Assembly: GCF_963675165.1 (NCBI RefSeq)
Contig: NC_087383.1
Coordinates: forward strand, 4,060,979 to 4,124,978
DNA length: 64,000 nt
Direction of reading: 5' to 3'
Source: Halichondria panicea
Taxonomy: Eukaryota > Porifera > Demospongiae > Suberitida > Halichondriidae
Notes under the pieces: generated by a model
Databases searched by the model: none
What the model saw: only the letters and a program-made list of their open reading frames with translations
Told to the model about the DNA's origin: nothing
Position numbers and translations under genes: made by a program
Shown: positions 1-64,000 of the stretch, one piece after another
How positions within the stretch are numbered: position 1 is the stretch's first letter
Layout: each line of letters opens with the position of its first letter

Positions 1-302
1 GATCACTCTACTAGTCTATGTAAGTAAGTAGAAAGCTGGCCAGCCTAGTTTTAAGTAGACTCTCCATTGTCTGCAGTATAGACTTGATATAATAGCTAGC
101 TACTAGCACATGTCTGCAGTAGACTCTAGCTATAGCTACATGCACAATGACTGAATTAATTTTGTCTGTACACTGAGCTAGATTTTGTGTGAATTTAACA
201 TTATCATTTTTAATTCAGCCAGTCACCTAACTCCTACTTATACTCCCCAATTTATTGTCCATAGAGCCAAATAACTTCTGCATAGGTTATTTGGCTCTAT
301 AC

Positions 303-1620
303 TGAAACACGCCGAGCCACTTTTCTGACTTTCTGAGAGCCATGATTATAGAACGGGAACTGGAATAATTATGTTCAATCCTGGTCTATACACAAGCAAT
401 TAAGTATATCAGCCAATAAGTTATGTTGATATACTCAAGTTACTTTAATCGACTGGAACTTGCTGAGCAACTTTTCTGACTTTCCGAGAGCAGTGGTTCG
501 TTAACGGGAACCCAGAAAAATAATATATTCAGTGCTGGTCTAGACATGCATGCAGATATCAGCCAGTATGTTGATATATACTCAAGTTTACAATTCTGAG
601 GTTACTTCAATCGACTGGAACTTGCTGAGCAACTTTTCTGACTTTCCGAGAACAGTGGTTCGTTAACGGGAACCCTGAAAAATAATATATTCAGTGCTGG
701 TCTAGACATGCATGCAGATATCAGCTAGTATGTTGATATATACTCTTCTGAGGTTATTTGAATCGACTGGAACTTGCTGAGCAACTTTTCTGACTTTCCG
801 AGAGCAGTGGTTCGTTACGGGAACCCTGAAAAATAATATATTCAATGCTGGTCTAGACATGCATGCATGCAGATATCAGCCAGTATGTTGATATATACTC
901 AAGTTTACAATTCTGAGGTTACTTTAATTAATCGACTGGAACTTGCTGAGCAACTTTTCTGACTTTCCGAGAGCAGTGGTTCGTTAACGGGAATCCAGAA
1001 AAATAACATATTCAGTGCTGGTCTATAGACATGCATGCAGATATCAGCCAGTATGTTGATATATACTCAAGTTTACAATTCTGAGGTTACTTTAATTGAC
1101 TGGAACTTGCTAAGCAACTTTTCTGACTTTCCGAGAGCAGTGGTTTGTTAACGGGAATCCAGAAAAATAACATATTCAGTGCTGGTCTATAGACATGCAT
1201 GCAGATATCAGCCAGTATGTTGATATATACTCAAGTTTACAATTCTGAGGTTACTTTAATCGACTGGAACTTGCTAAGCAACTTTTCTGACTTTCCGAGA
1301 GCTGTGCTTCGTAAACGGAAACCCAGAAAATATATTTAGTGCTGGTCTTAGACAAGCAGGTAGCAGCCAATACGTTGATACACTCTTCTGAGGTTACTTT
1401 AATCGACTGGGAACTTGCTGAGAAACTTTTCTGATTTTCCGAGAGCAGTGATTCGTAAACGGAAACCCAGAAAATATATTCAGTGCTGGTCCTATATAGA
1501 CAAGCAGGTATCAGCCAGTAATTATGTTGATATACCTAAGTTTACAATTCTGAGGCTATACTTTAATCGACTGCATGGAACTTCGATCCTGGAGCAACTT
1601 TTCAGACTTTCCATGAGTAG
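303..1620 (+). repeat. Left-arm tandem array, ~145-170 bp units
   Basis: About nine units each contain a core reading roughly GACTGGAACTTGCTGAGCAA followed by TTTTCTGACTTTCCGAGAGC. Cores starting with GACTGG lie at 451, 613, 765, 934, 1098, 1262, 1405 and 1569, so the spacing is 143-169 bp. Spacers carry ATGCATGCAGATATCAGCC. Units at the two ends are the most diverged. Confidence 0.93.
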
Positions 1621-2529
1621 TGATTCAACCGTAATTCATAAAAAGCATTTCTCGGACAAGCAATGCAGGCAGTCAGTCCATCCATACCTTCAGTTATTGT
1701 TACTTTACTCAACTATAGAACGACTCTTGACGTTCCATGGGCAGTAATTCAAATGTTGATTACAATATTTCACTAGATGCAAGATTATTATTCACGGCTC
1801 AGTGCAAAGATAGCCTTTTGAGTAAGTTCGTGACAGAAGATTCAATCATGAGAAACTATATTGAGTTCTGGCTATAGAGATTGAATCAAAGTGTATAGGA
1901 CTATACGTAGACTCTATACTATATAATTTCATTTTGCTGGGCTGATAGACTGGTGTGTACCTGGTTTGTTGCATGACCATGCATGCATCTATATATAGTG
2001 TGTTGTCAGCAGCTAATTACTATAGGTTTTGCTTGAATAGATGTATTACTGTGTATTGTCTTGATAATTTGATATAATATAGTGTGTGTCATGGGTGTAG
2101 ACTAAATTCTATACCAGGATCCATGCAAAACAGTATACACAAACAATCCTCAGTCCTGGCAGTGTATATATACGTAGTCTACACCAGTCCTATATACAAT
2201 AAGTATATGGACGAGCAGTGACAATGAAGTAGGCAGTGATGATGCTGCGATTGAAAGACAGTTATGAGAGAGAGTGAGAAAAACTCTCACTGGATAAATA
2301 CAGGCGTATATAGTTACAACATAAACTACATTGCAAGTAGATGATAATCGCTATAGTTAAGCTTGTAGATTGTACACCATCGTCTCTAGATATAATTATA
2401 TGTCCTATATAGCTGTAATGCAAGGCCGGCCTATATAATTATATAGGCGATAGGAAAATGGGGGTGAGGCTGAAGCCCCCCGCAGGTGATTCTGGTGCAT
2501 CCAAAGCACTTCCTGACACAGTAATTTAT

Positions 2530-2955
2530 GTTGCTTACATTTTATAGAAGGCAAGCATAATTATATCTCTACCAAAGATTGGAGCGCCCCAATAAAAAAG
2601 ACTTACTACTGTCGTGGCCGTACCGTGACCATACCGTGACAATTAATCTGTCAGTATATAAAATGAATAATTATGTCAATAATTTGTTTACACCATAATT
2701 ATAATTAAATACACCAAGCCACAGGTGTTTCAACCATTGACGAAAAGTCTGTCAAAGAAAGAGATTCCATGAAGTGTTCTGGCATAAGCGAAGATAGGTG
2801 CAAAAATAATTATATCAATAGTTCTCGACTCAACCAGAAAATCAAAGGAAGATTTGAGAATAAACGATCCAATGCATTCAAGCAATCCTTATATAATTAT
2901 AGCATCAAGTTCATAATAAACATTATGCATGGACTATCCCGTAGACATACAAAGC
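2530..2955 (+). repeat. Inner inverted-repeat arm, left
   Basis: This stretch pairs with 4985-5345 in reverse orientation. Shared blocks include GAAGGCAAGCATA, GGAGCGCCCCAAT, ACCGTGACAAT with CTGTCAG, GGTGCAAAAATAATTATATC, CTCAACCAGAAAATCAAA and GGAAGATTTGAGAA. Small insertions distinguish the arms. The short reading frame at 2769-2993 lies in this arm and is not credible as a gene. Confidence 0.85.
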
Positions 2956-3729
2956 AAGATAATAATACAACGTACATACCAGACAGGCTTTAATTAATAT
3001 GGCCGGGGCTGTTAAAATAATGTTGTGTCGTTGAAACTTAATTATCCAACTGATAGCCTCCCTCACACATATATAGGGCAATATTCTAGATTTATATATT
3101 TTAACAGATACACCAAGAGAGGCCGGTATAGTGGATCAACCATATATAACTATACTCCGACGATCACTTCTTAGTTTTATTCTCTCTCACAGCCAACTAT
3201 ATAGTTATAATCCGCCTATTTGATCCACAAGTAACCTTTTTTTTACAATTCAAGCTATAATTATAACTTCAGCAGTACTTCCACCCAATCATCTCCCTAA
3301 CCCTCCCAATAATTATGTTAAAACTGCCTATTCATATAGAACTAAAAACAGACAACATCAGCTATTGTATATACAGACATGCAACGGCCACAACAGCGTC
3401 CTTAACTGGTTCACCAAGGAATAAGACATAACGTTAAAAACTTGCATGGATTAAGGAAATATACACTACTATCAAGCTATGCAAACTAGAGGAACTGCAA
3501 TTACAAAACCAATCCCTGATCCTAAAATTGATTATGACACAAACCTATAGCAAAAACTCTAGCAGCCAACCCCAAGAAGCTGTTCTCTAAATCCACTATA
3601 CCTATGCCCTTGTAACAGATGTATCGTGAACTGCATGCATAAGAACTTACCAGAACTATAGCTAGTGTTAACAATCTGCCTATAATGTTATGTGTTTGTC
3701 CATTACAATTTTTACTCAGCGGCATCATA

Positions 3730-4035
3730 CACAAAGTAACATGACTCGCGCACGTGATGAAGTATACTGTAATCTCCTAGAAAATGTTAACCGTGACGTT
3801 TTTAGGGGCGCATGTACAATGACATCTGATTCTAGCTATATTCGTTTGCGTTCAACGTTCAGAGCTGCTCACTGCACACTGATAGAAGACGATCTTTTCA
3901 CAAAAATCATAAATAGAGACAATAGTCGGGTTGATCCTCTTCACTTCCACTCTTTACTCACTGCTAACAAATTCTGTGCGTTGCGTAATGTGTGCGCAAG
4001 CTTGCGCAATTGACAGGATATCACGTTACTTTGTG
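3730..4035. mobile_element. Possible 306-bp MITE in the loop
   Basis: The stretch starts CACAAAGTAACATGA and ends with the near-perfect complement TCACGTTACTTTGTG (14 of 15). It is richer in CpG than its surroundings and holds an open 107-codon frame (3690-4013) with no family resemblance that I recognise. No clear target-site duplication is visible, so this is a weak call. A diverged exon remnant is the alternative. Confidence 0.35.
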
Positions 4036-4984
4036 AACAGTTTTGTGTATAGAGGTATTGGTAGTTCGACACTCTTCTCTTCTTATATTATTTATACTCT
4101 TGCCGTTAACGTATAGTGCTATATTAATGATATAGTAACTATATTATTTCTAGCACAATACGTATATACGGTATCTCACATAATACCATGGCATAGTTAT
4201 AGCCATGGGTATACATGTATAACATGCACTCAGCCATAATTTTCATATAATTATCAGTTCACCAATAGTGTGTAATGTTATTCACATGCATGCACACAGT
4301 ATACAGGTAACAGAGCTTTTCCAGTTTGAAAGAGTATGCCCTATATAATTATTTAAATACACTAGCTGAGTTTTGAAAAAAGTGAGACAAATTGTATGAC
4401 ACTATTAGATGCTTAAAACTACTGAAATTTTTTATCTGCATGTTCCCATATAATATGCATAAATGACCTGATCATGACATCTTCAGCAGATTACATCAAG
4501 AACGAAGACATTATCAAACTCTATTCTTCTATAAATAATGCTCATAGGACACATGCATGCAGGACACCATCAATGTGTACAGATACCAACTGACCTCACA
4601 GAATCTATTGGTTCCTAAATTAAACAGCATTGCAGTTATAGCAGATCTATATAATTATATATATAGAATGCACATTGTTAATTATTACAGCATAAAACAA
4701 TTTATGCATGCAGTTACCTTGCCCTAGCTGGGATTGAGATGTCTCAGTATAATTATATAGCACTGCTTCAAATAATTTTCACTTTCAGCGTCATAGTGAC
4801 ACACACAACTCAGAACGTCTTTCACACTCAAGCCGAACCAGAAATCCAAAATCAACAAAAATTGAAAATCAGCAAAAAAAATCTGGAGACGCAACTGCTG
4901 ATTGCTTTGTTGCTTTGTGCAAAATGAGATACTCCGAAAAGACATCAATGCGCAAGACATTATCCACTTGCAATTGTACCTAAA

Positions 4985-5345
4985 TTATATGTCTACATGC
5001 AGGATAGTCTATCATGCTCATTAGAACTTGACGCTAAGGATTGCACTGGACGTAATTATTAAAGCATGGTTTTCTCAAATCTTCCTTTAATTTGATTTTC
5101 TGGTTGAGTCAGGAACTATTGATATAATTATTTTTGCACCTCTAATGCTCGAATTTCTTTTTAATCTCCCTTCGATGGCATCCTTTTTCTTCTGTACGTA
5201 ACACATGCGCTTTTCTTTCTGGTTGGTTAATGGGTTTCAATTTCACCCACTGACAGATTGTCACGGTATATGTGTATGGTAGTAAGCCTTTATCATTGGG
5301 GCGCTCCGATCGTTGGTAGGGATATGCTTGCCTTCCAATATGGGG
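4985..5345 (-). repeat. Inner inverted-repeat arm, right
   Basis: Reverse-complement partner of 2530-2955. It ends toward the loop near GTCTACATGCAGGATAGTCT, matching the left-arm GGACTATCCCGTAGAC. No gene is seen here or in the loop between the arms. Confidence 0.85.
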
Positions 5346-5470
5346 ACGATTATTTTAAGAAACTGGCCTGGCACGTATTACCACAAAACTAAAACTATAA
5401 ACGTAGTAAACATTGCATAACCATTACGTAATTAACACATTGTACACATCGACAGTTTATGTTGTAACTA

Positions 5471-6945
5471 CACTGTTAAAAATGGGGTGTTACGTAGCAC
5501 ACTAATTTTAGTAGGTAAATGTCAGTGGTGTGTTAATGAACACACTCGTGTGTTTGTCGTGCTCAACAACACACTTGGAGTGTAATAGAACACACTCGGG
5601 TGACACAACAGAATGGTGTGTTACTGAACACTCTGACATCCATACAGTGGTGTAAAGTAGCACACGATATATAAGATATTAAGAAGGTCTTTTTACTTTT
5701 CAGATACCAGAATTAATATTTATGTTCCACTTAGTACAGTTAGATCACCAAGAGTGCTAAGTATGTGCAAGTGAAATAAGAGTTGAAATGCTGCAGTCCC
5801 TGCAAATGCGGGAAACAACTTGCTATCACTCTCAAAGGAAGCTTTATACTTTGCAAACCCAGAAATCCAGGTCCTAAAAGTATGGCTATAGTATATAGAA
5901 GCCTGCAATGCATGTAGAATCTCTACATGCATGCTATACTAGAGCTAAGTGGCTAAGTCCAGACCTTCTGTGTGCGCATGCGCATTGAGGCTAGAAGCAC
6001 ATGTAGTGTGCTTTAATTAAAATCAACAAAAAGAAGAACTGGAGAAGAACTCAATTTAGCTCTGTACTAACTGCACTGAGTATTTAGCTTTCCTGAAGAA
6101 TATACACTACTGCAGCACTTCATGGAGCTTCCAAAGGCCATTCATGTGGTAAGCTGGTGGTGTGATATGATCATATAAATAATATATAGCCTTTCTCACA
6201 ACTCAGCCCAGAACTTGACCTCATTCTTGACTTGAGCACTGTTTGGGTATAGAAGTGACTATTCTCTGGGACATACTAACTGCTATAAATGTGCAGAAAA
6301 GTATCCAGGTACGTAGAGTAATAGATATGCTTACCAGACATAATTGTATTTATTATTTAGGACTGACAAGATGAGATACAAGATGACTTCAATCAAAATG
6401 TGCTACTGCTGCTGTGCGCTCTTTCGTCAAAAAGGAAACATGTGATGTGCTGTCATTAACAGTAATGTGTTATGTAATAATCCTAACATTTAAATAGTCG
6501 TTCGTTGTATAATTATAGTCGTTCGTTGTATATATGTTTTTGATTTGTGTTAAATGACTTGTACATTTCGTTGAAATTGCAACAGCACCAAGCTAGAAGT
6601 AATCTTACCGTCCTGAAAATAACCAAGTTACGAGGTGCACATGCACTGTATGTATGTGCTAGACAAACATTATTAGTGTGCTTGAAGGCACTGTATGCAT
6701 GTGCTAGACAACACATTTACCATTATTAGTGTGCTTGAAGGCACTGTATGCATGTGCTAGACAACACATTTACCATTATTAGTGTGCTTAAAGGCACCTA
6801 TGCATGTGCTAGATAACACACTTGCCAATGTGTTCAGCAACACACAACAGCTTATGTGTTACAAAACACCTTTAGGGGTGTCAAATTTAAAGTGTCATAC
6901 CAACATGCCAAAAGTGTGTTCCAGAACACATCATTTTTAACAGTG
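5471..6945. mobile_element. Nested 1475-bp TA-flanked element
   Basis: It begins CACTGTTAAAAATG and ends CATTTTTAACAGTG, with TA on both sides (5469-5470 and 6946-6947). The other arm of the surrounding inverted repeat (about 2305-2330) shows the uninterrupted sequence, so this is an insertion with a TA target duplication. Both ends carry clustered subterminal GTGTGTT/AACACAC motifs. There is no transposase frame. Tc1/mariner-like mobilisation is suggested by the TA target only. Confidence 0.85.
6650..6832. repeat. 53-bp tandem repeat, ~3.5 copies
   Basis: TATTAGTGTGCTTGAAGGCA recurs at 6671, 6724 and 6777 (last copy degenerate), each followed by a GCATGTGCTAGACAACACA-type stretch. It lies inside the TA-flanked element near its right end. 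Confidence 0.85.
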
Positions 6946-7249
6946 TATATATGCCTGTATACCTCTGATTCAGCACATTATGAGTATTCCTCGCTCACTC
7001 TCATATCTTCTTCAATCTCTAGTATTGCAGCATCATCTGCCTACTTCATGATATCGTCCTGCTTATCCATATACCTACATCTATATTGTATAGCTGTAGA
7101 CTATAATATAATTATACACAACAGGACTTGACTATATAATGAAGATTGTTTGTGTATCATTACTGTGTTGGATCCTGGTATAGAATTTACCTTATAATGT
7201 TATTATTAAGGGGTGTTTCAACAAAATTAATTTTCAGGGTTTCTGTTTA

Positions 7250-8535
7250 CGAATCACTGTTCTTGGAAAGTCAATAAGTTCTAGTCAATTAAAGTAACCT
7301 CAGAATTGTAAACTTGGGTATAATTATAATTATAGGTATTAGTTGATACATGCTTGTCTAAGAACAGTATACTGAACATTTTCAGGGTCAAGTTCCGTTT
7401 ACGAATCACTGCATGCTCTTGGAAAGTCTAAAAAGTTGCTCAGTAAGTTCCCAGTCGATTAAATTAACCCGAGAAGAGTGTATCAACGTATTGATTGATA
7501 CCTGCTGGTCTAAAACCAGCACTAAATATACTTTCTGGGTTTCCGTTTACGAAGCACTGCTCTCGGAAAGTCTGAAAAGTTTCTCAGCTAGTTCTTGCTC
7601 AGCAAGTTCCAGTCGATTAAAGTAACCTCAGAATTGTAAACTTGAGTATAATTATATCAAATACTGGCTGCATGATATCTGCATGCATGTCTAGACCAGC
7701 ACTGAATATGTTATTTTTCAGGGTTCCCGTTAACAAACCATAGCTCTCGGAAAGTCAGAAAAGTTGCTCAGCAAGTTCCCAGTCGATTAAAGTAACCTCA
7801 GAAGAGTGTATCAACGTATTGGCTGCTATACCTGCTTGTCTAAGACCAGCATTAAATATATTTTCTGGGTTTCCGTTTACTAAGCACTGCTCTCGGAAAG
7901 TCAGAAAAGTTTCTCAGCAACTTCCAGTCGATTAAAGTAACCTCAGAAGAGTATATATCAACATACTGGCTGATATCTGCATGCATGCATGTCTAGACCA
8001 GCATGCACTGAATATATTATTTTTCAGGGTTCCCGTTAATGAACCACAGCTCTCGGAAAGTCAGAAAAGTTTCTCAGCAAGTTCCAGTCGATTGAAGTAA
8101 CCTCAGAAGAGTATAATTATATCAACATACTGGCTGATATCTGCATGCATGTCTATAGACCAGCACTGAATATATTATTTTTCAGGGTTCCCGTTAACGA
8201 ACCACAGCTCTCGGAAAGTCAGAAAAGTTGCTCAGCAAGTTCCAGTCGATTAAAGTAACCTCAGAATTGAGTATAATTTATATCAAATACTGGCTGATAT
8301 CTGCATGCATGTCTAGTCCAGCACTGAATATATTATTTTCAGGGTTCCTGTTAACGAATCAGTGCTCTCGGAAAGTCAGAAAAGCTTCTTAGCAAGTTCC
8401 AGTCGATTAAAGTAACTTGAGTATTTCAACATAACTTATTGGCTGATACGTGCTTGTCTATATTATATCAGGACTGAACATAATTATTCCAGTTCCCGTT
8501 CTCGAATCATGGCTCTCAGAAAGTCAGAAAAGTGG
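7250..8535 (-). repeat. Right-arm tandem array, inverted copy
   Basis: Nine units of the same repeat lie in reverse orientation. The core GGAAAGTC is at about 7265, 7421, 7565, 7749, 7895, 8055, 8213, 8369 and 8518. It mirrors the left array in unit number and in the order of outer degenerate units, which supports a single inverted-repeat element rather than two independent satellites. Confidence 0.93.
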
Positions 8536-9169
8536 CTCGGCGTGTTTCAGTAGAGCCAAATAACCTCAGGACAATAAATTGGGGAGTATAAGTAGGAGTT
8601 AGGTGACTGGCTGAATTAACACACCTTAAAAAATGATAATGTTAAATTCACACAAAATCTAGCTCTGTGTACAGACATAATTCATTCAGTCATTGTGCAT
8701 GTAGCTAGCTAGAGTCTACTGCAGACATGTGCAAGTAGCTAGCCATATTATCGAGTCTATATTGCAGACAATGAAGAGAATGAAGAGTCTACTTACCTGA
8801 CTCTTAAAACTAGGCTGGCCAGCTTTCTACTTACTTACACTGATAGTAGTAGAGTGATCAGGCAAGAGCACATCTCATTACATCTGCGCAAAGTCAAGGG
8901 TTAACCTTGGAATGCATTGCCCTGCTACGCCCACTCATTTACTCTTCACTTCCGCTTTTTCCGATTTCTGGCTTTCTGGTCCTACAAGCGCGAGGGCCTG
9001 AGAAACTACAAATTGACTTTGCATGGCCTTACAGCACCATGCGAATTGATCAACCATCGCAAAGTTCGCAAAGAATGTATACAGTACATGTACAATTGAT
9101 ATAATTATGATAGCCTCTTGGAAACAGCTACTATATAGTAGATCTACTCTACGTTCTTATAGCTCAGCG

Positions 9170-9850
9170 CCAAACTAAAATTATGGTTTTTTTGTGCGCC
9201 ACTGGAAAATCATAATTAGCGCTGTAATTAAAAGAAAGACGGTATGACAAACTCAAGCATGCACAGCTAGATCGAATATATGAAATACAGCGGTCCGCTA
9301 AAATAATTATGCCTTTTAGTGTACTGTGTGCCTGCATGCATGAGTAAGGGCCGAATACATTCAAATTGAAGAACAATACCATTGATCATAGCTAGGATTG
9401 AGAACAAGAGTGCATGCACCAATAATGTTTTGCCACTTTTGTCGTAAAGGCAACCCACTGCATGTATTATATTGGCAGAGTTGAGTGCAAGAACTATAGC
9501 TAAGCGGCAGAGTCAGCTCAAGATTGACAAGGGTTTAATTAACAACGATATAGACAATTGTAACAACTGACAAAACAGAGACATACATGCACCAAAAACA
9601 AGAGAAATGCGCAGGGTCTCTTTACAGCTATTGTTAACTAAGTAAACAATGTACATGTACGCAAATAATAACACATAATTATACCATCCAGTTGATCATA
9701 AGTAGATCTAGTATAGCAATGTTTTTAAAGCACTTGCACACGTAAGCCTGACATAAGCGAAGCAATAAATATTAGTTGATAACCGAAATACACAGCCCAG
9801 CAAAGAAACGGTATTGGTCTTTGAACGCATCCTGCAGATGTCCAGTATCA
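9170..9850 (-). pseudogene. Inverted relic of beta-helix receptor 3' end
   Basis: On the minus strand the sequence reads LLVHALLFSILAMIN, close to the DALLFSILAMIN membrane segment of the intact gene, and further up the reverse complement matches the gene stretch around 14985-15020 (GACCAATACCGTTTCTTTGC). Reading frames are broken. The relic lies between inverted copies of GGCCTGAGAAACTAC (8995-9021 and 9906-9931), so it may have been carried or captured by a transposon. Its counterpart in block B is at 54000-54610. Confidence 0.75.
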
Positions 9851-9952
9851 GTTTTACTATACTGGACTCATGTTGACTAGAAAGCTAGCTATAATTAAGG
9901 CCAAACAAAGTCAATTTGTAGTTTCTCAGGCTATTCCTAAAATACCGTATAG

Positions 9953-10373
9953 CTGGTAATTTTCGTGGGGCAAAATGTTCGTGGTTTTCGTGGTTGAAGC
10001 ATATATAGATAAACCATAGTCTCGCCATACATAATTATGAATTGGTATGGTGACTATATATTATAGCCAGGTTTTCACGTCGAGTTCTGGAAATTCGGAA
10101 CGATGGCATTTCCAAGAAAAAAATGTACTGCAAAAGGGGCGTCGTTTATACAATTGTCCATGCACCATTGCTAAAAGACGACTGGCTACCAGGCTACATT
10201 GTATTACTGTACAGTTGATTGTACAATCAGGCACTCTAAAATTAAGATCAATACTATAATAATAATCATATAGTATATGGCCCGGGAGACTATAATATGA
10301 TAAACCATACTTAGTCTACCATAATTATACTATAAAAATTAAGCCCCTCAGAAATTTCGCGCTATATACGGTA
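9953..10373. mobile_element. MITE with CCGTATAG-type termini (block A)
   Basis: It starts TACCGTATAGCTGGTAATTT and ends with the inverted motif CGCGCTATATACGGTA. It belongs to the family also seen at 31402, 35437, 45294 and 63384. The partner copy in block B is 54727-55140, so this insertion predates the duplication. There is no coding potential. Confidence 0.75.
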
Positions 10374-10479
10374 ATTATTAACTGTGTTGGCATAATAATT
10401 ATAGTCCCAAAGTTTACTCCTGTTAAAACAACTGTCGTGGATCAGCAAGCTTGTTTGTTTATCGAATGTTTCTGCTGAA

Positions 10480-11000
10480 ATTGTTTGCTCTTTTGTTTTG
10501 CCTTTGGGAAGCTATATTATAATGATGTCATGTAGTAATTGTACGGTCTCATGCAGAAACGTACTTTTTCATTTCACAGTTCCCATGCCACGAGTGTCTC
10601 TGATGATACTATATAACTACTGCATGGCACTGACAGTTGGACCTACACTATAGATCTATATAAAGTAATATACAAGTATATAAGTCTGTCGTCTTCTATA
10701 CAATGGAGACTATAAGCTTATGGGTTTGAATATGCATTATATACCCGCTAATTTTCTTCCTGTTTACGTAGCTGTACCTCCAATGCTTTGACAGTCCACG
10801 AACACACTAGCTCACAGCATGTGTTCGATTTGCTGAGAATAAATGAACCAGCAGATTACATGTAAAGTCTATAATTATGGAAAAAATCGAGCTAATGTTC
10901 AATTCCATCCAGGGTGCATTATATGCTGGGCTGTATTTCGCGTATCGACTCAGAGCTTCTCTTATATCTTTATACGTTTGCATGCTTTGAATAATTATGC
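10480..11000 (+). pseudogene. Direct relic of beta-helix receptor 3' portion
   Basis: Blocks match the intact gene in order: TTTTGCCTTTGGGAAG (gene ~14433), ACGAGTGTCTCTGATGAT (~14667), GTTGGACCTACA (~14707), GTACCTCCAAT, then GGTGCATT..GCTGGGCTGTATTTCG (~14976-15019). Intervening coding sequence is lost and the frame is destroyed. It lies about 800 bp upstream of the intact gene, and the same relic occurs upstream of the second copy (55250-55740). An older local duplication therefore preceded the large one. Confidence 0.8.
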
Positions 11001-11783
11001 TATACATGTACATGCATGCATGCACCAGCTTGGTATCACCTGCAGAGCTCAGTATAATTATTTATGGGCTTCTTCTGCATGGTATCACTGCATGTATATA
11101 GTATACTAACACGGTCGTCTAGATCAGTTCTACTATATAGACTGTGTATTATAGTGCAGCAGTCGGTATTAATATCCTCCACGTCTATAATACTTACATT
11201 ATAGGTATTTTGGTAGATCTAATAATTTCCTATAGTGTATGGATTTTGTGTAATTCTATAGATTCCTACACTGCACGGGAAATTTTGCACTATCTTTTGT
11301 TAAGTATATACGTTTGCAGGAAACACGAAATATATTTCTCAGGAAAGGTGCAGATTTTTAAGCCTGCATGCACTGTAGCAGGAAATGTAAGGCATGTCAT
11401 TGTGCTTACATCACATGTCAGTATAATTATAGTCAAATTTGCTCAGTCATAATTATATAACATCACATTTTTGATTGAAGTAAACATTATACAATCCCAA
11501 GTTTGATACTGTCAAGTCCATAATAATTATAAGATACGTTTGTGTCTCTACAATCCCTATATATACATGACTGTATGTGTGTTTTAGACTAGATTATCGT
11601 GAAAAGAGAAAGAAAACATGAAAATGTTGAATTAGTTATTTATGAAAGCTATATAATCTAATCTAAAGTTGACCTGTTACAAAGCTGTAGTGGGGAATTA
11701 TCAGGCCCTTTAGTATATATCTATATAACACCTACAGACTAGCTAGTTGTGACAAAATAATTATATAGTAGTATACACAAGCA

Positions 11784-14700
11784 ATGGCTAGCCTACTTCT
11801 TTTTGCCGTCATTTTTAGCCTTTACTTTGGTCCCTCGTTCACCACTAACAAAGACTGGAACTATCTGAATGTTCCTTGCAATGAAGGAAATGTATCCTTT
11901 GAAGCATTGAGAACTGTAACTAGCAAGACAGATATACACCTGGATCACTGTACATTTAATCTGAGGTCCCTACTAAATATTTCAGACATAAACGACCTTC
12001 GTATTATTGGCAGTGGTGATGGAACAGTGATTAACTGTACAAGTGGCAATGCTGGTCTATTGTTCACAAGGATTACTAACCTTTTGTTAGAGAGTTTGAT
12101 TATACGCAATTGTGGAGTAAAAGTGCATGGTGATGATGGGTTGCAACTTGCTAGCGTTCAAATCGTGGAAGGTAAAAAAGTAACCATCATGAATGTGACT
12201 ATAGAAAATGGTACAGGAACTGGTTTATCTCTTGTCAACATTAAGGGTGCTGTGATGGTTGAGAATTGCATATTTCGCCACAATCTATATTATGTAGATC
12301 GAATGTATCGTGCTGGGAATACTATATATAATGACTTTACCCAAAGAGGTGGAGGTATGCAAATAATTCTTGGAAGCCAAATTATTAAAAAACACTACAA
12401 TAGTACATATAGCATTCAAGGGTGCCAGTTTTTGTACAATTATGCTTCCAGTGGGGGAGGTCTATTTGTTATGATTTCTCATGCAAAGAACAATTGTGTT
12501 ATTATTGAAAATAGTACCTTTACTGAGAATAGATGCCAAAATGGTGGAGGCGGAGTACAGTTTGGCTATGCAGTTCCTCGTCATCGTTTCTCACAAAAAG
12601 TAAAAGCAAACTTAATTATATTCCAAAACTGTATGTTTAAAGGCAATGCAGCTGGGTATGGTGGAGGAGCATCAATATTCTCTTCTTTGCATTTGAAAAA
12701 CATGATTAAGCTGGAAGATTGTTTATGGACTAGAAATACCGCCACTAAACATGGAATGGCCCTTGATATTGCTACTGCTCCTTGGGAGACATATAATAGG
12801 GCTGATGATTTTCCTAATCTTACACCTACGTTCAGATGTTGTAGTTTTACAAACCATACTCATTCTGCTTTTCTCAGCAGCCCGAAAAGTGTTTTCACCG
12901 TAACAAGATACCAGGTAACTTTTGAGGGGGAAATACTTTTTGAAAGAAACAATGGTACTGCAATTGAGGCCACATCAGCTGAACTGAATTTCGCTAAACA
13001 ATCGAATGTTAAATTTATTAACAATCAAGGAATCGATGGTGGGGCATTGAGATTGAAAGGAGTATCCATGATGATTGTTCAGAAGTATTCTACAATTTTG
13101 TTTTGGAAAAATAGGGCTGTGAAAAGTGGAGGTGCCATATACGTTGATTCTTCTGACAGACTTTCTGAGCCTTTTTGTTTTATTAAGACCAAAAGCATCA
13201 AAAACCAAACTTTCTTCATATTCAAAGATAATACAGCAGGTTTTGAAAATTCTCGACAAAGAGGTGACTCAATATATGCTTCATCTATTTTGCCCTGTCT
13301 TGAAAGATGTTCACATGATTTTCTATATAACGTGTCAGTGCCAGAAGCGTTAGAATGCATGGGTAACTTCGTATTTGAGGCAGTAAGTTCTAGACGACAG
13401 CTTATCTCTGCACCACATCATTTTTCAAGAATTGATTTAGCGAGTGAGCAAGATTCAATGTGTATGTTGTTTATGGTGAATGAAACAATTTACTCAAACC
13501 AGAATTACGTTGTGATGAATGTCGAGGACTGTATTGATATGCACGGATGTTTGAAAGCCATACCTGGCAAAACTACCAAGATACCTCTTAAACTAGTGGA
13601 TGAACTTTGTGGAGAAGTTATTTTTCATATATCAGTAGAAGTGTTGAATTCAAACAATGGAAGTATATTTATTGATTCAACACACTCAATAATTACCAAC
13701 AATTTTATCACAATATATGGAAATCCAAATGACTTCGGCACTTTACAGTTTTCTGCTCCTGGAGTATCTTGTGTCAAACTGTCTGTCAAATTAGATGATT
13801 GCCCCCCTGGTTATATACATGATAATATCAGTAAGAGTTGTGTGTGTTCTTCGGCTACACTATTAAGCTATGATGGAATTGAGAAGTGCAGCGAAACTAA
13901 CTTCACAGCGTACGTACATCATGGGTATTGGTTGGGATACACCATTAATAAGACTAAGACACGACAGGACCGCTTAGCTTCTGCGATATGCCCCAAAGGT
14001 TTTTGCATCACTACATTTTCCTCAGCTGAATACCCACTAACAAATGTATCTTTGGACGATTTGAGCCCATACATCTGTAACGAAAAAAGAAAAGGCATTA
14101 TTTGTGGCAGTTGCAAAAAACATAACTCTGCATATTATCGCTCTTCTTCATTCTCATGCAAACCCAATAATTTGTGCTACCTGGGATGGTTATTCTACAT
14201 TCTGTCCGAGATAATTCCGGTAACTGTTTTGTTCTTTATTGTCATTTACTTCAACTTGTCATTCACATCTGGTGCCTTGAATGGTGTTATTTTCTTCATG
14301 CAAATAATAGATACTTTTAAAATCGATGGTGAAAACTTTATACAATTCACTAAAGAAGTAAAACAACTGGCACGGATTCACAAGCTTGTTTATCGTGTAT
14401 TTCTACTCAAATTTGTTGCTCTTGAAGAAGCTTCGTTTTGCCTTTGGGAAGGTGCTACTGCCCTTGACATGCTAGCGTTTAGGTATGTCACTATCATGTA
14501 CAGCTTGTTTCTAGTAATTGTTACCGTCATCTTCCTAAAGAAATGTACATTCCGACTTCGCTGTTATCAGGTATCAAAACAGTTAAAAAACGAACAACTA
14601 AACTTGAAGCATTCCATACTTAATGGACTGTCAGCATTTCTGGTGATGAGTTACTCTGAATGCACACGAGTGTCTCTGATGATTCTAACTACTGGAACAC

Positions 14701-15479
14701 TGACCGTTGGACCTACAACTAAACAAAAGTTTGAGCCTGTCGTCTTCTATAATGGAGAGTATTCCTTCATGGGTAAAGAACATTTGAAGTATGCGTTGCC
14801 AGCCCTTTTCTTCCTTTTTACGATTGTAGTTGTACCTCCAATACTTTTGATTGTCTACCCACTGTGTTACAAACTGTTCGCTTTGCTGAGGATAAACGAA
14901 TCAAAGTGTGTCCAAATTACATGTAAGGTCATTCCCTTAGAGAAAATCAAGCCGATGTTCGATTCCATTCAGGGTGCATTCAAGGACCAATACCGTTTCT
15001 TTGCTGGGCTGTATTTCGTTTATCGACTCGGTGCTTCTCTTACCTTTTCGTTCCCAAGTGCTTTGAAAACATATTACACTGCAACTGGTGCTCAGTTGAT
15101 ATTCATGTTGATGGTACATGCAGTGTGTTGTCCTTACCGACAAAAGTGGCACAACGTTTTGGATGCCCTCTTGTTCTCAATCCTAGCCATGATCAATGCA
15201 ATATCGTTCTTCAATTATAAACGTAATCAATCGGATGTAACGTATTTAGCAGGAGTTCAATGCGTACTAATTTTGCTTCCATTGGTATATTTGGTCATAT
15301 ATACCACATACAACATCTATTTGAAGATTAAGACTGCCATGGCCTCATGCTCAAAAAGAAACGATACAGAAGACGAAGATCACGATTTAAATGGGATTTT
15401 AGATATAGTGGATGCAAGAATTATCGAACAAGAAGATGTTGGGGAAACAAATGATTACATGTTACTGAAAGCGAAGTAG
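11784..15479 (+). CDS. Secreted beta-helix, multi-pass membrane receptor-like protein, copy A
   Basis: Single-exon 1231-residue frame. Residues 1-21 look like a signal peptide (hydrophobic, ending near PSFTT). Residues ~30-480 resemble a right-handed parallel beta-helix: repeated N-rich rungs and GGG/GGA turns (RGGGMQI, SGGGLFV, NGGGGVQ, YGGGASI, DGGALRL, SGGAIYV), with many N-x-S/T sequons. Residues ~665-790 are cysteine-rich (CPPGY, CVC, CNEKRKGIICGSC). From ~797 on there are about eight or nine hydrophobic segments (LGWLFYILSEIIPVTVLFFI, then near 900, 945, 1003, 1069, 1102, 1126 and 1156). An acidic cytosolic tail follows. A PYRQKWHNVLDALLFSILA motif sits before the last helices. No named family is certain; a surface recognition or adhesion receptor is inference. 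It is almost identical to the gene at 56526-60218. Confidence 0.93.
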   Translation: MASLLLFAVIFSLYFGPSFTTNKDWNYLNVPCNEGNVSFEALRTVTSKTDIHLDHCTFNLRSLLNISDINDLRIIGSGDGTVINCTSGNAGLLFTRITNLLLESLIIRNCGVKVHGDDGLQLASVQIVEGKKVTIMNVTIENGTGTGLSLVNIKGAVMVENCIFRHNLYYVDRMYRAGNTIYNDFTQRGGGMQIILGSQIIKKHYNSTYSIQGCQFLYNYASSGGGLFVMISHAKNNCVIIENSTFTENRCQNGGGGVQFGYAVPRHRFSQKVKANLIIFQNCMFKGNAAGYGGGASIFSSLHLKNMIKLEDCLWTRNTATKHGMALDIATAPWETYNRADDFPNLTPTFRCCSFTNHTHSAFLSSPKSVFTVTRYQVTFEGEILFERNNGTAIEATSAELNFAKQSNVKFINNQGIDGGALRLKGVSMMIVQKYSTILFWKNRAVKSGGAIYVDSSDRLSEPFCFIKTKSIKNQTFFIFKDNTAGFENSRQRGDSIYASSILPCLERCSHDFLYNVSVPEALECMGNFVFEAVSSRRQLISAPHHFSRIDLASEQDSMCMLFMVNETIYSNQNYVVMNVEDCIDMHGCLKAIPGKTTKIPLKLVDELCGEVIFHISVEVLNSNNGSIFIDSTHSIITNNFITIYGNPNDFGTLQFSAPGVSCVKLSVKLDDCPPGYIHDNISKSCVCSSATLLSYDGIEKCSETNFTAYVHHGYWLGYTINKTKTRQDRLASAICPKGFCITTFSSAEYPLTNVSLDDLSPYICNEKRKGIICGSCKKHNSAYYRSSSFSCKPNNLCYLGWLFYILSEIIPVTVLFFIVIYFNLSFTSGALNGVIFFMQIIDTFKIDGENFIQFTKEVKQLARIHKLVYRVFLLKFVALEEASFCLWEGATALDMLAFRYVTIMYSLFLVIVTVIFLKKCTFRLRCYQVSKQLKNEQLNLKHSILNGLSAFLVMSYSECTRVSLMILTTGTLTVGPTTKQKFEPVVFYNGEYSFMGKEHLKYALPALFFLFTIVVVPPILLIVYPLCYKLFALLRINESKCVQITCKVIPLEKIKPMFDSIQGAFKDQYRFFAGLYFVYRLGASLTFSFPSALKTYYTATGAQLIFMLMVHAVCCPYRQKWHNVLDALLFSILAMINAISFFNYKRNQSDVTYLAGVQCVLILLPLVYLVIYTTYNIYLKIKTAMASCSKRNDTEDEDHDLNGILDIVDARIIEQEDVGETNDYMLLKAK

Positions 15480-16440
15480 GAAAGTGTCAACAATTAATAT
15501 TCTCACGCAGTATATATATAATTATACATAATAATAATGCATAATTATAATTATTACGCATACATTATACACATACAATCACTACAATCACTGTATTTGT
15601 GCTTCACATGCAGTAAAATTCGTAAAAATTATGTCATCACAATGCACATGTCTCTTCATACAATATTGCATGTTAGCTATACATTTCTAAATCTGCTAGT
15701 CTAGTCTGTTTTAATTATATTCTGTGACAGTATTGCACCCTAGCTAAGCGGAGAATAGAAATGAACAACAAAACTTGGAGAGAAAGTTGCAATAAATTGA
15801 AAACATTACTACAATTCCTTAAATGCAGCGATAATGTTCCAATTGTGGTACTGGGAAGCAAAAAGTAGAAATGTGAATGGAATATTCAGTATTCGAATCA
15901 CGAAGAACAATAATTATTATTAGGGGATCAAGAGAATGACTCCATTGACATAATTATAGTTTTTTGGTATCTTGTTACTGTATACGTGTAGCTATATATA
16001 TAGAGGGTGTGCATGTGGCCGTTTGGATCAGCTGGAAAAACAAGCATAATTATGATTTGGTGAATGTAAATATGAGCCACATGCTTGTGATAATTATATA
16101 CAACAAATGATTATGCCTATATAAACATGCATGCATGCATGTGTGAGGAAGACTTGAAATTTCATTTGGAAATAGCTATAATAGCATGCAGTATACATGT
16201 AGCCTCCGAGTTGTCTTTTTAAATAACGCCCATTTGTTTTTACAGTGTATAGGTCGCCAACTAGGCATTTCGCAAGAACAACACACTTATATTAGTTAAA
16301 GTTACTTCACTTCATGATGAATGTATTGCTGGATATTCTTGACAAATTTTATAGTGTGTCAATTTTTTATTGGACTATAGCTACAGGATCATCAGGGTCT
16401 ATGTATGCCAATAACTGTGCCCCCCCTCCCTTTTTACACA
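15480..16440. other. Intergenic, no gene seen (block A)
   Basis: AT-rich 3' flank of the beta-helix gene with many ATAATTATA and GCATGCATGC palindromes. No coding, RNA or complete transposon feature is apparent. It aligns with 60219-61134 apart from numerous short palindromic indels. Confidence 0.6.
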
Positions 16441-18400
16441 CAGGCCTCACCACTGTCACCAGGTGTTCGCTTCATGGGTGAGGGTTACAGACACTTTACC
16501 GTGGCTCAGCGAGTGGAGGAAATGGCTATTGAATTCAGAACATCTCAACTCCTACAAGTCAACACTCAGGTATAATGTAATGTGGTTCACATTAAGCAAC
16601 TATTATATATATATAGAGAGTTCATATTTATCTTATTGCTGTGTTAATTCTGTTCCTGTGACTACTTTGAGTTGTCATGCATAACCTCAACTGCAAGTAT
16701 AGTACAATAATTATTATTATAGCTCTTATATAATTGTAATTATGGTGTCCTTCATTAATTTCCTGCAGCCTCCATTCGCTCAGTTCTATATCACACTCGA
16801 GTGAGGCTGGACTTGGTTCCTACACTTTTGTGTCTGCCACGCCAATCGATGGCACACCGTCGTCATAGCAAAATGAGTATACAGTAGTTGTATAACTTAT
16901 GTGCCTGGCTATCACAGTACATTCGCATCGTTTCTGCAGCTGCTGTACACTTTGCAAGTACGTACCATCATCCAAAGCTATTATATACATTTGCATTTCC
17001 AAATACACACGTATATATACCATGCATAGAGCAGTGCGCACATGCATCTCCCACTGATTATAGTGCACTCTCCAGCTCAACACTGACTGTGGACGATGAG
17101 GCCATAAATCCCCTGGTGGGCGGGTCACCTGATCAGACCAGTGCCGTGGTGGGAGAGAGTTTGAGAGGATGTGTGAGGAACTTGCAATAATTATAACGGA
17201 TATAGTGAGGAATACTATAGCATACTCTAGAACAACCACCCACCATTTGAACTTACCCTAATGAAACCTCTAATTTATAACGAACATCTTATACATATAA
17301 TTTTAGTACAAGTTGCCTCGAGTCTTACAATAACGTTGCCACTTTCAACGCTGACTCATACCTCCAATTATGTAAGTTACGGTAGCCGAGAATGGTCATT
17401 AGAAACAACCGCGCGCGCTTTATGTGCATGCCTACTGCGAGTGTTTATATTTAAGCACGTGCGGTCAACGGAAACTCTGCGCTCGCTTAGAATTGAAGCG
17501 TGCGCGGTTCATTGTGGCGGTATAGGCGGAGGCGAGTAGCCTGTTTTGGCCACCGTAGTAAGTCTCCTTTTTCTAGCTCATCCATGCATGCTTTGTTGAG
17601 GTTTTATACCAAATGCTTATTGTGTGTTGTCTCTGCAGTGGACAACTTTGGTGGAATCAGCTTCTCGTTCTCGCTGCATTTCCGTACCAGTTCCTGTTCC
17701 GGACTACTCCTCTACTCCCACATCGCTCTCGAACTACTCAATGGAACAGTGAGTCCACATGCAGTCATTTCAGCATATATTATAGTAGCTTAGGTGTTGA
17801 CCTCAAATTAAAGTTAGACTAAGTCTAGTCTGCAAAAAAAAAATCGCTGCATTATGCTTTTTCTTTTACTAGCTATTTAATTTCGTGTGTGTATTATTAT
17901 AGGTGCAGTTTGTGTTTGACAATGGTCCCATGGAGGCGGTGGTGGAGTACACACCCCTAGCCCTGCCCACCTGTGTGATAACAAGTGGCATACCCTTCGT
18001 GCTGAGAAGGATGGTGTGAGAGGTGTGCTAATCGTGGACAAGGGGGACCCTGTCAGTGTCTCCGCCCGCTCCCCCCACCCCAGCTTCAGGGCCGTTAACA
18101 TCAACGACCCCCTCTATGTTGGGGGTATGGCTGGTGAGGGCTCATTCATTGCCACTACTGTCATTGTATACTTAAAAAAACGAATGTTTATTGCACAATT
18201 AATATGAAGAGCTATAATTATCTGTTATAATAATTACAATAGCTATTTAAACGTTGATGTGTTTCTTTCTTTCTGCAGCTACTGTTCGTAGACGTTTCAC
18301 ATCTCAAGCTCCCTCGTTCCAAGGTTGTATTGCAAACCTCTACCTGAGTCAAGGGGAGGAGATCCCAGGAGACTGCTGCTGGCTCAGGCAGTGGAGGGGA
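16441..18400 (+). pseudogene. Laminin-G domain exons, decayed
   Basis: Exon-like pieces with AG/GT borders encode laminin-G strands. 16441-16570 reads FMGEGYRHF..IEFRTSQLLQVNTQ. Around 16770-16870 there is NRWHTVVIAK, interrupted by stops. 17062-17190 reads STLTVDDEA..GCVRNL. A second domain follows: 17637-17750 (FSLHFRTSSCSGLLLYSH), 17904-18130 (DNKWHTLRAEKDGVRG..LYVGG) and 18279-18400 (FQGCIANLYLS). In the 17904 exon the QFVFDNG half and the DNKWHT half are in different frames, and the 16770 exon contains a stop. It is therefore probably a dead fragment of an extracellular laminin-G protein. Only the first domain is present in block B (61145-61720). Confidence 0.75.
17380..17540. other. CpG-rich patch
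   Basis: A short GC- and CpG-rich island (CCGCGCGCGC, GTGCGGTCAACGG, GCGTGCGCGG) lies in otherwise AT-rich DNA, between the two laminin-G domains and absent from block B. It could be a promoter remnant or a transposon piece; no gene is assigned. Confidence 0.4.
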
Positions 18401-18469
18401 ACAATGTGGACCATAACATCAGTTGTAGCCTGTAATCTCAGACTGAAACTTTGTATAAACTATAATTAT

Positions 18470-19600
18470 AGCGGATAAATTTCATGGCGTAAAAATTTTT
18501 TACCTCGAATGTGTGAGTATATATCCACACCTGCATGTCCACCATTAATGCTTATATTCATTAACGACCTTTTTTGGGGAATAATAATTATAATGGTAGT
18601 CACTGTGTTACCAGACAAAAAAAGATGTTCGAGGGAATTGTTTGTATTCAGAAGTTGATATAGCTCCATTGTCGTCTGATATTGTTAGTGAGCAACTGTG
18701 CAGGTCTAGGCTCTTTAATGATGTTTTAGTTGACAAAATTAAGGCCTCACAGAGTGTACTAAGTCCACTGTTACCAATGGCATTATTGACAAAATCCAAC
18801 ACAGATATTGAACTAGTGTTCTTGATCACCTCAGCGATGTACGTGGTGTGTCCCTTCTTCATGAAATCATTATTAGATAGATAAAGACTAATCTCGGAGT
18901 GAGAGTTGGGACTCTTGGAGAGTCCTCGGGCCAGAAATTTGCAGCCTTGGTCACCAATAGAGCAACTTCCGAGGCTAAATGTGAATCCATTACTGGTGTT
19001 GGAACAAACTGATGCGAAATATGGTTTAGCGGCAGGACCCTCTCTCGGGAGGAGGGACACGAGGTGGTGGAGTCTGGGGAAACAAAACAATAGGTGAGTA
19101 CTATTCCTAGTGATAGTAGATCTATACTATGTTAAAATAATAGATAATTGTATGTGTGTAACAAAAGCAATTAAGTTGACAGTTTCTTATGTTGCAATCA
19201 CTCCCACAACGTATGGTACCACAATGACCACACTCTCACATATGACAGACTCACATTTGTCAGACAAGTACTTGCACACTTGAACAGCAACGTCTCCTTT
19301 GAGCAGCGAGAGTAAGATGAGTAGCAGAGCTTGGAAGGTGGGGCTTGTAGTTGGTTCTTGTTCTGCCAGTATTCTAGGGCAAGTTTCATTCCAGCTTGAA
19401 TGCGGTTTAGACGTGTTTTAGCCTTCACTTCGCTTACGTCAGTTTTCTGTCCAGGTGACAAGCTCCAGCTTTTCAAGATAGTCATCAGTGTTATCGAAAC
19501 ATGCTGCTAACTCGGGTAGATCTGGTTCCTGTATTGCTGTATTGAGCTGCTCATCAGTCAGTTTCATTTCTGTTTTCAGATCATCAATTGTGAGCTCTGA
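18470..19600 (-). pseudogene. NLR relic with the NACHT domain deleted
   Basis: Minus strand. The DEATH-domain exon spans about 19230-19596 (LTIDDLKTEMKLTDEQLNTA) but carries frameshifts near 19460 (extra A) and 19342 (extra bases). The next exon starts near 19078 after a CAG acceptor and runs only to REGPA-type sequence, then jumps near 19030 straight to the LRR region (YFASVCSNTSNGFTFSL, CSIGDQGCKFLARGLSK). Around 1.5 kb encoding NACHT is missing compared with NLR1. The LRR part also has frame breaks and stops early. The first short exon is not found. It is clearly non-functional and a sister of the three larger NLRs downstream. Confidence 0.88.
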
Positions 19601-20807
19601 AAATAGATAGCAAGCACACAAGGTTAATGTACCCTTCATTCAAAATTCCTCGATTTCTAGCAGCTTAACAACGTGTTTTCCAATGGGTTGAAATCGATGC
19701 TAGGGTGGGGCTATATTTACCTTATTTTAGGACGCGACATTAAAACATAATTGTCAACGTAGCTGTCGTAGAAGTCAGAAAATTACCTAAGCTCGAGAGT
19801 GTCGCATATTTGGAGGGTCGCCTTAATTAGAGGTCTTACAGTACCAGAACTGCAGAGTTGAGTTTTCACTCTCCGATTGCCATGTATTAAGTGTGCCCCT
19901 CTGGAAAATTATTGTTTTGCTTTGATTATAGGAAACAGAAGTTGGATTTTCTGCCATTATGATTCTACATGGAGGTCAGAGTTTACAATGGCTGCTGCTT
20001 CAGGCAGCACAGCTTTTACTGTGCTTGTAGGTTAATAATTGTAGACTTGGTTAATAATTGGTTAATAATTGGTTAATAATTGTAGACTCTTGTAGGTTAA
20101 TAAATCAATAGCGCTATAAATCAGTGCTAACTCATAAATTGGTTAAGTTGTCTGAGGAGCCGATTTCCCTCTCCCAAGATATTTACCAGCTCATTGAGAT
20201 CGGGGAGAGTAAGTCACTATCACTTGTGCACCTTTGTGAACCTGTCTGTCTAATGTGATCACCCTGTAGCCAGGTTAATGGCCCAGTCTCCATAGGGTTG
20301 GTTCATGCAACCTGTGTTAGCATGTCACCTCTTTATTACAGCCACTATTAGTATGCCCTATAGTGTGACCTCTCAGCCTTAGACTTGTGTGTACATGTAC
20401 ATGCACGCTGCCTGTGCACCTGATGTGCTGGTAATGTGTATAATCTCTTCTGCTCAGAGAACCGGACATTTGGATCTCTACCAATGCCAATATAAGCAAA
20501 GCTCCAGATCACACACAATATTCAAGCTGACCATTGAAAGCAGGGTTAGAGATGAGGAACACAGTGATGGCACTATCAGGGTGGCCTCTCTGGTGAGTGG
20601 GTTGGGCAAGTGTGTGCGTATACAGCTGTGAATAAATTCTTGACTGATTGACGTCTGCACTGCTCCCAGGGTACATGCATGTATAATGAATATACAGGTT
20701 GGTTGTTCTGTTGAAGTAAACTTTATGACCACTTTGAGCAGCTATAATTATAAGCACTGCAATTAATAATTATGTCCCTGGTAATCTGCTCTTTCAGTGT
20801 CTACTAA

Positions 20808-21517
20808 CAGGGCCGTAAGAACTAGGGGGGCTGGGGGGGCAACTGCCCCCCTGGTTTTCAGAGTGAAATGGGGTGGGGCACTCCTCTGCAGAGTCCAGCA
20901 GATCACAGTCCTGATATTATATTTAGTGCCTTTTAATCTAACCACATGGTTAAATGCATGTGCATGGTTTGTTGTAGCCTCGAGACCAGGCCGATTAAAA
21001 TACGTATTTTAGTATTTTAATCGGCCTGGATTCGAGGCTAGATGTGTTGCAACAACACTGTACAGTAACTAAAGTAAGTTAATCCACATGCAGCTGAAAT
21101 TTATATTTATATAGCTAGAGCTCACTATGGCACAATATTCATTCTTTCCTCTTCAGTACCTCAGCCTGCCTATGATGAAGAAAGTATAGGACCTTCTTCT
21201 TACGAAGCTCGATGAATCCCCAGCATCTATTCTATACTTTATATACACAAGTTTTGCTAACTGACTTTGAAGCAGTTGCTCGTGACTTTGCTTCCACGTC
21301 GAATAAACTATTTTGCTATAGCTCTCACATGCAGATTATTTCATTTATGTATCTTTCTCCTGTTTATCTCTGAGAACATACAAAATGTAAAAAGTTCGCC
21401 TCCGGCGGGGCGGGAGGAGAAATTTCCCCCTCCCGGACCCACCCCATGCGTCGCAAGGAGAGGGTCTATATTCCTTTTTTCTGCCCCCCCCACCTAAAAA
21501 ATGTTCTTATGGCCCTG
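20808..21517. mobile_element. 710-bp element with CAGGGCCGTAAGAAC termini
   Basis: Left end CAGGGCCGTAAGAAC (20808-20822) and right end GTTCTTATGGCCCTG (21503-21517) are inverted repeats. ACTAA flanks both sides directly, a likely 5-bp target duplication. Subterminal G- and C-runs and no transposase. The termini and 5-bp target are compatible with some hAT-group elements, which is inference. It is absent from block B. Confidence 0.75.
20976..21039. repeat. 64-bp near-perfect hairpin
   Basis: The arm AGCCTCGAGACCAGGCCGAT plus TAAAATAC (20976-21003) pairs with 21012-21039 with only two mismatches and an 8-base loop. It is nested inside the CAGGG element. A shorter perfect relative is at 50271-50312. 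Confidence 0.85.
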
Positions 21518-23577
21518 ACTAATTAATATATTGGAGCTATTTTCTCTTCTGTCACTTGCAGTTGCACCTCGAGGGGTAGCTCAGAGTTCTGGAGAATTGG
21601 ACCAACAGCTGTGATGAGTCAAGCACTACCAAAGGTGAGCTCAATCACTTTCAGAGTACAGTCAATCGTTGTAACCAAGTGATGTCTGGTGTTTTATTGG
21701 TGAGCATTTTTAGTTAGTTATGTGGTACGAATAAAATGATAGTACATGTATTTCGTGCTTGTGCACAGTTCAATTCCAAATGCTTTACAATTCTCATTCT
21801 CCTCACAGCAGCTGTTCAGACGGAGGACCGTGTGTCCGAGTCTTCTCTCACGTGACACTGCATCCCACCAGCCCTTGTCTGAAGCCCCTCCCCCACAACC
21901 TCCTCTCTCGCTTTTGCCCCACTCAAATCCTCAACCAAGTCCGTATCTTTTGCTCCAAGATCATGTGACGAGTCCTTCAAAGTGCACTTCACTCCTACCA
22001 AGTTCATGAAGTTCCTGAATGAGCAGGAGGTGAGAGGAGGAATGTTTGTACTCAAATATCAGATTTTACTTTAATGACCCTTTACCTGTCAATTGGATCA
22101 ATTGAATGTTGTTTGGGAGTAGATCTTTACCAAATGCATATTATGTTTCATACCTCCTAGATTGGCAGTGAGAAGAAGTCTACTCCTCTAGACAGTATCA
22201 GAGGGCCTCCCTCTTTCCTATACCACCCACAGAGGTGAGAGATACACATGTGCAGTGTTTAGTGGCCTTAAATAGATCTACTATTTGCTAGGCATTACTT
22301 TTTTGCTAGTGAGCTGCATTTCAGAGCATTTAGCAATTGATCATGTATCTGATGGTGTACTGTGTGATTGCAGCTGTATGTACATGTACGCTACTATCTC
22401 TTTATAATAGTTATTGCAACAACCCTGATAGCAGATGCCTATTTAATACTAACTACAGTCCAACCTTAAGCTTACCTTTATCTCAAAGTGGGAGAATACT
22501 GTTAAATTTCATTGCTTGCCAGATGTTCTGTAGTTGACTGTACATACACGTCACTATTGTATGTCGAGTATTCTCCACCTGGCAGCAACTTATTGATGTT
22601 CCCCTATCAGGTTGAGGAGAAAAGTGAAACCATTCGATGTCTAGAGGATGACCTGCTGAGGGAGGAGAAGCTGCTCGAGAGGTCTCAAATCATGGACCTG
22701 GGTGTCGTGGCTGAGCTGGAGTGAGAATTGGAACTGGCCAACAACAAGGCAGATGTGAGTTTAGTATATTTGTATATGTATATATGTATACATTCGATGA
22801 ACACTGTATAATTTATGCATGTACCTGCTGTATAGCTATTTGCATAGACCTTGCTAAATCATTCACTGCATTACCACAAACCACCATACAATGTTGCTAT
22901 GCAAACAAATAGTATAAATACATGTACATGCATGTAGTATAGTAATGATGGCTTCTAGAACTAGACTATGGAAACTAATACAAAAATAGCAGAGGAGTTT
23001 GGCCACGCGTCATCAATCATGTGACATTCCTAAGGTCTCTGCTCACGTTACCATAGATACCGAATAAATGTAATAAAAAAGTTATGGATACTCTTGCTTT
23101 GCTGACTTGTAACACCGGACTAGCTGTGTCTGTTGTCTGGCTGGACCAAGATTAGCTAGACTATAGGGTAGAGTATAGTTCAGTGGTGCTGTATGTAGCT
23201 TGCATTGTACTGGCTGGCAAGAATCTAGTAAACACTGTATGCACTGATAACTCGCCAGAATAGAGGGGATCGCTGGGGATCTGGTTGGTGAATACTTTAT
23301 ATTCAAAGTAGCCAGAGAGATACATAAATGTTGCCTTCAGTCTCCAATGATCGTGCCACACCAGCTAGAAGTTTACATAGAAAATCCTTGTTAATTTCTG
23401 CGCCAGCTCAGCAAAAAAAGTGGTGCACGTGATCGTGTCCAACCTCCTCTGCAAAATAAGGTCAAACAGAACAATTTTTCAACAGAATAGGCATGAGCTT
23501 GCCCCCCCCCCCCAAAAAAAAGAACCTACATTGTAAATGTATGTATATAGTCAGTCAAATCGTTACAAACATTAATA

Positions 23578-23640
23578 TAGGTGTGGCTTAGTGGTTAGAG
23601 CGAACCAGGGAGGATTTGATGTGTCTATCAACACCTTGTG
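23578..23640 (+). repeat. Possible tRNA-derived (SINE) remnant
   Basis: GGTGTGGCTTAGTGGTTAGA followed by GC resembles a tRNA 5' half with a Pol III A box (TGGCTTAGTGG). No convincing B box follows, only GGATTTGATGTGTC, and no cloverleaf can be drawn, so this is not a tRNA gene. A SINE head is the best guess. Confidence 0.3.
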
Positions 23641-25181
23641 CTGAGACTACTTGCATGCTGAACGAAAAATCGTTATGCTAAGGAACCTGCAGATGGCTGA
23701 CTCGCTCACTGTGGTATATCGGTTTGACCAACAATTCCAAACATATTTCACATTTCTCGTATAAGCAGCAGGCTTAAACTATCTTTTGTGATATGTCAGT
23801 GTTTGATGTCCTTTGCAGTACTTCGTACTAACGGTTTCTTCAGCCTTCACACTGCTTTCCATACATTCAGTGGACAGTTAGTAGCTACATGTATATCATA
23901 TCTGCTGGTATATGCAAGCTAGTCCCAGCCCATTCTCCACTTCAGATCCTCACCATAATTTGTATGTAAGTTTCCATATATACCACCAAGAGTAGATCGT
24001 GAGAGCAGTTACTATAATATTGATACCACCTTATAGCGGAGAATTTTCGAGGGTCTCGCAGATTAGCCATTTTTGTAGCTCGCAACATTGTATGGTATTT
24101 TGCAGCTGTACCACTACCACAGACGGTTGCATTACCTGTGTGTGTGTGTAGTGTACATGACCATCATGCAATCTATTACCCAGTCTGCTGTGCAGCTAGG
24201 AGAGACGTGTGATGGAGGAAGAGCTCAAGAAGGCACTATGTAGACATATTCGAGTGCTACAAACAACAGGTGATAAAAGTGGTACAGTATACCTTTACAG
24301 ATTATGGCATACAATGTGCATCTATGTACATTACTGGACTAGACTGTTAACCATAATTATTTTGCTGGTGAAAAACGCTTGCGATTATGCTGAATCAGCA
24401 GACATTTTTATTCAATTAGTAACTTTCCATGGCTGGTTATTGAACAGTTCTCTAAGTAATGTTTATCATATTTTCCTGCTCCTTTAGTTGAGGCTGAGTA
24501 ATGAACTCATACGCCTTCAAAAAGTGCAGTTAAGAAATGTGATTATCGGAACTGAAGTTGTGGTCAAATAGTTGAAAGTATGTACTCACTGCACGAAGGA
24601 ATGGGTGTTTCTAGTATACATTATATATACCACATTACTGCTGGTGAAAACCTTTGTACGAGCAGAAAACATGACCCTTTGCGATCTAACTATTGCGTTC
24701 TGGCAAGGATCGTGTGTATTTCATTTAGTCTTTGCGATTTTATTGTTGCGACCATCGAAAAGTTTGCGTATGTTTGATGCTTGTAGTAATGCAGTAGAAC
24801 TTGTATAGCACTCAATGTACCCCCCCCATGCACAGAGAGTTCTTCCTGCGAGTGGACCCCCCAGACAGAAAGCTGGATATCGACGAGTACTCTGACGTGA
24901 CCCAGACCATGCTCACCAAACTACATCAGTCAGTGTCCATGGAGATATGCTCCACCCACTCTGTGAGTCTCCACCTACGTACTGGAGAGCAGTTAATAGC
25001 ATGCTTGTGTTGTGCGCTTAGAGCTTTAATATGGATTGTCAATGTAAATAGAATTTGTGCTTTCAATTCCTAGTCCATTTGGGTACATTGGTGTGTCACG
25101 GTATTGATGCTAAGAGCTTTGTATATCTCTTGTCATCGAATACTACTGGGAATCCCTACTAGAATCAAACATCTATGATTA

Positions 25182-25487
25182 TCCATCAACATGTCCCAAT
25201 AATTGCTCTGGCACGTACTTTTGTCCATGTTTTGACTGAAGCTCAGACTCTACTACTATAATCTAGACTTAAACAATTAAAGTGTGAGGCTATTTCGCCC
25301 CAATCTTACCGTTACGCCCTATAATAATGTCCATCAACATGTCCCAATAATTGCTCTGGCACGTACTTTTGTCCACGTTTTGACTGAAGCTCAGACTCTA
25401 CTACTATAATCTAGACTTAAACAATTAAAGTGTGAGGCTATTTTGCCCCAATCTTACCTGTTAACGTTACGCCCTATAATAATGTGA
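25182..25487 (+). repeat. 149-bp tandem duplication
   Basis: CCATCAACATGTCCCAATAA begins both copies (25182 and 25331). The second copy has a few changes, including an added GTTAAC-containing stretch near its end. It lies in an intron of the kinesin-like relic. A single diverged copy occurs at about 45520-45640. Confidence 0.9.
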
Positions 25488-25870
25488 ACATTATTTTTTA
25501 CTCGTCCAGGTTCAGGTTCGAAAATGTTGTGTTTGAGATCACATCAGGCAGATAGAGAAGGTGGAGCTGGTCCTCCAGGTGAGGGTGTGTGTGTGTGCGT
25601 ACAGGTATAATTAGGTATGTAAAGTGTTTAAAGTTCACTGCCTTGTGTCAGGTATAGTGTTGGTATGCTTGTACGGTGTATGTAAGTACATGTATTTACA
25701 AATACATGCATTCTTTGTCTTATAGCAGTTAAAGTGTTTCACTTCCCTCTCTTCTCCCCACACAGGACCTCCTTCAGCTGCAATACGAGGGCCTAGCAAT
25801 CATGAAGATGTTTCAGAGGGTCAAATTGAACGTTAATCTGCTCATTTTCCTTATGAACAAAAATCGCTAA

Positions 25871-26905
25871 GCGTTATATTGTATTTCCTGTATTCATGAC
25901 AATTTTATGTACGTGCAGTGCATGTCTCTCTGTGACACTGTTTAGAAAGCGAAACCATCATTATTGCTGTGCTATTGCTAACTTGATTTGTTTAGGTGGT
26001 GGTTAAGTAATGTGCCTATTTCTGTCTTCTGTGTACTAACCGTTCTCAAAGCATTTAAATTGTCATTGAATAACGTAGTACAAAAGTAAATCATGCATGG
26101 TTGAGATTAAATAATAGTTAGACTATAACTATATACATGATTTATACCTTGTAAACGGGTACGAATTTGTAATTAACGCTAAATTAAGTACGCGCTGCTA
26201 ATAATAAAACGCAATTAAAAAAGTATGAATCTCATTCAAAAAAAAAATTTTTTTTTCTTTTTTCTTTTTTCTGATGTACTTTTGTATAATGTAATGCATG
26301 TACTTTTGAGAGTATGCTAAGCAAGCTAGTCCGCCAAAATTAGTACCCTAAAAACAGAAAAATCTGAAAACGCTAAAATTACTACCCGTCTATATTTATA
26401 TATTAATAGTAGTAACATTAAGGTACTGGGTAGAAGCCCAAAGCCAAAGGGCTGGTTGTAGTATTCCGAACGTATAGTGAGAGTTCTACTAGCCCTGAGG
26501 ACTTCTAAATCATGTGGAAACTTCCTAAACAGTGTCTAAGCATTTTAGATCACAACCATGAGTATCTAGCCAATCAGTATACCTAATCTTTGCTAATGAT
26601 TTTCTAAGTGAAGTACGTAATTTTCTAAGTAAGTACATGATTTTCTAAGTTGGATAGAACACTTCCTTTAGCCAATCAGATTGCGGTATTTATGTAAACA
26701 TGATAATTATAATCAACAATAATTATTATTATAATTATTATTGTATTCACTGAAAATGTACGTACAGTATTGCTGTTGTGCTATCCCGGCATTATAATAA
26801 CCTTTAATTTGTTTTAGGTAATGGTTGTGTAATATGCCAACATAGCATTTAAATTGTCATTGAATAATTATGGCAGAATAAAATCAAGTAAAATCATGGT
26901 CGATA
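25871..26905. other. Intergenic between kinesin relic and NLR1
   Basis: No gene is seen. The stretch is AT-rich, with an A9/T-rich junction at 26239-26271, three TTTCTAAGT motifs at about 26602-26650, and an AATAATTATTATTATAATTATTATT palindrome-like run at 26716. It should contain the NLR1 3' untranslated region on the minus strand. Confidence 0.5.
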
Positions 26906-29900
26906 TCAGATTGCCACGTAAATCTCAGGCAGTCCATTTCTCTTTCTCTCTTTGTTAGCGTCCCTGAATACTATCTCGATACAGGATCTTAGGTGATAAG
27001 GTATCCACAATCGTGTCAGTTCAGGGCAGTGGGTGGTTAGATGTCTGGCAAGTGTCTTCATTCCATCTTCTGTTATTGAGTCATTACCTTCAATGTACAG
27101 TGTTTTAATCTTGTTAATCAGTCCAGTTGATAGCTCCTCGATACTCTGATCAGTCAGATTACAGCGACTCAAGTTCAATGTTTTCAGAGTCTTATTGACT
27201 GCAAGTCCAGCAGCAATGTGACGACAGCTAGTCACTGTGTTATAAGACAAATAAAGAAATTCGAGGGCATTCAGAAGTTGATAGAGGGCAGCTCCATTGT
27301 CCTCTGATATTGTTAGTGAACAATTGGTCAGGTGCAGTCTCTTTAATGATGTGTTAGTTGACAAGGCCTCACAGATATACCTCAGTTCAGTGTTACCAAT
27401 AATATTGTGTGACAAATAAAGGTCTTTAAGAGTAGTGTTTGTGCTCAGTAGTCGAGGGAGTGCTCCGTGATTGTTGAGAGATAGTGAGCAGTTGGAGAGA
27501 TTGAGATACTTTAATGATTTATTAGTTGACAAGGCCTCACAGAGTGTGCTAAGCCCACTATTGCCAATGGCATTATAAGACAAAGATATTGAACTAGTGT
27601 TCTTGATCACCTCAGCGATGTGGTGTATCCCATCTTCATGAATATCATTATAATGAAGATTAAGACTAATCTCGAAGGGACACTTGGAAAGTCCTCGGGC
27701 CAGAAATTTACAGCCTTGGTCACCAATACAGCAATTTTCGAGGCTAAGTGTGAATCCATTACTGGTGTTGGAACAAACTGATGCGAAATATCCAACAGAG
27801 AGGCAGTCAATAGGATTCATTGTAGTGAAATTAAGATCTAGATCATGATTAAGAAGTGTGGCCATAAACACACAAAGTGATGAGTCTTCAACTTCGTACA
27901 AACAATTGATGAGGGACAACAAGAGAGGTTTTGGCTTAACATAAATATCATTATCATTTATCTTATTCTCACTTTTGACAACCTTTCTGACCAGATCAAA
28001 AACAGATGTTGGAACTGGACACAAGAATCGAGGTAGCTTGCTGAGGATTGGTCTTCTAGTTCTCAGTTTGGTGACACCAGCATAAAACTGGAAGACTGCG
28101 CTGAATCGAGGATTACCAAACAGCTTCTGGAATACAGAAATTTGTCTCTGGGAAGACATGAGAGAGATGTGGATTGCTGCTAGTAACTCTTGGATAGACA
28201 GGTGGAGAAAGCAGTAGTAAACCAGATGACCATCGCTAATGATACTGGGAACAGTTTGTAATAATCCAACTTTTGAAATCTCCTTCGCAATGCGAAGATC
28301 GGCCAAATCATTGTCAGTAAATGTCACTTTGTCTTTTTCAATCCCATAATATGCAAGTTGACACATTTGTACGGACGGTGTTTTGATTTCTGAGGGCAGT
28401 GAGTCTGGAAATGTGATGTCTCCCACTGAAGTGGTTTTCCCCAACCTATCCTGGAGGTATCTCTTGAGAGTGCTCTGGACAACAGATGTGAATATCCCGT
28501 GGTTGGATGTTGGGAGTGAGTGGTTATCAGAAAGGAAGCAATTAACGACAATGGACGCATTGAGGGGGAGGTAGCAGCTACCTTCTACCACTGGGTTCTC
28601 TCGAATTCTTTCTAGTAGAGTCTGCACAGCTTGTGAGTCACCTTTCAAACACTCAGTGAAATACTGTTCTAGTTCTTGTGGAGTGAACCCCAACACCTCC
28701 ACCCTGGACGAGACTAGTGGGTGGAGCTCAGCCGAGGATGACGGTCGAGATGTTACAATCAAGGCGGATTCGTGTAGCGGACTTTCTCGTGACATATCTG
28801 GTCGGATTAGTTTGTTGATGATGGAGTCTCTAGGGAGGTCAGGAGGAAGCTCGTCCCATCCGTCTAGCACCCACAGTACACCTTTGCCATACAGTGATTT
28901 TATTACTGCCTCTGTCTCATTAACCACGGCCGTATCAATGCAGGGAAGTATGTCAGCAATTTTCTTTGCTTTTCTAACGAGGGGATCTCTCAGTCTCACG
29001 AGGATTGCAATATCGAATTCTTGGAACAGTTTTCCTTTTGCCCACTCCTGACAGATGTGTAGAGCAAGGGTGCTTTTGCCAGAGCCTGGAGCTCCTTCAA
29101 TCAACACAAAGTTTCGTCTATTTCTAATCTCTGAGAAAATATTTATCAAGTTAACTGGAGTCTTTTGAAGTAAAATATCGTCGATTTTTCCTGTGATTGA
29201 TAGTCTAAAAAATTCATCATTGATTTTTCCTCTCTGAATTTCCTCCTTCTGAATTATGGCCAGCTTGAAGACTTTGTTTGTTGGGATGGGAGGCCATTGT
29301 GTGGCTGATGTGGATACTTGTGTTCTGTAGCGACTTTGTAGGTAGTCCCTGTACAAGGACAGCTTGTGGTTCAGCAGGACCCTCTCTCGGGAGGGGGGAC
29401 ACGAGGTGGTGGAGTCTGGGGAAACAAAACAATAGGTGAGTACCATTCCTGGTGATATAGTATTATCTCAATAATTGTACGTGAAGCAATAAAATAATTA
29501 AGTTAACTGTCCCTTATTTGGTTGCAATCACTCCCACAACGTATGGTACCACAATGACCACACTCTCACATATGGCAGACTCACATTTGTCAGACAAGTA
29601 CTTGCACACTCGAACAGCAACGTCTCCATTGAGCAGAGAGAGTATGATGAGTAGCAGAGCTTGGAAGGTGGCTTGTAGTTGGTTCTTGTTCTGCCAGTAT
29701 TCTAGGGCAAGTTTCATTCCGGCTTGAGTGCGGTTTAGACGTGTTTTAGCCTTCACTTCGCTTACGTCAGTTTTCTGTCCAGGTGATAGCTCCAGCTTTT
29801 CAAGATAATCATCAGTGTTATCGAAACATGCTGCTAACTCGGGTAGATCTGGTTCCTTTATTGCTGTATTGAGCTGCTCATCAGTCAGTTTCATTTCTGT

Positions 29901-30058
29901 CTTCAGATCGTCAATTGTGAGCTCTGAAAATAGATAAGCAAGCACACAAGGTTAGCAATCACCAATGAGAGTTTTAAGATGCTTTAGCAATCATTGGGTT
30001 TATCCTTTATAGTAAACATGACACTTTTTATACCTTGGTTCTGCTCTTTAGTGGCCAT
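26906..30058 (-). CDS. DEATH-NACHT-LRR receptor, NLR1
   Basis: Three exons on the minus strand: 30058-30034 (MATKEQNQ, then a split codon), 29923-29585 and 29415-26906. All borders are GT/AG and phases match, giving about 957 residues. Residues ~9-118 form a DEATH fold (DLPELAACF, ATFQALLLIILSL). NACHT: Walker A GAPGSGKST at ~229-237, Walker B LWVLDGWDEL at ~302-311, sensor-like IVTSRPSS at ~341. About 676-940 are ribonuclease-inhibitor-type leucine-rich repeats (LSTNTSLKRLHLTNCSL). Such tripartite proteins are cytosolic pattern sensors that oligomerise through NACHT and signal through DEATH; the ligand is unknown. It is the only one of the four local NLRs that is intact with a full LRR set. 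Confidence 0.93.
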
Positions 30059-30126
30059 TCCAGCAAATAAATCTGTGCCTTGCAGCTCTCTGAGTCTGAA
30101 AATCTAAATTAAATTGGGTGTTGACT

Positions 30127-30192
30127 TGCAAAGAAAAGTGGGTGTATCTCAGATGCCAAATAGAGATAAGCTTACGCCCACTTTTCTTTGCA
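30127..30192. repeat. Hairpin just upstream of NLR1
   Basis: TGCAAAGAAAAGTGGGTGT (30127-30145) and ACGCCCACTTTTCTTTGCA (30174-30192) are inverted repeats with one mismatch, ~70 bp upstream of the NLR1 start codon. The same hairpin lies upstream of NLR3 (49822-49872). It could be a miniature transposon or a shared promoter element. Confidence 0.85.
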
Positions 30193-30249
30193 TTTACCAC
30201 ACCCACCAAAGACTGTGTTGAAAATGTCAGCAGGAGTCTTTTCTATCCT

Positions 30250-30285
30250 CTCTTCCCCCCCCCCCCCCCCCCCCCGCCCCCTGAG
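30250..30285. repeat. Poly-C tract
   Basis: A run of about twenty C followed by GCCCCC. It is a simple repeat and length is likely unreliable in assembly. Confidence 0.9.
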
Positions 30286-31401
30286 AAAAGGTTTGGCCCG
30301 CATACTAATTTGTCACCTGGGTAAGAATGCAGAGTAGATCTACTCAGTTTATGGTAGACTACATGATAAAGAATGGATGTTCAACCATAAATGCACTTTG
30401 ATTTTCACATACCCGTACCCCACAGACTAAAGTATTACAGCATTCTCGGGCTGGAAGATGGTGAGTTAATTTATTAGCCATAGATTATTGTCTGGTTAAT
30501 CTGTTGGTGCATGCCTTGTAAGCATAGATCATGTTCTCTGTTCCTTTGCACAGTTTGAGGCTGAGAATGCTGCCCTGTCAGAAATGAACCCGACGTATTC
30601 AAGTTTTCAAGTAAGATTACCATAAGACCTTTAATTAAAGCAAAACTTTTTTTAAATATTTACTAAGCCAGAGGTCGCTTCTTTTGGAGGTTGAAAAATT
30701 GTGTTAAAAACCTGATGTCGTATCTAATTATGGATAGCTCTACTCAGTCTATACTTGCCTCGATTTCTAGCCGCTTAAAAACGGGGAGTTAGAATCTGTA
30801 TCTTAATCAATGCTAGGGTGTGTGCCTACATTAGTTTACCTCCATTTAATACGCGACATTAAAAAATAACTGTCAACGCAGCTGTCGCTACTTTTAGAAA
30901 TTTACCTAACCTCGAAGGTGTCCTCTCTGGTGAGTGGGTTGGGCAAGTGTGTGCCTACAGCTGTGGACATGTAATTATTCGTAGCCAATTCTTGAGAGGC
31001 CACTAATAGCAAGAGTATAATAAGAGAGAGAGAGAGTATCCAACGTAGCATAACATGCATTTGGAAAGTAGCGTAACTTCCTGCTTTGTAACTAACTGAT
31101 CAATCCTAGTTCCTGGAGCCCTCAGGACAACAAAACTCATTGTCATTAATTAATGATGTGTTTCAGACAGGGTGTCACGTTACTTTCCGAATATATCTGA
31201 TGCAAGATAGCGATGCATTCAAACTCTCTCTTTTACTATGAGCTCTTGACTGATTGTACTGCTCCCAGGGTTCATGTATAAAGATGTTTAGGATCAAGTA
31301 TGTATGGTCGACTTTAACTGAGCACTCTTGTATTAGCCATAGTTATAAGCACTGCAATAATTATGTCCTTAGACAAAGAACTTGCATGTCTGTTTTTGAG
31401 G

Positions 31402-31801
31402 TACCGTATATCTTCTAATTTATCGCCTCGGACACTTCTGACACTTTTCTGGGCAATTTTCGTTGTTCTAATACAACGGATACTCTGGTGCTTTAATATT
31501 ACATTTGTCCGGACAATACCTTGAAAAGTTGAGTTACATTCATAGCCGGCCAGTAATACTTCGAGTGCTGGTTAGATAGCTTTGAGTAACTAGTTTTAGA
31601 TAGCTAGTGCAACTATTCAGTCGCACACTGTTCTATTAAACTTAGCTAGCTCGCATGCAGCTGCTTGCTTGTTTTAATTGTTTCCAGACACTTCGCATGC
31701 TCTATATATGTTAAAAAATCTGTTCCAATTATACGCAGACAATTTACAGAATAATTACCTTTTGTTCTAATAAATTATAACATATACGGTACTTGTATCT
31801 A
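31402..31801. mobile_element. 400-bp MITE, TACCGTATAT termini
   Basis: It starts TACCGTATATCTTCTAATTT and ends with an inverted copy (AAATTATAACATATACGGTA). It is a diverged member of the CCGTATAG group. It sits in the kinesin-like relic. No coding capacity. Confidence 0.6.
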
Positions 31802-33368
31802 GTAATCTGCTTATTCATTGTCTAACTAATGTATAATTATTGCATGAAACTCTTTTCTCAACTTAAATCTTCTGTCACTTGCAGTTGCACCTCGAGGGGA
31901 AGCTCAGAGTTCTGGAGAATTGGACCAACAGGCTGTAGCGCTGAGCTCAATCACTTTTAGGAGTACAATCAATATGTCTTTGAGCAGTATTGGTCTCCAG
32001 AGTTGAGAGAGCTGATATCATCACACTATATAGGGAAAGGTAAAGTTGTTTCTTATATAGTTTTGATCTAGTTGGTAGAAGATTCAGAAGACCTAACACC
32101 GTGTAGGCTTTAGCTGATAGTGAGCCTCTCCCATTTTCATATTCGATTGCACAAAAAGCCCAAGATCTTTGTTTATCAGAGAGTACCTGCATTTCATGTG
32201 ACTCATCAATAGCAACTGAATGCCCCGGCCTATACCATTGATGCTCACAACAAAAGCCCCTTGCTGGTACATTGCTAAGATGGTGGTGGGCATTTCAAGC
32301 AAATCAGCAATATGGGCGTGAGATTATTCTCTGATACGTTTGATGGTCAAACGCTGTGAAAATAGATGCCATTTTCTTTATGCATGATCCAGCAAGTGTG
32401 CATGTGGAGGGTTGGGCAGGTTGTCTAGAGGAGCAGAAGTTCATTTAGATTCGTTAAAGTGTTGTACACCAAGTGGTGTGTGGTGTTTTATTGGTGAGCA
32501 TTTTTAGTTAGTTATGTGGTACGAATAAAATAGTACATGTATTTCGTGCTTGTGCACAGTTCAATTCCAGTGCTTTACAATTCTCATTCTCCTCACAGCA
32601 GCTGTCCAGACGGAGGACCATGTGTCAGAGTCTTCTCTCACGTGACACTGCGTCCCACCAGCCCTGGTCTGAGGCCCCTCCCCCATAACCTCCTCTCTTA
32701 CTTTAGCCCCACTCAAATTCTCAACCAAGTCCGTATCTTTTGCTCCAAGATCATGTGACGAGTCCTTCAAAGTGCACTTCACTCGTACTAGATTCATGAA
32801 GTTCCTGAATGAGCAGGAGGTGAGAGGAGGAATGTTTGTGCTCAAATACCAGATTTTACTTTAATGACCTTTACCTGTCAATGTGGATCAATTGCAATGT
32901 TGTTTGGGAGTAGATCTTTACCAAATGCATAATAATTATGTTTTCATACCTCCTAGGGTGAATACCGAGCAGCCGCATTTCATGGCGAGTTTTTGCAGTA
33001 CTTAACGTCCAGCAGCAATCCATGCTAAACCAAATGGTCGGTATATCGAGGTGGCCGTACTTTAGAGAGCCGGAATAGCGAGAGTCTACTGTACCTTTAT
33101 TATAACTACTGTACCACTACCACGATGCTGTGATGGTTGTATCTGTATACCTGTGTGTGTACATGACCACCATGTAATCTATTACCCAGTCTGCTGTGCA
33201 AGAGAGACTTGTGATGGAGGAAGAGCTCAAGAAGGCACTGGATCGCTGTAAGGAGTTGGAGCAGAGCAGTGTGCCTGCAGTGGACGGGGTGGACATATTC
33301 GAGTGCTACAAAGTAACGGGAGAAGGAAGAGCACTTGAAACAGGTGAAAAGTGGCACAGTATACCGCA

Positions 33369-33575
33369 CCGTACGTATAGCGTCCTGGGTATAGTTTCCG
33401 TGGACAAGCTAAACTCGACGAATATTTATCACACACGAAAACGTAGGCGTGGTTGACCGGAACGCGTGCAATGCAGTGTAGCAAAGGGAATTTTTACACA
33501 CGAAAATCACTGCTGCACCACGCCTACGTTTTTGTTTCGGATTTTTTACCCCACGAAATGACCTGCTATACAGTA
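33369..33575. mobile_element. Degenerate CCGTATAG-type MITE
   Basis: CCGTACGTATAGCG at 33369 faces TGCTATACAGTA at 33564-33575. Between them, ACACACGAAAACGTAGGCGTGG and CCACGCCTACGTTTTTGTTTCGG form an internal hairpin. It is a diverged relative of 63384-63582. Confidence 0.4.
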
Positions 33576-33706
33576 TGTAGTGAATATGGCTTAGGCAAAA
33601 TACACGATACATGATGCCGATTGTGTCTACATTATTTACTGGACTATGGGCCGTTTTCATTTTCACCATGTAAAGTTTGCACCTCTGGTACTGTATATCA
33701 GTTAGT

Positions 33707-33960
33707 CAGGGTTTCATCTAGTGGGGGAGGGGTGGTTCCCCCCCCCCAATTGTTGTAGAATAATGACATCATCACATTAGTACCACATTATAGTTAATGT
33801 GATTAGCTGAAGTTAGATCTACTGTGATGCGTTAGATTAAGCATAGTGTAATCAACTTTTTTTAAACAAAAGTGGGCGTAGCCAAACATTTTGTGACGCG
33901 CTTACGCACTTCCAAATCTCCCCCCCCCCCCCCCAACTTGTTATCCTAGATGAAACCCTG
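33707..33960. mobile_element. 254-bp MITE, CAGGGTTTCATCTAG termini
   Basis: Perfect 15-bp inverted ends: CAGGGTTTCATCTAG (33707-33721) and CTAGATGAAACCCTG (33946-33960). TTAGT is directly repeated outside both ends, a 5-bp target duplication. Subterminal G- and C-runs resemble those of the 20808-21517 element, suggesting the same superfamily. Confidence 0.88.
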
Positions 33961-35436
33961 TTAGTGTATTAGAGAGTACAAGAATGATTTGTCAGAACAA
34001 TCTCATGTACCTCTTTGGTAAACATACACTAACTGTGTTGTACTGACTTTCATTGAATCACACTGTATCACACGTCACTTCTCTTGCAGCTGTACAATGA
34101 AGTACATAGCTGCGATAAAATCCTTCGATGTTGTGGATAGGTAATCAGCTGTCTACTGACCAGGTGTGTGTGGGCGGGGGTAGAATGGATTGTGCGCTCA
34201 ATAAGTGATAATCCTTATTAGTTGCTTAAAACCTGATACACAATTTCAGTCAATCAATTTTTTCATGCCCCACAGAGATGTAACCTATAGCTGTGCTCCA
34301 TTTACCTCGGCTGGAAAAAATGTGAGTCAATTAGTGACTTTCTATGACATTTATTCCCGGAACTGAATCATAATATGACTCTCACTGTTCCCCCCCCCCC
34401 ACAGAGGGTTCTTCCTGCGAGCATCGACAGTGGACTCCCCGGACAGATAGCTGGGTATCGATGCGTACTCTGACGTGATCAAACCAATCATCTGCATCAG
34501 TGTCCATGGAGATATGCCCCACCCACTCTGTGAGTCTCTACCTACGTACTGGAGAGTGCATAGCAGATACTAACATACTTGTGTTGTGTGCTTAGATCTT
34601 TAATACGGGCTGTCTATATACTATATAATTATGCTTTCAATTCCTGCGTACATTGGTGTGTCACGGTATTGATGTTAAGAGCTTCGTATGTCTCTTGTCA
34701 TTGATGTACTATTCTGGGAATCCCTCTACTATGATCGAACAACATGATAATCATCGACATGTGCTCTTACTATTATTGCTCTTGTACGTACTTTGTCCAG
34801 ATTCTACTACTAATCAGATTCTATTTCAGTGTGAGGCTATTGACTTATTTTATGCCTCTATGTGTAACGTTGAGCGCTATGTTAACACTCCCCCAGGTTC
34901 AGAAATGTTGTGTTTAAGATCACGTCAGTGGATGTGAGCAAGTTTGAGGTGTCTGGGCAGGCAGATAGAGAAGGTGGAGCTGGTCTTCCAGGCGAGGGGA
35001 GCAATAAAGGGAGTACTAATATGATTTTGTGTTATGTAGAATACATGCATTCTTTGCCAGTTGAACTGTTTCACTGCCCTCTCTTCTCCCCACACAGGAC
35101 CTCCTTCAGCTGCAATACGAGGGCCTGGCAATCATGAAGATGTTTAGAAGATGTTTGGGAGGGCTAAAGTGAACGTTAATTTGCTCATCTTCCTCATAAT
35201 TATATGAACAAAAGGCATCAGAGCGTTAAATTGGATTTTCACTAGCAAATTGCTTGCATGTGTTCATTGACAATTTACTGTGCATGTGAGCATTTATCAT
35301 TATTACCAAGGAGAAGCCCTTGTTATGCCTCGAGGCGTAGGAGGGATACGGTAAAGCTGACTGTGTGTGTGTCGATCTGTGTGTCTGTTATTGTTCATTG
35401 TTACCAAGGAGAAGCCCTTGTTATTGCTGTGCTATA

Positions 35437-35657
35437 TACCGTATAGCGCGAAATTTTCGAGGCACTTATATTTCGTGGATTGGCCTCTAAAAGCCATTTC
35501 GTTGCACAATGTTCGCAGAATGACTGCTTACCGGAAGCCACGCCTTTAAATCTTGCATGTTATAGCAGGTAAAGAACGATTTTCGTGGACTTAATTTTCG
35601 TGTAGGATTGCTAACCCACGAAAATTAAGCCCCTCGAAAATTTCGCGCTATACGGTA
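35437..35657. mobile_element. 221-bp CCGTATAG-type MITE
   Basis: It begins TACCGTATAGCGCGAAATTT and ends AAATTTCGCGCTATACGGTA, perfect inverted ends with TA outermost. It lies 70 bp beyond the NLR2 stop codon. There is no reading frame of interest. Confidence 0.85.
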
Positions 35658-35726
35658 TTGACAAGTTGTAATTAATTAAAATTGTCATTGATAACGATCA
35701 ATCTCAATTAATAATTAATAATTAAT

Positions 35727-38700
35727 CTAAAAATAATTACGCATATTAATCCATTTGTTTTGCACATCAATCTCGGGTAGTCCATTTCTCTTCCTCTCTT
35801 TGTTAGCGTCCCTGAATACTGTCTCGATACAGGATGGTAGGTGATAGGGTATCAACAATCGTGTCAGTTCAGAGCAGTGGGTGGTTAGATGTCTGGCAAG
35901 CGTCTTCATTCCATCTTCTGTTATTGAGTCATTACCATAAATGTATAGTGTTTCAATCTTGTTGATCAGTCCAGTTGATAGCTCCTCGATACTCTGATCA
36001 GTCAGTTTACAGGAACCCAAGATCAATGTTCTCAGAGTCTTATTAACTGCAAGTCCAGCAGCAATGTGACGACAGCTAGTCACTGTGTTAATAGACAAAT
36101 TAAGATGTTCGAGGGAATTATTTGTATTCAGAAGTTGATAGAGGGCAGCTCCATTGTCGTCTGATATTGTTAGTGAGCAACTGTACAGGTCCAGGCTCTT
36201 TAATGATGTGTTAGTTGACAAGGCCTCACAGAGTGTGCTAAGTCCACTGTTGCCAATGGCATTATTAGACAAAACCAATTTAGATATTGAACTAGTGTTC
36301 TCGATAATCTCAGCGATGTGTATCCCTTCTGTAGGAATATCATTATTACAGTTGGGACACTTGGAGAGTCCTCGGGCCAGAAATTTGCAGCCTTGGTCAC
36401 CAATAGAGCAATTGCTGAGGCTAAGTCTGAATCCATTACTGCTATTGGAACAAACTGATGCGAAATATCCAACAGAGAGGCAGTCAATAGGATTCATTGT
36501 AGTGTGATCAAGATCTAGATTGTGATTAAGAAGATTAGCCACAAACACACACAGTGACGAGTCTTCAGCTTCGTACAAACAATTGATGAGGGACAACAAA
36601 AGGGGCTTCGGCTCACCATACTTCTTCTCTTTCTCACTTTTGACAATCTTTCTGACCAGATCAAAAACAGTGGCTGGAACTGGACATAACAATCGAGGTA
36701 GCAAGCTGAGGATTGGTCTACTAGTTTTCAGTTTGGTGATACCAGCATAAAACTGGAAGACTGCACTGAATCGAGGATTCCCGAAGAGCTTCTGGAATAC
36801 AGAAATTTGTTGCTTGGGAGACATGAGAGAGATGTGGATTGCTGCTAGCAGCTCTTGAATAGACAAGTGGAGAAAGCAGTAGTAAACCAAATAACCATCG
36901 CTAATGATACTGGGAACAGTTTGTAATAATCCAACGTTTGAAATGTCCTTCGTAATGCGAAGAGCGGCCAAATCACCATCAGTAAATGTCGCTTTATTTT
37001 GTTCAATCCCATGATATGCAAGTTGACACATTTGTACAGTCTCTGTTCTGATTTCCGAGGGCAGTGAGTCTGGGGATGTGATGTCTCCCACTGGAATGGT
37101 GTTCCTCAACTTCTCCTGGAGGTATCTCTTGAGAGAGCTCTGGACCACTGATGTGAATATTTCGTGGTTGGATGTGGGGAGTGAGTGGTTATCAGAAAGG
37201 AAGCAATTAACGATGATGGAAGCATTGAGGGGGAGGTAGCAGCTACCTTCTACCGCTGGGTTCTCTCGAATTCTCTCCAGTAGAGTCTGCACAGCTTGTG
37301 AGTCACCTTCCAGACACTCGGTAAAGTACTGTTCTAGTTCATGTGGATTGAACCCCAACACCTCCACCCTGGACGAGACTAGTGGGTGGAGCTCAGCCGA
37401 AGATGACGGTCGAGATGTTACAATCAGGGTGGATTTGTGAAGCGGACGTTCTTGTGACATGTCTGGTCGAATTAGTTTGTTGATGATTGAGTCTCTAGGG
37501 AGGTCAGAAGGAAGTTCGTCCCATCCGTCCAGCACCCACAGTACACCTTTGCCATACAATGACATAGTTGCAGTCTCTGTTTCATTAGCCATCGCTTTGT
37601 TTGTGCAGGGAAGTATGTCAGCAATTGTCTTTGCTTCTCTAACGAGGGGATCTCTCAGTCTCACGAGGATTGCAATATCAAACTCTTGGAACAGTTTCCC
37701 CTTTGCCCACTCCTGACAGATGTGTAGAGCAAGGGTGCTCTTACCAGAGCCGGGAGCTCCTTCAATCAGCACAAAGTGTCTTCTATCTCCAATCTCAGAG
37801 AAAATGTTAGTCAAGTTAACGGGAGTTTTTTTAAGTAAAATATCGTCAATTTTTCCTGTGATTGTTAGTTTAACAAATTCATCGTCGATTCTTCCTCTCT
37901 GTATTTTCTCCTTCTGAATCATGGCCAGTTTAAAGACTTTGTTTGTTGAGACGGGAGGCCATTGTGTGGCTGATGTGGATACTTGTGTTTTGTAGCAACT
38001 TTGTAGGTAGTCCCTGTACGAGGACAGCTTGTGGTTCAGCAGGACCCTCTCTCGGGAGGGGGGACACGAGGTGGTGGAGTCTGGGGAAAAAAACAATAGG
38101 TGAGTACCATTCCTAGTGATCTTAATACAGAATAGGTGTAATAATAGCAATTAAGTTGAAGAGTCCCTTATTTGGTTGCAATCACTCCCACACCGTATGG
38201 TACCACAATGACCACACTCTCACATGACAGACTCACATTTGTCAGACAAGTACTTGCACACTTGAACAGCAACGTCTCCTTTAAGCAGGGAGAGTATGAT
38301 GAGTAGCAGAGCTTGGAAGGTGGCTTGTAGTTGGTTCTTGTTCTGCCAGTATTCTAGGGCAAGTTTCATTCCGGCTTGAGTGCGGTTTAGACGTGTTTTA
38401 GCCTTCACTTCGCTTACGTCAGTTTTCTGTCCAGGTGACAGCTCCAGCTTTTCAAGATAGTCATCAGTGTTATCGAAACATGCTGCTAACTCAGGTAAAT
38501 CTGGTTCCTTTATTGCTGTATTGAGCTGCTCATCAGTCAGTTTCAATTCTGTCTTCAGATCATCAATTGTGAGCTCTGAGGGAATTCACCATTAAAAATA
38601 GTAATAATTTTGTAGCAGTGTGTCAGTGGACTCTAATATCTGTCTATGCACGTCATATGTACAATAGTTGTTATACTACCAAAGGTGAAAGTGGTGTAGA

Positions 38701-38874
38701 ACCATAGATGATATAGATATAGATCTAGTGCTGATGTCAGTATAGTCAGTAGAACCAAGATCTAGATCCCGAGCGAGCTAGATATAGGGCATGTGTCATG
38801 TGTAAGTGTGTGTACTAATCTAACTGAATCATTCAAGGACTTAGATTACCTTGATTTTGCTCTTTAGCGGCCAT
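35727..38874 (-). CDS. DEATH-NACHT-LRR receptor, NLR2
   Basis: Minus-strand exons 38874-38850 (MAAKEQNQ), 38575-38237 (DEATH) and 38080-35727 (NACHT-LRR), with GT/AG borders and matching phases, give about 905 residues. Walker A GAPGSGKST, Walker B LWVLDGWDEL and sensor-like IVTSRPSS are intact. The LRR tract is shorter than in NLR1: after LSTNTSLKSLDLYSCSL it lacks the segment equivalent to LSLNNHGALPRLLSTN..GNTELRYICEA, about two repeats, without a frameshift. It has an extra C-terminal tail (QNKWINMRNYF). Its start codon is 218 bp from the oppositely oriented EFR3-like gene. Predicted cytosolic immune sensor; ligand unknown. Confidence 0.93.
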
Positions 38875-39092
38875 TCCAACACGTACATCTAGTTTGTTTA
38901 CTTGCCAGAGTTTGTTTACTTGCTTGGCTAGTTCCCTGCAGTGGACCACTCCCTTTAGTTGTGAGAGGGTGTGGTTGTTTAATAATTATTTCACATTTGG
39001 CCAGCCTCTAGCTCCACTGTAAAAACCTCTGCTCTCACGTTACGTTTACAGCTTGGTCTACTATCAATCAAGACACAGAACTAGATCTAACT
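38875..39092. promoter_or_regulatory. Bidirectional promoter candidate, NLR2/EFR3
   Basis: The 218 bp between two divergent start codons must hold both 5' flanks. Visible features are a duplicated GTTTGTTTACTTGCC/GTTTGTTTACTTGCT at about 38894-38928, matching a forkhead-type core (TGTTTAC), and a TTTAATAATTATTTCACA A/T stretch near 38977. Promoter activity and factor binding are inference. Confidence 0.5.
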
Positions 39093-42000
39093 ATGGCGAC
39101 GTGCTTCTGCTGCCCCAAACCTCGCTACAATTACAAACGGCTGGTTGATGGGCTCTTCCCAGAGGACCCTCAAACACCCACACCTGTGTCTGCTAATATG
39201 GACAAGCTGCTCTTCTTTGCTCAAACCTCCCCTGACCATCTGGACAATATTGGAGAGTACCTCGCTCTGAGACTGCCTGCAAAGAGAGAGAAACGGGTTA
39301 GACGACTATTTCAGAGACGTACCTGTATGTACAATGTCGACATGTTATGTATAGCTAGGGGAAAGTTATCGACCATCCCCATACCTACGGAACAGAAAAT
39401 GGTGTATATGTGTGGCTGGGAACTTTAAATGTTATATCTATGATACAACTATAGTATCCAATGGCTTTCTCCCAAACGTGGTACAAAATACAATTTTCAT
39501 GCCTCTCCCTCCCCCCAGGCATGTGAGTGTGGCTCTGCAAGTGACGGAGAAGCTGCTGTCAGCCTGTGACTCACAAAAGCTCCAGTTGATTGTGGATACC
39601 TACTTGGATATACTGCATAATATGCTGGAAACGAGCAACACAGAACTGCATATCATGGCCACCATTTCGGTGAGTAGGGAGTGGGTGTGTGGTGTGTGTG
39701 GGTGTGAGTAGAGTGTGTGTCTGTGATAGTGCCGAGAGTGAACGTGCGTGTATGTGTGTGGGTGTGAGTAGCGAGTGTGAGTGTGAGAGTGTGGAAAGTG
39801 AACATGCATGTATATGTGTGGGTGTGTGTAGTGGCCATTGGCCAGGAGTGAGTGTGTGAAGTGAACTTGTTTATACAACACATTGACCCTTCCTCCGCAC
39901 ACACACAGTTTGTGAAGTTTGCCGAGCGAGAGGAAGGGAACACCCCCTACCACAGACAGTACGACTTCCTCATCCACCGCTTTGCCTCTCTTAGCCTCAC
40001 CAAGAATGTCGACGACGCCGATAAATATCACGAGTATGTGTACATTTACTGTTTTGAAATTAGTTTGAGTGGCCACAGGTCGAAGTGTTAGGTGTCATAT
40101 TTTAACTGTACTGCCCTTAGGGTACTCTGCCACATGCATAACTTGTGATCACATTGCTTTCATCACCAACTCCACCCCTCCCCACTACACCTCACACAGG
40201 ACGCGGATGGCTGGGTTGCAAGGGCTGAGGGGAGTGATAAAGAAGATTGGTCGGCAAGACAACCTCCAGATGAACATTTGGGACCTAGATCACATGAACA
40301 AGATAGTGTCGCCCAGTCAAGGTATACTGTCTAGGAAAGTCACTACAATTTGCTTCAGTTCTACTCCTGGAGCACTAGCTAATACACATACTTCAATGAG
40401 TAAATGTTGATAGCCTCAGTCTGTATCAAACTTACCTATTGATGGTCTTAGATAATTATACAGTGTGTGCCAATAGTAACCTCCCTCCCACTCTGACAGA
40501 GAGTCTGGTGAGATCCAGCCTGTTGTGGAGGAGGGGGACAGTCTGGGAGGGTACTCTCAGGATAATCTCACTGAGCTCATCACTTTTGCCGGACTCTCTC
40601 ACATCGATAGTGTCCTCAAGCCAATACTGCAGTAAGTCAGTCAATGCCTCGTGTGCGTCGGTGCTACTTGTAGGCAAGGTGGTTTCCCTAATGTATATGT
40701 ATATACATTGTGCGTACGTAGGTGTTACAACACTGTACTTGTAGGCAAGGTGATTTCCCTAATAGGTGTAACTTAAATGGAACTGCATTCAGCAGGAGTT
40801 CATTAGGATTCTTATTGAACTCCTGATGTTAGTAAAGTGCTATGACCTATTGTACAATGTTGTCTCAGCAGGTCTAGTACTATGACAACCATTGTCTCAT
40901 TTCCTGTGTATGTACATGTAGTAACACTCCATTGCTCCCCTTGTAGACACTTTGACCTAAACAAACTATGGATATCGGACAAGGAATTCACAGCTGGTGT
41001 GTACGTCATCGTTGTGGAAGCCATGCAGGTACACGTATATACATGCACTGATGGCCAAGTGTTCTCACCATAGTGTATAGTGCATCATAAAAATACTTGT
41101 GGTCATACGATCGACTGTAAATTCTGACTTGACTGTCCACAACGGACTGTCAACAGTATTTCGTTGCTCTCTGCTTTATTCTGTTGTGTAACATTGATAG
41201 CTTTCAGGTCCAACATACTCCGTCACTTTCTGAACAGGATTGTTTATTCAAGCATTTCAATTGTTCCCTCCAGTGTCCACTTACAGTGTAGACATGTACC
41301 CCCCAGTGTACATTATCTTATCCCCCCACAGCCCCCCAGTGTACATTATCTTATCCCCCCACAGCCCCCAGTGTACATTATCTTATCCCCCCACAGCCCC
41401 CCAGTGTACATTATCTTATCCCCCACAGTCCCCAGTGTACAGTATCTAACACGTACCCCCACAGCCCCCCAGTGTACATTATCTTATCCCCCACAGCCCC
41501 CCAGTGTACAGTATCTTATCCCCCACAGCTCCCAGTGTACAGTATCTAACACGTACCCCCACAGCCCCCCAGTGTACATTATCTTATCCCCCACAGCCCC
41601 CCAGTGTACAGTATCTTATCCCCCACAGCCCCCAGTGTACAGTATCTAACACGTACCCCCACAGCCCCCCAGTGTACATTATCTTATCCCCCACAGCCCT
41701 CCAGTGTACAGTATCTAACACGTACCCCCACAGCCCCCCAGTGTACATTATCTTATCCCCCCACAGCCCCCCCAGTGTACATTATCTTATCCCCCACAGC
41801 CCCCCAGTGTACAGTATCTAACACGTACCCCCACAGGCCCCCACTGTACATTATCCACTGTACATGTACCCCCACAGAGACAGGATCGGTACAAGGCCGT
41901 CCAGTCGCTGGTGGACCACCTGGATGCCAAGGTGAAGGAGTCCTGGGAGACCAAACAAGGGATCCTCGGCACACTCTCTAAGTGTGTTGCCGTGGCAGCA

Positions 42001-43012
42001 GACAGCTCTCTAGGTGAGTCTCCATGGTAAAGTACTTGTATGGTTTCAACACTATTTTTGGGCCATTTTCTAAAGAAGGCTATACGCATTTATTCTTCAT
42101 ACGTAGATGCTTTCATAGCTGTTATTAAAGTTTCTGCATGACTGTACATGTATGTTTTGACACGGTTTAATTCCACGCTTTAATCTGCATACATGTATTT
42201 ACATTACTTAGCTTGTGTCCACTCATGCAGGTCCGTCTGTACTGGATATATTCCGTACACTGGTCCGCCACCTCCGTATCTCCATAGAAACTGTTTCAGA
42301 AGGCCCCTCCGACCTCACGTCCTCTCTGACCTTTCAGCAATCCATCACTATATCACTGTGGGGGAGTTTGCAGGAGTCCTTCCTGACTATCACAAGCCAG
42401 ATATACTGGGGCTCATCAACTCTTATGTACCCGTGGCCTCAGGGGGTCTTGATAGCGGAGCCACCACTGGACTGCCTGTACATCCTCTGGCAGCTCAGGA
42501 CACTCAAAACAGGTGAGAATGATATTTTAAAGCAGTTGCTTCATTTAGCTGTTTGTGTACATGTATATGTTTAGTTTCCTGTCATAAACACTGTTTGTAC
42601 ATGTACATGTTCTCTGATTCTGGTGCCTTCGTAAAACATGTTTATAGCAGTAACCTTTGAGTAGTTATACTTATTGTCCATATACATCAGAATTTATGGC
42701 AGTAAACCTCCGAGGACGAGGGCAAAGAGAATGATCTGCTTATAATTATGTGACCATGCACAATAGACTGCATGCTTCCATAATTGTATTCTCTCCTTTA
42801 TTATGCAGCCCCATGTTGACTACCTCCCTGGTCAAGTGTTTGAGGGCGGTGGCTGACACCTGTCACGCATCAGTGCTGGAGACTGCGTTCCCAGGGCAAC
42901 TGTTTGCCTCCCTCGTCCAATTGCTCCTCATACGAGAGCCCATCACACAGGCCCTACTCTGGCATCGTCTCGTAGATCACCATGCCAACAAAGACAAGAT
43001 TCCTCTCAACAC
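39093..43012 (+). CDS. EFR3: EFR3-like plasma-membrane protein, 3' half missing
   Basis: Exons: 39093-~39296, 39519-39669, 39909-40033, 40200-40321, 40502-40631, 40947-41028, 41878-42013, 42231-42512 and 42809-43012. The N-terminus MATCFCCPKPRYNYKRLVD has the cysteines that are palmitoylated in EFR3 and the YKRLVD..FPEDP motif; FVKFAEREEGNTPYHRQYDF, INSYVP and LVDHHANKDKIPLN follow EFR3 order. EFR3 anchors phosphatidylinositol 4-kinase type III alpha at the plasma membrane. Only about 475 residues are present against about 820 in vertebrate EFR3, and transposons and kinesin relics follow. Phase does not match cleanly at the exon 1/2 junction, and exon 8 switches frame near 42300-42350. It is either a decaying copy or a gene with unusual splicing. 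Confidence 0.82.
39670..39850. repeat. GT-rich satellite in EFR3 intron 2
   Basis: A degenerate tandem of GTGTGTGGGTGTGAGTAG-type units with GAGAGTGAACGTGCGTGTAT recurring about every 70 bases. Histidine/threonine-rich reading frames on the minus strand are by-products of the repeat. Confidence 0.85.
41285..41877 (+). repeat. Minisatellite of splice-acceptor-like units
   Basis: About seventeen copies of a ~33-35 bp unit of the form CAGTGTACATTATCTTATCC followed by CCCCACAGCCCC fill the end of EFR3 intron 6. Two flavours alternate: ACATTATCTTATC and ACAGTATCTAACACGTAC. Every unit carries a pyrimidine tract ending in CACAG. The last one is the genuine acceptor for exon 7 at 41878. Confidence 0.95.
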
Positions 43013-43049
43013 GTGCGTGGATGTGTCTGTGTGTGTGTGCACTTTGCTA

Positions 43050-43892
43050 CAGTAGCCCTCATATAAAAGTTCCCGTTCCGTACCGTTCAATTTGCGTACA
43101 ACGGTTCGCGTAGAAACGGAATGAAAACGGAAGCCAGCTCATTAAAATTTAATACGGTACGGAAATAACCGTTTTAATTCTGAAATAACGTTCGCACGTG
43201 TAGCTGCATGATTTGCTCCGTAGCTAGCTGGCTAGTGTTCCAAGAAATCAAGCTGGTGAACTGTTCTACTAAACAAAGAATCCTCATCCTTCACAAACAG
43301 CTACGAAGCAAGTACAGAATCCCTAAGAAGCAAGGTCAAGGCGAGCTAGATCTAGTTAGAATAATTACTGACATTTAGTTTGAACATTTATATTTATATT
43401 TATAGCACTGTACATGAATTTGTTATTCTTCATTTGACATGATGTTTTAATGATACAGGACATTGTATACGATAGTGTATAATTTATAATGAAGTGTTCA
43501 ACAAAAGTAATAGTACAATCAGATCATAATATAATGTAGCTGTATCTAAGATTCCAGACTGAGAGATCCGGTTGACTTGCTACTACCAACTTTCTCATCT
43601 TCTTCCAGCCTTGCATGTAAGTTCTGCAGTATTCCCAGTGCTATTTGTATGCCCCTGGATTACACTAGAGAAGTTAGTACATTTGTAGCTTGCTTAGTAC
43701 ATACAGAATAAATAAAAATTATTATTGCTAACTCAGCAAATTCCACCCGTTTTTTCTCCTAGAACGGTGTAGGTAATTACGGTGCGTTTATGAATAATAC
43801 GCTACCGTTTAGTTAGCCTTTTCTGACTCCGTAAAAACGGGAACGTTACGTGCAACTGAAACGCAACGGGAACTTTTATATGAGGGCTACTG
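43050..43892. mobile_element. 843-bp TA-flanked transposon, copy 1
   Basis: The left end CAGTAGCCCTCATATAAAAG and the right end CTTTTATATGAGGGCTACTG are perfect inverted repeats (at least 28 bp). TA lies outside each end. It interrupts the EFR3 locus just after the last recognised exon. No transposase frame; CAGT ends and a TA target suggest Tc1/mariner mobilisation. Confidence 0.93.
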
Positions 43893-43999
43893 TACATGTG
43901 TAGCTTATCACAAGTTATTACAATTGCTGGACTTAACAAAAGGACTTATTGTAAATCCTGTCCTAACTACAGAGACATTTTGATGCTAAAACCTTAGTA

Positions 44000-44810
44000 C
44001 AGTAGCCCTCATATAAAAGTTCCCGTTCCGTACCGTTCAATTTGCGTACAACGGTTCGCGTAGAAACGGAATGAAAACGGAAGCCAGCTCATTAAAATTT
44101 AATACGGTACGGAAATAACCGTTTTAATTCTGAAATAACGTTCGCACGTGTAGCTGCATGATTTGCTCCGTAGCTAGCTGGCTAGTGTTCCAAGAAATCA
44201 AGCTGGTGAACTGTTCTACTAAACAAAGAATCCTCATCCTTCACAAACAGCTACGGAGCAAGTACAGAATCCCTAAGAAGCAAGGTCAAGGCGAGCTAGA
44301 TCTAGTTAGAATAATTACTGACATTTAGTTTAAACATTTATATTTATATTTTCTTCATTTGACATGATGTTTTAATGATACAGGACATTGTATACGATAG
44401 TGTATAATTTATAATGAAGTGTTCAACAAAAGTAATAGTACAATCAGATCATAATATAATGTAGCTGTATCTAAGATTCCAGACTGAGAGATCCTTGCTA
44501 CTACCAACTTTCTCATCTTCTTCCAGCCTTGCATGTAAGTTCTGCAGTATTCCCAGTGCTATTTGTATGCCCCTGGATTACACTAGAGAAGTTAGTACAT
44601 TTGTAGTTTGCTTAGTACGTACAGAATAAATAAAAATTATTATTGCTAACTCAGCAAATTCCACCCGTTTTTTCTCCTAGAACGGTGTAGGTAATTACGG
44701 TGCGTTTATGAATAATACGCTACCGTTTAGTTAGCGTTTTCTGACTCCGTAAAAACGGGAACGTTACGTGCAACTGAAACGCAACGGGAACTTTTATATG
44801 AGGGCTACTG
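44000..44810. mobile_element. 811-bp TA-flanked transposon, copy 2
   Basis: Nearly identical to 43050-43892, with the same ends and orientation, its own TA duplication and different flanks, so it is a separate insertion 107 bp away. It lacks about 25-30 bp near 44351 and a few bases near 44494 that are present in copy 1. Confidence 0.93.
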
Positions 44811-44869
44811 TAACTTCCATGATTGTATCTGTTGGTTAAGAGTTTATTATGTTTTCCTGTTTCTTTGCA

Positions 44870-46016
44870 CAGTTTGTGTGTTATGCCACTGTGATCGACC
44901 CACCCCATGCTGGAGGTTGATGTGAGTTGAGACTGAGAATGATGCCATCGCAATCACTTCAGTTAGATGAAATATGAGGAGAGTTGATGTTCTGTACAGC
45001 TGGAACATTTGGTGATTATTTGGCGAATGCAATGCAATACTATATACAGTGACGTTGTGTCCACCAGAATATTTAATTTGGCAATCTTCGGTAAATTGCC
45101 AAATTAAAGCACCCATAAAGTTTTCCATTATAAGGGATTTGCATTTTACAGGTAATTTCAAGTTATGATTCAGATTGCTTTTGTTGGCTTGTTACTGACC
45201 ATCATAACAGAAGCCAACCAAAATACTGATTATACCCAATATTTACTACATTGTGGTTGCAGTGCTCAACAATGATTATCCATCAACATGTGCTACCATA
45301 ATTATAGCAGGGAATTTTCGTAGGGTAAAAAATTCGTTTAACTCGAAAACGGTGATTTTAAGGAGTAAAAATTTCGTTTAGTCACTCATTGCCTGCACTG
45401 CATTCAAACGTTCTGGTAAGCCACACCTACGTTAAAATTTTGCGGAGGTCAGCTTGCCCACGAAAATAATTTTTTACCCCACGAAAATTACCCGCTATAC
45501 GGTATTAATTGCTCTGGTGCGTATACTTTTGTCCACTTTTTGACTGAAGCTCAGGCTCTACTGACTTTAACAATTCCAGTGTGAGCCTATTGACTTATTT
45601 TACGCCCCAGTCTTACGTGTAACATTACAAGCAATAATTGTATGAACATTATTTCTTACTCGCCCAGGTTCAGGTTTAGAAGTGTTGTGTTTGAGATCAC
45701 GTCAGGCAGATAGAGAAGGTGGAGCTGGTCCTCCAGGTGAGGGTGTTAATTTGGTATAGGTGCGTAAACTGTTCAAGAAGTTTACTGTATTAATTAGACT
45801 AAGATCTCAGGTATAGTGTTGGTATAATTATGCTGAAGAATAATTATGTAAGTGTATCTTACAATATATGCATTCTTTGTCTTGTACCAGTTGAAGTGTT
45901 TCACTGCCCTCTCTTCTCCCCACACAGGACCTCCTTCAGCTGCAATACGAGGGCCTGGCAATCATGAAGATGCTTGGGAGGGCCAAAGTGAACGTTAATC
46001 TGCTCATCTTCCTATA
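44870..46016 (+). pseudogene. Kinesin-like gene remnants, unit 3
   Basis: Short third copy: the TTTGCACAG acceptor region at 44863-44960 matches 30545-30610, then 45667-45738 (FRSVVFEITSG..) and a terminal exon at 45929-46016 (DLLQLQYEGLAIMKMLGRAK). It ends 200 bp from the 3' end of NLR3, repeating the arrangement beside NLR1 and NLR2. All upstream exons are gone. Confidence 0.65.
45294..45504. mobile_element. CCGTATAG-type MITE with AATT insertion
   Basis: It starts TACCATAATTATAGCAGGGA, the family terminus split by AATT, and ends ATTACCCGCTATACGGTA. It is inserted in an intron of relic unit 3. Confidence 0.75.
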
Positions 46017-46212
46017 AACAAAAGGCGTGGATTTCACTAGCTAATTACTTGCATGTATAATTATAATTATATTCATTGACAATTTACAGCGCATTTCATT
46101 ATTACTGCGCTATAGTTGTAAAAACCTTAAATTTGTTTTTACTACACTATCGCAAATTATCACATTGAATATCATTATGGCAGAATAAAATTATTATTGT
46201 CAAAACTTTAAA

Positions 46213-49200
46213 TTAGAATGCATCAATCTGAGTCAGTCCATTTCTCTTCCTCTCTTTGTTAGCGTCCCTGAATACAGTCTCGATACGGGATCTTAGGGGA
46301 TAGGATACCGCCAATAGTGTTAGTTCAGAGCAGTGGGTGGTTAGATGTCTGGCAAGTATCTTCATTCCATCTTCTGTTATTGAGTCATTACCCATAATGT
46401 TCAGTGTTTCTGTATTGCTAATCAGTCCAGTTGATAGCTCCTCGATACTCTGATCAGTCAGTTTACAGTAACCCAAGTGCAATGTTCTCAGAGTCTTATT
46501 GACTGCAAGTCCAGCAGCAATGTGATGACAGCTAGTCACTGTATTATAAGACAAATCAAGATGTTCAAGGGAATTGTTTGTATTCAGAAGTTGATAGAGG
46601 GCAGCTCCATTGTCATCTGATACTGTTAGTGAGCATCTGCCCAGGTCCAGGCTCTTTAATGATGTATTAGTTGACAAGGCCTCACAGATATTCTTCAGTT
46701 CAGTGTTACCAATAACATTGTTTGACAAGTTGAGGATTTCAAGAGTAGTGTTTGTGTTCAGTAGTCGAGGGATTGCTCCGTGATCATTGAGAGATAGGAA
46801 GCACTTGGAGAAATCGAGAGTCTTTACTGATGTATTAGTTGATAAGGCCTCGCAGAGTGTGCTAAGGCCACTGTTGCCAATGGCATTAATAGACAAAATC
46901 AATGTAAATATTGAAATAGTGTTCTCGATCACCTCAGCGATGTGGTGTATCCCTTCTTCATGAATATCATTATTGCTAAGGTCAAAATTAATCTCGGAGT
47001 GTGAGTGTGAACACTTGGAGAGTCCTCGGGCCAGAAATTTGCAGCCTTGGTCACCAATAGAGCAACTAGTGAGGTTCAGTGTGAATCCATTACTGGTGTT
47101 GGAACAAACTGATACGAAATATCCAACAGAAAGGCAGTCAATAGGATTCATTGTAGTGAAATAAAGATCTAGATTGTGATTAAGAAGATTAGCCACAAAT
47201 ACACACAGTGATGAGTCTTCAGCTTCGTACAAACAATTGATGAGGGACAACAAAAGGATCTTCGACTCATACTCTTTCTCTTTCTCATTTTTGGACGCAA
47301 GAATTGAGGTAGCAAACTGAGGATTGGTCTACTAGTTCTTAGTTTGGTGATACCAGCATAAAACTGGAAGACTGCATTGAACCGAGGATTACAAAGCAGC
47401 TTCTGGAAGACAGAGATTTGTTGCTTGGGAGACATGAGAGAGATGTGGATTGCTGCTAGTAGCTCTTGAATAGACAGGTGAAGAAAGCAGTAGTAAACCA
47501 GATGACAATCGTTAATGATACTAGGAACAGTTTGTAATAATCCAACGTTTGAAATTTCCTTCGTAATGCGAAGAGCAGCCAAATCCCTGTCAGTAAATGT
47601 TATTTTGTTTTTTTCAATCCCATGATATGCAAGTTGACAAATTTGTACGGACTGTGTTCTGATTTCTGGGGGCAGTGAGTCTGGGGATGTGATGTCTCCC
47701 ACAGGAGTGGTCTTCCCCAACCTATCCTGGAGGTATCTCTTGAGAGAGCTCTGGACAACTGATGTGAATATCCCGTGGTTGGATGTTGGGAGTGAGTGGT
47801 TATCAGAAAGGAAGCAATTAACGACAATGGAAGCATTGAGGGGGAGGTAGCAGCTACCTTCTACCACTGGGTTCTCTCGAATTCTCTCCAGTAGAGTCCG
47901 CACAGCTTGTGAGTCACCTTGCAGACACTTGGTGAAGTACTGTTCTAGTTCATGTGAAGTGAACCCCAATACCTCCACCCTGGACGAGACTAGTGGGTGG
48001 AGCTCAGCCGAAGATGACGGTCGAGATGTTAAAATCACAGCTGATTCGTGTAGTGGACTTTCTTGTGACATATCTGGTCGAATTAGTTTGTTGATAATGG
48101 AGTCTCTAGGGAGGTCAGAAGGAAGCTCGTCCCATCCATCCAGCACCCACAGTACACCTTTGCCATACAATGATTTTATTACTGCCTCTGTCTCATTAGC
48201 CATGGCCATATCGATGCAGGGAAGTATGTCAGTAATTGTCTTTGCTTCTCTAACAAGTGGATCTCTCAGTCTCACGAGGATTGCAATATCGAACTCTTGG
48301 AAAAGTTTCCCCTTTGCCCACTCCCGACAGATGTGCAGAGCAAGGGTGCTCTTGCCAGAGCCGGGAGCTCCTTCAATCAACACAAAGTTTCGTGTATCCT
48401 CAATCTCAGAGAAAATGTTAGTCAAGTTAACCGGAGTTTTTTTAAGTAAAATATCATCAATTTTCCCGGTAATTGTTAGTCTAACAAATTCATCGTCGAT
48501 TCTTCCTCTCTGTATTTCTTCCCTCTGAATCATGGCTAGTTTTAAAATTTTCTTTGTTGGGACGGGAGGCCATTGTGTGGCTGATGTGGATACTTGTGTT
48601 TTGTAGCGACTTTGTAGGTAGTCCCTGTACGAGGACAGCTTGTGGTTCAGCAGGACCCTCTCTCGGGAGAGAGGACACGAGGTGGTGGAGTCTAGGGAAA
48701 CAAAACAATAGGTGAGTACCATTCCTAGTGATAGTATAATAGAGAATTGCATGTGTGTAACAATAGCAACTTCAACAACCTGTTGTGTGACTAATGCTAG
48801 TTGAGGAACTCGGACACTCGTGCTGATTGTACCGAGACTGGGGTCTATTGGCACACTTACGTTTTTCCCATCTACTACTGAAGGCACTCCTTTGCTACAA
48901 ATCTGGCTCTCTGTATTTATTGGATTGTTTGTGTAGCTACCTGATTTTCTTTTGCAGCTTGTAGTTAATTTAATTGAAGACATTCTCACAAAACCACTAT
49001 GTTGTTACTTGTGGTTACTACTATACTAGCGCACGCATTGAAATTAAATACTGCATTGAAATTAAATACTGCGTGTGCAAGTCTCAGGATCTAACCGGTG
49101 CATTTTTGTGGTTAAATTATGTCAATTTGTTACTATGTGTGGGCACCCTTACTACAGAAATTAAGTTGACAATCCCTTATTTGGTTGCAATCATTCCCAC

Positions 49201-49755
49201 AATGTATGGTATCACAATGACGACACAATGACCACACTCTCACATGACAGACTCACATTTGTCAGACAATTGCAAGTACTTGCACACTCGAATAGCAACG
49301 TCTCTTTTGAGCAGGGAGAGTATGATGAGTAGCAGAGCTTGGAAAGTGGCGTCTAGTCCGTTGGTCAGTATCCAGAATTTCAAAGCCAGCAACATTCCTG
49401 CCAGAGTGCCATCTACATATGCTCTAGTCCTAACATCAGTTTGTTCTCCAGGTAAGAGCTCCAGTTTTTCAAGATAGCCTTTGTGAACATTGTCGAAACA
49501 TGCTGCTAACTCAGGTAGATCTGGTTCTTGTATTGCTGTATTGAGCTGCTCATCAGTCAGTTTCATTTCTGTTTTCAGATTGTCAATTGTGAGCTCTGAA
49601 AACAGATAAGCAAGCACACAAGGTTATAGCAATCACCAATGGGGGTTTTATGCTTTAGCATGCAATTATTAAAACGTTTTATAAACCCACGATTGCTAAG
49701 GTTATAAACCCTAAACATGACGGTCTTTACTTTGGTTCTGCTCTTTAGTAGCCAT
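46213..49755 (-). pseudogene. DEATH-NACHT-LRR receptor with frameshift, NLR3
   Basis: Minus-strand exons 49755-49731 (MATKEQNQ), 49595-49257 (DEATH, with a diverged middle) and 48691-46213. Walker A and B are intact. After FLRP near 47297 about 15-20 residues present in the others (PVPTSVFDLVRKVVKSE-type) are deleted out of frame. The NACHT frame therefore ends near 47169, while the LRR frame is open from 47253 to 46213 in another phase. The LRR set (full length, like NLR1) is thus cut off. It is a recently broken gene unless the region is spliced. Intron 2 is longer than in its sisters and holds an extra open stretch. Confidence 0.85.
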
Positions 49756-49821
49756 TTCAAATCTGTGCCTTGCCGCTAGCTAGCTAGCTCTCTGAAATAT
49801 TGGGTGTTGTTTTTGATGACT

Positions 49822-49872
49822 TGCAAAGAAAAGTGGGTGTCTAATACTGAGATACACCCACTTTTCTTTGCA
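49822..49872. repeat. Perfect hairpin upstream of NLR3
   Basis: TGCAAAGAAAAGTGGGTGT (49822-49840) and ACACCCACTTTTCTTTGCA (49854-49872) pair perfectly around a 13-base loop, ~70 bp upstream of the NLR3 start codon. It is equivalent in position to the hairpin before NLR1, and absent before NLR2. Confidence 0.95.
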
Positions 49873-52093
49873 TTTACCAGGTTGGTCATGATTGTTAATT
49901 AATCTTCTAATTTTCTTTGTAACCTCCAATTCTGTGGAAACTTAGAGAAAGCGAGAGAAAGTAGCTATCCTAGCTAAGCCAAAAGGCTGCAAACGATCAC
50001 AGCCTTTTATACTAGTAGAAAATTATGCTAACAATACTCAGTGACACTAGAAAGTGAGTAGCATAGTCATACTCGAAGTAATAAGGCAGAAACTAAGATT
50101 AGTCAAGAAGTTCCAGTTGTTGCTGCACTTTCCTTGTTTTTTTGACTTCTGTTTTAATATAGCAGGTGTAGCAACGATATTTTTAAACTACTACGACTCA
50201 TAGACTAACAGGAGACGTAATACAAGACAGATAAACGCTCAAGAATGCCAAAGCGAGCAGAAGTACAGTTAGCCTCGAGACCAGGCCGATCAAGGGGCCT
50301 GGTCTCGAGGCTAAAGTACAGTAGACGCTACTGCTGAGTCAGCACAAACGAAAAAGCCTGGAATGTCTAATAAAAGGTCATAAGTGGGAGTATTGGTGAT
50401 ATGTCCGACCTCCTTTTTTCCACTGTTCAAGAGCGGCGTTTATTAGCTCCAGATAATTTAGTTTGTCATCAAAAGTTGTTTTCACCTGCATAAACTTGAA
50501 CTCTGCCATGAGAAAGTCTTTGTGAAGCACTAACAAGCTGCTACTTGTAGCTACGTACATGTAGCTAGCTGCTAGTAATAATTTTTTTGGCTGCCACGTG
50601 CAGAAATGCTAGAGTCAAAGTTCACTGAGGCTACTATTTGAGAGCGGCTACTAAATGTTTCATTTTGCTAGCAAGGGAGGCTACTATTTGAGTGCGGCCT
50701 TTACACAAGAGAGGCGTCTGATCGAGCATATACGGTAACCATTATTCAAGCTCTATTTACCGTTGCAACTATCTTCTTCATTGAATTTAGGTAAGTTTAA
50801 TCTTGTATTGTACACATTTATCCCTTTTTCTCTGAAATGATTAATGTTTAGGTCGTATACTTCAATACGCTTGTTGGTAAATCATGTGGTATCACCCCAA
50901 GCCAAAGAAAATTAGTCATACATCAGCTGGTAGAATTTAGTGCTAGAAAAAAGTTGAATTAAAGAGCACCACTAAAGATCCCTTTTTTGGGAATATGCTA
51001 AGCGTTACAGAAATTTTAATTTTAGGCATACATTCCCTTATGATTGGTGATCACCCCAAGAGCATTAGTTTTGGATCAGGTGGATGTATAGCTTTTGTGT
51101 GCATGAATGTGTAGTCACCTATTTTTACCTCACAATTGTTGTTGGCCCGGTAGTAGATTGTGGTGAAGGGCCTGTAGGCCCGAGATATTTAACTACTACA
51201 AATGCTGTTTCATCTATATTTTATATAGCAATACCTCGCAAGCCAAAACTTACTGAGTACGCTGAAGAAAAGAAGACAGAAGAATACCGAAGAATACCCC
51301 TCCTCTCTCTACACCCCTACACGTCACCGCCCTCGTAAATGTTATTGGCTGTTCCGGCTATATATACACTCTTGTATACCTCACCAGCTTCTCTCCATCT
51401 AAGACTGTCTGATTAGAGTGCTAAACTAATCATAATTATAGCTGTAATAATCATTTTTATCGTGTAAGTTTTTGTTAATGTTGTTCGGTTTGATCCCACC
51501 CGTTTTACACTTAGAAAGCAACTGGCAGTGCTGTGGAGTGTTTTGCTGTCTCCAAGTGTATGTAATTATACTTAATGAATTGGAAATTGAAATGTACGCT
51601 CACCAGCCTAGTATATATAGAAACTTCGTACAACTGATTCATCAAAAATGAAAACAATTAAGAAAGTTACATGGTGTATTATGTATCTTGTCGTGTGAAT
51701 GATCATGGTTATTGCCTCAAACTAGTGGACTTCTTGATGGTTTTCTTTTTCATTTAATTTTAAGTTGGCAGCAAAAGAGAAGCCTCTGACAGTCACAAAT
51801 ACATTCACAATTTCAGGGAACTAAGCATCCTCTGATGATTTTATATCTACTGTGAAACAAGTATCCAATACCACTATAGCTCTGCACATTCTCCTTACTA
51901 TTACTATGTACCAATGCACTGTTGATTGTGTCTCTTTCTCTCTTCTTTCACCGCTTACAATGAGTTTTCCTCATTTGAGGCAAGAAAAGAAGACAAGAAA
52001 GCGAGGCGCGGATGTTTTCCGAGGCCCACTTCCGTTTCCAATCCCTCTCTCCTACATCTATGTTTGGACTCAGGACTGCATGCTAGCGGCCTG
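49873..52093. other. Intergenic with an unassigned open frame
   Basis: Nothing is recognised with confidence. It holds a small hairpin (50271-50312), TGAGAGCGGCTACTA repeats near 50637-50700, and an 84-codon open frame at 51084-51338 (ending RRIPLLSLHPYTSPPS) that resembles nothing I know. The stretch 51960-52090 is open in several frames and may be 5' flank of the methyltransferase pseudogene. Confidence 0.45.
50271..50312. repeat. 42-bp perfect palindrome with flanking repeat
   Basis: AGCCTCGAGACCAGGCC and its exact complement are separated by 8 bases. AAGTACAGT is directly repeated on both sides (50261-50269 and 50314-50322), as for a tiny inserted element. It is related to the hairpin at 20976-21039. 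Confidence 0.8.
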
Positions 52094-52909
52094 ATGGATC
52101 TACATGCAAGCCACCAATCTGAGAAGTATCAACACTTTAATGCAAAGACCTACTTGCAGAGAAGATTTGTTGCTCCCAATGGCATCATTGATGAGGAGAG
52201 AGGAGTGCAGCCATTTTACCTCCAGTGCTACCACCACTTTTACCAAACGTTCCATAGCTCTTGGGATCCCACTAAAGCCTAAAGCAAGGCTTCTCGAGCT
52301 AGGTGGTGGACCCGTAATTTACCCTCTCATAAGTGCTGCACCGTATTTTGCCGACATCACTTTCGCTGACTTTTCCAAACCGAATCTCGAACAGGTGGAG
52401 CTCTGGGTAAATAAAGATGCTGAAGCTCATGATTGGACTCCATACTTTAATCACATTGTGGGATCATTAGAGGGCAAGGTTGGTGAATCACAAAGTCGAG
52501 TGACGTCGCTAAGAAGTAAAATCAAGACGATTGTAACATGTGATATTCTCAAAGAAGACCCCAACGGAATTCTCGATATTGGTGATCGTTCTGAATGGTT
52601 TGATGTCATCTCTTTCAACTTTTGTTGTGAAGTCGTATGCAAAACGATTGAGAGCTATCAAGAAACGCTTCTATGACTATGCAAGCTGGTCCGACCCCAA
52701 GGATACCTAACTAGCCTGATTTCGCTGGAAGAGAGCTGGTATATGAATGGAGAGGAGAAGATGTTTAATTTGGGTCTTACGTTTGAAAATGTGACGAGCT
52801 CTTTCAAACAAGCTGGATTTTCAGTCGAGTTTAGTGATGTATTCCCAATTCCGAATGAAGCTCAAAATATTCTCAATGATTGTAAAGCAATTGCTTTGGA
52901 GAAAGACTA
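52094..52909 (+). pseudogene. NNMT/PNMT/TEMT-family methyltransferase pseudogene
   Basis: A single-exon 272-codon stretch from ATG 52094 to TAA 52909, the usual length for this family of SAM-dependent N-methyltransferases acting on small amines. It shows SEKYQHFNAKTYL near the N-terminus, the SAM-binding ARLLELGGGPVIYPLISAA, then FADFSKPNLEQVELWVNKD, the DWTPYFNHIVGSLEG motif, and a C-terminal LISLEESWYMNGEEKMF..AGFSVEF stretch. Two lesions are visible: a frame change near 52265-52282 (GIIDEERG.. in one frame, KARLLELGGG in the next) and an in-frame TGA at about 52674 between YQETLL and LCKLVRP. Sequencing error cannot be excluded. Absence of introns could mean a retrocopy. Confidence 0.85.
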
Positions 52910-52963
52910 ATAGCAAATGAATGTTTAATCTTCCATCGTAGCTAGTACTTTTGTCTACATGTA

Positions 52964-53433
52964 CAGTGGAACCTCCATTAACGACCACCTCCAAAGAGCA
53001 ACCACACGCTATATAACGGCCAAGAGCTCAGGTCCGGATTGAAACTACAATGACTTCAATTGTAAAGCAACCTCTCAGGAGCGACCACCTCTCTACTCCG
53101 TATAACGAGCAGCTTTCTAGTCCCCAACTAGCTTTAGCAATGGAAAATTACCTCCCAGAACGGACAGCCACACCCAGAATTAGCAGAAAATTATTGCTGA
53201 GATAGCATTATTTTGTACAATCGTGAAAACCTGGCTGTAGCTTGTCTCTACAGCCTTTTCAAAGCTTGTATGAGCTAAAGAAGCAGTTAGCAAAGCTCCA
53301 AGATTCATTTGCAGCAAGAAATGAGTCATAGAAAATACATAGCTGGCAATCGAAACCTCCCAAGGAAGACCACCTCTCTATAACGGCCAAAAGGCTGGTC
53401 CCCAATGGTGTCCGTTTTATGGAGGTTCCACTG
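52964..53433. mobile_element. 470-bp pogo/Tigger-like MITE
   Basis: It starts CAGTGGAACCTCCATTAA and ends TTATGGAGGTTCCACTG, flanked by TA. Internal AACGACCACCTC and CAACCTCTC motifs recur. CAGTGGAACCTC ends are typical of pogo-group elements. There is no transposase. Confidence 0.88.
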
Positions 53434-53756
53434 TACTTCATTTTTTTGGGCTATACAAAAATGATAATATTATTTAATTTCATTTATATAGAGATACTGT
53501 ATCTACTTCTAATTAGGCCATGCAAAGTCAATTTGTAGTTTCTCAGGCTATTGTTCCTAAAATAGGAAGCGGATTGAGGCATTTGTTTATAATAATGATA
53601 TTCATAGAATTTTAATTAAAACACACCCTAACTTCCTTAATAAGCGGAAGTGCATAATTTTTACTAATTAATTTTAGTCATAATTATATTCATGACCAAA
53701 AACCATATAAAAATTAATTTATCCTCTTAATTTGAGGTCATATGTGATATTTATAA
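53434..53756. other. Intergenic spacer before block B
   Basis: AT-rich, no gene. It contains an inverted GCCATGCAAAGTCAATTTGT copy at 53518 that matches the inverted-repeat motif at 54687-54715 and 9906-9931. Confidence 0.5.
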
Positions 53757-53999
53757 TTTCCAAGCGGGAGGGCCTGAGTAACTATGAATTGACTTTGCAT
53801 GGCCTTACAGCACCATGCGAATTGATCAACCATCGCAAAGTTCGCAAAGAATGTATACAGTACATGTACAATTGTGATAGCCTCTTGGAAACAGCTACTA
53901 TAGTAAATCTACTCTACGTTCTTATAGCTAAGCGCCAAACTAGAATTATGGTTTTTTTGTGCGCCACTGGAAAATCATAATTAGCGCTGTAATTAAAAG

Positions 54000-54610
54000 A
54001 AAGACGGAAAGACGGTATGACGGTATGACAAACTCAAGCATGCACATGCAGCTAGATCGAATATATGATACAGCAGTCCACTAAAATAATTATGCCTTTT
54101 AGTGTACTGTGTGCCTGCATGCATGAGTAAGGGCCGAATACATTCAAATTGAAGAACAATACCATTGATCATAGCTAGGATTGAGAACAAGAGTGCATGC
54201 ACCAATAATGTTTTGCCACTTTTGTCATAAAGGCAACCCACTGCATGTATTATATTGGCAGAGTTGAGTGCAAGAACTATAGCTAAGCGGCGGAGTCCGC
54301 TCAAGATTGACAAGGGTTTAATTAACAACGATATAGACAATTATAACAACTGACAAAACAGAGACATACATGCACCAAAAACAAGAGAGACATGCAGGGT
54401 CTCTTTACAGCTATTGGTAACTAAGTAAACAATGTACATGTACGCAAATAACAACACATAATTACACCATCCAGTTGATCATAAGTAGATCTAGTATAGC
54501 AATGTTTTTAAAGCACTTGCACACGTAAGCCTGACATAAGCGAAGCAATAAATTAGTCGATAACCGAAATACACAGCCCAGCAAAGAAACGGTATTGGTC
54601 TTTGAACGTA
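54000..54610 (-). pseudogene. Inverted relic of receptor 3' end, block B
   Basis: Counterpart of 9170-9850: LLVHALLFSILAMIN on the minus strand at about 54170-54220 and a broken match to the gene's GACCAATACCGTTTCTTTGC further along. It is framed by inverted GGCCTGAG..TTGACTTTG motifs at 53771 and 54690-54715. Confidence 0.75.
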
Positions 54611-54726
54611 TTCTGCAGATGGCCAGTATCAGTTTTACTATACTGGACTCATGTTGACTAGAAAGCTAGCTATAATTATTAAGGCCAAACAAAGTCAATT
54701 TGTAGTTTCTCAGGCTATTCCTAAAA

Positions 54727-55140
54727 TACCGTATAGCTGGTAATTTTCGTGGGGCAAAATGTTCGTGGTTTTCGTGGTTGAAGCATATAGATAAACCATA
54801 GTCTCGCCATACATAATTATGAACTGGTATATAGCCAGGTTTTCACGTCGAGTTCTGGAAATTCGGAACGATGGTATTTCCAAGAAAAAAATGTACTGCA
54901 AAAGGGGCGTCGTTTACAATTGTTCATGCACCATTGCTAAAAGATGACTGGCTACCAGGCTACATTGTATTACTGTATACAGTTGATTGTACAATCAGGC
55001 ACTCTAAAAGATCAATACTATAATAATATCATATAGTATATATATGGCCCGGGAGACTATAATATGATAAACCATACTTAGTTTACCATAATTATACTAT
55101 AAAAATTAAGCCCCTCGGAAATTTCACGCTATATACGGTA
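54727..55140. mobile_element. MITE with CCGTATAG-type termini (block B)
   Basis: Same insertion as 9953-10373, carried along in the duplication. Short indels distinguish the two, such as the loss of GGTGACTATATATT-type sequence near 54830. Confidence 0.75.
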
Positions 55141-55249
55141 ATTATTAACTGTGCATGTTGTTTTATAATTATAGTCCCAAAGATTACTCCTGTTAAAACA
55201 ACTGTCATGGATCAGCAAGCTTGTTTGTTTATCGAATGTTTCTGCTGAA

Positions 55250-55740
55250 ATTGTTTGCTCTTTTGTTTTGCCTTTGGGAAGCTATATTATAATGATGTCA
55301 TGTAGTAATTGTACGGTCTCAGAAACGTACTTTTTCATTTCACAGTTCCCATGCCACGAGTGTCTCTGATGATACTATAATTATAACTACTGCATGGCAC
55401 TGACAGTTGGACCTACACTATATAGATCTATATAAAGTAATACAAGTTTATAAGTCTGTTGTCTTCTACAATGGAGACTATATAAGCTTATGGGTTTGAA
55501 TATGCATTATATAGCCGCCAATTTTCTTCCTGCATGTTTACGTAGCTGTACCTCCAATGCTTTGACAGTCCACGAACACACTCACTGCATGTGTTTGATT
55601 TGCTGAGAATAAATGAACCAGCAGATAACATGTAAAGTCTATAATTATGGAAAAAATCGAGCGTTCAATTCCATCCAGGGTGCATTATATGCTGGGCTGT
55701 ATTTCGCGTATCAACTCAGAGCTTCTCTTATATCTTTATA
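55250..55740 (+). pseudogene. Direct relic of receptor 3' portion, block B
   Basis: Counterpart of 10480-11000, with the same order of gene fragments and the same breaks. It lies ~790 bp upstream of the intact copy B. Confidence 0.8.
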
Positions 55741-56525
55741 TGTTTGCATGCTTTGAATATGCTATACATGTACATGCATGCACCAGCTTGGTATCACCTG
55801 CAGAGCTCAATATAATTATTTATTATGGGCTCCTGCATGGTATCACTGCATGTATAGTATACTGACACGGTCGTCTAGATCAGTTCTACTATATAGACTG
55901 TGTATTATATAGTGCAGCAGTCGGTATTAATATCCTCTAGGTATTTTGGTAGATCTAATAATTTCCTATAGTGTATGGATTTTGTGTAATTCTATAGATT
56001 CCTACACTGCACGGGAAATTTTGCACTATCTTTTGTTAAGTATATACGTTTGCAGGAAACACAAAATATATTTCTCAGGAAAGGTGCAGATTTTTAAGCC
56101 TGCATGCACTGTAGCAGGAAATGTAAGGCATGTCATTGTGCTTACATCACATGTCAGTATAATTATAGTCAATTTGCTCAGTCATAATTATATAACATCA
56201 TATTTTTGATTGAAGTAAACATTATACAATCCCGAGTTTGATACTGTCAAGTGCATAATAATTATAAGGTACATTTGTGTCTCTACAATCCCTATATATA
56301 CATGACTGCATGTATGTTTTAGACAAGATTACCGTGAAAAGAGAACGAAAACATGAAAATGTTGAATTTGTTATTTATGAAAGCTATATAATCATAATCT
56401 AAAGTTGACTCCTGTTACAAAGCTGTATAGTGGGGAATTATCAGGCCCTTTAGTGTATATATCTATATAACACCTACAGACTAGCTAGTTGTGACAAAAT
56501 AATTATATAGTAGTATACACAAGCA

Positions 56526-59500
56526 ATGGCTAGCCTACTTCTTTTTGCCGTCATTTTTAGCCTTTACTTTGGTCCCTCGTTCACCACTAACAAAGACTGG
56601 AACTATCTGAATGTTCCTTGCAGTGAAGGAAATGTATCCTTTGAAGCATTGAGAACTGTAACTAGCAAGACAGATATACACCTGGATCACTGTACATTTG
56701 ATCTGAGGTCCCTGCTAAATATTTCAGACATAAACGACCTTCGTATTATTGGCAGTGGTGATGGCACAGTGATTAACTGTACAAGTGGCAATGCTGGTCT
56801 ATTGTTCACAAGGATTACTAACCTTCTGTTGGAGAGTTTGATTATACGCAATTGTGGAGTAAAAGTGCATGGTGATGATGGGTTGCAACTTGCTAGCGTT
56901 CAAATCGTGGAAGGTAAAAAAGTAACCATCATGAATGTGACTATAGAAAATGGTACAGGAACTGGTTTATCTCTTGTCAACATTAAGGGTGCTGTGATGA
57001 TTGAGAATTGCATATTTCGCCACAATCTATATTATGTAGATCGAATGTATCGTGCTGGGAATACTATATATAATGACTTTACCCAAAGAGGTGGAGGTAT
57101 GCAAATAATTCTTGGAAGCCAAATTATTAAAAAACACTGCAATAGTACATATAGCATTCAAGGGTGCCAGTTTTTGTACAATTATGCTTCCAGTGGGGGA
57201 GGTCTATTTGTTATGATTTCTCATGCAAATAACAATTGTGTTATTATTGAAAATAGTACCTTTACTGAGAATAGATGCCAAAATGGTGGAGGCGGAGTAC
57301 AGTTTGGCTATGCAGTTCCTCGTCATCGTTTCTCACAAAAAGTAAAAGCAAACTTAATTATATTCCAAAACTGTATGTTTAAAGGCAATGCAGCTGGGTA
57401 TGGTGGAGGAGCATCAATATTCTCTTCTTTGCATTTGAAAAACATGATTAAGCTGGAAGATTGTTTATGGACTAGAAATACTGCCACTAAGCATGGAATG
57501 GCCCTTGATATTGCTACTGCTCCTTGGGAGACATATAATAGGGCTGATGATTTTCCTAATCTTACACCTACGTTCAGATGTTGTAGTTTTACAAACCATA
57601 CTCATTCTGCTTTTCTCAGCAGCCCGAAAAGTGTTTTCACCGTAACAAGATACCAGGTAACTTTTGAGGGGGAAATACTTTTTGAAAGAAACAATGGTAC
57701 TGCAATTGAGGCCACATCAGCTGAACTGAATTTCGCTAAACAATCGAATGTTAAATTTATTAACAATCAAGGAATCGACGGTGGGGCATTGAGATTGAAA
57801 GGAGTATCCATGATGATTGTTCAGAAGTATTCTACAATTTTGTTTTGGAAAAATAGGGCTGTGAAAAGTGGAGGTGCCATATACGTTGATTCTTCTGACA
57901 GACTTTCTGAGCCTTTTTGTTTTATTAAGACCAAAAGCATCAAAAACCAAACTTTCTTCGTATTCAAAGATAATACAGCAGGTTTTGAAAATTCTCGACA
58001 AAGAGGTGACTCAATATATGCTTCATCTATTTTGCCCTGTCTTGAAAGATGTTCACATGATTTTCTATATAACGTGTCAGTGCCAGAAGCGTTAGAATGC
58101 ATGGGTAACTTCGTATTTGAGGCAGTAAGTTCTAGACGACAGCTTATCTCTGCACCACATCATTTTTCAAGAATTGATTTAGCGAGTGAGCAAGATTTAA
58201 TGTGTATGTTGTTTATGGTGAATGAAACAATTTACTCAAACCAGAATTACGTTGTGATGAATGTCGAGGACTGTATTGATATGCACGGATGTTTGAAAGC
58301 CATACCTGGCAAAACTACCAAGATACCTCTTAAACTAGTGGATGAACTTTGTGGAGAAGTTATTTTTCATATATCAGTAGAAGTGTTGAATTCAAACAAT
58401 GGAAGTATATTTATTGATTCAACACACTCAATAATTACCAACAATTTTATCACAATATATGGAAATCCAAATGACTTCGGCACTTTACAGTTTTCTGCTC
58501 CTGGAGTATCTTGTGTCAAACTGTCTGTCAAATTAGATGATTGCCCCCCTGGTTATATACATGATAATATCAGTAAGAGTTGTGTGTGTTCTTCGGCTAC
58601 ACTATTAAGCTATGATGGAATTGAGAAGTGCAGCGAAACTAACTTCACAGCGTACGTACATCATGGGTATTGGTTGGGATACACCATTAATAAGACTAAG
58701 ACACAACAGGACCGCTTAGCTTCTGCGATATGCCCCAAAGGTTTTTGCATCACTACATTTTCCTCAGCTGAACACCCACTAACAAATGTATCTTTGGACG
58801 ATTTGAGCCCATACATCTGTAATGAAAAAAGAAAAGGCATTATTTGTGGCAGTTGCAAAAAACATAACTCTGCATATTATCGCTCTTCTTCATTCTCATG
58901 CAAACCCAATAATTTGTGCTACCTGGGATGGTTATTCTACATTCTGTCCGAGATAATTCCGGTAACTGTTTTGTTCTTTATTGTCATTTACTTCAACTTG
59001 TCATTCACATCTGGTGCCTTGAATGGTGTTATTTTCTTCATGCAAATAATAGATACTTTTAAAATCGATGGTGAAAACTTTATACAATTCACTAAAGAAG
59101 TAAAACAACTGGCACGGATTCACAAGCTTGTTTATCGTGTATTTCTACTCAAATTTGTTGCTCTTGAAGAAGCTTCGTTTTGCCTTTGGGAAGGTGCTAC
59201 TGCCCTTGACATGCTAGCGTTTAGGTATGTCACTATCATGTACAGCTTGTTTCTAGTAATTGTTACCGTCATCTTCCTAAAGAAATGTACATTCCGACTT
59301 CGCTGTTATCAGGTATCAAAACAGTTAAAAAATGAACAGCTAAACTTGAAGCATTCCATACTTAATGGACTGTCAGCATTTCTGGTGATGAGTTACTCTG
59401 AATGCACACGAGTGTCTCTGATGATTCTAACTACTGGAACACTGACCGTTGGGCCTACAACTAAACAAAAGTTTGAGCCTGTCGTCTTCTATAATGGAGA

Positions 59501-60218
59501 GTATTCCTACATGGGTGAAGAGCATTTGAAGTATGCGTTGCCAGCCGTTTTTTTTCTGTTTACGATTGTAGCTGTACCTCCAATGCTTTTGATTGTCTAC
59601 CCACTGTGTTACAAACTGTTCGCTTTGCTGAGGATAAATGAATCAAAGTGTGTCCAAATTACATGTAAGGTCATTCCCTTAGAGAAAATCAAGCCGATGT
59701 TCGATTCCATTCAGGGTGCATTCAAGGACCAATATCGTTTCTTTGCTGGGCTGTATTTTGTTTATCGACTCGGTGCTTCTCTTACCTTTTCGTTCCCAAG
59801 CGCTTTGAAAACATATTACACTGCTACTAGTGCTCAGCTGATATTCATTTTGATGGTACATGCAGTGTGTTGTCCTTACCGACAAAAGTGGCACAACATT
59901 TTGGATGCCCTCTTGTTCTCAATCCTAGCCATGATCAATGCAATATCGTTCTTCAATTATGAACGTAATCAATCGGATGTAACATATTTAGCAGGAGTTC
60001 AATGCGTACTAATTTTACTTCCATTGGTATATTTGGTCATATACACCACATACAACATTTATGTAAAGATTAAGACTGCCATGGCCTCATGCTCAAAAAG
60101 AAACGATACAGAAGACGAAGATGACGATTTAAATGGGATTTTAGATATGGTTGATGCAAGAATTATTGAACACCGTCAAGCAGATGTTGGGGAAACAAAT
60201 GATTACATGTTATACTGA
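56526..60218 (+). CDS. Secreted beta-helix, multi-pass membrane receptor-like protein, copy B
   Basis: A 1230-residue single-exon paralogue of 11784-15479, with the same start context, signal peptide, beta-helix rungs, cysteine cluster and about eight or nine membrane segments. Only about twenty substitutions separate the proteins; several fall in the last membrane segments (FLFTIVAVPPMLL against FLFTIVVVPPILL). Near the C-terminus copy B has HRQAD in place of QED. Two extra bases at about 60212 turn the LLKAK ending into LY and stop. Long identical stretches imply recent duplication or ongoing gene conversion. A surface receptor role is inference. Confidence 0.93.
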   Translation: MASLLLFAVIFSLYFGPSFTTNKDWNYLNVPCSEGNVSFEALRTVTSKTDIHLDHCTFDLRSLLNISDINDLRIIGSGDGTVINCTSGNAGLLFTRITNLLLESLIIRNCGVKVHGDDGLQLASVQIVEGKKVTIMNVTIENGTGTGLSLVNIKGAVMIENCIFRHNLYYVDRMYRAGNTIYNDFTQRGGGMQIILGSQIIKKHCNSTYSIQGCQFLYNYASSGGGLFVMISHANNNCVIIENSTFTENRCQNGGGGVQFGYAVPRHRFSQKVKANLIIFQNCMFKGNAAGYGGGASIFSSLHLKNMIKLEDCLWTRNTATKHGMALDIATAPWETYNRADDFPNLTPTFRCCSFTNHTHSAFLSSPKSVFTVTRYQVTFEGEILFERNNGTAIEATSAELNFAKQSNVKFINNQGIDGGALRLKGVSMMIVQKYSTILFWKNRAVKSGGAIYVDSSDRLSEPFCFIKTKSIKNQTFFVFKDNTAGFENSRQRGDSIYASSILPCLERCSHDFLYNVSVPEALECMGNFVFEAVSSRRQLISAPHHFSRIDLASEQDLMCMLFMVNETIYSNQNYVVMNVEDCIDMHGCLKAIPGKTTKIPLKLVDELCGEVIFHISVEVLNSNNGSIFIDSTHSIITNNFITIYGNPNDFGTLQFSAPGVSCVKLSVKLDDCPPGYIHDNISKSCVCSSATLLSYDGIEKCSETNFTAYVHHGYWLGYTINKTKTQQDRLASAICPKGFCITTFSSAEHPLTNVSLDDLSPYICNEKRKGIICGSCKKHNSAYYRSSSFSCKPNNLCYLGWLFYILSEIIPVTVLFFIVIYFNLSFTSGALNGVIFFMQIIDTFKIDGENFIQFTKEVKQLARIHKLVYRVFLLKFVALEEASFCLWEGATALDMLAFRYVTIMYSLFLVIVTVIFLKKCTFRLRCYQVSKQLKNEQLNLKHSILNGLSAFLVMSYSECTRVSLMILTTGTLTVGPTTKQKFEPVVFYNGEYSYMGEEHLKYALPAVFFLFTIVAVPPMLLIVYPLCYKLFALLRINESKCVQITCKVIPLEKIKPMFDSIQGAFKDQYRFFAGLYFVYRLGASLTFSFPSALKTYYTATSAQLIFILMVHAVCCPYRQKWHNILDALLFSILAMINAISFFNYERNQSDVTYLAGVQCVLILLPLVYLVIYTTYNIYVKIKTAMASCSKRNDTEDEDDDLNGILDMVDARIIEHRQADVGETNDYMLY

Positions 60219-61134
60219 AAGCGAAGTAGGAAAGTGTCAACAATTAATATTCCCAGTAGATTCATAATAATTATTCCCAATGAATAATGCATATAAATCA
60301 TGACTACAATCACTGTACTTGTGCTTCACATGTAGTAAGATTCGTAAAAATTATGTCATCATAATGCACATATCTCTTCATACATTTATCTTGAATTGAT
60401 GTTAGCTAGATCTAGATCTATATAAATCTGCTAGTCTGTTTTAATCATATTCTGTGGCAGTATTGTATTCATAGCACCAGCTAAGCGGAGAATAGAAATG
60501 AACAATAGATCAGAATGAACAATAGATCAGAACTTGGAGAGAAAGTTGCAATAAATTGACAACATAACTACAATTCCAGTTATAATTAAATGCAGCGATA
60601 TATAAATAAATGTTCCAATTGTGGTACTGGGCAGCAAAAAGTAAAAATGTGAATGGAATATTCAGTATTCGAATCACGAAGAACAATAATTAATATTAGG
60701 GGATCAAGAGAAGGACTCCATTGACATAGTCTATTTTGCATGGTATCTTGTTACTGTACGTGTAGCTATAGAGGGTGTGCATGCGTGTGCATGCATGTGG
60801 CCGTTTGCATGGATCAGCTGGAAGCAAGAAAAAATAATTATGCCTAAACATGCATGCATGTGAGGAAGACTTGAAATTTCATTTGGAAATAGCATGCAGT
60901 ATACATGTATATAGGCATCCTAGCCTCTGAGTTGTCTTTTTCCTAGGTCGCCAACTAGGCATTTTGCAAGAACAACACACTTATTAGTTAAAGTTACTTC
61001 ACTTAATGATGAATGCATTGCTGCATGGATATTCTTGACAAATTTTTATAGTGTGTCCATTTTTTATTGAGACTATAGCTACCGGATCATCAGGGTCTAT
61101 GTATGCCAATAACTGTGCCCCCCCTTCCTTTTTA
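60219..61134. other. Intergenic, no gene seen (block B)
   Basis: 3' flank equivalent to 15480-16440, AT-rich. It differs from block A by duplicated GAACAATAGATCAGAA (60500-60531) and by added GCATG units. Confidence 0.6.
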
Positions 61135-61144
61135 CAGACATGCA

Positions 61145-61720
61145 GGCCTCACTACTGTCACCAGGTGTTTGCTTCATGGGTGAGGGGTACGGACAGTTTG
61201 CCATGGCTCAGCGAGTGGAGGAAGTGGCTATTGAATTCAGAACATCTCAACTCCTACAAGTCAACACTCAGGTATAATGTAATGTGGTTCACATTAAGGA
61301 ACTATTATAATTATAGAGAGTTCATATTTCTCTTATTGCTGTGTTAATTCTGTTGCTGTGACTACTTTGAGTTGTCATGCATAACCCCCAATCGATGGCA
61401 CACCGTCGTCATAGCAAAATGAGTATAGTTATATAACTTATGTGCCTGGCTATCACAGTACATTTGCATCGTTTCTGCAGCGCTGCTGCTGTACACTTTG
61501 CAAGTACACAAGTATACCACCTAGTGCAGTGCACACATGCATATCCCACTGATTATAGTGCACTCTCCAGCTCAACACTGACTGTGAACGATGAGGCCAT
61601 AAACCCCCTAGTCTCAGGAGGACCCCCACAGGCCTCCTGATGGGCGGGTCACCTGGTCAGACCAGTGCCGTGGTGGGAGAGAGTTTGAGAATGTGTGAGG
61701 AACTTGCAATATTTATAACG
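61145..61720 (+). pseudogene. Laminin-G exon remnants, block B
   Basis: 61145-61271 encodes FMGEGYGQF..IEFRTSQLLQVNTQ. The next exon is mostly deleted: sequence jumps at about 61387 from the intron to NRWHTVV-coding sequence. 61557-61720 keeps STLTVNDEAINPL but is interrupted by an inserted GGACCCCCACAGGCC stretch and loses frame. The second laminin-G domain of block A is absent. Confidence 0.72.
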
Positions 61721-61785
61721 GATGATGAGGAATACTATATACTTACTCTAGAACAACCACCCACCATTTGAACTTACCCTAATGA

Positions 61786-62400
61786 AAATTTTGCACGAGA
61801 AGCCATGCAATAAGTGACCCCCAAAATTCTTGTGGTTCGATAACTTTATGAGTTTCGGGATAATTTGAGGGGGGCGTGTATTTTGTGTGTTGATCTCACT
61901 TGGAATGACCCAATGGCATATATATAATTATAATTATGATGATCGTTATTAATCTTGCTGCCTTCTCTGTATTCAGTATGCACTGCATGGAAATGTGTAG
62001 TCCTTATATTAATCCCACGCTGAAAGTGCTGCTTTGTATAATTATACTCTCTCCTTCACAAAATGGTGTTGGTACATGTACGTACGTCATGTGATTACAG
62101 TTGCTTAATTAAGTTTCTTGGCAATTTTGAGAGGCCACTAATAGCAAGAGTTCATAAGTTCATAATAAAAGAGAGGGAGTATCTAACGTAGCATAACATG
62201 TATTTGGAAAGTAACGTAACTTCTTGCTTTGCTATTTGCCTCGAGGCAGAAAAAATGTAATTGGCCAAATCATTAGTTGATAACGCGTTTCAGACAGGGT
62301 GTAACGTTACACTCTGAATACATTTGATGGAAGGTAACGATATGCTCGATATACTCTCTCTCTTTTATTATGGACTCTTGACAGATTGTTGTCAGCTAGA
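61786..62400. other. Block B-specific junction sequence
   Basis: No gene. The first half has no match elsewhere in the window. 62120-62390 resembles 30985-31265 of relic unit 2 (GAGAGGCCACTAATAGCAAG, then ACGTAGCATAACATG). Confidence 0.55.
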
Positions 62401-64000
62401 GCTAGAGGAGGAATGTTTGTGCTCAAACTTCAAATTTTACTTTAATGACCCCTTTACCTGTCAATATCAATTGCAATGTTGTTTGGGAGCAGATCTTTAC
62501 CAAATACATATTATGTTTTCATACCTCCTAGATTGAATGAGAAGAAGTCCAGTCCTCTAGACAGTATCAGAGGGCCTCCCTCGTTCCTATACCATCCACA
62601 GAGGTGAGAGATACACATGTGCAGTACAAGTTTAGAATATTCAGTGGCCTTTAATCAAAATAGATCTACTATTTGCTAGGCATTACTTTTTTGCTAGTGA
62701 GCTGCATTTCAGAGCATTTAGCAATTGATCATGTATATACTGTATGATCTATGCTCTGAATAGCCGATCTGATAGTGTACGTACTGTGTGATTGCAGCTG
62801 TATGTACACATACGCTACTATCTCTTTATAATAGTTATTGCAACAACCCTGATAGCAGATGCCTATTTAATACCTAACTACAGTCCAACTTTAGATTACC
62901 TTTATCTCAAAGTGGGAGAATACTGTTAAATTTCATTGCCAGATGTTCTGTAGTTGACTGTACATGCACGTCACTATTGTATGTCGAGTATTCTCCACCT
63001 GGCAGCAACTTATTGATGTTCCCCTATCAGGTTGAGGAGAAGAGTGAAACCATTCGATGTCTAGAGGATGACCTGCTGAGGGAGTTGGAGCAGAAGCTGC
63101 TCGAGAGGTCTCAAATCATGGACCTGGGTGTCGTGGCTGAGCTGTAGTGAGAATTGGAACTGGCCAACAGCAAGGCAGGTGTGAGTTTAGTATATTTGTA
63201 TATGTATTATGTATACATTCGGTGAACACTGTATAATTTATGCATGTACCTGCAGTACATGTAACTACTGTACAGCTGTTTGCATTATAGACCTTGCTAA
63301 ATCATTTACTGCATTACCACAAAACCACCATACAATGTTGCTATGCAAATAAATAGTATAAATACATGTACATGCATGTAGTACCGTATAGCGGGTAATT
63401 TTCGTGGGGCAAAATATTCGTGGTTTTCGTGGTTGGTGGTCTAACCAGGAATATTTTACCCACGAATGAAGCGACCTTGCCTACAATCCAAGCAGCAACC
63501 ACGAAAATATTATTACCCACGAAATGTCTCAATATTGCTGAACCACGAATATTTTGTCCCCCGAAAATTACCCGCTATACGGTATAGTAATGATGGCTTC
63601 TAGAACTAGACTATACAAAAATAGCAGAGGAGGTTGGCCACGCATCATCAATCATGTGAAATTCCTAAGGTCTCTGCTCACGTTACCATAGATACCGAAT
63701 AACTGTAATATAAAAAAGTTATGGATACTCTTGCTTTGCTGACTTGTAACACCAGACTAGCTGTGTCTGTTGTCTGGCTGGACCAAGATTAGCTAGACTA
63801 TAGGGTAGAGTATAGTTCAGCGGTGCTGTATGTAGCTTGCATTGTACTGGCTGGCAAGAATCTAGTAAACACTGTATGCACTGATAACTCGCCAGAATAG
63901 AGGGGATCGCTGGGGATCGGGTTGGTTAATGAATACTTTATATTCAAAGTAGCCAGAGAGATACATAAATGTCAGTCTCCAATGATCGTGCAACACCATC
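62400..64000 (+). pseudogene. Kinesin-like gene remnants, unit 4 (partial)
   Basis: Matches 22030-23370: an exon at about 62533-62605 (KKSSPLDSIRGPPSFLYH) and the coiled-coil exon at 63030-63178 (VEEKSETIRCLEDDLLRELE), where unit 1 has a TGA and this copy has TAG TGA. It is cut by the window end. Confidence 0.65.
63384..63582. mobile_element. 199-bp MITE absent from block A
   Basis: CCGTATAGCGGGTAATTTTC at the left and GAAAATTACCCGCTATACGG at the right are perfect inverted ends. TA is duplicated at 63382-63383 and 63583-63584. Block A at 22935-22950 reads GTAGTATAGTAATG with no insertion, so this is the empty site. Confidence 0.95.

Follow-up and report, generated by a model that had tools for sequence, protein, structure and literature searches.

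Recurrent short self-complementary insertions in noncoding sponge DNA and a putative end-joining origin

Paralogous blocks and element copies in the window

The stretch of sponge DNA analysed here, the window, is 64,000 nt long, and all coordinates are positions within it. It contains two collinear paralogous blocks, A and B, and two segments, fam1 and fam5, of a large element that is unrelated to the blocks (Table 1). Alignment of A 8985-16686 with B 53761-61386 gave 7290 matches, 157 mismatches and 77 indels, including 11 of 1 bp, 21 of 2 bp, 4 of 3 bp and 19 of 4 bp. An initial annotation had claimed that A and B differ repeatedly by four-base insertions that make palindromes, and when the indels were tabulated against expectation the pattern proved stronger than first stated: 15 of the 19 four-base indels can be placed so that the unit is self-complementary (null 0.16, p = 3e-9; the null share of palindromic 4-bp units is 0.13-0.16), and 15 of the 21 two-base indels are TA or AT. 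An alignment artefact was rejected, as the palindromic share of the four-base indels holds under three other gap schemes (15/17, 14/16 and 14/18).

The six CATG/TGCA and two A/B AATT differences listed in the initial annotation are all present, at most two bases from where it had placed them, and both directions occur in the sense that each block has gained insertions. Seven further palindromic four-base indels lie at A positions 10240 (AATT), 10274 (TATA), 10807 (CTAG), 11011 (CATG), 15542 (TAAT), 15680 (GATC) and 16118 (TATA). The MITE terminus at 45294, which had been listed with the AATT events, does read CATAATTATAG, but compared by eye with related termini it is no clean 4-bp indel.

Table 1. 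Blocks, element segments and single four-base events in the window
Feature	Positions	Strand	Evidence or remark
Block A	8985..16686	+	noncoding flanks around ORF 11784-15479, compared with block B; BLAST, global alignment
Block B	53761..61386	+	collinear paralogue of block A, around ORF 56526-60218; BLAST, global alignment
fam1, inner segment of large element with inverted ends	2000..5470	+	window copy and 20 others aligned
fam5, right end of same large element as fam1	7194..8991	+	window copy and 13 others aligned
AATT insertion, A (AA to AATTAA)	10240..10243	+	B and outgroup C short
CATG insertion, A (CA to CATGCA, before G)	10550..10553	+	B and outgroup C short
CTAG insertion, A (CT to CTAGCT)	10807..10810	+	B and outgroup C short
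AATT-type difference, A long (ATAT to ATAATTAT)	10992..10995	+	A/B alignment; not scorable in outgroup
One extra CATG unit in A, within CATG tandem run	11011..11014	+	overlap 10; ordinary slippage possible
AATT-type difference, A long (ATAT to ATAATTAT)	15542..15545	+	A/B alignment; not scorable in outgroup
TATA difference at isolated TA, A long	16118..16121	+	A/B alignment; not scorable in outgroup
CATG insertion, B	54045..54048	+	A and C short, small score margin
TATA insertion, B	55037..55040	+	C scored short, messy alignment
AATT-type insertion, B (ATAT to ATAATTAT)	55378..55381	+	A short, C shorter still
TGCA insertion, B (TG to TGCATG)	55531..55534	+	A and C short
GATC difference, B long, between two TA steps	60409..60412	+	sole palindromic 4-bp event without 2-bp overlap
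TGCA difference, B long (TG to TGCATG)	60806..60809	+	A/B alignment; not scorable in outgroup
TGCA difference, B long (TG to TGCATG)	61022..61025	+	A/B alignment; not scorable in outgroup
CATG difference, B long (CA to CATGCA, before G)	61139..61142	+	A/B alignment; not scorable in outgroup

The element provides an independent replicate. Among the four-base insertions of fam1 and fam5, 32 of 36 are palindromic (25/28 in fam1, p = 4.5e-17; 7/8 in fam5), and the pattern is found in two unrelated sequences, one of which has copies on eleven other contigs; the events sit on multi-megabase contigs. Since 12 of the 28 four-base insertions of fam1 are common to at least two copies, they are inherited and sequencing error was rejected.

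Direction, targets and products of the insertions

The initial annotation had allowed that the differences might be losses from longer repeats, and this was checked with a diverged third copy of A/B, outgroup C, in which 7 of the 15 palindromic four-base sites are scorable. The outgroup has the short state at all seven, and the four-base events there are therefore gains; for the TA/AT two-base differences, it is long at 2 of 7 scorable sites. Events confined to a single copy of fam1 or fam5 comprise 43 insertions and 2 deletions when they are palindromic and of 2 or 4 bp, whereas the other indels of up to 6 bp comprise 34 insertions and 23 deletions (Fisher p = 1.7e-5); with multi-copy events included, the palindromic class comprises 65 insertions and 11 deletions. 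Loss from longer repeats was rejected on the outgroup states of the scorable four-base sites together with this singleton polarity.

When the A/B indels are pooled with the fam1 and fam5 insertions, two-base (61) and four-base (55) events outnumber those of one base (27) and three bases (10). Three reactions dominate, TA to TATA, CA to CATGCA and ATAT to ATAATTAT, and the products are TA-TA (36), CA-TG-CA (24), TA-AT-TA (11) and TA-TA-TA (6). We found that nearly all four-base events carry two target bases (W) duplicated around a self-complementary core, a regularity that had gone unnoticed in the initial annotation: 35 of the 55 have the form W-rc(W)-W, in which the addition reads as the reverse complement of the end beside it, 12 are W-palindrome-W, 2 are W-other-W and 6 are without a 2-bp overlap. 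The W-rc(W)-W products are CATGCA and TATATA, with AATTAA found twice and AGCTAG and ACGTAC once each. The inserted unit overlaps its target by at least 2 bp in 46 of 47 palindromic 4-bp events, compared with 21% under random placement; the overlap is shorter than the unit in 38 of the 47, and the remaining 9 are tandem duplications.

The targets are also specific. G follows the target CA in 11 of 18 cases with fam5 counted in (background 0.20, p = 1.7e-4), in 11 of 15 without fam5 and in 0 of 3 in fam5 alone. Of the 40 positions that flank isolated TA targets, 36 are C or G (background 0.59, p = 2e-5), and 11 of the 13 AATT-class events have ATAT as their target. Just over half of the TA-type two-base events (28/52) overlap their target by at least three bases, and these gains may be ordinary slippage. 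The claim that each event creates or lengthens a dyad holds locally, but complementary flanks are present at only 7 of 16 isolated C/G-flanked TA sites, about the level of chance.

The dedicated insertion process that had been proposed from the A/B differences is well supported by the enrichment, its replication in a second sequence, the outgroup polarity and the insertion bias. We are confident of a directional process of mutation by which noncoding DNA gains short self-complementary units, chiefly at YpA steps (TA, CA/TG).

Candidate mechanisms

Our best guess for the source of the insertions is a putative end-joining signature. Germline breaks would occur at YpA with a stagger of 2 nt, sometimes 3 nt, the staggered ends would be filled in to give W...W, and end joining would add 0, 2 or 4 self-complementary nucleotides, which may arise as P nucleotides, through off-centre opening of closed hairpin ends, or by addition of the same bases to both ends. 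This route, in which breaks with a 2-base stagger at YpA steps are end-joined, is offered tentatively, as a prediction that may well prove wrong, and it gives no reason for the addition of TG at CA, of nothing at isolated TA and of AT at ATAT. Taken as a whole, the process, the staggered-break mechanism and the build-up of palindromes form the best explanation, one that we place close to an even chance but below it. Exons matching DRMBL and the DNA polymerase beta palm, which we take to be SNM1/Artemis and X-family polymerase domains, respectively, are present in the genome but are no proof of the mechanism. At T-cell receptor joints, P nucleotides reportedly form an inverse repeat, one to three bases long, of the end that they adjoin. 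The added bases are alike in this respect, but the sponge events also duplicate the target dinucleotide and lie in ordinary noncoding DNA, and a recombinase acting on them would be hypothetical.

The W-rc(W)-W form is also what a there-and-back template switch would produce, if a hairpin- or template-switch replication error led the nascent strand to copy W, its complement and W again, and two 6-bp events fit a W of three bases (AGT-ACT-AGT in fam1 and CAA-TTG-CAA at 29595/49267). This origin is nevertheless unlikely: units of 2-3 bp would give no primer pairing, the flanks are no more complementary than chance and TA-AT-TA does not fit. Hairpin-templated repair, suggested in the initial annotation, is not supported on similar grounds, with units of 2-4 bp and flanks that are self-complementary no more often than chance.

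Excision of Tc1/mariner elements leaves a footprint in which the TA is duplicated with a few bases between the copies, a likeness shared by the sponge events of the TA classes. Footprints of excised cut-and-paste DNA transposons with 2-bp target duplications (Tc1/mariner-like, TA) would account for W...W, and resident elements with TA duplications exist; there are 96 matches to DDE_3, presumably a Tc1/mariner-type domain, some of which lie in open frames of more than 300 aa, and TACATGTA and TAGATCTA can be read as TA, end bases and TA. However, the end bases of three resident TA-flanked families (CAG/CTG/CAC/GTG/CCG/CGG) lie between TAs in none of 13 five-base events, and the one four-base hit to the resident end-base pattern is a CATG-type insertion whose match is mostly in the flank. 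Footprints of these families (ends CAG, CAC, CCG) were rejected on this mismatch. Moreover, the TA target duplication is true of the TA classes but not of the CA (including CAG), CT, GT and AA classes, which do not fit TA elements, and the insertions called in fam1 are all of at most 18 bp, bar fam2 in the window copy, in a set of copies that were fetched as unbroken matches and so under-represent element-bearing ones. We consider an origin in excision distinctly improbable. fam2 itself holds insertions of 38-142 bp.

Small insertions usually carry the signature of slippage or of plain duplication, and deletions often equal or outnumber them. Replication slippage in short tandem repeats on an AT-rich background could explain the TA-type gains with long overlap, about half of that class, and the tandem duplications among the four-base events. 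It fails for the four-base events as a class because so few of them (9/47) are tandem duplications; isolated C/G-flanked TA and single CA sites (CA to CATGCA) are not repeats, one- and three-base events are the rarer ones, and gains far exceed losses among singletons rather than balancing them. As a general account, slippage has very little probability.

Equally improbable is a topoisomerase II-type staggered break with fill-in and end joining: by the account of PMC11477040, de novo duplications of 2-4 nt arise along this route through NHEJ in yeast and match human ID17, and they resemble the present events in making a new repeat attributed to double-strand breaks, but they are plain duplications. 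The sponge four-base events are self-complementary, mostly with a 2-bp overlap, 38 of 47 are not exact tandem copies of their neighbouring bases, and only the TA class (TA to TATA) can be read as a duplication of 2 bp. A further parallel (PMC2800124) is that of sponge mitochondria, whose repetitive hairpin-forming elements involve recurrent inverted-repeat insertions that are likewise intergenic; those are mitochondrial hairpin repeats, whereas the window events are nuclear and of 2-4 bp.

Among the matches listed in a search of the open-licence PMC literature, we found no published report of such insertions. It is quite possible, though short of probable, that a sequence-specific, strongly insertion-biased mutagenic activity at YpA, a reaction not described before, writes two- and four-base palindromes, most strongly in palindrome-dense DNA, and shapes much of the intergenic sequence. 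A process that mostly gains such units, and that follows one simple rule in its choice of target and product, would offer a new way into the chemistry of end joining.

Palindromic words and uneven intensity

Across 49 kb of genome DNA picked arbitrarily, ATAATTAT occurs 38 times (1.6 expected), TACATGTA 23 times (2.4 expected) and CATGCA 90 times (35 expected). An excess is likewise seen for words of three tandem dinucleotides (2.06- and 1.63-fold), similar to that of the W-rc(W)-W words (1.87 and 2.25). The suggestion that the process explains the abundance of ATAATTAT- and CATGCATG-type words is consistent with this excess but is not proven by it. A net build-up of palindromic gains would give palindrome-dense noncoding DNA, and the excess of short palindromes could come from mutation and not from selection for protein-binding sites, a warning that in this lineage such words should not be taken for regulatory motifs.

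The insertion process is uneven between regions, which the initial annotation did not notice. The ratio of singleton palindromic insertions to private substitutions is 39/223 in fam1 and 9/81 in fam5, compared with 5/101 in fam2, 6/150 in fam3 and 3/120 in fam4, and 13 other repeat pairs in the window hold only three clean palindromic events. Palindromic 8-mer density peaks where the rate peaks, but the low-rate families break the order, fam4 exceeding fam2 and fam3 in palindromic 8-mers but showing the lowest rate, and cause and effect are inseparable here. Target density was rejected as the cause because the densities of TA, C/G-flanked TA and CAG differ at most about 2-fold and that of ATAT about 3-fold, too little for the spread in rate; comparison of target and palindromic 8-mer densities between the sequences identified no cause. 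Further flanks in the same gene cluster (L086-L088) are mostly too diverged for clean counts. Upstream, L087 and L088 differ by 41 indels, and the palindromic share is 3 of 7 for those of two bases and 3 of 5 for those of four; downstream, the same pair has 2 of 2 and 2 of 4, respectively, and L086/L088 has one two-base TA.

Palindromic four-base differences between blocks A and B

In a global alignment, the collinear paralogous blocks A and B match at 7290 positions and mismatch at 157, and they are separated by 77 indels (11 of 1 bp, 21 of 2 bp, 4 of 3 bp and 19 of 4 bp). The initial annotation had proposed that palindrome-making 4-bp insertions separate the two, and every A/B example it named is present in the alignment. 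Fifteen of the 19 four-base indels are self-complementary, counting any one equivalent placement, against a share of 0.13-0.16 when random insertion, tandem duplication or deletion is simulated within the same sequence (p=3e-9), and 15 of the 21 two-base indels are TA or AT. With three alternative gap settings, 14-15 of 16-18 four-base indels are palindromic.

Whether such sites are losses from a longer form was read from outgroup C, a diverged third copy (L036 on contig C1) that is ~75-93% identical to the blocks, piecewise. It has the short state at all seven of the 15 palindromic 4-bp sites scorable after a score cut, some by small margins and with site 10274 messy; where polarity is readable, the palindromic four-base differences are gains. 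Among seven scorable TA/AT differences, the outgroup has the short state at five and the long state at two. Between A and its close copy A2 two TA units differ, one at an isolated TA, and between B and B2 three differ, at isolated TAs.

Positions of blocks, elements and events (window positions unless contig C7 of assembly G000 is named)
Feature	Position	Strand	Description
Large element	1-8991		match to its end begins ~124 bases before window
Block A	8985-16686		paralogous segment surrounding large open frame
Block B	53761-61386		paralogous segment surrounding large open frame
A2	G000:C7:4132615-4140297		further block A copy, 99.4% identical, downstream
B2	C7:4208993-4215943		further block B copy, 97% identical, downstream
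Related open frames	26906-29446, 35727-38150, 46213-48989	-	~90% DNA identity where aligned
Clean palindromic events in other window repeat pairs	63926; 29595/49267; 29953/49625		

The same insertions in a large repeated element

The large element at the window's start has many copies on many contigs, at ~85-99% identity, and no closed open frame of at least 120 aa within it. Its inverted ends of ~1.6 kb are made of ~150-160-bp tandem units. An element with a TA target duplication and ends CACTGTTAAAA, presumably Tc1/mariner-like, is nested at 5469-6947, and its empty sites are visible in other copies of the large element's inner part.

We aligned the inner part of the large element (fam1, 2000-5470; the window copy and 20 among the matches listed, on eleven contigs, six partial) and its right end (fam5, 7194-8991; 14 copies), taking the majority state as ancestral, which is safest for singletons. 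In fam1, 25 of 28 minority-state 4-bp insertions are palindromic and there are four 4-bp deletions, while 28 of 34 2-bp insertions are TA or AT, with seven 2-bp deletions. In fam5, seven of eight 4-bp insertions and two of three 4-bp deletions are palindromic. Single-copy palindromic 2/4-bp events in both comprise 43 insertions and two deletions, compared with 34 and 23 for other single-copy indels no longer than 6 bp (Fisher p=1.7e-5). When multi-copy events are added, the palindromic counts become 65 and 11. Two unrelated sequences, the A/B blocks and the large element, therefore show a genuine short-insertion process that is both directional and specific for sequence. No published account of such a process appears among the open-licence PMC papers that the searches listed.

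Targets, products and possible origins

Combining the 19 A/B indels with 36 fam1/fam5 insertions gives 55 four-base events, in which a target dinucleotide (W) is typically duplicated. Of these, 35 follow the pattern W-rc(W)-W, where rc(W) is the reverse complement of W, and 12 are W-palindrome-W; two more overlap by 2 bp but fit neither pattern, and six overlap by less than 2 bp. The overlap is at least 2 bp in 46 of the 47 palindromic events, against 21% under random placement, and only nine of the 47 are tandem copies. Over the two- and four-base events together, collapsed by strand, the products are TA to TATA (36), CA to CATGCA (24), TA to TAATTA (11) and TA to TATATA (6), with AATTAA, AGCTAG, ACGTAC and ATATAT seen once or twice each. 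A G follows 11 of the 18 CA targets at which the overlap is 2 or 3 (background 0.20; A/B 5/6, fam1 6/9, fam5 0/3), and of the 40 positions flanking isolated TA targets, 36 are C or G (background 0.59). Within the AATT class, 11 of 13 events convert ATAT to ATAATTAT. Two such single-copy events in the alignment of the window's fam5 copy with L089-L101 share a right context (GAATA-TAAT-TATTATTTTTCAGG) and differ on the left; the insertion may have recurred in separate repeat units, or a single event may have been shifted by misaligned units.

The two-base duplication requires either a filled-in 2-nt stagger or a mobile element that duplicates 2 bp of its target, and the palindromic core calls for bases added symmetrically or copied in inverted order from an end. 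Breaks staggered at YpA (TA and CA/TG) steps could be filled in on both sides and joined with P-type additions that would generate the core, TA to TATA being the case without addition. This model accommodates duplication and core but does not explain why each target is paired with a particular core. That pairing would follow naturally if the insertions were residues of transposons with 2-bp target duplications, a possible origin because DDE_3 transposase domains are abundant, but the residues do not fit: none of 13 five-base events matches the three TA families seen. The few resident elements in fam1 also speak against footprints, less strongly since the copies were chosen as unbroken matches. 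The closest published process among those found, topoisomerase II duplication, yields plain duplications (PMC11477040), unlike most of the four-base insertions here. Replication slippage covers only part of the TA class.

Word excess, uneven rates and the surrounding locus

In 49 kb from seven contigs, counted against a second-order model, ATAATTAT occurs 38 times (1.6 expected), TACATGTA 23 (2.4), TAGATCTA 9 (0.7), CATGCA/TGCATG 90 (35) and AGCTAG/CTAGCT 72 (24). Observed/expected ratios are 1.9-2.3 for W-rc(W)-W, 1.6-2.1 for plain dinucleotide runs (W-W-W), 1.2-1.4 for W-palindrome-W and 1.1 for W-other-W; among palindromic 6-mers they reach 2.6-3.1 with outer TA and 2.4 with outer GC. Most of these words are ones that the observed reactions would build. 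The suggestion that insertions explain the abundance of palindromic words is consistent with this excess in arbitrarily placed DNA but does not extend readily to TACATGTA and TAGATCTA, which would require 6-bp units, hardly any of which are seen.

The process differs in strength from region to region. Singleton palindromic insertions per private substitution number 39/223 in fam1, 9/81 in fam5, 5/101 in fam2 (a TA-flanked element, 16 copies), 6/150 in fam3 (38600-40780, 10 copies) and 3/120 in fam4 (L040:85-1108, 32 copies). Thirteen other aligned window repeat pairs, many coding, yielded only three clean palindromic 2/4/6-bp events with five matched columns on either side. Palindromic 8-mers per kb number 19-26 in the A/B flanks, 12.7 in fam1 and 5-9 in the 22033 pair and in fam2, fam3 and fam4, compared with 6.2 for the 49 kb of arbitrary pieces; the top density coincides with the top insertion rate, with the low-rate sequences out of order.

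The window (G000:C7:4060979-4124978; assembly of 131 Mb in 39 contigs) holds NACHT-LRR genes in long open frames, which we take to resemble sponge immune-receptor genes. One related frame (26906-29446) is NACHT-LRR by Pfam, and another (46213-48989) is split into two overlapping frames. Since additional A and B copies lie downstream, the cluster has been duplicated repeatedly. An inverted-end element (TACAGTAGCCC...) is present twice, at 43048-43894 and 43998-44812; 14 copies elsewhere among the matches listed are 98-100% identical over ~847 bases, so the element was probably active recently. The noncoding stretch 10585-10964 shares ~67% identity with the 3' coding portion of the large open frame (14660-15042) and is probably the remnant of a neighbouring gene from the same tandem family.
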